A DNA stretch of 40,842 nt from Candidatus Stoquefichus sp. (lineage in GTDB: Bacteria > Bacillota_I > Bacilli_A > Erysipelotrichales > Coprobacillaceae), in assembly GCA_021768625.1 (NCBI GenBank), contig JAETUM010000024.1, forward strand, positions 1-40,842. The letters are read 5' to 3'. A program made the position numbers and the translations under genes. Of the stretch, positions 1 through 40,842 are shown piece by piece. The notes below the pieces were generated by a model. The model saw only the letters and a list, made by a program, of their open reading frames with translations. It ran no database searches and had not been told where the DNA came from. Position 1 is the first letter of the stretch. The number at the start of each line of letters is the position of its first letter.

Positions 1-116
1 AACATTACACAAGCAGTTCAACTTTAACTGCATAAAGAAAATGAAGTTGTCTGCTCGACAACTTCAATAAAAACAATTTTAATTATTTCATCTGTCTACT
101 TGACAGGGGCGGTTCA
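1..116. mobile_element. Terminal end of an IS3/IS150-type insertion sequence (cut by window edge)
   Basis: Positions 93-116 read TGTCTACTTGACAGGGG followed by CGGTTCA. This resembles the right end of IS150-subgroup IS3 elements, in which a TGTCTA-type motif precedes a G-rich stretch and a terminal TCA; the reverse complement starts TGAACCGCCCC. Upstream, a short frame at 3-35 ends in HYTSSSTLTA and a stop. It could be the last residues of the transposase, but too little is visible to be sure. A perfect 9-bp inverted repeat (43-51 with 57-65, loop TGCTC) follows this stop and may terminate the transposase transcript. The rest of the element and its other end lie outside the window, so the target duplication cannot be checked. 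Confidence 0.55.
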
Positions 117-147
117 CTATGATAGGGCAACCCCTTTTCCTATATAT

Positions 148-166
148 TTTAAGACTTTATCTTAAA
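148..166 (-). terminator. Weak hairpin downstream of the surface-protein gene
   Basis: TTTAAGA (148-154) and TCTTAAA (160-166) form a 7-bp stem with a 5-nt loop just past the stop codon of the minus-strand gene at 176. Only ATATAT follows in the transcript, not a clean U-run, so it would be a poor intrinsic terminator. The inserted element at 1-116 may have displaced a better one. Nothing else is recognisable in 117-175. Confidence 0.3.
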
Positions 167-175
167 CATCAATTA

Positions 176-3100
176 TTAATCTTCTTTTCTTTTATATGAG
201 AATGCAATGACAGCTATAAATAATGATGCAAATGCTAATGAAGCAAATTCTAAGATTGATGAATCATCACTTGTTCTGACTTTCTTCAATGCAGTTACTT
301 TTTGAATATCATCACCTTGAATATCAATATCAATTTTTCCATCACCATCTTTATCAAGATTGATATCAGCAATTCTATCACCATCTATATCAATATTAAG
401 ATCTGCTTTTCCATCGCCATCTGTATCAATATTAAGATTTGCTTTACCATCACCTGTTGTATCGATATTAAGATTCGCTTTACCATCGCCTGTTATATCA
501 ATGTTAAGATCTGCTTTTCCATCACCATCTGTATCAATGTTAAGATCTGCTTTTCCATCACCATCTGTATCAATATTAAGATCTGGTTTTCCGTCACCAT
601 CTTTATCAATATTAATATTTGGTTTAGTATCACCTAAGTCATTTGGCCACTTATCATCTAAATCATCTGGTTTTCCATCGCCATCTTCATCAACAATATT
701 GATATCTGGCTTTCCATCACCATCTGTGTCAATATTAATATCTGGTTTTCCGTCACCATCTTTATCAATGCTCACGTCTGGTTTGCCATCATCATCTGTA
801 TCTACATTAATATCTGGTTTTCCATCACCATCTTTATCAATATTCACATCTGGATCAATATCTTTTATATTTGGCCATTTATCATCTAAGTCATCTGGTT
901 TCCCATCACCGTCTTTATCAACAATATTGATATCTGGTTTTCCATCGCCATCTTTATCAATATTGATATCTGGATCTCCATCTTTATCTTTATCAATGTT
1001 GATATCTGGTTTTCCATCATCATCTGTATCTACATTAATATCTGGATCCCCATCACCATCTTTATCAATGTTGATATCTGGTTTTCCATCATCATCTGTA
1101 TCGATATTAATGTCTGGCTTTCCATCACCATCTTTATCAATGTTGATATCTGGTTTTCCATCATCATCTTTATCAATGTTCACATCTGGTTTCCCATCAT
1201 CATCTTTATCAATGTTCACATCTGGTTTCCCATCATCATCTGTATCGATATTAATGTCAGGTTTTCCATCATCATCTGTATCGATATTGATATCTGGTTT
1301 TCCATCATCATCTGTATCGATATTGATATCTGGTTTTCCATCATCATCTGTATCGATATTGATATCTGGTTTTCCATCGTCATCCTTATCAATATTGATG
1401 TCTGGCTCTCCATCATCATCTTTATCAATATTGATATCTGGTTTTCCATCATCATCTGTATCGATATTGATATCTGGTTTTCCATCGTCATCTTTATCAA
1501 TGTTCACATCTGGTTTTGGATTATCTTCTGGATCAATACCTGTATCTGGTTTCCCATCACCATCTTTGTCAACTATATTAATATCTGGTTTTCCATCATC
1601 ATCTGTATCAATATTAATATCTGGTTCATTATCACCATCTGTATCAATATTGATATCTGGTTTTCCATCACCATCTTTATCGATATTGATATCTGGTTTT
1701 CCATCGCCATCTGTATCAATATTAACTCTTACAAGATCATATGTAACAGTAAGTGTTGTCTTATAGTTATTAGATTTATCGTAAACAGTTGCTATAATTG
1801 TATATGTTGCTGCTTTAGATACATCAATTTCTTCTACTTCATTTCCATCTTTATCTTTAATAATAAACTCTTCAAGTTCTGTATCTACATGAGTATCTGA
1901 TTTAATATTAATAAAGTCATAACGTTCATTGAACATTTCTTTAAATTCATCTTTTGATACAATCTTTGGTTCTGAAGATACAGAATTTGTAATTGAATCT
2001 TTAGCATATCCATGAAGAATCTTAATATCTCCTTCTCCATCCTCAACTTCATAGTCATCAGGAACAATTGGATGATCCTCTTCTCCACCTGGTTTTGGTG
2101 TAGGAGGAGTTGCAAATGGGAATTCCTCTGGTGAAGTTTCTTCGACAATTGTTGCACGTTTTTCTGCTAAGTTATAGTTTGTTCCACCTAAATATTGTGC
2201 CTCCACTTGGAATGTTCCATCTGAAAGTTCGGGTATAGGATATTTTTTCAATTCTTCTTCATTTGTAAAGTCTATAAATAGGCGTGCAGTTGAATGTGCA
2301 TATTCATCGCTTCCTTCACTAGGTTGCGTAACTTCTTCAACATTAACTGGATTACCTACTTTAACACCATTAATATAAAATTGTACTTTTCCATCTGGTG
2401 CTGCACATGTCTTTGCTTCACCATCCCCTGGGAATACATTAGCAGTTAGTGTTATCGTTGCAAATTTAGTATGTTCATCATTTTGCCATGTTGATTCAGC
2501 CTTCAAATTTGTAATTTGGCTACTTGCTGGCGAAATAATTGACTCTAATGTTGTTTGATGTCCCCAGAAAGATTGATTAAATACTTCATCATCTTTAAAT
2601 TCATCATAGTTAACTGTAATTGTATATGTACCAGTTGTACTGATTTCACCTTTTGTACTTTCATCAGATGTTGCATTTCCAAACCAGTCTTTAATACGTA
2701 CTGATGAGAAGCCTAACTTATCTTCTTGATCAATTTTTTCATTCTTAGGCTCAGGTATGTCAATGTCTTGAGCTACAATTTCTTTAGCAAGAATGTCCAT
2801 ATCCCATCCAAGCCCATCATAAGTTTTATACAAGTATCCTTTAAGAGTATCAGAGAATTTATCTGTATCTACATTAAATGTTACCCATCTCTTTGTTGTA
2901 TCTCCAGTTCCTACTGAAGGTAATGAGAACGGATATTCTGCTTTAATAAGTGTTCCATCAGGTTTCATTAGTGTAACATTTGAAATACTTACACTCTTTC
3001 CTATTGAAGAAGTTGGTAACCAGAAATAAAGTGTTTGATCTTCTGCAACTTTATTTGCTAAACCATAATTAATGAAGTTACCAGCAGTATCAGATAATGG

Positions 3101-4483
3101 TTTACCATCAACTGTAACTGTAAAATCATAAATTCTATCTCCAACTTCTACATCTTCCATAGATCCAATAGCAATTTTAACCATTGTAAGGTTTGTACCA
3201 TCTGCACTAACTACTGAAGCACCAGTAATACCAGCTCCACCACTAGCACTAGCATTAGCACTATTTGTTGGATAGAATGAACCTCCTGTTACAATAACGT
3301 CTGCTTTTTGAGCTCCAACTCCATACCATCCAGATGAAGTTGCTTGTGGTAATAATGTTCCACCTGTAATTGTGATTTTATGAGATGCTCCAGATGTTCC
3401 ATGTCCTATATTATCTTTTTGTGAACATGCTCCGCCAAAAGCATTACCATGATCACGCCCAGTAGCTTTGACATATCCACCGTTAATTGTGATATCTCCT
3501 GTTGCAGTTGAACTATGTCCTACTCCTGCAACATCACCTGCATGCCAACCACCGCCAATTCCTGAACCATGGTAACTTGCATTGGCTTCAATCTCTCCAC
3601 CATTAATGATGATACCTCCACCATCAAGAAGACATCCAGCTCCACCATATGAACTTCCACCAATTCCAGAGCCACCACTCCAATTTTGGTTATTTCCATA
3701 AGGTGCAGAAGATATAATTTTACCACCATTAATAATAATAGCACCACTACTCTGCCCTGCTGCAGTACTACTTGTCGTTGCTTGACCACCAATTCCAGCA
3801 CTATAATATCCACCATAAACTGTTAAAGTTCCTGGATTATCACTATCCATTAGCCATGATGGTTTTTGAATGCCATTTTCATCTGTTTCTCCAACAATAC
3901 GTCCACCTTCAACATCTGCCCAGTTTCTTACGCCATCATCAATGATTAACTTTCCACCATAACATACATGAATACCTGCATGAGTTCCTGTTCCAGCATT
4001 CAATGTATTATTGCTGCCATCAGCAATAGTCAAATGTAATGTTGTAGGATCAGCGACTGTATTAGCTATAATATCAATAGGTGCAGCAGTTGTATTTGTA
4101 ATACTTACATTATTTAAAGTTATATCTGCTTTTGTTCCTTTTGTTATAGCAAGTGAACCTGTTGTTGTTGTTCCAGTAACAGTCACTGGTTTATTCGTAT
4201 TAATATAAAGAATTTTTCCACTTGAATAAACATCAAAATCTGCTGTTGTTCCATAAGTTAATGCACTACCATCATTTGTTGTCACCGTTAAGTTCTCAAA
4301 TGTACAAGATGCACTTCCATCAGCAAGAGGTTGTACATTATTTTCTTGTTTTGCATTTTCAGTTATTCCTTTTGTTGTTCCAAGATTATTCTCTTCTGCA
4401 TTGACAGAAAGAACATTTCCAAATGTAGAAACTAAAAGAAATGCACTGATTGTTAAAGCTGTTACTTTTCTTTGCTTTTTCAT
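176..4483 (-). CDS. Large secreted surface protein with glycine-rich N-terminal domain, Ig-like domains and about 36 Asp-rich tandem repeats
   Basis: This 1435-residue protein starts with a signal peptide (residues 1-30, ending VNAEE). Residues about 60-445 are Gly/Asn-rich with recurring INGG and GSGIGG motifs, as in Firmicutes carbohydrate-binding/beta-helix adhesin domains. Immunoglobulin-like beta domains follow to about residue 915. Residues about 919-1390 hold some 36 copies of a 12-residue unit, typically NIDTDDDGKPDI, with Asp at alternating positions as in thrombospondin-type-3 or EF-hand-like Ca2+ loops. Two linkers contain DDLDDKWPN. The tail has VRTSD, a hydrophobic segment and KRKED, a sortase-type signal without LPXTG. 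AAGGAGAAGAA lies just before the ATG. A role as a Ca2+-stiffened stalk presenting an adhesin head is inferred; the ligand is unknown. The inserted element lies 60 bp past its stop. Confidence 0.8.
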   Translation of the reverse strand: MKKQRKVTALTISAFLLVSTFGNVLSVNAEENNLGTTKGITENAKQENNVQPLADGSASCTFENLTVTTNDGSALTYGTTADFDVYSSGKILYINTNKPVTVTGTTTTGSLAITKGTKADITLNNVSITNTTAAPIDIIANTVADPTTLHLTIADGSNNTLNAGTGTHAGIHVCYGGKLIIDDGVRNWADVEGGRIVGETDENGIQKPSWLMDSDNPGTLTVYGGYYSAGIGGQATTSSTAAGQSSGAIIINGGKIISSAPYGNNQNWSGGSGIGGSSYGGAGCLLDGGGIIINGGEIEANASYHGSGIGGGWHAGDVAGVGHSSTATGDITINGGYVKATGRDHGNAFGGACSQKDNIGHGTSGASHKITITGGTLLPQATSSGWYGVGAQKADVIVTGGSFYPTNSANASASGGAGITGASVVSADGTNLTMVKIAIGSMEDVEVGDRIYDFTVTVDGKPLSDTAGNFINYGLANKVAEDQTLYFWLPTSSIGKSVSISNVTLMKPDGTLIKAEYPFSLPSVGTGDTTKRWVTFNVDTDKFSDTLKGYLYKTYDGLGWDMDILAKEIVAQDIDIPEPKNEKIDQEDKLGFSSVRIKDWFGNATSDESTKGEISTTGTYTITVNYDEFKDDEVFNQSFWGHQTTLESIISPASSQITNLKAESTWQNDEHTKFATITLTANVFPGDGEAKTCAAPDGKVQFYINGVKVGNPVNVEEVTQPSEGSDEYAHSTARLFIDFTNEEELKKYPIPELSDGTFQVEAQYLGGTNYNLAEKRATIVEETSPEEFPFATPPTPKPGGEEDHPIVPDDYEVEDGEGDIKILHGYAKDSITNSVSSEPKIVSKDEFKEMFNERYDFINIKSDTHVDTELEEFIIKDKDGNEVEEIDVSKAATYTIIATVYDKSNNYKTTLTVTYDLVRVNIDTDGDGKPDINIDKDGDGKPDINIDTDGDNEPDINIDTDDDGKPDINIVDKDGDGKPDTGIDPEDNPKPDVNIDKDDDGKPDINIDTDDDGKPDINIDKDDDGEPDINIDKDDDGKPDINIDTDDDGKPDINIDTDDDGKPDINIDTDDDGKPDINIDTDDDGKPDVNIDKDDDGKPDVNIDKDDDGKPDINIDKDGDGKPDINIDTDDDGKPDINIDKDGDGDPDINVDTDDDGKPDINIDKDKDGDPDINIDKDGDGKPDINIVDKDGDGKPDDLDDKWPNIKDIDPDVNIDKDGDGKPDINVDTDDDGKPDVSIDKDGDGKPDINIDTDGDGKPDINIVDEDGDGKPDDLDDKWPNDLGDTKPNINIDKDGDGKPDLNIDTDGDGKADLNIDTDGDGKADLNIDITGDGKANLNIDTTGDGKANLNIDTDGDGKADLNIDIDGDRIADINLDKDGDGKIDIDIQGDDIQKVTALKKVRTSDDSSILEFASLAFASLFIAVIAFSYKRKED
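312..1729 (-). repeat. 36-bp tandem coding repeat array
   Basis: About 1.4 kb of tandem repeats with a 36-bp period encode the Asp-rich units of the surface protein. Central units (about 1080-1500) are nearly identical at DNA level. Units near the 3' end of the gene (about 312-600) have diverged to GKADL and GKANL forms. Two longer units carry a DDLDDKWPN insert near 640-670 and 860-890. Such near-identity predicts copy-number change by slippage and possible assembly collapse. Confidence 0.95.
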
Positions 4484-4522
4484 TTTCTTCTCCTTTCATT
4501 AATATATTTACTTTACTAATTG

Positions 4523-4577
4523 GGGAATAGAATATCAATCAAAGTGGTCTGATTGTTTCCCTTTATATACCTTGAGG
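4523..4577 (-). promoter_or_regulatory. Structured 5' leader of the surface-protein gene
   Basis: In transcript sense, GGGAA (4561-4557) pairs with TTCCC (4527-4523), and inside it CAATCA (4555-4550) pairs with TGATTG (4541-4536) around GACCACTT. Just upstream, CCTCAA (4577-4572) can pair with TTGAGG (4615-4610), and GGTATA (4571-4566) with TATACC (4609-4604). The order a-b-a'-b' is that of a pseudoknot. No known riboswitch class was recognised. GGTATACC at 4604-4611 is also a DNA palindrome next to the -10 box, so an operator is an alternative reading. Confidence 0.4.
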
Positions 4578-4619
4578 ATTAGTTTTAAATCTTACGATTT
4601 ATCGGTATACCTCAATATA

Positions 4620-4649
4620 ATTTTATTCCTCTTTTAACAATGTTGTCAA
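4620..4649 (-). promoter_or_regulatory. Sigma-A promoter of the surface-protein gene
   Basis: TTGACA (4649-4644), an 18-bp spacer and TAAAAT (4625-4620) on the minus strand. The predicted transcript starts near 4613, giving a leader of about 130 nt. The 4650-4779 stretch further upstream is AT-rich with no gene seen. Confidence 0.65.
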
Positions 4650-4779
4650 TATATTCACATAAATATTTTGTAGATTTATAAAACACTTTTTAGAATAATC
4701 ACAATATTAATTAGAAAATTTATAAAACAAGGATAAAACCATACATTTGCGTTAATTATTTACCAATTTTTACTTTTAT

Positions 4780-4814
4780 AAAAAAAGAATAGATATTTTT
4801 TCAATTATCTATTC
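4780..4814 (-). terminator. Intrinsic terminator of the formate/nitrite transporter gene
   Basis: A perfect 9-bp stem, GAATAGATA with TATCTATTC (4814-4806 and 4795-4787 in transcript order), is followed by seven U residues. It lies 12 bp past the stop codon. Confidence 0.9.
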
Positions 4815-4826
4815 ACTAACTATCTC

Positions 4827-5612
4827 TTAAGATTTTATCTTTTTGCTTTCTGATCGAGGTGCCCTAAATTCTATATAAATTGGCACAGCCAATAATAGAC
4901 TTCCACCTATAATATTACCTATCGTAGAAATTAACATATGTAATGGCAACATTGTCCAATCAATAGATGTTCCTAATTGTGTAACACCCATTGTAAAAAT
5001 TCCCATATTCGCAACACAGTGTTCAAACCCAGGCAAAACAAATGCCATAACAAAAACCATAATAACAATCAATCTTGCAGTTTCATCTTTAATCTTAATT
5101 CCAGAATATGCAGCTATGCATACTATAAAGTTACATAAAATACCCTTAATTAATAAATCTAATACATTAAAATTTAATTTTGCATTCATCAGCGTTTGTA
5201 AATAAGGCTTAAGTATCTCTGATTGTGCACCACTTTTAATAAATAAGAAACATATCAATGCAATACCTACAAAATTTCCTAAATAACAAACAATCCACAT
5301 AGGAATGATATCTTTAACCTTTAATTCTCCCTTTAATACAGGCATAATTGTTACAAAACAATTTCCTGTAAAAAGTTCTGCTCCTAAATAAACAATAGCA
5401 ACTAATCCAATACCAAACGTTGCTGCAACAGCAATTTTAGCAACAACTCCATGATCTTGCAAAAGAGCTCCTAAAGTATATGACAAAATAGCAGCTGCTC
5501 CCAGATATGCTCCAGCCATAAAAGACCTTGCAAAAAATCTAAGTGGGTCAGTTTTCATAATGTTATACTTAACTCTTCCTAACTTACTCAATACCTCAAT
5601 ATCACTAAACAT
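4827..5612 (-). CDS. Formate/nitrite transporter (FNT) family channel
   Basis: This 261-residue integral membrane protein has the FNT layout of six hydrophobic helices. Family hallmarks are the GAELFTGN loop (residues 77-84), the related GILCNFIVC segment in the second half, and the pore motif GFEHCVANM with its central His198. FNT channels pass small monocarboxylates such as formate, or nitrite or hydrosulfide, across the cytoplasmic membrane, often with protons. In a fermentative anaerobe formate is the likeliest substrate, but sequence alone does not separate FocA from NirC types. AAGGGGAG precedes the ATG. No pyruvate formate-lyase or nitrite reductase gene is nearby. It has its own promoter and a strong terminator, so it is probably monocistronic. 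Confidence 0.9.
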   Translation of the reverse strand: MFSDIEVLSKLGRVKYNIMKTDPLRFFARSFMAGAYLGAAAILSYTLGALLQDHGVVAKIAVAATFGIGLVAIVYLGAELFTGNCFVTIMPVLKGELKVKDIIPMWIVCYLGNFVGIALICFLFIKSGAQSEILKPYLQTLMNAKLNFNVLDLLIKGILCNFIVCIAAYSGIKIKDETARLIVIMVFVMAFVLPGFEHCVANMGIFTMGVTQLGTSIDWTMLPLHMLISTIGNIIGGSLLLAVPIYIEFRAPRSESKKIKS

Positions 5613-5636
5613 ATAATCTCCCCTTAAACTAACTTC

Positions 5637-5665
5637 ATTATATAAGATGCTTTATGAAAAGGCAA
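5637..5665 (-). promoter_or_regulatory. Promoter of the FNT transporter gene
   Basis: TTGCCT (5665-5660), a 17-bp spacer and TATAAT (5642-5637) on the minus strand, between the acetyltransferase stop codon and the transporter start. Confidence 0.6.
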
Positions 5666-5671
5666 AACTTT

Positions 5672-6349
5672 TTAATCAAATAACCAGTAAGACAAATGCT
5701 TAGAAAGTTTTAATCCTAATTTCTTTTGTAAGGATAATGAAGGTAAATTATGATCAATCACTTGACAAAATGGAACCCATCCTTGATCAATAAAATAATT
5801 AATCAAATAACCCTCTAACAAATATCCATAACCTTTTCTTTGGTACCCATCACGAACTTCTAAAATACCCATACTTCCCTCATCATGTATTCCAATAAAA
5901 CCAGCAAGTTCATTTTTTTCAAATAATCCCCATAAATGTCCTCTTGCGATAATGCTTTCTAAATGCTCCACATCTTCACTATGTTCATAATACTTTTTAA
6001 TAAATGGAAGATGTTCTAATGTTAAGTTTTTTATACAAACATTTTGAGGAAAAACAATATCTATCTTTTTTTCACTAGTATAAACAGCTTGATAACAAGC
6101 AAATTGATAAGTTTTATGATACTTATTCACTAATATATCTCTTATCTCTTGAGATTTAACATCTATAAGTTGATATCTATTCAACGAATATTTTTCATAT
6201 ATCTCTATAAAGTGTTCAACATTATCCATTGAAATCATAAAAACATCACTTCTTAATTCATGAACAATCATCCCATCGTCCCCACTATATATCATATCAA
6301 CATGCCCTAATCTTATAGGTTCTTCTATATCTATCATTTCTATATTCAT
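5672..6349 (-). CDS. GNAT-family N-acetyltransferase
   Basis: A 225-residue cytoplasmic protein whose C-terminal half is a GNAT fold. GHLWGLFEKNELAGFIGIHDEG forms the beta strands and LEVRDGYQRKGYGYLLEGYL contains the acetyl-CoA-binding Q/R-x-x-G-x-G/A motif as QRKGYG, followed by NLPSLSLQKKLGLK, the usual helix and strand near the end. The N-terminal half lacks the motif and probably contributes to substrate binding. The acceptor is unknown. A TTGATG-16-TATAAT promoter lies just upstream. No terminator is obvious before the downstream FNT gene, so some read-through is possible, but the functions show no evident link. Confidence 0.8.
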   Translation of the reverse strand: MNIEMIDIEEPIRLGHVDMIYSGDDGMIVHELRSDVFMISMDNVEHFIEIYEKYSLNRYQLIDVKSQEIRDILVNKYHKTYQFACYQAVYTSEKKIDIVFPQNVCIKNLTLEHLPFIKKYYEHSEDVEHLESIIARGHLWGLFEKNELAGFIGIHDEGSMGILEVRDGYQRKGYGYLLEGYLINYFIDQGWVPFCQVIDHNLPSLSLQKKLGLKLSKHLSYWLFD

Positions 6350-6370
6350 ATTCTTCTCATCCTCTCTCTT

Positions 6371-6398
6371 ATTATAACAAATATTCTTTATACATCAA
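6371..6398 (-). promoter_or_regulatory. Promoter of the GNAT acetyltransferase gene
   Basis: TTGATG (6398-6393), a 16-bp spacer and TATAAT (6376-6371) on the minus strand. A separate TATAAT at 6447-6452 on the plus strand, without a clear -35, may serve the divergent phosphatase gene. Confidence 0.5.
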
Positions 6399-6470
6399 AA
6401 AGACGTTTCTAAATGAGAAATTTTCTATTTCTTTTTATTTTTATTTTATAATGGATAAGAGGTGATGAAA

Positions 6471-7229
6471 ATGAATTTACTGGCAAGTGATTTTGATAAT
6501 ACATTATTATTTGATAATAAAATGAAGGAAAGAGATGTCAAAGCTATTAAACAGTTTCAAGAAAATGGGCATCTTTTTGGATTGTGTACTGGTCGTTCTT
6601 TAGAGGGAGTTATGACTCCTACACTTCCTTATGATATACAATATGATTTTTATATTCTATTAAGTGGTGCCCTTATATTAAATAAGGATAAAGATATTAT
6701 TTTAGAAAAGAAAATACCTATGCCTATAGCATTAGATATTGTTCACTTTTTAGATGGTATAGATGCATCAATTGTTTACCATGATCAGATGTATAAAGTC
6801 TTTAAAGAAAAAGATGATAGTCATCGTGGTACTTATCTACATTCTTTTGAAGAACTTAACACTAACTTTATTAATGCTCTTTCTTTCCACTTTCAAGATA
6901 ATGAACTTGACTTAGCCAAACAAGCTACAGATACAATCAACAAAAAATACGGTGACTATATTGAGGCTTACCAAAATAATCAACATATTGATTTGGTTGC
7001 TAAGGGATGTTCTAAAGGGAATGGAATAAAAATTATACAAGATTATTTTCAATTAAAGGATTCTCAAGTTCATGTTATTGGTGATTCATGGAATGATCTT
7101 CCCATGTTAGATGTTGTTGAAAAGAGTTATACTTTTACATATGCCCATGAGGACGTTCAACAACATGCTCAAACAATTGTAGAAACCCTTGCTGATTGTA
7201 TTGAGGATATAGAAAATCTATGTAAATAA
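6471..7229 (+). CDS. HAD-superfamily Cof-type sugar-phosphate/nucleotide phosphatase
   Basis: The protein (252 residues from the chosen start) has the HAD motifs in order: MNLLASDFDNTLL with the nucleophile Asp in DFDNT, LCTGRS (motif II), SKGNGI with the motif III Lys, and VIGDSWNDLPML (motif IV, Mg2+-binding Asp pair). The large insert between motifs II and III is the C2 cap of the Cof/YidA subfamily, which hydrolyses sugar phosphates, FMN or similar metabolites. ATG 6471 is preferred because AGGTGA lies 5 nt before it; the GTG at 6462 and ATG at 6465 lie inside or against that ribosome site. The substrate cannot be read from sequence. Confidence 0.88.
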   Translation: MNLLASDFDNTLLFDNKMKERDVKAIKQFQENGHLFGLCTGRSLEGVMTPTLPYDIQYDFYILLSGALILNKDKDIILEKKIPMPIALDIVHFLDGIDASIVYHDQMYKVFKEKDDSHRGTYLHSFEELNTNFINALSFHFQDNELDLAKQATDTINKKYGDYIEAYQNNQHIDLVAKGCSKGNGIKIIQDYFQLKDSQVHVIGDSWNDLPMLDVVEKSYTFTYAHEDVQQHAQTIVETLADCIEDIENLCK

Positions 7230-7301
7230 TCATCATTTATTTATATATTTCTAAAAGATAATTCTTTCTTTTGTCTTTTTACAAAAAATATGATAAAAAA
7301 A

Positions 7302-7330
7302 TTGACAAACATATATAAAGATGATATTAT
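7302..7330 (+). promoter_or_regulatory. Promoter of the hom-lysC-asd operon
   Basis: TTGACA (7302-7307), exactly 17 bp, then TATTAT (7325-7330). Transcription should begin near 7337, about 160 nt before the hom start codon, so the leader peptide and terminator are both in the transcript. Position 7230-7300 holds nothing recognisable beyond a weak A/T hairpin. Confidence 0.85.
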
Positions 7331-7360
7331 TTCTAAAATAATAAAAAGGAGGACAATCTC

Positions 7361-7438
7361 ATGATAAAAACCATTAACATTTCCATATCTATGATTAAAG
7401 ATGAGAAAATGTTAAGAAGAGACTGTCTTATTTTATAA
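7361..7438 (+). CDS. Ile-rich leader peptide of the hom-lysC-asd operon
   Basis: A 25-codon frame starts MIKTINISISMIKDEK, with five Ile and one Thr in the first twelve residues, and stops 18 nt before the terminator stem. AAGGAGG at 7346-7352 sits 8 nt before the ATG, as good as for any real gene here. The Ile/Thr codons lie over the 5' arm (7374-7382, TTAACATTT) of a perfect 9-bp stem whose 3' arm is 7407-7415. This is the arrangement of ribosome-mediated attenuators such as the enterobacterial thr leader, which senses Thr and Ile. Ile is made from Thr, downstream of hom. The function is inferred from position; the peptide itself probably has none. Confidence 0.7.
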   Translation: MIKTINISISMIKDEKMLRRDCLIL

Positions 7439-7456
7439 CAACTATAAAGAAGAAAG

Positions 7457-7484
7457 CCTCATAATTATGAGGTTTTTATTTTTT
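7457..7484 (+). terminator. Attenuator terminator before hom
   Basis: CCTCAT-AATT-ATGAGG (7457-7472) is a perfect hairpin followed by TTTTTATTTTTT, ending 13 nt before the hom ATG. A terminator between a promoter and the first gene, with a translated leader upstream, implies conditional termination. A weaker A/U hairpin (7431-7449) overlaps the leader stop codon. The only antiterminator pairing I can see is short: ATGAG (7401-7405) with CTCAT (7458-7462). Confidence 0.85.
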
Positions 7485-7497
7485 AAGGGGGAAATAT

Positions 7498-8655
7498 ATG
7501 AATATTGGAATTATCGGTCTTGGTACTGTAGGGTTTGGGGTTGTAGAAATTCTTACAGAACAAAAAGAAAGATTAGAAAGACAATTAAATACAGAAGTTA
7601 AAATTAAATATGGTTGTTCTTTAGATGATGTAACACTACCTGAAGGAATTATTTACACACAAGATTATCATGATGTTATTAATGATAATGATGTTGATGT
7701 TGTTGTAGAATTAATTGGTGGAACAACAATTGCTAAAAACATTATTTTAGAAGCATTGAATAGTGGAAAGCATGTTGTTACTGCTAATAAAGCCTTAATT
7801 GCTCATCATGGACAAGAGATATTTGAAACTGCTCAAAAGAACAATGTCAAAATTTATTATGAAGCAGCTGTTGGTGGAGGTATTCCTATTGTTGTTCCTG
7901 CTAAAGAAGATTTAATTGCTAACGAAATTGAAAAGATTGAAGGTATTTTAAATGGAACAACAAACTTTATTTTAACACTTATGGAAACTGATAACTTAGA
8001 TTTCAATGAAGCTTTAACGATCGCTGATGGTTTAGGTTATGTAGAAGCCGATGCAAGCTTAGATTTAGATGGTATTGATGCTGCCCATAAAATTCAAATA
8101 TTAGCAATGAATGCTTTTGAATGTTTCTTTGATTTTGATAAAATTCAAACAACTGGTATTAGAAATGTTACCAAAAAAGATATGGATTATGCAAGGAAAT
8201 TAGGTTATCGTATTAAACTTATTGCCCAAGCTAAAAAATTAGAAAATGGAATTGGAATGGATGTATCACCTACTTTAATTGGTATAAAAGATATAGTCGC
8301 AAATGTTAATCAAGCATATAATGTAATAGAGGTGACATGCAATTATTTAGAAAATGTCATCTTCTATGGAAAAGGTGCAGGGCGTTATGTCACTGCAAGT
8401 GCTGTTGTCAGTGATATTATGAAAACGCATAAACAAGATATGTGGTCTCATGATTATCGTTATTGTACTGATATTTACCCTATCACTTATTCTAAATATT
8501 ATATAAGATGTGATCATCCTTTAGATGACTTAGATTATGAAACATATTTCTCTCAAGATAAAGATCATATTTATATTACAAATTATATTGAACTTAAAGA
8601 TTTACAAAAACAATTACAAGATGAAACATATCATTTGTTTAAAGTAAGGGGTTAA
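7498..8655 (+). CDS. hom: Homoserine dehydrogenase
   Basis: Reduces aspartate semialdehyde to homoserine with NAD(P)H, the branch toward Thr, Met and Ile. The nucleotide-binding GLGTVG is at residues 7-12, VTANKAL with Lys98 follows, then GILNGTTN (149-156) and the catalytic segment EADASLDLDGIDAAHK with Asp194 and Lys198. At 385 residues it is shorter than the usual Gram-positive enzyme of about 400-440 residues. The last 65 residues do not read as a full ACT domain, so allosteric Thr inhibition may be weak or altered. AAGGGGG lies before the ATG. It is the first gene of the operon; lysC follows after 4 nt. Confidence 0.95.
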   Translation: MNIGIIGLGTVGFGVVEILTEQKERLERQLNTEVKIKYGCSLDDVTLPEGIIYTQDYHDVINDNDVDVVVELIGGTTIAKNIILEALNSGKHVVTANKALIAHHGQEIFETAQKNNVKIYYEAAVGGGIPIVVPAKEDLIANEIEKIEGILNGTTNFILTLMETDNLDFNEALTIADGLGYVEADASLDLDGIDAAHKIQILAMNAFECFFDFDKIQTTGIRNVTKKDMDYARKLGYRIKLIAQAKKLENGIGMDVSPTLIGIKDIVANVNQAYNVIEVTCNYLENVIFYGKGAGRYVTASAVVSDIMKTHKQDMWSHDYRYCTDIYPITYSKYYIRCDHPLDDLDYETYFSQDKDHIYITNYIELKDLQKQLQDETYHLFKVRG

Positions 8656-8659
8656 TAAA

Positions 8660-9889
8660 ATGAATATTATTGTTCAAAAATTTGGTGGTACTTCAACACG
8701 TAGTGAACAAACACGTGAACATATGTATAAAAATATTATTCGTGAATTAGAAAAGGGTAACAAAATTGTTGCTGTTGTCAGTGCTATGGGGAGATATGAT
8801 GACCCTTATGCAACTGATACCCTCCTTTCTATTGTAGATACAGAAATGTTAACTGATGAAGAAATTGATCGTTTAACAAGCATGGGTGAGGTTATTTCAA
8901 CTCTTGTTTGTAAGAGTGAACTATCAAAAATGGGTTATTCAGTTGAAACTGTTACAAATAGAGAATTAGGTATTATGACTGATACAAGACATATGAATGC
9001 AACAATTACAACTGTTGAAGGTCATCATATATTAGAAAAATTAAAAAATGCTGATATAGTGATATGTCCTGGATTTCAAGGATACTCTCAAAATGGAAAA
9101 ATTACAACATTAGGTCGTGGTGGTAGTGATTTATCCGCTGTTGCTATTGGGGTTGCTATTGATGCTAATGAAGTTGAGATTTATAGTGATGTTAATGGTA
9201 TTTATACAGCCGACCCTCGTATTGTACCTGATGCTGTGAAATTAGACTATGTTAGTTATGCAGAAATGCTAGAACTTTCAAAAAATGGTGCAAAAGTACT
9301 TAATCATAGATGTGTACAATTAGCAGCCAAACATGATATTGTAATTCATGCAAGAAGTTCATTTGATAATCAAAAAGGAACATATGTGTTAGGAGATGAT
9401 AAAATCATGAAAGACCATTTAGATCAATTAATTATTTCTGGAATTACAGGTTCTCAAAATGAGGCGCGTATTACACTTGTTGGAGTAGATGCAAAGGTCA
9501 ATGGTGCAGGTCAATTATTTGAAAAAATTTCAGATGCTAATGTGAATGTTAATGTCTTTAATCAAGCATTAGTAGGTGGGGGAAAAATGGATATATCTTT
9601 AATCATTAATGATAAGGATGTTCCTAGTGTTGTAGAAGTTATTAATGAATTAAAGGAAACATTGAAACCTCAAAAAACAATTGTAAGAGGTAATATTGGA
9701 AAAGTTGCTGTTATTGGTGTTGGTATTAAGAACAATAAGGGAATGTTCCAAAAAGTATACAACACTTTAATGAGTAATGATATTAATGTTGAAATGACAT
9801 CATGCAGTGAAATTAATATTTCATGCTATATTGATAGAGATGATGTTAAAAAAGCACAAGTTTTACTACATGAAGCATTTTTAGGATAA
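8660..9889 (+). CDS. lysC: Aspartokinase
   Basis: Phosphorylates aspartate to aspartyl-4-phosphate, the first step of the Lys/Thr/Met/Ile family. The N-terminal kinase domain opens with QKFGGTS and contains TTLGRGGSDLSAVA and EIYSDVNGIYTADPRIV, the ATP- and aspartate-binding segments. From about residue 265 two tandem ACT domains follow (GITGSQNEARITLVGVD and KVAVIGVGIKNNKGM). The 409-residue length matches monofunctional two-ACT aspartokinases, which are commonly feedback-inhibited by Lys or Thr. It starts 4 nt after hom and ends 14 nt before asd, so the three are cotranscribed and translationally close. Confidence 0.95.
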   Translation: MNIIVQKFGGTSTRSEQTREHMYKNIIRELEKGNKIVAVVSAMGRYDDPYATDTLLSIVDTEMLTDEEIDRLTSMGEVISTLVCKSELSKMGYSVETVTNRELGIMTDTRHMNATITTVEGHHILEKLKNADIVICPGFQGYSQNGKITTLGRGGSDLSAVAIGVAIDANEVEIYSDVNGIYTADPRIVPDAVKLDYVSYAEMLELSKNGAKVLNHRCVQLAAKHDIVIHARSSFDNQKGTYVLGDDKIMKDHLDQLIISGITGSQNEARITLVGVDAKVNGAGQLFEKISDANVNVNVFNQALVGGGKMDISLIINDKDVPSVVEVINELKETLKPQKTIVRGNIGKVAVIGVGIKNNKGMFQKVYNTLMSNDINVEMTSCSEINISCYIDRDDVKKAQVLLHEAFLG

Positions 9890-9903
9890 GGGAGGATATA
9901 AAA

Positions 9904-10938
9904 ATGAAGAAATATAAAGTTGCTATTGTTGGTGCTACAGGAGCTGTAGGACGTGAAATGTTGAGATGCATTTTCCAATTTAACTTTCCTTTTGAAAGTT
10001 TAAAATTGTTAGCTTCTGCAAGAAGTGCAGGAAAGGTTATGGAATATGAAGGACATGAATTTGTTGTTGAAGAATTGACTGAAAATTCTTTTGATGATGT
10101 TGAAGTTGCTTTTTGGAGTGCTGGTGGAAGTATTTCAGAAAAATATATGCCATATGCTGTAAAAGCTGGATGTGTTAATATTGATAATACATCACACTTT
10201 AGAATGGATCCTGAAGTTCCATTAGTTGTTCCTGAAGTGAATGGTGAAGCTTTAAGAAATCATAAAGGAATTATTGCTAATCCAAACTGTACAACTATTC
10301 AAATGGTCAGTGCTTTAAATCGTTTAAATGAATATTTTGATATTGAAAGAATTATTGTTTCTACATATCAAGCAGTTTCTGGAGCAGGTGTTGCTGGTAT
10401 GGAAGAACTTTATAGACAATCTCAAGAAGTTTTAGATGGAAAAGAACCAGTTGCTAAAACATTACCATGTGCTTCTGATAAGAAACATTTCCCTATTGCT
10501 TTTAACTGTATACCTCAAGTTGATAAATTTGACTTAGATAATCATTTTACAAAAGAAGAAATGAAAATGGTTAATGAAACAAAGAAAATCTTTAATAAAG
10601 ATATCAAAGTCAATGCAACATGTGTGCGTGTACCAGTATTAAGAGGACATAGTGAATCTGTTTATATCGAAACAAAGAAACCTATTGATATGGATAAAGT
10701 TTTCGATTTATTATCACATTCACATGGTGTTGAATTATATGATGATATTGAAAATCAAGTTTATCCAATGGCTAACTTATTTATTGGTGATGAATTGGTT
10801 CATGTTGGACGTGTAAGAAAAGACTTAGATAACGATCATGCTTTAAGCTTATGGGTTGTTGCTGATCAATTAATGAAAGGTGCTGCTTATAACTCTGTAG
10901 ATATTGGTCTAAAGATGATTGAGATGGGATTACTTTAA
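9904..10938 (+). CDS. asd: Aspartate-semialdehyde dehydrogenase
   Basis: Converts aspartyl phosphate to aspartate semialdehyde with NADPH, supplying hom and lysine/peptidoglycan precursor synthesis. The NADP-binding GATGAVGREM starts at residue 10. The active-site Cys129 is in NPNCTT, and the substrate-binding RVPVLRGHSE lies in the C-terminal half. The length of 344 residues is normal. GGGAGG precedes the ATG. It is the last gene of the operon and is followed directly by a strong terminator. With hom and lysC it provides the complete route from aspartate to homoserine. Confidence 0.95.
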   Translation: MKKYKVAIVGATGAVGREMLRCIFQFNFPFESLKLLASARSAGKVMEYEGHEFVVEELTENSFDDVEVAFWSAGGSISEKYMPYAVKAGCVNIDNTSHFRMDPEVPLVVPEVNGEALRNHKGIIANPNCTTIQMVSALNRLNEYFDIERIIVSTYQAVSGAGVAGMEELYRQSQEVLDGKEPVAKTLPCASDKKHFPIAFNCIPQVDKFDLDNHFTKEEMKMVNETKKIFNKDIKVNATCVRVPVLRGHSESVYIETKKPIDMDKVFDLLSHSHGVELYDDIENQVYPMANLFIGDELVHVGRVRKDLDNDHALSLWVVADQLMKGAAYNSVDIGLKMIEMGLL

Positions 10939-10948
10939 TAAATATTAT

Positions 10949-10982
10949 AAACCTTTGCTAAATAAGCAAAGGTTTATTTTAA
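10949..10982 (+). terminator. Terminator of the hom-lysC-asd operon
   Basis: An 11-bp perfect stem, AAACCTTTGCT (10949-10959) with AGCAAAGGTTT (10965-10975), is followed by a T-rich stretch. It overlaps by two bases the stop codon of the convergent minus-strand gene ending at 10974. The reverse strand has a poorer U-tract, so it mainly serves asd. Confidence 0.88.
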
Positions 10983-11540
10983 TTCTCCATAATATTGATA
11001 ATCTTTACTAGAAATAATAATTCTTTTCTTAATAACTTCTTTACCTTTTTTCTTTCCTCGAATAATGATTTCTGTATTATTTTTAACTTCAAAATATAAT
11101 GTTTTATTTTCAAAAAGTTTATAATAACTTCCTAGCTTATCAACAACTCCATTATCCTGATTCCAATTTAATATTTCTCCATGAGTCATTTCTATATCTA
11201 AGTAATCAATATTTGAATCTTTTTCAAAATAAATAGGAAAACCCGGAACAGAAGACATAGCTTGATTATACTTTGTTAACTGAAATTTTATATTGTCTTC
11301 TATTTTTTGCTTCTTCATACTTTGATCTGTATAAGCATAAACGTTAAAAGAAACATTTTGATATGTCTGTTGATGAAATGCAAATAGCATAAAAACAAAG
11401 CATGTTGCACATATTGGAACCCATATAAATTTTGTAATCTTTTTTGTTTTATTTTCTAATGTTTGACACAATACATAATTATAGATTTCATCTTTATTTA
11501 TTTTTTCTTCAAAAATATTCTTTATTGTTTTTTTTGACAT
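10974..11540 (-). CDS. Probable anti-sigma factor (single-pass membrane protein)
   Basis: A 188-residue protein from the ATG at 11540, one nucleotide after the sigma gene stop (TAA-A-ATG), so translation is probably coupled. An upstream in-frame GTG at 11555 lies inside the sigma gene. Residues about 1-40 form a short charged cytoplasmic region. A single hydrophobic segment, IWVPICATCFVFMLFAF, follows, then about 125 residues outside the membrane with no family I recognise. The topology and position directly after an ECF sigma gene are typical of anti-sigma factors that sequester the sigma until an envelope signal arrives. No zinc-finger HxxxCxxC motif is visible, so the assignment rests on context. 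Confidence 0.6.
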   Translation of the reverse strand: MSKKTIKNIFEEKINKDEIYNYVLCQTLENKTKKITKFIWVPICATCFVFMLFAFHQQTYQNVSFNVYAYTDQSMKKQKIEDNIKFQLTKYNQAMSSVPGFPIYFEKDSNIDYLDIEMTHGEILNWNQDNGVVDKLGSYYKLFENKTLYFEVKNNTEIIIRGKKKGKEVIKKRIIISSKDYQYYGELK

Positions 11541-11541
11541 T

Positions 11542-12060
11542 TTATTGATTCTCACTTTCTAAATAGGCTTTTAATTCTTTTAAGGTTCTATAAAGATGAT
11601 TTTTAACATTTGATTCACTAATATTTAATTCATTTGATATTTCTTGAAGAGATAAACCCAAATAATAATAAAGATAAAATATCTGAGATATAATGACTTT
11701 CTTTGTTTTCAAGTATTTCCATACAATCTCTACATCGTAATGAACAGAAAAACTTCTTTCTATATCTATATCAGATGGAATATCTGCAATAATATCTTTA
11801 TCTTCTTTTTCAAATAAAAGCTTTATTCTTTTTTTATAATGAAATCGATAATAATCTTTTACTTTATTTTTAGCTATAGCCATAATATAAGCTTCATTAT
11901 CAATTTGAGAAATATTTTTTAAAACATCTAAATAAATATTTTGTAATATATCTTTAACATCTTCAATATAAGAGCAATGACAAACAACATACTTTGAAAT
12001 ATCTCGATATGAATTATCATATAATTCATCAAATCTTTTTAAATCATCTTGGTTAACCAT
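11542..12060 (-). CDS. ECF-type (sigma-70 family) RNA polymerase sigma factor
   Basis: The chosen ATG at 12060 has AGGTGA 5 nt upstream and gives 172 residues starting MVNQDDLKRFDELY. A longer frame from a TTG runs back into the terminator hairpin of the permease and is rejected. Region 2 spans about residues 10-75 (DVKDILQNIYLDVLKNI and AIAKNKVKDYYRFHYKKR). Region 4 near the end has the helix-turn-helix LSLQEISNELNISESNVKNHLYRTLKELKAYL. Regions 1 and 3 are absent, which defines the ECF group. A sigma-W-like promoter directly upstream suggests autoregulation, and the anti-sigma candidate follows immediately. Confidence 0.85.
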   Translation of the reverse strand: MVNQDDLKRFDELYDNSYRDISKYVVCHCSYIEDVKDILQNIYLDVLKNISQIDNEAYIMAIAKNKVKDYYRFHYKKRIKLLFEKEDKDIIADIPSDIDIERSFSVHYDVEIVWKYLKTKKVIISQIFYLYYYLGLSLQEISNELNISESNVKNHLYRTLKELKAYLESENQ

Positions 12061-12079
12061 TATATTCACCTCACTTTCT

Positions 12080-12107
12080 ATATCGTAAAAAGCATAAAAA
12101 AGTTTCA
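12080..12107 (-). promoter_or_regulatory. Sigma-W-like ECF promoter of the sigma gene
   Basis: TGAAAC (12107-12102), a 16-bp spacer and CGATAT (12085-12080) on the minus strand. The Bacillus sigma-W consensus is TGAAAC-16-CGTATA, so only the -10 deviates slightly. The predicted start is near 12073, just before the ribosome site. Confidence 0.65.
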
Positions 12108-12114
12108 AATTTAT

Positions 12115-12141
12115 AAAAAGACTTGGAGAAAACCCCAAGTC
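12115..12141 (-). terminator. Terminator of the ABC transporter operon
   Basis: A perfect 7-bp stem GACTTGG with CCAAGTC (12141-12135 and 12126-12120 in transcript order) and loop GGTTTTCT is followed by TTTTTATAAATTT. It lies 6 bp past the permease stop and separates the transporter from the sigma gene. Confidence 0.88.
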
Positions 12142-12147
12142 AAATCA

Positions 12148-14118
12148 TTATTCAACTTTAACAATCTTATAATAAACTTTTGCTGTTAAAGAATAAACAA
12201 TACTATATATAATAGCTAATATAGCTATAGAAATAATTGTACACCATACAAATAATGATATATCAGAAAGAACTAAGAAACTAAACATTTTTACAATCAT
12301 CTTAAAAGCAAATGCCATATGAATAGCTGCTACAATTAATGGTAAAAAGAAGAAAATAAGAACTTGTGAACGAATAGATTGTTTAACTTCTTTTTGACTC
12401 ATACCTACATTTTGCATAATTTCATATCTTTTTTGGTCCTCATATCCTTCTGATAATTGCTTATAATACATAATAAGTATTGCAGCCATTAAAAAGACAA
12501 TTCCTAAAAATATTCCTAAGAAAAATAAGCTTCCAAAAACTTCAAAATATTCATTTTGCATTTCAAACTGTGATTGATTATACATAGACATATTTGATGG
12601 AATATGACTTCGAACAATCTCTAATGCTTTTTCACTATCTTCTATATCTTCAAAATCTATTGAAATTGAATGAGACATTGTAGGAGCGGAATACTCTTCA
12701 TTAAATAAAGACTTGTTTAAAGTTTTATCACTGCTGAAAACAACGGTCATATCTTTTTCAATGTTTGAATATTTTTGTGTAAGGAAATATGGTTCATCTA
12801 CTACACTTTTAACTTTGAATGTTTTTCCATTAATCGTAAGATGATCTTTTATGTTTTCAAAGTTACAGGCAATTAAGATTTCATCATCTTTTAACTCTTG
12901 CTTTTGATGGAAAGCTTGATTAAATTCATCTAAACTCATTGCAGTTATACCTGTATACTTATCATCATTATATCCACCTATAGTAAAGTTTTTTTCAAAG
13001 TATGATCCACTAGCAAAATAGCATTCCTTTTTAACGATTGTTTTTATTTGAATATCATTCATTTCAAATTGTTTTAAAGATTTATTATATATTTGATTAA
13101 CTTCTTCAGTAATATTTTTACCTTCTGATGACATGAGTGTTATTCTCAATTGTTCATTAACTATCATATTTGTACTATCTTGCACAGTTATATATAATGA
13201 TACTGTTGATGATAACATAACAAGAATACATGTACATAAAATACATATACTTGCTAGACCTACAGCATTTTGTTTCATTCGATAAATCATTTGTGAAACA
13301 GATGTAAAATGCCTTGTCTTATAATAGAATCTTTTATTTCTCTTTAGAATTTTCAATAAAGTAATAGAACCTGCTGTAAATAAGCAATATGTTCCTATAA
13401 TAACTAATACAACAGCAACAAAGAATAAAAGCATTGCTTCTACAGGTTTTTCAATGGTTTGGGCAATATAATATCCTCCACCTAAAGTAACTAACCCTAA
13501 TAATGTCATTACCCATTTTGTTCTTGGTTCCTTTTCACCTGATTGACTACTTCTTAACAACTCTATTGGATTAGCTAGTTGTATTTGAAGAACATTAAAC
13601 AAATATGAAATAAAATATATTGCTATAAAAAGAAGAAAGGTTCTTATAATACTTTCCATTGGTATTACAAAATCAAATGGTGTTGAAATATGTGCCATGT
13701 GTATTAATATTAAAAATAATAACTTACTAAAAACAACACCAAATAAAATACCTACAATTAATGAAAACATTGATGTTATTAATGTTTCATAAAACATCAT
13801 ATACATAATATGTTTCTTTTCCATTCCTAAAATATTATATAAAGCCACTTCTTTTTTTCTTCGTTTAATAATAAAACTATTAATATAGAACAAAAAGATA
13901 ATAGCAAATATAATTACAACATATGTTCCTAATTCCATAATGATGGGTAACGTTCTAGCTCCTACAGTCATATCATCATATGCACCATTAATAGATAAAC
14001 TATGAATAATATAAAACATAGCAACTGTAAAAGTACTTGTTAAAAGATAAGGTATATAAATCTTAGCATTCTTTCTAATATTTCTTAATGCTAATCTTGG
14101 ATAAAAGAAAAGTTTCAT
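12148..14118 (-). CDS. BceB-type ABC transporter permease (peptide antibiotic sensing/resistance)
   Basis: From the ATG at 14118, with AGGAGG 8 nt upstream and one nucleotide after the ATPase stop, the protein has 656 residues beginning MKLFFYPRLALRNIRKNAK. It has the BceB plan: about ten membrane helices and a large extracellular domain (about residues 310-515) between the groups of four and three helices near the end. FtsX/MacB-like features include RRKKEVALYNILGMEKKHI after helix 2. BceB permeases, with their ATPase, recognise cell-wall-active peptides such as bacitracin or lantibiotics, relieve their binding to lipid II-cycle intermediates, and signal to the partner histidine kinase. The specific peptide is unknown. 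Confidence 0.88.
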   Translation of the reverse strand: MKLFFYPRLALRNIRKNAKIYIPYLLTSTFTVAMFYIIHSLSINGAYDDMTVGARTLPIIMELGTYVVIIFAIIFLFYINSFIIKRRKKEVALYNILGMEKKHIMYMMFYETLITSMFSLIVGILFGVVFSKLLFLILIHMAHISTPFDFVIPMESIIRTFLLFIAIYFISYLFNVLQIQLANPIELLRSSQSGEKEPRTKWVMTLLGLVTLGGGYYIAQTIEKPVEAMLLFFVAVVLVIIGTYCLFTAGSITLLKILKRNKRFYYKTRHFTSVSQMIYRMKQNAVGLASICILCTCILVMLSSTVSLYITVQDSTNMIVNEQLRITLMSSEGKNITEEVNQIYNKSLKQFEMNDIQIKTIVKKECYFASGSYFEKNFTIGGYNDDKYTGITAMSLDEFNQAFHQKQELKDDEILIACNFENIKDHLTINGKTFKVKSVVDEPYFLTQKYSNIEKDMTVVFSSDKTLNKSLFNEEYSAPTMSHSISIDFEDIEDSEKALEIVRSHIPSNMSMYNQSQFEMQNEYFEVFGSLFFLGIFLGIVFLMAAILIMYYKQLSEGYEDQKRYEIMQNVGMSQKEVKQSIRSQVLIFFFLPLIVAAIHMAFAFKMIVKMFSFLVLSDISLFVWCTIISIAILAIIYSIVYSLTAKVYYKIVKVE

Positions 14119-14119
14119 T

Positions 14120-14878
14120 TTACTTTCCTCCTGCCGCAAGTAATGTTAATGTTTCAGAAATACTTTGATACATTTGTTGATTAGTTTGATTTCCTTTATA
14201 GATTTGATGAAAAACTTCCCCATCTCTGATAAATAAAACACGTTTTGCATAACTTGCTGCTTTTGTACTATGTGTTACCATCAATATTGTTTGTCCCTCA
14301 TCATTAATTTTATCAAAGACTTCTAATAATTGATCTGTTGATTTAGAATCAAGTGCTCCTGTTGGTTCGTCTGCTAAAACAACCTGTGGATGAGTAATCA
14401 ATGCTCTTGCAACAGCAACTCTTTGTTTCTGTCCACCTGATATTTCATAAGGATACTTTTCTAATAAATCTTCAATACCTAGTTTAGGTGCTAAAACTTT
14501 TAATTTTTGATTCATAATTGGATAAACCTCTTTAGATAATACCAATGGTAAGAAGATATTATCTTTTATTGAAAATGTATCTAATAAATTAAAGTCTTGA
14601 AAAACAAATCCTAGATTTTTTCTTCTAAACTCTGCAATTTCTTTTTCCTTAATACCTGTAATATCTCTTCCATTTAATAAAACCTGTCCACTTGTAGTTT
14701 TATCTAATGATGCCAAAATATTGAGTAAAGTTGTTTTCCCACTTCCAGATTCACCCATTATAGCCACATATTCTCCTTCTTCTACAGTGAAAGAAACATT
14801 GGATAATGCTTGAACTTGTTGATTTGAAAAACGAGTCGAATAAACTTTCTTTAAATTTTTAACTTCTAATAACGCCAT
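14120..14878 (-). CDS. BceA-type ABC transporter ATP-binding protein
   Basis: The ATG at 14878 follows AAAGGAGG by 7 nt and yields 252 residues (MALLEVKNLKKVYS). Walker A is GESGSGKTT (residues 42-50), the Q-loop is FVFQDFNLLD, the signature is SGGQKQRVAVARAL and Walker B is VVLADEPTGALDSK, with the switch His in MVTHS. It belongs to the MacB/BceA group that energises FtsX-type permeases from the cytoplasm. It precedes the permease by one nucleotide. A BceR-like box and a hairpin lie in the 101 bp between the kinase stop and this start, so the transporter pair probably has inducible transcription of its own. Confidence 0.93.
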   Translation of the reverse strand: MALLEVKNLKKVYSTRFSNQQVQALSNVSFTVEEGEYVAIMGESGSGKTTLLNILASLDKTTSGQVLLNGRDITGIKEKEIAEFRRKNLGFVFQDFNLLDTFSIKDNIFLPLVLSKEVYPIMNQKLKVLAPKLGIEDLLEKYPYEISGGQKQRVAVARALITHPQVVLADEPTGALDSKSTDQLLEVFDKINDEGQTILMVTHSTKAASYAKRVLFIRDGEVFHQIYKGNQTNQQMYQSISETLTLLAAGGK

Positions 14879-14911
14879 AACGTTTCCTCCTTTATACATC
14901 TATAGTTTACG

Positions 14912-14952
14912 TAAAAAGAGAAATTGTTACCATCGATTCATCTTACAATTTC
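14912..14952 (-). terminator. Possible hairpin terminator between kinase and transporter genes
   Basis: GAAATTGT (14952-14945 in transcript order) pairs with ACAATTTC (14927-14920) around a 17-nt loop, followed by TCTTTTT. It could end kinase transcripts or reduce read-through into the ATPase gene. The long loop makes it less certain than other terminators here. Confidence 0.45.
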
Positions 14953-14962
14953 CCTATTATTT

Positions 14963-14978
14963 CTTACATCAATGTAAG
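14963..14978 (-). promoter_or_regulatory. BceR-type operator upstream of the ABC transporter genes
   Basis: CTTACA-TCAA-TGTAAG is a perfect palindrome containing TTACA-N4-TGTAA. It matches the TNACA-N4-TGTAA motif described for BceR-like response regulators upstream of their target transporters. It lies just after the kinase stop codon and about 85 bp before the ATPase start, where a transporter operator is expected. The exact promoter between box and gene is not clear. Confidence 0.65.
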
Positions 14979-14979
14979 T

Positions 14980-15963
14980 TTATTCTACTTGTAATTTTTC
15001 AACATGAAAATCTATTGATACACATGTTCCTTTTCCAAACTGAGATTGTATATTGATTTTATATCCTAAATTCTGAATAATTTCATAACACAAATACAAT
15101 CCCAAACCACTTGCCTTTTTATCTAATCTTCCATTATATCCTGTAAATCCTCTTTCAAATAAACGAGGTAAATCTTCTTCATGAATTCCTATTCCTGTAT
15201 CTTCAATGTACAAAGTTTCATCTCTTACATAAATATGAATATACCCTTGTTTTGTATATTTCAAAGCATTAGATACAATTTGTTCTATCACGAATGTAAT
15301 CCATTTTTCATCAGTTAAAATATTTAATGAAATAGGTTCTAAATTTAATTGAATCTTTTGATGAATAAAAAATGTTGCCTGTTTTTTAACAACAGCATTC
15401 ACTATATCTTCTAACGAATAATATTTTAGTTTTAAATCTGATGACATATGATCAACTTTTATATAATGAAGTACCATTTCCACATATTGTTCTATTCTTA
15501 AAACTTGTATTAATAAATCATTACTTGAAGTATCCTCTGATTGAATCAATAAATGTAATGCTGAAATAGGTGTCTTAATTTGATGAACCCATAATGTAAA
15601 ATAATCAATCATGTTATGATAGTCTTGTTCATTTTTACCTTCTAATTGATGATGAAGATCATCAATTTTCTTTAATAAATCTTGATAGAGTTGTTCTATT
15701 TGATTATCTGGTAAAGATAAATCTGATATATAAGTTTCTTTAAAGTTAAGAATATAACTGAGTTGTCTTTGTTTCTTATAAAAATGATAATAATCTATTA
15801 TAAAATAAACTACAAGTATAAAAATGCATAATAATGTAGCATATTGAGTTGCTTTACTTGAAATATCATATAAATATAAAACAATATTAAATAAGCCAAT
15901 AAATAATAATGATAAAAAATAAAGTGATTGTCGATATCTCAAATAATTATAAAGCTTTTTCAT
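14980..15963 (-). CDS. BceS-type intramembrane-sensing histidine kinase
   Basis: A 327-residue kinase with two N-terminal membrane helices (about residues 12-31 and 39-57) joined by a loop of only some eight residues, the mark of intramembrane-sensing kinases that get their signal from a BceAB transporter. The phosphoacceptor is His127 in WVHQIKTPISALH. The ATPase domain has VSNALKYTKQG (N box), IEDTGIGIHEEDLPRLFERGFTG (G1/F) and ASGLGLYLCYEII (G2). It overlaps the response-regulator gene by 17 nt. Together with the neighbouring regulator, ATPase and permease it forms a complete BceRS-BceAB-like detoxification module. Confidence 0.93.
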   Translation of the reverse strand: MKKLYNYLRYRQSLYFLSLLFIGLFNIVLYLYDISSKATQYATLLCIFILVVYFIIDYYHFYKKQRQLSYILNFKETYISDLSLPDNQIEQLYQDLLKKIDDLHHQLEGKNEQDYHNMIDYFTLWVHQIKTPISALHLLIQSEDTSSNDLLIQVLRIEQYVEMVLHYIKVDHMSSDLKLKYYSLEDIVNAVVKKQATFFIHQKIQLNLEPISLNILTDEKWITFVIEQIVSNALKYTKQGYIHIYVRDETLYIEDTGIGIHEEDLPRLFERGFTGYNGRLDKKASGLGLYLCYEIIQNLGYKINIQSQFGKGTCVSIDFHVEKLQVE

Positions 15964-16633
15964 AATACAATTTATATCCTATCCCTTTCTTTGTTTGAAT
16001 AAGCGATGTTATTGGAAAGACATCTAATTTTTTTCTTAATCTATTTACATTAACACTTAAAGTATTATCATCAACAAATTGTTCTGTTTGCCAAAGTTCC
16101 ATCATCATATCTTCTCTTGAAACAAATGTTTCTGCTTTTTCGAATAATAGTTGAAGAATTTTCAATTCATTCTTTGTTAAATCTACAACAATATCTTGAT
16201 ACATGATTGTTGCATCCAATAAATTAAGAATCAGATCTTTATATGTAAGTAATTGACTTTGTTTATTAAAAGAATATGTTCTTCTTAATAATGCTTGGAT
16301 TTTTGCTGTAACAACATTTAAATCAAAAGGTTTAGATATAAAATCATCTGCTCCCATATTCATAGCCATTACTATGTTCATATTTTCATTCATAGAAGAT
16401 ATAAAAATAACAGGAACTTCTGATATTTTTCTGATTTCTTGACACCAATGGTAACCATTATAAAAAGGCAGAGATATATCTAATAAAACTAACATGGGTT
16501 GTTGTTGAATAAAATCCTCAACTATATTTTCAAAGTTTTCTACAACATAAACATCATAATTCCATTTATTAAGATGTTGTTTTAATATTGATGAAATGAC
16601 TTCATCATCTTCTACAATCATTATTTTTTGCAT
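15947..16633 (-). CDS. BceR-type response regulator (OmpR family)
   Basis: The ATG at 16633 is preferred because AAGGGAG lies 8 nt upstream and the protein then starts MQKIMIVEDD, normal for the family (228 residues). Upstream in-frame ATGs at 16654 and 16639 lie before or against that site. The receiver domain has the acidic pair Glu8-Asp9/Asp10, the phosphoacceptor Asp52 in LVLLDISLP, and the conserved Lys in DDFISKPFD. The C-terminal winged helix (EALFVSREDMM-like segment, NTLSVNVNRLRKKL, IQTKKGIGYKL) binds DNA. The probable target is the palindrome at 14963-14978. Confidence 0.93.
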   Translation of the reverse strand: MQKIMIVEDDEVISSILKQHLNKWNYDVYVVENFENIVEDFIQQQPMLVLLDISLPFYNGYHWCQEIRKISEVPVIFISSMNENMNIVMAMNMGADDFISKPFDLNVVTAKIQALLRRTYSFNKQSQLLTYKDLILNLLDATIMYQDIVVDLTKNELKILQLLFEKAETFVSREDMMMELWQTEQFVDDNTLSVNVNRLRKKLDVFPITSLIQTKKGIGYKLYYEKAL

Positions 16634-16653
16634 AGGCATCACTCCCTTAAACA

Positions 16654-17649
16654 TTATAACACATCTTGATAAAGAGTTGCCATTTTCTCTATTTTTCTTT
16701 GAACCTCCTCTTTTAATGATATAGGAGATATAACTTTTATATTATCTTGTAACATCAAAATCCATCCTATAAGTCCTTCCGATATAGAAACATCAGGGAT
16801 AGTGATGAAATATTGATTTTGGTATAACTTTTTTGCTTCTATATTCATTCCAAAACGAGACACAATTTCTCTTAATAACTTTTGGTGACATTCAATTTGT
16901 AATGTATCTTTAATTTGTGTACTGTACATGTTTGTCATTTTCTCTATTTCTTTATTCATATCAAATTGTTCTCTCATCTCTATAAATAGACCTTGTGTAG
17001 TCATAATTTGTCTCATACGATCTATACGGTATATAGATAATTCGTTTTTATACTTTTGATTATATCCAACTAAATAATAATGATTATTATGTAAAACAAT
17101 CTGGTATGGAGAGATGATATATTGTTGGCCTTGATTGCCATTTTGTGATGCAACTTCTTTTAAATGATTATCTTCAACTTCATAATTAACATATTGAAAA
17201 GAAACAAGACACTTTCTTTCAATGGCTTTTATAAGAGTTGATATATTTAAAATAAGAGAGAATGATTGTTGTTTGTTTTGTGGATGAAAGCTTACTAAGC
17301 GTTCTCTTTGTTGATAGGAAGATAAAGAATCTAATTTTTCTTTTAATTTTAACTTATCCTCATATTTGAGGTCCTCATGAAATGCAATACTATCTAATAA
17401 AAATTGTAACTCTCCATCTAAAAAGAATTCGTTTTCTATTTTATAACCTACTCTATGTATAGATATAATCATATCTTTTTTTATCCAAGGATTAAAAAAA
17501 CTATTTAATTGTTTAATACATGAATACACAGATTTTATATCAATATATATATTATAATTTTTTAACTCTTTTAAAATATCTTTTGCACTTATTGCCTTAC
17601 CATTATTTTCTTGAATAATCTTTAAAATATAATACATTCTTTCTCCCAT
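16654..17649 (-). CDS. WYL-domain transcriptional regulator
   Basis: A 331-residue cytoplasmic regulator. Residues about 1-70 form a winged helix (MYYILKIIQENNGKAISAKDILKEL type). The middle contains a WYL domain: VSFQYVNYEV, then YIISPYQIVLHNNHYYLVGYN and ELSIYRIDRM, the conserved strands and Arg that sense a ligand or nucleic acid. The C-terminal 80 residues resemble the WCX extension. TAGGAGA precedes the ATG. Its stop codon overlaps the upstream in-frame ATG of the response regulator by one base, so the two are on one transcript. It follows an unknown 198-residue protein after 9 nt. The ligand and targets are unknown. Confidence 0.85.
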   Translation of the reverse strand: MGERMYYILKIIQENNGKAISAKDILKELKNYNIYIDIKSVYSCIKQLNSFFNPWIKKDMIISIHRVGYKIENEFFLDGELQFLLDSIAFHEDLKYEDKLKLKEKLDSLSSYQQRERLVSFHPQNKQQSFSLILNISTLIKAIERKCLVSFQYVNYEVEDNHLKEVASQNGNQGQQYIISPYQIVLHNNHYYLVGYNQKYKNELSIYRIDRMRQIMTTQGLFIEMREQFDMNKEIEKMTNMYSTQIKDTLQIECHQKLLREIVSRFGMNIEAKKLYQNQYFITIPDVSISEGLIGWILMLQDNIKVISPISLKEEVQRKIEKMATLYQDVL

Positions 17650-17658
17650 AATCTTCTC

Positions 17659-18255
17659 CTAATGTGTTGGTAATAATAAATATCCCTTTTTCTTTTGTTG
17701 ATAATAATTCTTTAATGATAAATAATCATTTGTATTTAATAAGTCAAGAATATTTTCATTTTGACAATCATCCAATTGCTTTAAGTACTCATATGCAAGA
17801 TGTGAGTGATCTTCTAATAAACATATTTTTGCACATTCAAGATTATCTACCCCATAATACACATGTAACTCTTGGATAAAATATTCAAATGAAATACTTT
17901 CAAAATGAACAAGATGTCTTAAGACACAGTATTCTTGCATTGTTATCTTAGTTTTACATATTTTTTGAAATAATTGTTTCTTTATTTTTTCATACTTAGG
18001 ATAATGAAAATATTTATTCATCATAATTAAGTGTTCTTCTAATGATTCAAAGTCCTGACATTGATATAATGCTAATAAAGCCTGATGAAAGAAATCTCTA
18101 TTAATATCTTGATTATTCATGATCTTCTTTAACTGTTTTATATGAAAACATTGATATAACGAATATTGAATTCTTCCTGACAAACATAAATTTAATAAAT
18201 ATTTCTTCTCTTTAAGTAGTGAAACTTCTGTAACTGTTTTATAATCTCTCTTCAT
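17659..18255 (-). CDS. Uncharacterised helical protein upstream of WYL regulator
   Basis: A 198-residue protein that I do not recognise. It has no signal peptide or membrane segment and is rich in Leu, Tyr, Gln and His. It appears almost wholly alpha-helical with a repeated paired-helix rhythm (for example FFHQALLALYQCQDFESLEEHLIMM and CAKICLLEDHSHLAYEYLKQLDD), suggesting TPR-like helical hairpins. AAGGAGATGA lies 8-9 nt before the ATG. It is the first gene of the operon leading through the WYL regulator into the two-component genes. A role as a partner or modulator of that regulator is possible, from position only. Confidence 0.65.
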   Translation of the reverse strand: MKRDYKTVTEVSLLKEKKYLLNLCLSGRIQYSLYQCFHIKQLKKIMNNQDINRDFFHQALLALYQCQDFESLEEHLIMMNKYFHYPKYEKIKKQLFQKICKTKITMQEYCVLRHLVHFESISFEYFIQELHVYYGVDNLECAKICLLEDHSHLAYEYLKQLDDCQNENILDLLNTNDYLSLKNYYQQKKKGYLLLPTH

Positions 18256-18279
18256 ATAAAATCATCTCCTTGTACTCTT

Positions 18280-18306
18280 ATTATAATAAGTATACAAATC
18301 AGACAA
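18280..18306 (-). promoter_or_regulatory. Promoter of the WYL/two-component operon
   Basis: TATAAT (18285-18280) with TTGTCT (18306-18301) 15 bp upstream, or GTTGTC at 16 bp. The -10 sits in the palindrome CTTATTATAATAAG (18277-18290). Confidence 0.55.
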
Positions 18307-18320
18307 CTTTTATATTCCTA

Positions 18321-18348
18321 TTTTAACACCTTTTTTTCGGTGTTAAAA
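18321..18348 (-). promoter_or_regulatory. 10-bp palindrome upstream of the WYL operon promoter
   Basis: TTTTAACACC (18321-18330) and GGTGTTAAAA (18339-18348) are perfect inverted repeats separated by 8 bp. They lie about 15 bp upstream of the -35 box, and the previous gene already has its own terminator, so an operator is more likely than a second terminator. No good U-tract follows on the minus strand. Confidence 0.45.
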
Positions 18349-18349
18349 T

Positions 18350-18393
18350 AAAAAAAACAGTTTCTTGTATAAATTTATACTTAAAACTGTTTT
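18350..18393 (-). terminator. Terminator of the transglutaminase-domain gene
   Basis: AAAACAGTTT (18393-18384) pairs with AAACTGTTTT (18363-18354), with the nested palindrome GTATAAATTTATAC (18367-18380) extending the stem. A U-rich tail follows. It begins 6 nt past the stop codon. Confidence 0.9.
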
Positions 18394-18399
18394 CTATTT

Positions 18400-20250
18400 T
18401 TATTTAACTTTAACAGATTTTACCTTTGTATAAGAACCATAATACTTCTTTCCTGCAACTGTCTTATAAGCTCTTACTTTCACATAATATGTTTTCTTAC
18501 TTGTTAATTTTTTAATTGTCTTAGATGCCCCTGTAAGTGTTACTTTCTTAAATCCTTTTGTTTTGCTTGTTGAATAAGCTATTTCATAACCAGTTGCTCC
18601 TGTAGACTTTTTATACTTAATAGTTGCAGATTTTTTACCTGCTTTCACTGTCAATGAAGTTGGTGCTTTAGGAACAATATAGAAATAAGCTTGCTTTGTT
18701 CCTTTATATTTTCCCTTACCAGTTATTGTTATTGTTGCTTTTCCAGTTTTTATATTGTTTTTATATGAAACAGTATAATCTGTATTTTTCTTTAATGTCG
18801 TATTACCATACTTAACTGTTATTGCTGGCTTTAAAGCTTTTCCTGTATAAGTTACATTTTTCACAGTAACCTTTGTTTTAGACATATCATACATTTTAAC
18901 AAGTTTAAAGCTATACTTTTTAGCATACTTCTCTGCAGCAGATCCATCATATGCTTGAACCGTAAATCCTGTTATTTTTTGATTACTTGTACTACTCTTA
19001 TATTTATAACCAAAAGCAATATTTCCTATTGTTGTTACACTCTTAGGTATTGTGACACTTTTTAAGTTATCACAATTATAAAACGCTTGTTTCCCTATCT
19101 TTGTAACTGTTGAAGGAATTGTTACACTTTTCAAGTTTTTATATCCAAAGAAAGCATTATCCCCAATACTTGTTATTCCACTACCAATAACGACCTTTTC
19201 AGCTTTTAAATTTTTCCATGGTGCTAATTTTAAATTAGATTGTGTTGTAATAAAGTTTGGCATACTTCCTTTACCAGTCAATTTTAATGTTTTTGTTCCA
19301 TTATTATATGACCATTGAATATTACTTCCACATTTACCTGTAATAACTAAATCACTATCAGTATATTTATAATCAGTTGTACTGATATTATAAGATTTAT
19401 ATTCATCAGGTAAATGTTGTAAATATTCTGAATTCACTCTAATAACATGATCCTTAAAGTTATTACTTCCTTTTAAATAATATTGGAAATTATATGGTGT
19501 ATTAAACGAATCCCATGTAACATCTAAGTTATAATATTTATTACCTAATTTAACAATATTCCATCCATGTTCATAAGTTTTTGCTACTTTTGTTGCATCA
19601 CCCTTAACAAAACGACAATCAACACCAGCCTCTAAAGCCAATCTATAAAACAATGTTGCAAAACCTTGGCATACGGCCTTTTGATTAATTAATGCTCCAT
19701 ATGTTGATTTCTTAATATCACTTGTTTTATCAACTGTATCATCAAAAGTAACATGATTACAAATATAATGATAGATAGTTCTTACTTTTACATAATCACT
19801 TTTTCCACTCAAATTCATTTCTTTTAATACACTTTTTACTTTTGTATCAACAGTATTTTCTTGTGCTTTTGTTGTTCTGTATTTTATTTTAAAGGTATAA
19901 GTAGGATTTGTTTCCCCTGCTTTATATTCACCTGATGCTCCCCATGAAATATGATTCCAAATCAAATAATCTCCTTCATTAGGAACACCTGTATGCTTAA
20001 CGGCTTCCTTAAATATCTTCTTCAATAAATCAGTTTCCAAATTATTTTTATTATATTTAATCTCAACAGTTGTTTGACGATTAACCATACATTTACGTAA
20101 ATATGCTCCTGCCTCTGCTGGTGTTGTATAGACTTTGTCACTTGTAGCAGTTGCTTGACTTATATTATCATTCACTGTCACAGCATTAACATTAACAATA
20201 GTTGATGTGACTAACATTATGAGAACAAATATACTTAATAATTTTTTCAT
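18400..20250 (-). CDS. Secreted transglutaminase-like protein with BspA-type leucine-rich repeats and fibronectin-like C-terminus
   Basis: A 616-residue exported protein with a signal peptide (residues 1-23). A transglutaminase/protease-like core follows with its triad Cys194 (KAVCQGF), His228 (YEHGWN) and Asp243 (NLDVTWDS). Next comes GSNIQWSYNNGTKTLKLTG and two to three BspA-type LRR units (ITSIGDNAFFGYKNLKSVTI, TKIGKQAFYNCDNLKSVTI). A beta domain (KNVTYTGKALKPAITVKYG) and a Lys-rich fibronectin-III-like end close it. No sorting signal or transmembrane anchor is visible, so it is secreted or held by charge. The family may cross-link or cleave peptides at the surface; the substrate is unknown. 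It has a consensus promoter and a strong terminator, so it is monocistronic. Confidence 0.85.
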   Translation of the reverse strand: MKKLLSIFVLIMLVTSTIVNVNAVTVNDNISQATATSDKVYTTPAEAGAYLRKCMVNRQTTVEIKYNKNNLETDLLKKIFKEAVKHTGVPNEGDYLIWNHISWGASGEYKAGETNPTYTFKIKYRTTKAQENTVDTKVKSVLKEMNLSGKSDYVKVRTIYHYICNHVTFDDTVDKTSDIKKSTYGALINQKAVCQGFATLFYRLALEAGVDCRFVKGDATKVAKTYEHGWNIVKLGNKYYNLDVTWDSFNTPYNFQYYLKGSNNFKDHVIRVNSEYLQHLPDEYKSYNISTTDYKYTDSDLVITGKCGSNIQWSYNNGTKTLKLTGKGSMPNFITTQSNLKLAPWKNLKAEKVVIGSGITSIGDNAFFGYKNLKSVTIPSTVTKIGKQAFYNCDNLKSVTIPKSVTTIGNIAFGYKYKSSTSNQKITGFTVQAYDGSAAEKYAKKYSFKLVKMYDMSKTKVTVKNVTYTGKALKPAITVKYGNTTLKKNTDYTVSYKNNIKTGKATITITGKGKYKGTKQAYFYIVPKAPTSLTVKAGKKSATIKYKKSTGATGYEIAYSTSKTKGFKKVTLTGASKTIKKLTSKKTYYVKVRAYKTVAGKKYYGSYTKVKSVKVK

Positions 20251-20288
20251 AATAATTTCCCACCCTTACATGTTATATTACATTTTAA

Positions 20289-20317
20289 ATTATATGCAAA
20301 ATAATATTTTATGTCAA
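20289..20317 (-). promoter_or_regulatory. Consensus promoter of the transglutaminase-domain gene
   Basis: TTGACA (20317-20312), 17 bp, TATAAT (20294-20289) on the minus strand, a full consensus match. Confidence 0.85.
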
Positions 20318-20339
20318 CAATTGAGACTTCAATATTTAT

Positions 20340-20386
20340 TAAAAAAAGCTATAACAATTAAAGCTAAGCTCTAATCGTTATAACTT
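20340..20386 (-). terminator. Terminator of the muramidase/coiled-coil operon
   Basis: A 19-bp stem with several G-U pairs joins 20386-20368 to 20364-20346 through a 3-nt loop and is followed by a run of U. It starts 4 nt past the stop codon of the small coiled-coil gene. Confidence 0.9.
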
Positions 20387-20389
20387 CTT

Positions 20390-20665
20390 TTATTCATCTT
20401 CTAATTGTTTTTTCAATTCTTCGATCTTCGCATTGTAATCAGAAATCTGGCTACGCATTTCAGCGACTTCTTCATTAATAGAATTTTCATCCTCTATTAA
20501 CTTGAAATAATATTTTCCTAATTCTCTATAAACATCATCTCTATCGCTTTCAACATTTTTAATCTTCAATTTAATTTTTGCATTACCAGCAAATTCTTGA
20601 GTTTTATCAATAGCACCTTCTGTTAACTTGGCTGCTTTCTTTGTAATATCATCAAATAAAGCCAT
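20390..20665 (-). CDS. Small coiled-coil protein
   Basis: A 91-residue protein from the ATG at 20665, where AAGGAGG lies 8 nt upstream; an in-frame GTG at 20674 lies inside that ribosome site. It starts MALFDDITKKAAKLTEGAIDKTQEF, an amphipathic Lys/Ala helix, and ends in a heptad-like region (EEVAEMRSQISDYNAKIEELKKQLEDE). It has no Cys or membrane segment. Similar short coiled-coil proteins often carry a C-terminal zinc ribbon, which is absent here. It starts 15 nt after the muramidase stop, so the two are cotranscribed. No specific function can be assigned. Confidence 0.75.
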   Translation of the reverse strand: MALFDDITKKAAKLTEGAIDKTQEFAGNAKIKLKIKNVESDRDDVYRELGKYYFKLIEDENSINEEVAEMRSQISDYNAKIEELKKQLEDE

Positions 20666-20680
20666 CTTCTTCACCTCCTT

Positions 20681-22735
20681 CTATTTATAATAATAATCCA
20701 TATCTAAATATGTACTTGATACTCCAGGTACATCCTTAAATGTATTGCCCACTTGCCACATTTGTCCATGCATTGTTTTTTGAACACAATCCCAATAAAA
20801 TGTTGGATTTCCTCCAGGCTTGTTATAACGTGCATACCACAAACGTTTTCCAAATGTTTGATAATAATATTTTCTATCCAAATAATTTTCATACCAACTT
20901 TTATTAGCATAAATACTTATATACTTGGTAGAAATTCCTAATTCATTTAATCGTTTTACAAAAGCTTTTGTAATGTTTTCTATTTCTGATGTTTTTAATT
21001 TTCTCTGTTTACTATCTTCTAAATCGTAATAAATTGGAAATGTAAACTTTTTTGTTCCTGGTTTTATTCCAGCTTTCTTTAGTTGACTATATAATCTATT
21101 TGCATCTCCTCTAGCTTCCTTTACATTTAAAGCTTCTGAATACCAATAAACGCCATATGATAAATCATTGTCTTGACATTCTTGAGTATTTTCAACAAAC
21201 CGAGTATCTAACTCTAATCCATGTCCTGCACGTAAAATAACATAATCCATTCCTGTATCCTTCAATTTTTTACCCGATATTTTCCCTTGATATTTAGAAA
21301 TATCACAGCCTACAAGAACTTGAGGATTATCTTTCACTTGAACATAAAATGATTTCTTTACAGTATCTTTACCACATTTTGCTGTTACTGTTATTTTTGC
21401 TTTTCCTTGTGACACTGGCATTATAATACCATTTTCACTATCCACTTTACAAATAGATTGATTATTTGAAGAAAAAGATAACTTTGTTCCCTTAACAACA
21501 TCTTTGACTATCTTTTCAGTTGTTCCTACAGTTGCAGAAGTCAAACCACTTCTTAAACGTAATGGGGAAAAATCAACTGAAAGACTTTTCCTTATAATTT
21601 TCTGACGACTATCTTTTATTTCTGCATAAAATACATAATTATCAAATTTCTTAGGAACAAATGTACATGTTTGCTTCTTAGAAAAATCTTGAATAATATG
21701 AACTTTCCCATCTTTCTTATATGAAAAACGTGTGAGAAGTGTTCCTATATTTCCATGAGACTGTGTAGATAATTTAACTTTTTTCAAAGTTAAAGATGAT
21801 GAAAAGTTAGATTTAAACTTATCTAATTTCAAAGTAGGGGTGTATACATTGATTTTAGTAGATGTCTCTTTTATACTTCCTCTACTATCTTTTACTTTTA
21901 CATAAAATATATATTCTCCATTTTGATTAAGTCGTATTGATAAAGAAGAATGAGATGAGTAATCTCTAACTATATATGTTTTTCCGTTATATTGATATGA
22001 AAACTTATATCTTTTTGAACCTACTCCTCCATCTGTAGAGGCTTTTAATTGAACAAGATCATGAATCACAACTTTCTTAGAATTTGTTTTTAAAGATAAT
22101 GATAATGACTTTATCTTTACAGAAACTTTTTGACTTGTTGTTTTTGTTTTTTTCTTACTATCTCGACTTGTTACAAAGAATTGATACACACCTGCATATT
22201 TAGGTTTAAAATAAACTGTTTTTTTATTTGAATAATTTTGAATAGTATATTTTTTTCCATTATATTTATATGTAAATTTAAATAGCTTTGTGCCTGCTCC
22301 TCCAGTTGTTTTAGCTGATAGCTGGATATTTTGATCTACATATTTTCCTTTAGTAGATAATGATATTGTATAAGGGTTAACTACTTTAACTGTTCTTTTT
22401 TTAGAAATTGTTGTCTTTTTATCTCTTACATAAACATAAAATTGATATGTTCCTGTTTTTTTAGGTTTAAATGATACACTCTTTGATTTTGAATAATTTC
22501 TTAAAGTATACATTTTATTTTTATACTTATATCTAAATTTATATGTCTTTGTTCCTTTTCCACCACTTGCTTTTGCAACTAATTGTATTGTTTTTCCTTT
22601 TTGTGAAGTTGATCCACAGTTAATTGATAAAGCCTGTATTTTTAATGATATAGCATAAACTTCTTTATAAGAAAACATAGATAACATCATGCATGATACA
22701 ATTGTAGCAATTAGTAATGTTTTCAGTTTTCTCAT
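20681..22735 (-). CDS. Secreted GH25 muramidase with four N-terminal repeats and a Big2-like domain
   Basis: A 684-residue exported protein with a signal peptide (residues 1-28). Four repeats of about 88 residues follow, each with a GGxGTKxYKFxYKYNGKxY-like core, then NYS and FYVxVRDS. A Big2-type domain lies at about 390-470. The C-terminal 210 residues are a glycoside hydrolase family 25 lysozyme: VGCDISKYQG at its start and FPIYYDLED carrying the catalytic Asp and Glu. GH25 enzymes cleave the MurNAc-GlcNAc bond of peptidoglycan. The basic repeats probably bind cell wall. GAGGTGA precedes the ATG. A TATAAT at 22759-22764 is the probable -10. Confidence 0.9.
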   Translation of the reverse strand: MRKLKTLLIATIVSCMMLSMFSYKEVYAISLKIQALSINCGSTSQKGKTIQLVAKASGGKGTKTYKFRYKYKNKMYTLRNYSKSKSVSFKPKKTGTYQFYVYVRDKKTTISKKRTVKVVNPYTISLSTKGKYVDQNIQLSAKTTGGAGTKLFKFTYKYNGKKYTIQNYSNKKTVYFKPKYAGVYQFFVTSRDSKKKTKTTSQKVSVKIKSLSLSLKTNSKKVVIHDLVQLKASTDGGVGSKRYKFSYQYNGKTYIVRDYSSHSSLSIRLNQNGEYIFYVKVKDSRGSIKETSTKINVYTPTLKLDKFKSNFSSSLTLKKVKLSTQSHGNIGTLLTRFSYKKDGKVHIIQDFSKKQTCTFVPKKFDNYVFYAEIKDSRQKIIRKSLSVDFSPLRLRSGLTSATVGTTEKIVKDVVKGTKLSFSSNNQSICKVDSENGIIMPVSQGKAKITVTAKCGKDTVKKSFYVQVKDNPQVLVGCDISKYQGKISGKKLKDTGMDYVILRAGHGLELDTRFVENTQECQDNDLSYGVYWYSEALNVKEARGDANRLYSQLKKAGIKPGTKKFTFPIYYDLEDSKQRKLKTSEIENITKAFVKRLNELGISTKYISIYANKSWYENYLDRKYYYQTFGKRLWYARYNKPGGNPTFYWDCVQKTMHGQMWQVGNTFKDVPGVSSTYLDMDYYYK

Positions 22736-22782
22736 AATATTTCACCTCATTAAACTATATTATATCACATCTTTTTCATAAT

Positions 22783-22805
22783 AAAAAGCAGGATATCTAT
22801 CCTGC
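22783..22805 (-). terminator. Terminator of the DegV-family gene
   Basis: GCAGGATA-GA-TATCCTGC is a perfect hairpin at 22805-22788 followed by TTTTTATT. It contains the TAG stop codon of the upstream gene (22799-22797). Confidence 0.9.
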
Positions 22806-23660
22806 ATATTTACGTATATATTGAATCCCAATACCTCCTACACCCATATGTGCTCCAACAACAGCGGGAAGTTCTCTTAATTCCATTTCAATATTTCCAA
22901 TTTTTTCTAGAACTAACTCTTTCAACATAAGTGCTGATTCCTCACATAGTACATGCTCAATTGTAATTTTATAATCTTTAAAGTTGACACCTTTTTCAAT
23001 CATTCTGTCCACAAGTGTGAGTCTTGCTTTTGTAGCTGTTCTTACCTTTGCTAAAGTATCAATTTTTCCTCCTAGATCATAATTTAATTCCATAACAGGA
23101 ACAATTTTTAGCATTCCTGCTAATAAAGCAACTGCTGGTGTAATTCTTCCACCTTTTTTTAAATGATCTAAGTTAGGAGCCATAATAATTGTCCCAGAAT
23201 CTTCAACCATTTTTCTCAAAATTGTAACAACATCTTCTGGTGATTTCCCACCACTGAGTAATTTTGCAGCAATAAAAGTTAAATATTTATGATTGCCTGC
23301 TGTTCCTTTTGTATCAACTAAAGTTATAGGTATATCTACCATATCTGCAGCAACTTTCATCCCATTTAATGTAGATGACAATCCTGTTGCTATAGGAAGT
23401 CCTATAATTTCATCGTATCCTAAATCTTTAATTTTTTGAATAGTTTCAACTAATACCCCCGTTGAAGGTTGTGATGTTTTCACTGTCAAATTCTCTTTTT
23501 CCATTTTTTCAAATACTTCGATACTTGTTATTTCTTTTTGATCCAAATATGTTTTATCATTCATTGTTATACATAATGGGACAATAAAAATTCCTTGATC
23601 TTCATATTTTTCTAATTCAATTTGACACCCACTATCCGACAATATAGCAACTTTTTTCAT
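22797..23660 (-). CDS. DegV-family fatty-acid-binding protein
   Basis: Taking the ATG at 23660, with GGAGGG 8 nt upstream, the protein has 287 residues starting MKKVAILSDSGCQI. The longer frame runs back over the promoter. DegV hallmarks are the N-terminal SDSG, the VKTSQPSTG segment whose residues contact the fatty-acid carboxylate, GLSSTLNG, and LDHLKKGGRI. Family members bind one fatty acid in a cleft between two alpha/beta lobes. Some (FakB) present fatty acids to the kinase FakA, which is not in this window. It is transcribed divergently from the YigZ-like gene through overlapping promoters. Confidence 0.92.
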   Translation of the reverse strand: MKKVAILSDSGCQIELEKYEDQGIFIVPLCITMNDKTYLDQKEITSIEVFEKMEKENLTVKTSQPSTGVLVETIQKIKDLGYDEIIGLPIATGLSSTLNGMKVAADMVDIPITLVDTKGTAGNHKYLTFIAAKLLSGGKSPEDVVTILRKMVEDSGTIIMAPNLDHLKKGGRITPAVALLAGMLKIVPVMELNYDLGGKIDTLAKVRTATKARLTLVDRMIEKGVNFKDYKITIEHVLCEESALMLKELVLEKIGNIEMELRELPAVVGAHMGVGGIGIQYIRKYAG

Positions 23661-23682
23661 TTCACAATCCCTCCTCCACATT

Positions 23683-23711
23683 ATTATAAAACAATAATGT
23701 TCTTTTGACAA
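23683..23711 (-). promoter_or_regulatory. Promoter of the DegV-family gene
   Basis: TTGTCA (23711-23706), 17 bp, TATAAT (23688-23683) on the minus strand. The -35 hexamer overlaps the -35 of the divergent promoter by five bases. Confidence 0.8.
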
Positions 23712-23734
23712 CCAAAGCTATTTATATATATAAT
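23705..23734 (+). promoter_or_regulatory. Promoter of the YigZ/IMPACT gene
   Basis: TTGACA (23705-23710), 18 bp, TATAAT (23729-23734). The predicted start lies near 23741, next to the ribosome site. Confidence 0.8.
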
Positions 23735-23755
23735 AAAGATGAAAGGAAGATGAAA

Positions 23756-24352
23756 ATGATATCAGTAAAAGATATAACAAAACATACAATTGTTATTAAA
23801 AAGTCGGAATTTGTCTGTCATCTTATTCCTTGTAGTAGTATAGAAAAAGTTAAAGAAATTATTCAACAATATAGTGATCCCCAAGCATCACATAACTGTG
23901 TTGCTTATATTATTGGTCCTCATGAAAGAGCTAATGATGATGGAGAACCATCGCAAACAGCTGGTATGCCTATGTTAAATGTGTTAAAAATGCAAGGTCT
24001 TACAAATATTATTGCAATAGTAACTCGTTATTTTGGTGGGATTAAATTAGGTGCTGGTGGTTTAACAAGAGCATATACACAAAGTGTTGCTGAAACTTTA
24101 AAAAAAGCAGAAATTGTTGAAAAGGAATTAGTCAATCTTTATCAAATTGATATTGATTATTCTTTTATAAGAAAGTTTGAACATTTATTAAAGCAACATA
24201 ACATAAAATGTATTAATCAAGAATATAATGAACAAGTCTCATACCATTGCTATATAAGAGATACTTATTTCTTAACACTTATTCAAGAACTTACAAGCAA
24301 TCAATTTTCATATAAAATTATAGGACAAGAATATATTGAAAAAGAGAATTGA
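23756..24352 (+). CDS. YigZ/IMPACT (UPF0029) family protein
   Basis: The ATG at 23756 is chosen because AAAGGA lies 8 nt upstream; ATG 23750 is too close, and earlier in-frame codons fall in the promoter. The protein has 199 residues. The N-terminal domain has SEFVCHLIPCSS, SHNCVAYIIG, NDDGEPSQTAGMPML and the signature RYFGGIKLGAGGLTRAY of the UPF0029/IMPACT fold. The remaining 80 residues match the ferredoxin-like C-terminal domain of bacterial YigZ. Eukaryotic IMPACT regulates translation through Gcn1; the bacterial role is not settled. Its stop codon TGA lies inside the -35 box of the mntP promoter. Confidence 0.92.
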   Translation: MISVKDITKHTIVIKKSEFVCHLIPCSSIEKVKEIIQQYSDPQASHNCVAYIIGPHERANDDGEPSQTAGMPMLNVLKMQGLTNIIAIVTRYFGGIKLGAGGLTRAYTQSVAETLKKAEIVEKELVNLYQIDIDYSFIRKFEHLLKQHNIKCINQEYNEQVSYHCYIRDTYFLTLIQELTSNQFSYKIIGQEYIEKEN

Positions 24353-24377
24353 CATCAATTTATAAGATTGTTATAAT
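24349..24377 (+). promoter_or_regulatory. Consensus promoter of the Mn2+ riboswitch-mntP unit
   Basis: TTGACA (24349-24354), 17 bp, TATAAT (24372-24377). The -35 box overlaps the stop codon of the preceding gene. Confidence 0.9.
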
Positions 24378-24384
24378 GCTAATA

Positions 24385-24503
24385 TGATAAGGGAGTAGTT
24401 AGCACTTATGTGTAGTCATGTCAACACATCGATAAACTTTTATCTGGCACGATTTTAAATGATGAGACTTGTCTGTGATATACCACAGCCATGTCTTTTT
24501 TTA
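24385..24503 (+). ncRNA. yybP-ykoY Mn2+ riboswitch with terminator
   Basis: The leader carries the conserved blocks of the yybP-ykoY class: AAGGGAGTAG (24389-24398), then CATGTCAACACATCGAT and TTATCTGGCACG near 24417-24452. An imperfect stem, CTGTG with CACAG plus flanking pairs (about 24476-24495), is followed by a run of T and forms the expression platform. In this class Mn2+ binding prevents termination and turns on Mn2+ export. The downstream gene is mntP, the classic target. Confidence 0.9.
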
Positions 24504-24518
24504 TGAGGAGGATTAAAG

Positions 24519-25082
24519 ATGAGCTTTTTAGAAATTCTACTTATTGGCGTAGGTCTTGCAATGGATGCTTTTGCTGTAAGTATTTGTAAAGGATTATCTA
24601 CAAGAAAATTAGAGTGGAAACACGCTATTATTTGTGGTGGTTACTTTGGAGTATTCCAGGCTCTTATGCCTTTTATTGGTTATATTTTAGGTATTCAGTT
24701 TAAAGATAAAATAGAGAGTATTGACCATTGGATTGCTTTTATTTTATTAGCACTGATTGGACTGAATATGATTAAAGAAGCTTTTGGAGAAGAAGATGAT
24801 TGTAATCCTGATTTTTCTTTTAAAGCTATGATTCCTCTTGCTATAGCAACTTCTATTGATGCTCTTGCTATTGGTGTTACTTTTGCATTTTTAAATGTTA
24901 ATATTTTATATGCAATTATCATTATTGGAATAACTACATGTTTTATTTCTATGATTGGTGTTAAAATTGGTCATGCCTTTGGTGTAAGATATAAGTCTAA
25001 AGCCGAGATTGTTGGTGGAGTTATTCTTATTTTAATGGGATTAAAGATATTATTAGAACATCTTGAAATTCTTATTTTATAA
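24519..25082 (+). CDS. mntP: Manganese efflux pump MntP
   Basis: A 187-residue membrane protein with six predicted helices made of two related halves of three. Each half carries the conserved Asp motif: [17 protein letters not shown] (Asp16) and [14 protein letters not shown]. These define the MntP (DUF204) family, which exports Mn2+ from the cytoplasm. AGGAGG precedes the ATG at the usual spacing. The upstream Mn2+ riboswitch independently supports the function: high Mn2+ should permit read-through and expression. Confidence 0.95.
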
Positions 25083-25134
25083 AATTCAAATTCAATTCAT
25101 ATAGTTGTCTATAATAATAGATGAGGTGATTATA

Positions 25135-25587
25135 ATGAATAATGTTTCTAAACTTTATGAAGTTTACATAAACAAAGAACTTCAAACAACAAAAAATGAG
25201 ATTTTAAATGTACAAAGACTTAATCAAAAAATACTTTCTTTTTTACATGATTTAGGTCAAATATCCGAAGATTCTCGATGTTACCTATTTTGGGAAAAGA
25301 ATGAACCCATTAATCATCAACAATTATTAGAAGATTATCTTGAAGGATTAACAATGTTAATGTCAATTGGTTTTGAATTAAGAATTGATTCTATTAAAAA
25401 TCATACAGAGATTCCTTATCCTACTGATATACATTCACTTTTCTTTAAAATTTATCATTCTATTTTAAAGGTACAAGGTCACTATTCTAGCGATGATTAT
25501 CAAAATACTATTGATGATTATTTTACTCTTGGATTTCAATTAGGTATTCAAGTCGACGAAATCATTTCCAATTATCAAAACGATTAG
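25135..25587 (+). CDS. Degenerate or short dimeric-dUTPase-like (dUTPase_2/MazG-type) helical protein
   Basis: AGGTGA lies 5 nt before the ATG at 25135, giving 150 residues. The core LGQISEDSRCYLFW, then QQLLEDYLEGLTMLMSIGFEL and a late YFTLGFQLGIQVDEIISNY, follow the pattern I know from all-helical dimeric dUTPases: E-x-x-E before RCFKFW, LLEEYVDxLHFxLSLGxEL, then LGFTxEEIxxxY. Two differences stand out. The first motif has Gln where a metal-binding Glu is expected, and the chain stops just where the KNxxNxxRQ segment should follow. It may be a non-catalytic relative. It lies 52 nt after mntP, and a functional link is not evident. Family assignment is from memory of the pattern. Confidence 0.6.
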   Translation: MNNVSKLYEVYINKELQTTKNEILNVQRLNQKILSFLHDLGQISEDSRCYLFWEKNEPINHQQLLEDYLEGLTMLMSIGFELRIDSIKNHTEIPYPTDIHSLFFKIYHSILKVQGHYSSDDYQNTIDDYFTLGFQLGIQVDEIISNYQND

Positions 25588-25593
25588 ATAAAA

Positions 25594-25627
25594 AGAACTT
25601 CTAAATGCTGAAGTTCTCTTTATTTTA
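25594..25627 (+). terminator. Terminator after the dUTPase-like gene
   Basis: AGAACTTC (25594-25601) and GAAGTTCT (25610-25617) form a perfect 8-bp stem followed by CTTTATTTT. It lies 6 nt past the stop codon. Confidence 0.85.
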
Positions 25628-25655
25628 CTCAATTTATATTCCATATAATTACTAA

Positions 25656-25687
25656 AAGAGAAATAGACATGAAACCCTATTTCTCTT
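25656..25687 (-). terminator. Hairpin downstream of the GH16 gene
   Basis: AAGAGAAATAG (25656-25666) and CTATTTCTCTT (25677-25687) form a perfect 11-bp stem with a 10-nt loop, between convergent genes and about 25 bp past the minus-strand stop. In the minus sense it is followed by TTAG, so the U-tract is weak. Confidence 0.65.
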
Positions 25688-25711
25688 ATTTCTATATATC
25701 ATATAATATAA

Positions 25712-28700
25712 TTATTGTTCTCTTTTACTAATGACCATATACATTCCTATAGCACACACTGATAAAATAGCATATGGAGCAATTAGAGTTGCATCACTAG
25801 TCTTAACATTTTGAGTAACCTTTGGTGATACTGTTGTATTTTTCTTATGTGTTGTATCCACTTCATCTCCTAATACATCTCCATTAATTTTATCATCAGG
25901 ATCTGTTGGAGTTATAACTGGTTGTTGAGGTTTTTCCTCATTATCTCCTGGTTGAGTTGGTGTTTCTGGCACATTAGGTTCATCTGGTTGTTCTGGATTT
26001 GTTGGTTTATCTGGAACAACATCTTCGCTTTTTTCCTTTAATCCTTTTATAGCATCTTGAAGTTCTAATAATGATTTCTCTACTTCATCTTGTGTTGCTG
26101 CTTCTTTATCCAATATAGCTTTAGCATCATTTAATGCTTTACTAAATACTTCCCATGAATCAGTTGTATATTTTGATTCATCATATTCCTTGACTTCATC
26201 ATATAAAGCTTTTAATTGAGTCTTATCTGCTAACAATTGTAAATCATTTATTTTATCTTGAAGTAATGATTCCATTGCTGTTATTTGATTTTGTTCTGGA
26301 TAAGTATTTAATAATTCTTCTGCTTGTGATAATACAGTTTTTAGCTCATCTATAGTTGATAATACATAATCTGCTTGATTCATCAATTTTTCTTTTGCTT
26401 CATCAACCAAATCATTTAATTTAGAAAAATCTCTTACTTGTACATTAACTTCTACAACTTTACCACTCTCATGAACAACATTATGTTTTTCATTATCATT
26501 ATTTAAAACCACTTGTCCATTTTGCCATGACCATCCTTCTGGTAATGTAATTGTTGATAAAGTTTCACCTTTTTTACCTTTTAACTCATATTCAGTTGGG
26601 AATTTTCTTTCCTCTACTGTTAAAGTCATTGTACGTCTAGCAAATTTATAGTCTTTAGTACCATCTGGAACATTATTACTTTTATATTCTACATTGTTTG
26701 GAATTGCAGAATAATGAATATTGTATGTACCAACTGGTAAATTAGCTAAACTATCTATATCATCTTTTCCATGACAAAGTAAATCAACACTTGTACAACC
26801 ACCAACGTTAGTAAACATTGGTTCATTTTCTACAGAATAATCAACGAAATAATCATTTGAAGTTGTAACTCCTTTAAGTAAATCAGGAGTATCTCCTTCT
26901 GTCATTGTTATATTCTTTAAACCATTAAGTTGAGGTGCAGATGCATAATAAGCATCTGCAGCTGCTTGTTGTTCATTATTACGAGCATAATATACATAAT
27001 CAATGACAAATTCAGTTCCAGCTAGATTTGTACCTGCATCTCCAGGCCAATTTCCACCCATTGCCAAATTCATTTGAATATATTGTGGTCTATTCAATGC
27101 TTTTTGTGCAATTCTATTTTTAGCAATACTTGTATCACTATAGTCTGCAGTACAAACAATTTGATCATCAACATACCACTCTACTTTATTTTCTGACCAA
27201 TTAATACCAAAAATGTGATAATCGTTATAGAAATCTTCACTGATTGTATAACCTTGTCCAGCAAGTTTTCCATTATCCTCACTTAATCCATCATCTGTAT
27301 GAATTGTCTGCCAAACAGTTCTATTACCTGAACCACTCTCAGTTCCAGTTAATTCCATAATATCAATTTCGCCACAACGAGCCCATCCATATCCTTGCTT
27401 AGAATCAATACGACCATCTAAAACAAAATCAGCTCCCAATGTCCAAAATGCTGGGAATACACCTTTTCCCTTAGGTAATTTTGCTTTCATTTCAATTCTT
27501 CCATATAAAAATTCATATTTACCATGAGTTCTTACACTTCCAGAATCATAGATAACTTGTCTATTTCCTCTTGGATTTTTATATTGATCTTCTAAAGCAC
27601 GATCTGTTGCTTTTAAAACTAATTTTCCATCTCTCATGAAAACATTTTCTTCACTATTTGTATAATGTTGTTGTTCAACACCACGTATACTTCCAAGTTC
27701 ATAACCCCATTTAGAATTATCTAACTTTGTATCATTAAAATCATCAGCCCATATAATATTATAATTGTCATCTTTTGGTTCTTCAGTATCCTTAGAGACC
27801 TCTTTTAATGAGACATTGTCAATATATACTTGTCCATTATAAACACTGCCACTATTTGTATCGCTCCATTTAATAAACGCTACTCCAACAGAAGTCTGTG
27901 TTCTTGTAGTAAATTCATATTCAAAATCTATCCACTCTAATCCTGTACCTTCTACTTTCTTTTCAATAGCACCTCCAGAATAATGACTTGATAAATCTGG
28001 GCTTTTAACAGCAAAAATTACTTCTCCTCCTGTTTGTACTGCAACTTTTGCTTTAACCTTATATGTTGTATTAGCCTTTAATTCTAATGTTTGATAAAGA
28101 GAAGCATTACTTGTTTGAGAAGGTAGCATTCCATAATATTGACCTTCATATGCAATGTATTCTCCATCCCACATGTTATTTGAAACTACTGCTGTACCTA
28201 CTGTTCTCCATGAATTATTTCCATTTTCAAAGTTACCATTTGCTATTAATTCAGGTTTAGCCTCTTTAATACTCACATTGTCTATGTATGCGGCATTTCT
28301 ATAAGCATTACTAGAAGTATCTTCTTCCCATTTTACTAATGATATAAGAATAGATGAATAACTTCCACTATTAAAAGTCACTTCAACAGGTGTCCAATCA
28401 TTTCCACCATATTTCTTATCAAGTAAAACAGTTCCAGTATTAGCTTGTAATTGAGCATTTGTTCCACCACGTACACATAAGTTAACTTTTGCATCATCTG
28501 CATTTGTTTTAATGTATGCTTTAATTGTATATTCTTTATTTGGTGTAACATTCACAATTTGTCCAATATAAGAATTTCCATTATTGCTTGGCAACATTCC
28601 TGAGCGAGTTCCATCTCCATAACTTACGCCACTTGCAATGCTCTTATCTTTACCTTGATTCCATGAAGAACCACCTTTTTCAAAATCACCATCAGTGACT

Positions 28701-28855
28701 AGTTCTTCTGAACTCGTCTGACCTCTATCAAGCTCAATTAAATCATATTCAGTATCTACAGTATTAGCTGCAGCCACATGGAATACATTACCCATAATTA
28801 AACTTGACATCAGTAATAATGAGAGCATCATCTTAGTTTTTCTTTGTTTTCCCAT
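25712..28855 (-). CDS. Cell-wall-anchored GH16 beta-glucanase (laminarinase-like) with two CBM4/9-type modules and FIVAR repeats
   Basis: A 1047-residue surface enzyme. After a signal peptide (1-30) come two related carbohydrate-binding modules (about 52-198 and 203-352), each starting with LVTDGDFEKG or LIANGNFENG and ending YIDNVSIKE. The GH16 domain (about 367-640) has the catalytic EIDIME at 496-501. The family hydrolyses beta-1,3 or mixed-linkage glucans; laminarin-type activity is likeliest. Beta domains and two helical FIVAR-like repeats (about 900-1000) follow. The Pro-rich spacer, VKTSD, hydrophobic segment and KREQ tail form a sortase-type signal. AAAGGGGA precedes the ATG. A cre site overlaps the promoter region. 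Confidence 0.9.
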   Translation of the reverse strand: MGKQRKTKMMLSLLLMSSLIMGNVFHVAAANTVDTEYDLIELDRGQTSSEELVTDGDFEKGGSSWNQGKDKSIASGVSYGDGTRSGMLPSNNGNSYIGQIVNVTPNKEYTIKAYIKTNADDAKVNLCVRGGTNAQLQANTGTVLLDKKYGGNDWTPVEVTFNSGSYSSILISLVKWEEDTSSNAYRNAAYIDNVSIKEAKPELIANGNFENGNNSWRTVGTAVVSNNMWDGEYIAYEGQYYGMLPSQTSNASLYQTLELKANTTYKVKAKVAVQTGGEVIFAVKSPDLSSHYSGGAIEKKVEGTGLEWIDFEYEFTTRTQTSVGVAFIKWSDTNSGSVYNGQVYIDNVSLKEVSKDTEEPKDDNYNIIWADDFNDTKLDNSKWGYELGSIRGVEQQHYTNSEENVFMRDGKLVLKATDRALEDQYKNPRGNRQVIYDSGSVRTHGKYEFLYGRIEMKAKLPKGKGVFPAFWTLGADFVLDGRIDSKQGYGWARCGEIDIMELTGTESGSGNRTVWQTIHTDDGLSEDNGKLAGQGYTISEDFYNDYHIFGINWSENKVEWYVDDQIVCTADYSDTSIAKNRIAQKALNRPQYIQMNLAMGGNWPGDAGTNLAGTEFVIDYVYYARNNEQQAAADAYYASAPQLNGLKNITMTEGDTPDLLKGVTTSNDYFVDYSVENEPMFTNVGGCTSVDLLCHGKDDIDSLANLPVGTYNIHYSAIPNNVEYKSNNVPDGTKDYKFARRTMTLTVEERKFPTEYELKGKKGETLSTITLPEGWSWQNGQVVLNNDNEKHNVVHESGKVVEVNVQVRDFSKLNDLVDEAKEKLMNQADYVLSTIDELKTVLSQAEELLNTYPEQNQITAMESLLQDKINDLQLLADKTQLKALYDEVKEYDESKYTTDSWEVFSKALNDAKAILDKEAATQDEVEKSLLELQDAIKGLKEKSEDVVPDKPTNPEQPDEPNVPETPTQPGDNEEKPQQPVITPTDPDDKINGDVLGDEVDTTHKKNTTVSPKVTQNVKTSDATLIAPYAILSVCAIGMYMVISKREQ

Positions 28856-28874
28856 ATAAATCCCCTTTCTTTTT

Positions 28875-28920
28875 AACGCATAAATTATGTATGCGTTTTC
28901 AATTTTATACTAGCATTATA
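28875..28920 (-). promoter_or_regulatory. Promoter and CcpA cre site of the GH16 gene
   Basis: TGGTATAAT, an extended -10, lies at 28923-28915 on the minus strand without a strong -35. Just downstream, 28902-28888 reads TTGAAAACGCATACA, matching the cre consensus WTGNAARCGNWWWCA at every position. It overlaps an 8-bp inverted repeat (AACGCATA/TATGCGTT, 28875-28882 and 28890-28897). Repression by CcpA when preferred sugars are present is the expected result. Confidence 0.65.
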
Positions 28921-28981
28921 CCACTTAATTTTCAATACATATTTTTACTAAAAAAAATTTTTTTACCTTTATTTTCACTAA

Positions 28982-29004
28982 CAAAAAAGACGTGTTTTCA
29001 CGTC
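28982..29004 (-). terminator. Terminator of the pulA-pth-mfd operon
   Basis: GACGTG-AAAA-CACGTC (29004-28989) followed by TTTTTT. It overlaps the mfd stop codon by two bases. Confidence 0.9.
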
Positions 29005-32000
29005 AATTTTTATTCATTTCATTATATACTTTTTTGAGTTCATTCAATAATTCTACTATTGCTTCCAACCATTTCTCATTTGTAGGTAAAATAAGTACAA
29101 TTTCATTTTTCATATACTTAAAACTTGGTTTTTTAAACAAACGATTGACTAATTCAAATAATTGATCTCCTGCTATATGAGAAGAAAATTCTTGTGTCAA
29201 CATCATTTGAATTTTATTACCTACTTCTTCAACTGAATCTATGAATGGCTCAGTACATAATATCTCATATTTACGTTTTAACACAATATTATTCACTTCT
29301 CTAGGCAATGTTCCATACAAATCTTTTAATTCTTTTTCCAACGAAAACATTTGTTCCATATGTTGTGCTTGATAGACACGTTGATATAAATTCAGCTTTT
29401 CTATATCACTTTCCACATAATTTTCTGGAATATATCCATCTACATTAATATTCTTTACTGGAACTTCTTTTTCTTCTTTAACCTCGCCAGTTTTTTCATC
29501 TATAGCCTCTTGTAATATTTTCATATACATATCAAAGCCAACGCTATCAATAAAACCTGCTTGTTCTCCACCTAAAATATCTCCAGAACCTCTAATAGAT
29601 AAATCTCTCATTGCTATTTTATATCCGCTTCCTAATTGAGCAAATTCTTTAATAGCTTTTAAGCGTTTTGTTGCTTCTTCATTCATCTGTTTGTTTTTTG
29701 AGTACAAAAGATAAGCATATGCCATTCTCTCACTACGCCCTACACGTCCCTTGATTTGATACAATTGTGATAATCCAAATTTATCTGCATCTTCAATGAT
29801 AATTGTATTGGCATTTGGTATATCTATTCCTGTCTCTATAATTGTTGTACAAACCAAAACATTATATTCTTTATCAATAAAAGATTGCATGACATCCTCT
29901 AATTGTTCCTTTGTCATTTTTCCATGACCAATAGCAACTTTAGCTGCAGGAATAATCCTTGCAATATGATTAGCTACCGACTCAATATTTGATGTTTTGT
30001 TATAAAGATAAAAGACCTGACCTTTTCTAGCTAATTCTCTTTCAATAACTTGTTTAATAAGTTGTTCACTTTTTTCCATTACATAGGTTTGTACTGGCAA
30101 TCTATTTAAAGGTGGTGTCTCTATTTGAGATAAACCTCTTATTCCCATTAAGGACATTTGTAAAGTTCGTGGAATAGGTGTTGCTGTTAGAGTTAATACG
30201 TCTATTGTTTGGCGTATTTCTTTAATTTTTTCTTTTTGTCTAACCCCAAAGCGTTGTTCTTCATCAATACATAATAATCCCAAGTCTTTAAATTCAACAT
30301 CCTTAGATAATATTCTATGAGTTCCTACTAGTAAATCAATTTTTCCTTCTTTTAAGTCACTTAAAATTTGTTTTCTATTTTTTGTAGAAGTAAAACGGTT
30401 TAATAAGGCTATATTCACTGGAAAGTTTTCAAATCTTTTCATCATTGTATGATAATGTTGTGAAGAAAGAATAGTTGTTGGACATAAGAAAGCCACTTGT
30501 TTATTAGCAAGTATAGCTTTAAAACATGCCCTTAAAGCAACTTCTGTCTTACCAAACCCAACATCACCACATAATAAACGATCCATTGGTCTTGGTAGTT
30601 CCATATCAGCCTTAATTTCCTTTACTGCTTCTTGTTGATCTGGTGTTAATGCATATCCAAAACATTCCTCAAATTGGATTTGTAAGGCATTATCTTGTGG
30701 ATAAGCAAAACCTGGTTGTTTCATTCTTGCTGCATATAATGCAACCAACTTATCAGCTAAATCATCAACCTTGTTTCTTACTCTTTGTTTTGTCTTTTGC
30801 CATTCTGTACTATTAAGCGCATGAATTTTAGGAGCTTTTCCATCTCTCGATGCATACTTTCTGACAAGTTTAAAATTTTCTACTGGTATATAAAGTGTAT
30901 CATTTCCTTTATATGCTATATACAAATAATCTTTATGAGTATTTTTAACTTCTAATGTTTTGATTCCCATATATTGTCCAATACCATGTGTATCATGAAC
31001 AACATAGTCACCTATTTCTAATTCTGTATAATCATTAATGACTTTTGCATCTTTATATTTAATATATCCTTTTTTCTTTTGAGAAGATACTTTAAACAAT
31101 TCTGTTTCTGTTAATAAAATAATATGTTCTTCATAAAAATCCATACCTGTTTTCAAATTCCCCATATAGATATTAACAGCATCATAAAGATTATCATCAT
31201 TTCCAACCATAACATATGGTATATGATTATTTTCTAATAAATCTATCATGAGTTGTATTTGATGATTATTATCTAAACACATTAATATTTTATTTTTAAT
31301 CAAATAGTCTTTGATTTGTTGTATTAATTGTTTTTCATTTAATAATGATAATTGAATTTCTCTTGTTAAAAAGGATATTTGTTTATCATTTGTTCTAAAG
31401 TCAATAAACTCAATATTTGCTTTTCTTATATCTTTTTCTATATCATGATATAAAGAAAGACCTTTAATCATTTTTCCAATACCTTGTAATTCATGTACAT
31501 AAAAGAAGGTTTCTTCTACATATTGACGATATACTTGCATGATTTTGTCATAACCAGAAGTTATATATAATGGTTGATTAAAATAAGATAATAAATTTGT
31601 TGAAGAAGTAAATAAACTTAAATATTGATATATACGTGATGAATAATCATGTGCTTTTAATGACTCTATATCTATTGATATTTCCTCTTCTAAATCATCT
31701 TGATATTCTTCACAATCTGTTTTTTCTTTTAAATCATTAATTTTATGAATAACTTCTTGTAACTCATTATCATCATATAACATGTCTGTTGCTGGAAGAA
31801 TTGTTACTTCTTTTATTGGTTCTAAAGATCTTTGAGAATTTTTATCAAAAAATCTTATGCTTTCTATTTCATTATCAAAGAATTCTATACGGATTGGATT
31901 ATCATATTGAATGGAATAAACATCGATCACACCACCACGTTTTGCATAATAAAAGGGCTCGTCGACTCTTTGAATCATTTGATAACCACTATGAATAAGC

Positions 32001-32446
32001 TTTTCTCTTAATTCTAATGGTTCTATAACCATTCCTTCTTTTAAATGAATCATATTTCTCATAAAGAGATCTTTTTGAGGAATATAACGAGAAAAACTAT
32101 GTGTATGACAAATAACAACTTGTGGTTTATCTTTGCAAAGTGAGGCTAATGTATTGACTCTTTCTCCCATTAGTTCTTTTGAATAAGCAAGAGCTTCTAC
32201 TCTTAGAGATTCATCACTTGGAAAAAAGAGAACTTTGCTTTGAAGTAATGGATAAAGTTCTTGATAAAGCAATTGAGCTTGATACTGATTTTCCTTAACG
32301 ACTAACATTGTTTTTGGTGAAGTGAAAAAAGCACTAGCAATAAGAATAGCCTCATCACTAGCGTGAGATACAATAATTTCCCCTCTCCCTTTTAGCATTG
32401 ATAAATATGCAGGGTTATTTTTTAAAATATGAGTAATTTTTTTCAT
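29003..32446 (-). CDS. mfd: Transcription-repair coupling factor
   Basis: A 1147-residue ATP-dependent DNA translocase of the normal length for Mfd. It frees RNA polymerase stalled at lesions and recruits UvrA. The N-terminal UvrB-like region is followed by a CarD-like RNA-polymerase-interaction domain ([20 protein letters not shown], about residue 490). The translocase has Walker [15 protein letters not shown], Walker [28 protein letters not shown] and the TRG-region motif [11 protein letters not shown]-terminal autoinhibitory domain ends the protein. TAGGAGA precedes the ATG. It lies 9 nt after pth, the pth-mfd order seen in many Firmicutes. Confidence 0.97.
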
Positions 32447-32455
32447 TATTTTCTC

Positions 32456-33010
32456 CTAATTAAATGCATTCATTGCAGCATGAAAATCCTTATCTAAATA
32501 GACCTGAACAGCTTTAACTGCATTTTCAATTCCTTCTTCTATAAGAGGTTGTTCTTCTTTACGAAAACGCCCTAAAACATAATCAACAACTTTGATTTGT
32601 GGATGTCTATCAATACCTACTCTGATTCTTTTAAAAGATTGTGTTCCAACATGAGCTATAATACTCTTTATACCATTATGTCCTCCTGCACTTCCACTTT
32701 CTCTTAAACGAAGTTTTCCAACTGGCATATCTAAATCATCATAGATCACAAGTAAATCGTTAACATCTAACTTAAAAAAGTTCATCACTTGAATAACTGA
32801 TTCTCCAGATAGATTCATATATGTCATTGGTTTCAATAAAATAATATCTTCACCTTTATATTTAAATTTAACATATTCACCCTTAAACTTAGAATTTGAA
32901 ATAGAAACATTCATTTCTTGAGACAAACGTTCCAAGACCATAAAACCTACATTATGTCTTGTCTTTTCATATTCTTTTCCTGGGTTTCCTAAACCAACAA
33001 TTAATTTCAT
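32456..33010 (-). CDS. pth: Peptidyl-tRNA hydrolase
   Basis: Recycles peptidyl-tRNA released from stalled ribosomes by cleaving the ester bond. At 184 residues it has standard length. The active site is complete: Asn9 in GLGNPG, catalytic His19 in KTRHNVGF, Asn66 in KPMTYMNLSG, Asp91/Asp92 in VIYDDLD and Asn112 in GGHNG. AAAGGAGAG lies before the ATG. It sits 10 nt after pulA and 9 nt before mfd, so this housekeeping pair is transcribed with a glycogen-debranching gene. Confidence 0.97.
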   Translation of the reverse strand: MKLIVGLGNPGKEYEKTRHNVGFMVLERLSQEMNVSISNSKFKGEYVKFKYKGEDIILLKPMTYMNLSGESVIQVMNFFKLDVNDLLVIYDDLDMPVGKLRLRESGSAGGHNGIKSIIAHVGTQSFKRIRVGIDRHPQIKVVDYVLGRFRKEEQPLIEEGIENAVKAVQVYLDKDFHAAMNAFN

Positions 33011-33020
33011 AAACTCTCCT

Positions 33021-35111
33021 TTATTTCGCTATAATAGCAAGACAAACTCCACCTATAGTTAATTTTCCATCTTTCACTTGATATTTTTCATCATGATAAA
33101 TAACTTGATAGCCTTCAGCTATTGTCACATCAAAACTATCAGGAGAAGGGTTAAGATAGACAATAATATCACTATACTCTCCTTGATCTTGGTGAAGTTG
33201 ATATTTAATCATACGATGTTCAATATTTTCCATAGATATATTTTGTCTCATTGTTTCATAGTCACTATATCTAAAACATGGATTATTTTTTCTTAAACGA
33301 ATAAGAAACTTAACAAACTCTACTGTTTTAATTTCAGCATCTCTTCGTTTCCAATCAAGTGCATTAACTTGATCACCTGCATTATAAGTGTTTTCAAGAC
33401 CACCCTTTGTTCTAAAGAACTCTTGTCCACTATGAATAAATGGAATGCCTTGAGATAGGATAATAGCAGCTAATGCTAATCTTAATCTTTTTTTCTTGAT
33501 TTCATCACTTTCATCATAATTAGAAATTTGTAATTTATCATATGTTGTAGCATTATCATGACATTCTACATAATTAATAGATTGTGAAATATTATCAAAC
33601 ATATCAAAATTACACATTGCTCTTATAGCATCATTTGTTTTATAAGTATCTCCTGAAAAATAACCTTTTGATTCCATTTGATTTGTTCCTCTTAATGTAT
33701 CTCTAAAGAAATCATTGAAAAAGCCAATTTCTGGAACTTGTCTGTTATTTTGAATAGTTGTACGTTTATTTTCATCTATAGCAGTCATCATGTTCCATCC
33801 TTCACCATATATCATGAATGACGGATCAATACTTTTGCATTGCTGATCAATTAATTTCATCGTATCTATATCTATTAGACCCATAAGATCAAAACGAAAA
33901 CCATCAATACCATAAAGGACTTGCCATCTTTTACACATATCTAATATATATTTTCTACACATTTTAGCTGTTGTATTCACATCATTACCACACCATGAAC
34001 CATTAGAAAGATTTCCATCAGCATATCTTCTAAAAAAGTAATGTGGAACAGTTTTTTCTAAAGCATTTTGATTAACATCATGCATATGATTATAAACAAC
34101 ATCTAAAACAACACGTATACCTCTTGAATGAAGTGCAGCAATCATCTTTTTAGCCTCTATTATTCGCTTATACCCATCTTCTGAATCTGTTACATAGCTT
34201 CCTTCAGTAACATTGTATTGTGCTGGATCATATCCCCAATTATAAATTTCTAAAGGATTCTTTTCATCTACTGTTGCAAAATCGTTAATTGGCATTAATT
34301 GTAAATGTGTTATTCCTAAATTTGTTAAGTAGTCTAAACCTGTTGAATATCCACAATCAGTTGCTGTCCCTTCTTCAGTAAATGCTAAGAATTTTCCTTT
34401 ATTTTTCATTGCACTTGATTCTGACATTGAAAAATCTCTTACACTTGTTTCATAAATAATAGCATCTGTTTTTTGTTTCATAGGTGGTAAATCATAATCT
34501 TGAACCTTTACTTTATCTAAATCTACAATAATGTTTGTTCTACCATTAGAAGATGATGAATAAGCATATGGATCCATTGTGATTTCATAATTACCAGCAT
34601 GTTTTACTAAATAAAAATATTGAGCATTTTCTAAATCACCATCAACACTATAATGATAAACTCCTTTATCTCCTCTTGTCATTGGATAAAGATATTCTTG
34701 ATTACCTTTAATAATTTTTAAAATAATACCTGTTGATAAAGGTGACCAAACTTTAAAACTACATTTTTCTTTTGTATAAGTACATCCTAAGTCATCTCCA
34801 TCATAATAATAAATATCATCAAACTCTTTACACATAGATAACTTTGAAAAGTCTAAAAAACAAGTTAATCCATAAGCATCTAATATCTTATATACTCTTC
34901 CTACCTCAAATGTCGTATGTAAAGCATATTCTTGAAAATTTGAATTTGAGCTTTCTAAAGCATCTCCCTGAAGCAAGGTAATCTTATCTGTCCATAAATC
35001 TTTTAAATAAAATTTACTACTAATCCCATTATAATAATTCTTTGAAAGATATACTCTAATTTCATTAAAATTAACTGTATATGCTTTCATTCTCACTGCT
35101 GATTCTTCCAT
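33021..35111 (-). CDS. pulA: Type I pullulanase (glycogen/starch debranching enzyme)
   Basis: A 696-residue GH13 enzyme that cleaves alpha-1,6 branch points. It has an N-terminal beta domain, a CBM48-like module (about 125-200) and the catalytic barrel. The type I pullulanase signature YNWGYDP is present, with the GH13 motifs DVVYNH, GFRFDLMG (nucleophile Asp), GEGWNM (acid Glu) and VECHDN. There is no signal peptide, so it acts inside the cell on glycogen, fitting glgB and glgP upstream. AAGGAGG lies 5 nt before the ATG. A terminator and a probable promoter separate it from glgP. Confidence 0.95.
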   Translation of the reverse strand: MEESAVRMKAYTVNFNEIRVYLSKNYYNGISSKFYLKDLWTDKITLLQGDALESSNSNFQEYALHTTFEVGRVYKILDAYGLTCFLDFSKLSMCKEFDDIYYYDGDDLGCTYTKEKCSFKVWSPLSTGIILKIIKGNQEYLYPMTRGDKGVYHYSVDGDLENAQYFYLVKHAGNYEITMDPYAYSSSSNGRTNIIVDLDKVKVQDYDLPPMKQKTDAIIYETSVRDFSMSESSAMKNKGKFLAFTEEGTATDCGYSTGLDYLTNLGITHLQLMPINDFATVDEKNPLEIYNWGYDPAQYNVTEGSYVTDSEDGYKRIIEAKKMIAALHSRGIRVVLDVVYNHMHDVNQNALEKTVPHYFFRRYADGNLSNGSWCGNDVNTTAKMCRKYILDMCKRWQVLYGIDGFRFDLMGLIDIDTMKLIDQQCKSIDPSFMIYGEGWNMMTAIDENKRTTIQNNRQVPEIGFFNDFFRDTLRGTNQMESKGYFSGDTYKTNDAIRAMCNFDMFDNISQSINYVECHDNATTYDKLQISNYDESDEIKKKRLRLALAAIILSQGIPFIHSGQEFFRTKGGLENTYNAGDQVNALDWKRRDAEIKTVEFVKFLIRLRKNNPCFRYSDYETMRQNISMENIEHRMIKYQLHQDQGEYSDIIVYLNPSPDSFDVTIAEGYQVIYHDEKYQVKDGKLTIGGVCLAIIAK

Positions 35112-35140
35112 ATGCTCCTCCTTATATAGGCTATAAACTC

Positions 35141-35184
35141 AAAAAAGCGAAACTAACAAGATGTTCTTCGCTTTACTTAGTATA
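35141..35184 (-). promoter_or_regulatory. pulA promoter -10 and 5'-end hairpin
   Basis: TATACT (35184-35179) is a likely -10 with no strong -35. Transcription would start near 35172, almost exactly at a perfect 8-bp stem AAAGCGAA (35174-35167) with TTCGCTTT (35151-35144). Further U residues follow, 30 nt before the pulA start. It can be read as an attenuator, a second terminator after glgP, or a 5'-protecting stem. Confidence 0.45.
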
Positions 35185-35269
35185 TCATAGAACCATAATA
35201 AATGAAACCAAAAAACATTGATTTCCTTTTTGTTCGTTTTTTATAAACAAACCCTTTTATCAATATAAA

Positions 35270-35301
35270 TTAAAAAAGCAAGGCCTGGGTAGCCTCACTT
35301 T
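35270..35301 (-). terminator. Terminator of the glgB-glgP operon
   Basis: A 10-bp stem with two G-U pairs joins 35301-35292 to 35284-35275 around a 7-nt loop and is followed by a U-run. It lies 8 nt past the glgP stop codon. Between it and the pulA -10 the sequence is AT-rich with only a 6-bp inverted repeat near 35229-35251. Confidence 0.85.
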
Positions 35302-35308
35302 CTTTGTT

Positions 35309-37705
35309 TTATCTTTTTACTCTATCTAATTTCCAGATATCAGCAACATAATCTTCAATTGTACGATCTGAAGAGAAATATCCTGATTGAGCAATATTAA
35401 TTAAACATATTTTTGCCCAACGTTGTTTATCTTGATAAAGTGTATTGACTTTTTCTTGAGCAGCAACATAAGCTTCAAAATCAGCAAATAAGAAATATTC
35501 ATCATTTCTATTCATTAATTCATCAAAGATCATTCTAAATTCTTCTCTTGATTCATGGAAACTTCCATCAACTAATGAATCTACAACACGTTTGATTTTT
35601 GGATTATTGTTGTAATAGTCCCAAGCATTATATTGACCATGTTGTCTTAAATTATTAACCTCGTTATCTTTTAAACCAAAGATAATAATATTATCATCAC
35701 CAACACGTTCAGCAATTTCAACATTAGCTCCATCCAATGTACCAAGTGTTAATGCTCCGTTCATCATAAACTTCATATTTCCTGTACCACTTGCTTCTTT
35801 ACCAGCTGTTGAAATTTGTTCTGAAACATCAGCAGCAGGCATAATTTTTTCAGCAATTGTTACACCGTAGTTTTCAATAAATACAACTTTTAAATATTCA
35901 TTTGTTTCTGGATCATTATTTACAACATCTGCAACACTATTAATAAGTTTAATAACTTTCTTTGCAAAATAATATGCAGGTGCAGCTTTTGCTCCAAAAA
36001 TGAATGTTCTAGGTTGGATTCTAAATTCTGAATTTGCTTTCATTTCTTGATACAAATATATAACATGCATAATGTTTAATAATTGTCGTTTATAAGCATG
36101 TAATCTTTTTACTTGTATATCAAAGATACTATTTGGATTAACAGCAATGCCATTATGCTCTAAGATATAATCAGCTAATATTTGCTTTCTTTGTTGTTTG
36201 ATGTTTAAGAATTTACCTTGAACAATTGAATCATCAGCATATTCCATTAATTTTTCTAATTGTTCTGGATGTTTTATCCAATCATTACCAATTGTTTCAT
36301 TAATTAATGATGACAACTCTGGATTTGAATAAGCTAACCATCTTCTATGTGTAATACCATTTGTTTTGTTGTTAAACTTATTAGGATATAAGAAATTGAA
36401 ATCTTTCATTTCTTGTTCCATTAATATTTGTGTATGAAGTCTTGCCACACCATTAACACTAAAACTTCCAGCGATTGCTAAATGTGCCATATGAACTTGA
36501 CCATCTTTAATAATCATAACTCTATTTAATAAATCATCATCATGATCACTTGCATTTTTAACATATCCTATGAATCTTCTATTGATTTCTTCAATAATTT
36601 GATAAATTCTTGGTAATAATGATTGCATTGTAGAAATTGGCCATTTTTCTAATGCTTCTGATAAAATTGTATGATTTGTATAAGCACAAGTATTTTGTGT
36701 AATATGCCATGCATCATCCCATTCCATATCATATTCATCAATTAATATTCTCATTAATTCAGGTATAACCAATACTGGATGAGTATCATTTAATTGAATG
36801 ACATTCTTTTCATGGAAGTTTTCTAAAGATGGATACACTCTTAAATGTGCTCTTACAATAGAACGAACACCAGCAGCTACAAAGAAATACTGTTGTTTTA
36901 AACGTAATGTTCTTCCAGCAAGTGTTGAATCATCTGGATATAAGTTTTGACAAATATCACGAACTTCTTGTGCATATTGTCTAAAATCCTTATTTGATGG
37001 AATATTATCACTTGGTTCTGCATGCCATAAACGCAATGTATTTGTTACTGTTGTATCATTACCTACAATTGGCATATCATATGGAACAGCACGTATACAT
37101 TCAGCATCTACATGATCCCATTTTCCAGTTTCTTCATTCCATACTGTACGTCCCCAAAACTTAACATCAACTGCATGTTTTGGTTTTCTTACTTCCCACA
37201 TATTTCCTAATTTTAACCATTGATCAGGAACTTCAATTTGATATCCATTTTCAATTTTTTGTTTAAATAATCCATATTCATAGCGAATAGTATTTCCAAA
37301 TGCAGGATAAGAAAGTGATGCTAAAGAATCCATAAAGCAAGCAGCTAATCTTCCTAAACCACCATTTCCAAGACCAGCATCAGATTCTAATTCTTCTAAA
37401 TCATGAATATTAATTCCATATTCAGCAAGTCCTTCTTTAGCAATTTCATATATTCCTAAATTCATCATATTATTAACTAATAGACGTCCAATAAGAAATT
37501 CCATTGAGAAATAATGAACTTGTTTTTGATAATTTGTCTTTGTGATCATCTTTGTCATGGCCCAATTTACTGAAGCATAGTCTCTAACCATAGATTCAAG
37601 AACCATGAATTTTTCTGTTATATGTGACTCTTCTACTGTTCTACCATATGACTCAATAATTCTCTTTGAAAACTCATATTTAAATTCTTCTTTTGTTTTA
37701 AACAT
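35309..37705 (-). CDS. glgP: Glycogen/maltodextrin phosphorylase
   Basis: A 798-residue GT35 enzyme that releases glucose 1-phosphate from alpha-1,4-glucan ends using phosphate and pyridoxal phosphate. The PLP-binding region is KEASGTGNMKFMMNGA, with the Schiff-base Lys in NMKF. Other family segments are GNGGLGRLAACFMDS near residue 110, VIQLNDTHP, NTCAYTNHT and DIQVKRLHAYKRQLLN. The length is typical. GGGGGAG precedes the ATG. It begins 10 nt after glgB, so branching enzyme and phosphorylase are made from the same transcript. Confidence 0.96.
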   Translation of the reverse strand: MFKTKEEFKYEFSKRIIESYGRTVEESHITEKFMVLESMVRDYASVNWAMTKMITKTNYQKQVHYFSMEFLIGRLLVNNMMNLGIYEIAKEGLAEYGINIHDLEELESDAGLGNGGLGRLAACFMDSLASLSYPAFGNTIRYEYGLFKQKIENGYQIEVPDQWLKLGNMWEVRKPKHAVDVKFWGRTVWNEETGKWDHVDAECIRAVPYDMPIVGNDTTVTNTLRLWHAEPSDNIPSNKDFRQYAQEVRDICQNLYPDDSTLAGRTLRLKQQYFFVAAGVRSIVRAHLRVYPSLENFHEKNVIQLNDTHPVLVIPELMRILIDEYDMEWDDAWHITQNTCAYTNHTILSEALEKWPISTMQSLLPRIYQIIEEINRRFIGYVKNASDHDDDLLNRVMIIKDGQVHMAHLAIAGSFSVNGVARLHTQILMEQEMKDFNFLYPNKFNNKTNGITHRRWLAYSNPELSSLINETIGNDWIKHPEQLEKLMEYADDSIVQGKFLNIKQQRKQILADYILEHNGIAVNPNSIFDIQVKRLHAYKRQLLNIMHVIYLYQEMKANSEFRIQPRTFIFGAKAAPAYYFAKKVIKLINSVADVVNNDPETNEYLKVVFIENYGVTIAEKIMPAADVSEQISTAGKEASGTGNMKFMMNGALTLGTLDGANVEIAERVGDDNIIIFGLKDNEVNNLRQHGQYNAWDYYNNNPKIKRVVDSLVDGSFHESREEFRMIFDELMNRNDEYFLFADFEAYVAAQEKVNTLYQDKQRWAKICLINIAQSGYFSSDRTIEDYVADIWKLDRVKR

Positions 37706-37715
37706 AATACTCCCC

Positions 37716-39587
37716 CTATTTGCCTTTTAACATAAATATCATACCCGAGAATGGCGCAATGTCAACTAAAATCGAATTTTCTTTGCCTAGAACCGCAACT
37801 TTTTGCGATTTTATTGCACGTTTATTTACAAAATTGCTACCAGTATAATAATCTGTATCTGAATTAATAATCTCTTTATAAGTTCCAGCAACTGGTACTG
37901 GTATACGATAACCCTTATGTGTATTTCCAACAAAATTCATAACACAAACTAATAAATCTCCATCAGGAGCTTTTCTTGCATAAGCAAAAACACTCTGATT
38001 ATAATCATCGACTACTAACCATTCAAATCCTTCTGGATAATAATCATATTGATATAAAGCTGGATGTTTTAAAATCAAATGATTTAAGTCTCTAAAATAT
38101 CTATGAAATGAATCATGTTGAGGATATTTTAAGAGTACCCATCCTAAAGCCTTTTTTTCATCCCATTCTTTATATTCTGCAAGTTCATTTCCCATAAAAT
38201 TAAGTTTTTTACCAGGATGTGTCATCATATAAAGATATAAAGCCTTACATTGTGCAAATTTTTGATCATTATTTCCCCACATTTTATCTAGAATTGTTCC
38301 TTTACTATGAACAACCTCATCATGTGAAAATGGTAAAATATAATTTTCTTTATAGAAATACATCATAGAAAATGTTAATTTATTATGTGTATCTGGGTAT
38401 TGTCTATATATTGGATCCTTCTTAAAGTAAGCAAGTGTGTCATTCATCCATCCTAAATCCCACTTATAATCAAAACCTAGTCCACCTGCATGAGGTGCTC
38501 TTGTGACATTTGGATAATCTGTTGAGTCTTCGGCTATCAACATAACACCAGGATATAGTCCATTCATATGTGAGTTCATACGTTTCATGAACTCAATTGC
38601 CCCATCATTAACGCCTCTTTCTTTATCTCCTTTCCAATAGATTAAATTACTAATTGCATCAAAGCGAATTCCATCTATATGGAAATAATCAGCCCAAAAA
38701 TGTACTGCTGACATTAAGAAACTTCTTACTTCTTCTCTACCTAAATCAAAATAGCAACTATCCCATTCTGTATATCTAAGATTAATATCTGGGTACTCAT
38801 AAACAAATCCACCATCAAATTGATGTAATCCATGTCCATCCTTAACAAAGTGTGCAGGCACAAAGTCCATAATAACACCTATATTATTTTTATGACAGGC
38901 ATTAATAAATGCCATTAATTGTTTAGGATGTCCGTATCGACTTGTTGCACTATAATAACCTGTTGGTTGATATCCCCATGAACCATCAAATGGAAATTCA
39001 TTAAGTGGCATGAGTTCAATATGTGAATAACCATTTTCAACAACATAAGGTATAATTTGGTCTATCATTTCTTCATAACTATAGAACTCACCATCTTCTT
39101 CATCTGTAAAGTCCTTTTTCATTTTCCATGAACCAATATTTGCCTCATAAATGTTGAGAACTCTATCAAAGTTCTTTGTACGTTTATTGAGCCATCTTTT
39201 ATCAGCCCATTTATATCCATCAATATTAAAAACCTTTGAGGCTGTTCCAGGACGTAATTCACTAAAGAATGCATAAGGGTCAGCTCTATCAACTAATGAG
39301 CCACTAGGTGTCTCGATACGATATTTATATGTATCATATTGTTTAAGTTTTGGAATAAATAATGTATATATACCTCCATCTGTATATTTCTCCATATAGT
39401 GATTTTCACCATTCCAATTATTAAAGTCTCCTACAACTTGTACACTCCTCGCATTAGGTGCGTACACTGTAAAGCGAACACCTCTTTGTTTATTGACTGT
39501 CTCAATATGTGCTCCAAATACTTTATAAATCTGTAAACAGTTTCCTTCGTGGAATAACTGAATTAAAAAATTATCTAATTGTGCCAT
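37716..39587 (-). CDS. glgB: 1,4-alpha-glucan branching enzyme
   Basis: Starting at ATG 39587, with AAGGGG 7 nt upstream, the protein has 623 residues (MAQLDNFLIQ). It transfers alpha-1,4-glucan segments to form alpha-1,6 branches in glycogen. A CBM48 module (FTVYAPNARSVQVVGDFNNW) precedes the GH13 barrel, which has the catalytic Asp in DGIRFDAISN, the Glu in MLIAEDSTDYP and the stabilising FSHDEVVHSKGT. A C-terminal beta domain ends the chain. No glgC, glgD or glgA lies in the window, so synthesis genes must be elsewhere or the enzyme remodels maltodextrin. TATAAT near 39612-39617 is a probable -10. Confidence 0.95.
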   Translation of the reverse strand: MAQLDNFLIQLFHEGNCLQIYKVFGAHIETVNKQRGVRFTVYAPNARSVQVVGDFNNWNGENHYMEKYTDGGIYTLFIPKLKQYDTYKYRIETPSGSLVDRADPYAFFSELRPGTASKVFNIDGYKWADKRWLNKRTKNFDRVLNIYEANIGSWKMKKDFTDEEDGEFYSYEEMIDQIIPYVVENGYSHIELMPLNEFPFDGSWGYQPTGYYSATSRYGHPKQLMAFINACHKNNIGVIMDFVPAHFVKDGHGLHQFDGGFVYEYPDINLRYTEWDSCYFDLGREEVRSFLMSAVHFWADYFHIDGIRFDAISNLIYWKGDKERGVNDGAIEFMKRMNSHMNGLYPGVMLIAEDSTDYPNVTRAPHAGGLGFDYKWDLGWMNDTLAYFKKDPIYRQYPDTHNKLTFSMMYFYKENYILPFSHDEVVHSKGTILDKMWGNNDQKFAQCKALYLYMMTHPGKKLNFMGNELAEYKEWDEKKALGWVLLKYPQHDSFHRYFRDLNHLILKHPALYQYDYYPEGFEWLVVDDYNQSVFAYARKAPDGDLLVCVMNFVGNTHKGYRIPVPVAGTYKEIINSDTDYYTGSNFVNKRAIKSQKVAVLGKENSILVDIAPFSGMIFMLKGK

Positions 39588-39673
39588 AATTAAACCCCTT
39601 TCATATAGATTATTATACATGATTTTTTATTAAAATGCATTATATTCATAGTCTATAATAAAATCTTATCACT

Positions 39674-40660
39674 CTATTTAACAATGACCTCTTTAATATC
39701 TTTTAATATAATAGAATAAGTTCCATCCTCTTCTTTTCTCTTTTCTAAATGATTTCCATCTAAATATTCATCAATAGGAAGACTCACCTCTATATCATCG
39801 TCTAATACTAATTTACACATATCCATAGCAGTTGTTGAAATGCTTTGGATCTTATCCTCTTCATTAATTCCCAAGTCTTTCAACATTAATTCACTTTCCT
39901 CTTGTGCTTGATAATCTTTTTCTAATACCTTTTTCACAATTTCCAAAGGTTTAACTGGTTGATGAGTTTCAATCTTTTCATTAATTTCTTGTTTCATTAA
40001 TGGTAATGCTTTTCCATCATTAACATTATATATATCATCCATTTTCTTTATAACCTTTTTCATAGTATTAAACTTTTGTTTATCTGTTAGCTGTTCTTCA
40101 CCTTTAATCCATTGAGGGTTTAAATAATAATCATTTTTACCATCAATCATATATTTTTTTTCAATTAAATATAATTGCTTTGTATCCACATTTATAATAA
40201 CTGCTTCATCTACAGTAGAGCCAGCTGTTGGCAAAACTTGTTGTTTAGTAATACGAACAACACCTTCTTCTACTACACTCATAGGAATTGTACGATAGTT
40301 CAACTTTAAAATAACAATATACTTTTCCCCATCTTTAATACAATCAACAAACAAAACATTACAATTAGGCATTTCTTCTATAACTGCGCCTAATTGATAT
40401 AATTGGTCTGTTATATCATGAGCTTGTTTAATAAAGTTTTCTTCACTTTCTAACATTTGATCACTTCTTAACATTAGTTCATGCATAGAACCAACTATTA
40501 ATTCTTTCATTGTTGATGATGTTAAAGTTTTTTCTAACTTCTTATGATAATAGTCTATAGACGTTTCATTTAAATCCACAAATGATGTAGAATGAAATAT
40601 CTTTCTATGTTCAAAATCTAACATATGCATAAGTATTTTATTAATAATTATTGTATTCAT
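39674..40660 (-). CDS. 37-kDa nucleoid-associated protein family (NdpA-like)
   Basis: A 328-residue cytoplasmic protein matching the NA37/NdpA family pattern: an N-terminal IINKILMHMLDFEHRKIFHS segment, VDLNETSIDYYHKKLEKTL, a central KYIVILKLNYRTIP and YLIEKKYMIDGKNDYYLNPQWIKG, then a helical Glu/Lys-rich end. E. coli YejK of this family copurifies with the nucleoid. Firmicutes members are mostly uncharacterised. GGGTGA lies 7-8 nt before the ATG, and TATAAT at 40685-40680 is a probable -10. It stands alone, with 86 bp to glgB. Confidence 0.8.
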   Translation of the reverse strand: MNTIIINKILMHMLDFEHRKIFHSTSFVDLNETSIDYYHKKLEKTLTSSTMKELIVGSMHELMLRSDQMLESEENFIKQAHDITDQLYQLGAVIEEMPNCNVLFVDCIKDGEKYIVILKLNYRTIPMSVVEEGVVRITKQQVLPTAGSTVDEAVIINVDTKQLYLIEKKYMIDGKNDYYLNPQWIKGEEQLTDKQKFNTMKKVIKKMDDIYNVNDGKALPLMKQEINEKIETHQPVKPLEIVKKVLEKDYQAQEESELMLKDLGINEEDKIQSISTTAMDMCKLVLDDDIEVSLPIDEYLDGNHLEKRKEEDGTYSIILKDIKEVIVK

Positions 40661-40744
40661 TTTTCTTCACCCGTCCAAGATTATATCATATTTCTTTCAT
40701 CAAATTAAGAAATACTTTATAATCTTAGATGAGATAATATGAAG

Positions 40745-40840
40745 TGACCTCCTAGTTGCCAAAACGTGGATTACGATTCATAATAAGAATGAAAAAATCA
40801 AAATTATGAAAGTCGATACCATAACGACAATAGGAGGTCA
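40745..40840. repeat. 10-bp inverted repeat bounding 96 bp at the right edge
   Basis: TGACCTCCTA (40745-40754) and TAGGAGGTCA (40831-40840) are perfect inverted repeats; with one bulged G the pairing extends to GTTG/CAA. The right arm contains AGGAGG two bases before the window end, so a plus-strand gene may start just outside and its ribosome site could be hidden by the left arm. TATAAT at 40718-40723 could be its promoter. A small transposable element end is another reading. No gene lies in 40661-40842. Confidence 0.5.
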
Positions 40841-40842
40841 CA

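Follow-up and report, generated by a model that had tools for sequence, protein, structure and literature searches.

Leader-peptide attenuation of transcription is best known from E. coli and was long thought to be rare in Bacillota. In the E. coli thrABC operon, a Thr/Ile-rich leader peptide, ThrL, precedes the aspartokinase/homoserine dehydrogenase genes, and a terminator competes with an antiterminator; in the trp leader, the alternatives are the 1:2, 2:3 and 3:4 hairpins, and the leader ribosome-binding site is limited by downstream pairing. Within Bacillota, His leader-peptide attenuators have been published for Erysipelotrichales his operons, including those of Coprobacillus (PMC9413887), a Leu/Ile-rich attenuator peptide with genetic support precedes ilvD in the S. 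aureus ilv-leu operon, where B. subtilis has a T-box (PMC5794164), and leader peptides have been reported for hisS/hisZ (PMC2965389). A literature search covering few subscription papers yielded no report of such a device for the hom or thr genes of Bacillota.

In the present study, we describe a probable leader of this kind before the hom-lysC-asd operon of Candidatus Stoquefichus sp., located in a stretch of 40,842 nucleotides (the window), which is contig 135 of 138 in a 2.9-Mb Erysipelotrichales genome (Table 1). The closest Hom proteins among named relatives are those of Candidatus Stoquefichus (86%), Longibaculum (84%) and Massilimicrobiota (83%). We consider that a ribosome-mediated leader-peptide transcription attenuator controls this operon with a probability of about 0.85, judging from sequence comparison and modelled folds, and by every sequence feature tested here the leader belongs among leader-peptide attenuators. 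Like thrL, it combines a Thr/Ile-rich peptide with competing terminator and antiterminator, and some of its peptides, e.g. MTIITIIDAFKK (L027), resemble ThrL; however, it occurs in a different phylum, its operon lacks thrB and thrC, and its Met codons are enriched. No sequence relation to thrL is evident, and the likeness is therefore probably convergent. The his attenuators represent the same device in the same bacterial group, and the window's genome has one of them, with the leader peptide MKKTILNTQFHHHHWNT, four consecutive His codons and then a terminator-like hairpin (L074:362-415, G000 C23), but these carry tandem His codons on his genes, whereas the hom leader carries Ile, Thr and Met codons. 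The S. aureus ilv-leu attenuator is likewise a leader-peptide device in Bacillota and differs in preceding ilvD rather than hom, and the trp leader, with the same three hairpins, has Trp codons and no sequence relation to the hom leader. The leader would thus bring leader-peptide attenuation to the point where the Thr/Ile/Met branch starts, within a gut-bacterial family and a genome that also uses T-boxes.

Table 1. Features of the hom leader and operon in the window
Feature	Position	Strand	Basis or detail
Sigma-70-type promoter, TTGACA-17-TATTAT, extended -10 (TG)	7302-7330	+	Sequence; same promoter at the same place in relatives
Leader Shine-Dalgarno (SD), AAGGAGG	7346-7352	+	Sequence; 8 nt upstream of the ATG at 7361
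Strand 1, outer part (SD end to start codon)	7350-7360	+	Minimum-energy fold; pairs with 7419-7429
Leader peptide ORF, MIKTINISISMIKDEKMLRRDCLIL and stop, 25 codons	7361-7438	+	Sequence, relatives and shuffles; the start is conserved among relatives in g19 and g16
Strand 1, inner part (codons 5-8)	7374-7382	+	Minimum-energy fold; pairs with 7407-7415
Strand 2, used by the 1:2 hairpin and, through 7419-7429, by the antiterminator	7407-7429	+	Folding
Antiterminator 2:3, 16 bp	7419-7460	+	7419-7437 with 7443-7460; -9.5 kcal/mol
Intrinsic terminator 3:4 with its core at 7452-7477 and a U tract reaching 7483	7446-7483	+	-13.2 kcal/mol
hom, homoserine dehydrogenase	7498-8655	+	Pfam PF03447 and PF00742
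lysC, aspartokinase	8660-9889	+	Pfam AA_kinase and ACT
asd, aspartate-semialdehyde dehydrogenase	9904-10938	+	Pfam
Terminator-like hairpin 3' of asd, probable operon end	10947-10977		Sequence

Most of the elements described in an initial annotation of this DNA were confirmed. The promoter matches the consensus at 11 of 12 positions, with a TG preceding the -10 element, and transcription would start near 7337. A short ORF with a well-placed ribosome-binding site lies directly downstream, and an intrinsic terminator stands between this ORF and the first gene, ending about 14 nt upstream of hom. The predicted 25-codon peptide, noted earlier for five Ile and a Thr near its start, has these Ile within codons 2-12, a sixth at codon 24, Thr4 encoded by ACC, and three Met including the start; its stop codon occupies 7436-7438, and the 9-bp stem seen over the Ile codons was recovered as the inner pairing of strand 1. 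The putative control codons are Ile2, Thr4 (the rare ACC), Ile5, Ile7, Ile9, Met11 and Ile12. Of 5000 dinucleotide-shuffled versions of the leader, only 44 contained an SD-led ATG ORF of at least six codons, and the leader fold was far more stable than those of shuffles (z = -4.8; 0 of 200 as stable).

The minimum-energy fold of the leader contains the 1:2 pairings followed by the terminator. When the RNA up to a stalled ribosome was removed and strand 4 had not yet been made, GAGaCUgUCUUaUUUUAUA (7419-7437) paired with UAUAAAGAAGAaAGcCUC (7443-7460) through 16 bp with small mismatches, occupying the 5' arm of the terminator. This result replaces the earlier view that only a 5-bp antiterminator could be found; the AUGAG/CUCAU pairing in question is superseded by the longer helix, which does not use it. 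The 5' strand of the antiterminator pairs alternatively with the leader's own ribosome-binding region, resulting in a 1:2, 2:3 and 3:4 layout. In a stall scan of the window's leader, the antiterminator probability was at least 0.9 with A-site codons 2-16, dropped at codons 17-18 and was approximately zero over the remaining codons, from 19 up to the stop; the codons for Ile, Thr and Met as far as codon 12 thus lie within the antiterminating zone. Thus, antiterminator and terminator are mutually exclusive and gated by the ribosome in this computation; at equilibrium, however, the complete terminator was favoured at every ribosome position (3:4 probability 0.88-0.97), and the switch must therefore be kinetic, depending on timing as in classical attenuators. 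The energy of the antiterminator was ordinary for its composition (P 0.18); only its occupation of the terminator arm was unusual (P 0.013). Among 24 leaders, the occupancy of the terminator 5' arm by upstream RNA averaged 0.69 while the ribosome was on early codons and 0.39 once it had reached the stop (Wilcoxon P 0.004, which is approximate because the species are related). The terminator arms for this comparison were set by hand, because the automatic terminator finder took the 2:3 hairpin for the terminator in genus g20.

The codon content of the leader peptides is consistent with the first gene of the operon, since Thr, Ile and Met are all products derived from homoserine. In 24 ORFs (the window and relatives), 172 of the 392 residues beyond the start were Ile, Thr or Met (44%), against 21% in base shuffles without stops (expected 81, sd 7.7), and the other two frames of the same DNA gave 12% and 7%. 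Observed and shuffled counts were 95 and 52 for Ile, 38 and 21 for Thr, and 39 and 7.9 for Met, whereas Leu, Val, Asn and Lys were not elevated. With one species per genus, the three residues still numbered 61 of 150, where 33 were expected (median P 2e-7), with Met at 15 versus 5 (P 2e-4), Ile at 32 versus 20 (P 0.004) and Thr at 14 versus 8 (P 0.04). The window's ORF alone, with 9 of 24, is borderline (shuffle P = 0.056), and the comparison across genera is decisive. The rare Thr codon ACC made up 3.6% of leader codons versus 0.1% in the genes of the window, approximately 36-fold, whereas the common ACA was not enriched and was used less than in those genes. The initial annotation had left the role of Met open; internal Met was the most strongly enriched of the three in the 24 ORFs, suggesting that the Met codons probably matter in sensing too.

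The layout is conserved in relatives. The hom gene was found in 40 of 43 genomes of the family. Among the upstream regions inspected, those of 24 species in 10 genera, including the window, carry an SD-led ATG ORF shortly downstream of the -10 element, and hom is preceded there by a terminator or a hairpin resembling one. The recurrence of frame, codon content, terminator and competing hairpins across ten genera favours the attenuator reading of the initial annotation. Besides MTIITIIDAFKK, the leader peptides include MITINISKTIMCFSNC (Stoquefichus), MIKTINSSKTIMCLIYC (Longibaculum), MIIHITV, MLSMGISLTITITSNSIITPIK, MKLMIMTS and MYKMMTMCISN, and an Ile-(Lys)-Thr-Ile start is kept in the nearest genera (MIKTINIS, MITINISKTIM, MIKTINSSKTIM). 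Comparison with relatives, proposed earlier as a check, thus bore out the frame and its Ile codons overall, but seven species near the window (L005, L007, L008, L010, L011, L013 and L015) retain the hairpin without an ATG ORF, and three of these (L007, L010 and L013) have also lost the SD. In the seven, the hairpin over the leader SD region contains up to 12 bp of changed yet matching pairs; an ATT start codon might conceivably serve in these species. One relative (L006) has a leader ORF that is not enriched in Ile, Thr and Met, and in about eight relatives the promoter of hom is bare or the leader unrelated. Covariation in the stems had also been suggested as a check: in genus g20, 2:3 and 3:4 pairing held in 92.5% and 98% of cells, compared with 37-54% and 11-73% in slid controls, and the covariation statistics support pairing, but compensatory changes were few and did not exceed column shuffles. 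In the leader-bearing groups that were folded, a 1:2 hairpin involved the leader SD region. In the computed folds of genera with long peptides (the window, Stoquefichus, Longibaculum, most of g20 and part of g2), strand 2 lies under a ribosome standing at the stop codon, and the occupancy of the terminator arm is 0.0-0.2, whereas in those with short peptides (g9, g14, g3 and g6) strand 2 is left uncovered and the occupancy is 0.4-1.0; shut-off in the latter would thus need ribosome release and re-closure of the 1:2 hairpin. These approximately 24 natural variants, some of which are apparently decaying, offer material on the origin, shortening and loss of such switches, and bear on whether Met is among the amino acids that such a leader can sense.

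Herein, we propose how the leader would regulate hom through strand 1 (the leader SD and start region with codons 5-8) and strands 2, 3 and 4, which would form alternative hairpins. When Ile, Thr or probably Met is low, the ribosome would stall at codons 2-12 and occupy strand 1, leaving strand 2 free to capture strand 3 during its synthesis by RNA polymerase; once 2:3 has formed, the terminator would come too late and hom would be transcribed. When the amino acids are plentiful, the ribosome would reach the stop codon and cover strand 2, so that 3:4 forms and transcription ends before hom. With the ribosome absent or released, 1:2 would re-form, hiding the leader SD region and holding strand 2, and the terminator would again form. 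The read-through, the kinetic competition and the choice of relevant tRNAs in this scheme are our inference. More tentatively, and with some doubt on our part, the leader might be a sensor of three products, reading the elongator tRNAs for Thr, Ile and Met through one peptide and thus being a Met-sensing attenuator, with shut-off in genera of short peptides (MIIHITV, MKLMIMTS) brought about when the ribosome is released and the hairpin re-closes on the leader SD region, rather than by a ribosome parked at the stop codon.

Several other explanations were considered. Riboswitch and T-box control of aspartate-family genes is frequent in Bacillota, and a riboswitch that binds a metabolite or tRNA (of the T-box, lysine or SAM class or one not yet described), to which the ORF would be incidental, could also account for the seven relatives that retain the hairpin without an ATG ORF. 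Nevertheless, the Rfam search at the hom leader gave no family match, including the T-box (RF00230), in line with the initial annotation, and neither a lysine nor a SAM riboswitch was matched at the gathering score, despite 21 T-boxes above the curated cut-off elsewhere in the same genome, all away from the hom leader. Moreover, no conserved aptamer-like core is seen, and the sequence varies freely between genera while the codon content stays; such a riboswitch is therefore very improbable, and the described T-box and riboswitch candidates were rejected on the absent Rfam match.

The inclusion of the leader SD region in the 1:2 hairpin, observed in the leader-bearing groups examined, might instead mean that the leader senses translation initiation generally, with 1:2 opened by any ribosome that loads, and in the short-peptide genera any ribosome on the leader does free strand 2. 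Since this would leave the enrichment of Ile, Thr and Met and the rare ACC codons without a role, we give it very little credence. Equally improbable is that the hairpin before hom is an ordinary terminator or an element of mRNA stability, read through at a constant rate, with a peptide that is a leftover or non-regulatory: the full-length terminator does dominate at equilibrium, and the ORF or the entire leader has been lost in some relatives, but the order of promoter, ORF, antiterminator and terminator is conserved in ten genera and the codons are biased.

Other layers of control may accompany the attenuator. The Pfam domains of Hom stop at residue 308 of 385, and an ACT match is absent; thus, the enzyme may lack feedback by Thr, and regulation may depend more on the leader. 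No copy of the leader was seen at thrC-thrB and an ilvA-like gene in the window's genome, where the thrC promoter is bare and carries a ATTGTATACAAT palindrome (L068, about 1240-1260). In many relatives, the TGTATACA / ATTGTATACAAT palindrome also occupies the spacer of the hom promoter (L003, L004, L006, L014 and L015; hom-thrC regions of L019-L030), and the copy at the window's hom is degenerate (CATATATA). This palindrome is probably an operator common to hom and thrCB, providing a second control layer. In 20 inspected genomes of the sister family f2, no leader peptide was found before hom; most hom promoters there (L077-L096) have a conserved ACAAGTGTTTTT...AAAGACA-like element downstream of the -10 and are divergent from a thrC-like gene. 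Elsewhere in the window, a 1435-aa secreted protein (176-4483, minus strand) has a C-terminal membrane anchor and many DGDGKPDINID-like repeats with the look of calcium-binding sequences. At 12148-16654 (minus strand), an ABC transporter with a large FtsX-like permease adjoins a histidine kinase and a response regulator, a BceAB-RS-like layout as judged by eye from the translations.

Follow-up and report, generated by a model that had tools for sequence, protein, structure and literature searches.

The window (the whole 40,842-nt stretch of DNA that was analysed) carries on its reverse strand a gene for an ECF-type sigma factor and, directly behind it, a gene for a one-helix protein of 188 aa. 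Both lie where the original prediction had placed them. The features of this unit are as follows, with coordinates in the window.

12120-12141, reverse strand: terminator-like hairpin (9 pairs, then TTTTT) between a Bce-like permease gene and the sigma promoter
12080-12107, reverse strand: ECF-type self-promoter (predicted), -35 TGAAAC(TTTT), 16 nt spacer, -10 CGAT(AT)
12066-12074, reverse strand: ribosome-binding site within AGTGAGGTG, assigned by sequence
11542-12060, reverse strand: ECF-type sigma factor gene, 172 aa, ATG at 12060, assigned by ORF and family matches
10974-11540, reverse strand: putative anti-sigma factor gene, 188 aa, assigned by ORF, helix and structure model
10947-10977, both strands: terminator-like hairpin between the anti-sigma gene and the convergent gene at 9904-10938, which we take by its sequence to be asd-like

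The sigma protein has the conserved domains TIGR02937 (sigma70-ECF; 67.8 bits, cut-off 42.9) and Sigma70_r4_2 (Pfam; E-value: 9e-12, above its cut-off). Sigma70_r2 aligns at residues 14-72 with 20.8 bits, below the cut-off of 24. Searches beyond bacterial genomes returned little: no PDB sequence matched at E 0.001, IMG/VR gave one weak partial match and a phage search gave weak matches in four records (22-43% identity). The sigma stop codon (TAA, 11544-11542) and the partner ATG (from 11540) are 1 nt apart with no terminator between them, so to judge from the sequence the two genes are very likely transcribed together. Because terminator-like hairpins lie on both flanks, the unit is taken to be two genes long.

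A BceRSAB-like module adjoins the pair, and a two-layer envelope-stress response had been proposed from this placement. That the pair forms a second layer of a peptide-antibiotic response with this module is improbable. The genes are on the same strand, with 87 nt from the permease stop to the sigma ATG, and two other family loci have ABC transporter genes beside them (a regulator, an ABC protein, a membrane protein and a kinase directly behind the pair in L004, and an ABC gene in L013). However, a terminator-like hairpin and the unit's own promoter separate the permease from the sigma gene, and for the ABC proteins the identity is only 28-29% in L004 and L013. The window permease has no tblastn match (E 1e-3) in any of 32 relatives' loci, nor in six longer stretches that surround loci encoding the window's type of ectodomain; as the 32 loci are mostly short, reaching 6 kb on both sides in six only, a Bce module further away would have escaped this search. 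The window's Bce-like ABC protein has weak tblastn matches in L004, L013 and L117, as do its regulator and kinase in L004, and in the longer stretch of L136, at 4.6 kb behind the pair, there is an ABC gene with 41% identity to that of the window. The Bce module appears to be a chance neighbour. A gene for a WYL-domain regulator (16654-17649) lies directly upstream of the Bce-like response regulator.

The sequence TGAAACTTTTTTATGCTTTTTACGATAT is found at 12107-12080, 19 nt before the sigma ATG. Relatives of the sigma factor were collected by scanning 84,980 species, each represented by one genome, which gave 14 loci (47-57% identity), and further genome searches added more. Nearly all relatives have T-rich DNA, GRAACTTTT, a gap of 16-17 nt and CRAC or CGAT, then a common leader (GTGAGGTG or similar) directly before the ATG; the ribosome-binding site is kept in most, at roughly equal distance from the -10. 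A strict motif (GRAACTTT-N12..14-CRAY) is present in 21 of 26 distinct family upstream regions, that of the window being counted, whereas dinucleotide shuffles average 0.015 of 26. A looser motif occurs in 24 of 26 (shuffles: 0.3). These 26 are what is left of 31 tabled regions after removal of five near-duplicates; the table does not include L014, which lacks upstream sequence, or L120, whose sigma gene is not intact. L122 and L023 lack both motifs, and L123, L127 and L131 lack the strict one only. Among 155 ORFs in the loci of 26 relatives (at least 100 aa, ATG start, 150 nt upstream present), 16 have the strict motif within 150 nt, all of them family sigma genes; in the window it precedes one of 28 ORFs, again the sigma gene. 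This confinement to family sigma genes is a signature of self-regulation, and the footprint bears out the proposal that the sigma factor is predicted to drive its own gene. About 55% of ECFs are self-regulated (PMC8103513, excerpt).

The promoter had been described as sigma-W-like, which holds for the -35 (TGAAAC) and the 16-17 nt spacing and fails for the -10. The sigma-W consensus is printed as TGAAAC-N16,17-CGTA (PMC2375139, excerpt), and ECF promoters as having AAC in the -35 and CGT in the -10 (PMC8103513, excerpt). The window has AAC and CG at these places but CGAT rather than CGT or CGTA, and its relatives mostly have CGAC, CAAC or GAAC. A housekeeping sigma-A promoter (TTGAAA ... TATAAT), or mere chance, is a highly improbable source of the motif. 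TTGAAA is similar to TTGACA, and TATAAT follows CGAC in several relatives, yet the distance between the two elements (about 22 nt) is too long, several relatives have TTGGAAC, the kept letters (GRAAC and CRAY at 16-17 nt) have ECF geometry and a promoter scan gives no sigma-70-type site starting there; the shuffle average speaks against chance. The sigma family now has an exactly testable promoter.

The scan of the genome for TGAAAC-N16-CGATAT that had been suggested as a way to define a regulon returned a single exact site in 2.92 Mb, namely 12107-12080, and no wider regulon came to light. The pattern TGRAAC-N16-CGAY has 11 sites in this genome, against nine for the reversed pattern, and the ten sites other than the self-promoter are all inside ORFs, two of which are short (60-64 aa). 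The family consensus with up to two mismatches has 16 sites with a 16-nt gap (19 reversed) and nine with a 17-nt gap (39 reversed). Apart from the self-promoter these make 24 sites; ORFs of at least 60 aa contain 23 of them, and the one free site has no ORF behind it. Three motif searches in sets of 20, 19 and 19 genomes gave 29 distinct matches, comprising 15 family sigma self-promoters and 14 sites inside ORFs. Across the 2.92 Mb, the exact motif, TGRAAC-N16-CGAY and the family consensus with a 16- or 17-nt gap thus gave no second target promoter, and the output of the sigma factor is for this reason missing from the present picture. A wider sigma-W-like regulon whose promoters diverge further from the self-promoter is a possibility of some weight, if a doubtful one. 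An ECF sigma factor without an output hardly makes sense, and the -10 varies within the family (CGAC, CGAT, CAAC, GAAC), so that targets could vary too; against this stand the near-equal or lower counts relative to the reversed patterns and the position of almost all other sites inside ORFs.

The partner protein consists of a predicted cytoplasmic segment (residues 1-37), a hydrophobic helix (residues 38-55) and an ectodomain (about 60-188). There is no second helix, in agreement with the single membrane helix first proposed. A one-helix protein follows the sigma gene in the family loci that extend past that gene, and this conservation, together with the promoter footprint across relatives, supports the reading of the two genes as a sigma/anti-sigma pair, with the anti-sigma role putative. 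The cytoplasmic segments of 25 of 26 partners fit a loose pattern, which was drawn up after seeing the sequences; L012 does not fit. When a profile of the partners of the window and L080 (its closest relative, described below) is aligned with the partner in genome G066, only residues 1-64 of the profile align. The cytoplasmic segment is thus common to partners with unlike ectodomains, as would be expected of a segment that binds the sigma factor and can be joined to different sensors.

Class I anti-sigma domains have the zinc motif Hx3Cx2C. This motif is found in none of the 26 cytoplasmic segments, so the case for inhibition by the partner would rest on synteny and architecture; the 188-aa protein itself is compatible with a class I domain lacking zinc. 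It is unlikely that this protein merely shares the operon as a membrane protein without inhibiting the sigma factor. The missing zinc motif and the lack of any Pfam or NCBIfam family above cut-off would fit such a role, whereas the cytoplasmic segment is conserved alongside the sigma family even where the ectodomain differs, and the L123 partner (1501-1701; 66 aa) retains just the cytoplasmic segment and helix, with no ectodomain. An AMP-ligase-like gene, named by its sequence, lies behind this short partner.

The pair closest to that of the window is L080 in genome G203 (sigma 58% identity; partner 38% over its whole length). The same partner type is encoded at L116, L117, L118 (near-identical to L116), L119 and the decayed L120 (1525-2022; no intact sigma gene or partner start). 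L116-L120 come from the order to which G203 belongs; in that order, 16 of 385 genomes have any match. In intact loci the window's ectodomain is always encoded downstream of a family sigma gene, and the motif MSSVPG.PI is invariant in the seven aligned partner rows. In a BLAST search limited to ectodomains, those of the window, L080, L116, L117 and L119 match one another (40-78%) and nothing else. The search of 196 relatives found no window-type partner beyond the window's own genome, apart from one weak match inside a kinase-like ORF. Partner matches occur in four of 395 class genomes and two of 392 phylum genomes, own genome included, and none of those in other genomes is full-length. The partner has no match in plasmids, in IMG/VR or in PDB sequences (profile search, E 1). 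PADLOC gave no match at E 0.01.

A larger ectodomain type is found in L002-L008, L010, L012-L015, L019, L023, L126 and L131, and weakly in L122 and L124. In L126 a third gene behind the pair (2169-3176) looks like a tandem duplication of this RseB-like ectodomain, and L013 (988-1532) is a decaying copy with its sigma gene split over two frames. The ectodomains of L088 and L127 match neither type. A grouping of these two as one further type was rejected, as their outside parts have no mutual match at E 0.01; for the same reason an AU test on that grouping (p 0.0005) is given no weight as proof of sensor exchange. For the ectodomain types searched, Pfam and NCBIfam yield no family above cut-off, the best match of the window partner being DUF3139 (E-value: 7e-4, below its cut-off). 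The original description of the outside domain as unassignable therefore stands, yet the domain is not a singleton.

Structure prediction, which had been recommended for the ectodomain, gave an all-beta model and left its fold family unassigned. The model of the window partner has a helix at residues 16-54 and an all-beta ectodomain (mean pLDDT 66, with blocks of 80-90 over residues 101-170). With Foldseek, neither PDB nor the viral models gave a match at E 0.001. The best VIA value is for arginine deiminase domains (Z 7.2, rmsd 3.4, 113 residues), and GbpA and others match as well; because such Z values are within what unrelated folds give, the modelled ectodomain is assigned no family beyond "all-beta". 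The other type gives an alpha/beta model (mean pLDDT 80), which aligns with the C-terminal domain of RseB (VIA Z 8.2, rmsd 3.6, 91 residues; Foldseek E 0.17) and with MucB (VIA Z 7.1, rmsd 3.8, 93 residues). As modelled, its nearest solved structures would be RseB and MucB, at the edge of significance (Z 7.0-8.2).

Several known systems resemble this unit. Like sigma-W/RsiW of Bacillus subtilis (PMC2375139 and PMC8103513, excerpts), it combines a membrane anti-sigma factor (putative here) with self-regulation (predicted here). It differs from sigma-W/RsiW in the -10, in the partner, which has no zinc motif, and in that no regulon was found; furthermore, no sigma-W model is among the 25 NCBIfam matches listed for the sigma protein. 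Sigma-V/RsiV of Bacillus is likewise an ECF sigma factor with a membrane anti-sigma factor, and as the RsiV ectodomain is a receptor (PMC4183432, excerpt), the outside domain here could be the receptor itself. Unlike RsiV, the partner has a profile that matches no PDB chain at E 1. SigI belongs to a different sigma family from that of the window. In SigI/RsgI of Clostridium thermocellum, one sigma/anti-sigma scaffold is likewise combined with several outside sensors, which read growth substrates (PMC12203970, excerpt). RseB and MucB are periplasmic regulators of RseA and MucA in sigma-E-type pathways. Their likeness is to the alpha/beta ectodomain type and not to the all-beta one of the window, and they are separate proteins, whereas the domain here is part of the anti-sigma factor; the Z values are at the edge of those for unrelated folds. 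No paper on the sigma family itself was found among open-licence papers.

The two genes very probably form one transcription unit encoding a membrane-gated ECF sigma factor that is predicted to be self-promoted and inhibited by its partner. The proposed model, in which we infer promoter recognition, inhibition, partner orientation and proteolytic release, is as follows. The sigma factor would transcribe its own promoter (GAAACTTTT / CGAT), creating positive feedback. It would be kept inactive by the co-transcribed single-pass partner through the cytoplasmic N-terminal segment of about 37 residues. The small all-beta ectodomain would act as a sensor of something outside the cell, and a signal there would free the sigma factor; stepwise proteolysis, known from other membrane-bound anti-sigma factors, is the probable route. 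Membrane anti-sigma factors are the commonest form of ECF control and proteolysis is the usual means of release (PMC8103513, excerpt). The design of the unit is ordinary; the sensor is new. With its ligand, the MSSVPG.PI ectodomain would add a new input to ECF signalling.

In the sigma tree, L116-L119, which have the window's ectodomain type, lie beside L088 with its different ectodomain (94/95), and L127 lies inside a group (100/98) whose other members have the RseB-like ectodomain. The placement of the window and L080 lacks resolution, and a single clade for the window's ectodomain type is not rejected (p 0.14). These positions suggest sensor exchange among the partners of the family, which looks like a natural sensor-swap set on one sigma scaffold and would be useful for the study of anti-sigma sensor evolution and for orthogonal switches. 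Three genomes have two systems each, with different -10 boxes: G203 (L009 and L080; CGAC/CGAT), G821 (L119 and L131; CAAC/GAAC) and G197 (L003 and L127; CGAC/GAAC). These differences could insulate the paired systems from each other.

At four loci, the pair or its remnant has a serine recombinase gene no more than about 8 kb away.

L133, 6587-8371: serine recombinase gene
L135, 5892-7676: serine recombinase gene
L003, 1125-2942: serine recombinase gene
L138, 475-1194: serine recombinase gene

The Pfam domains Resolvase and Recombinase are present in the three that were scored; L133 and L135 are near-identical, and of these two just the gene of L133 was scored. Other genomes of family f1 in the searched set have no sigma match better than 1e-9. 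This absence and the nearby recombinases make horizontal spread plausible. A bolder reading, which we consider unlikely as a whole, is that of a mobile, self-contained cassette in which an ECF sigma factor with only its own promoter has spread between Bacilli lineages beside recombinases, its anti-sigma sensor swapped like a plug, so that each copy would read another signal and the genes that follow in the operon would be the output.

Behind the pairs of L007 (7228-8609) and L014 (989-3959) are genes for a DUF4358-like lipoprotein (scored in L007 only, slightly below cut-off) and an MBOAT acyltransferase, joined in L014 by a DHHW protein; a cell-surface acylation output is possible at these two loci. 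In the window, surface or wall proteins are encoded at 18400-28855, with transglutaminase and BspA-type repeats, GH25 and Y_Y_Y, and GH16 and FIVAR domains.
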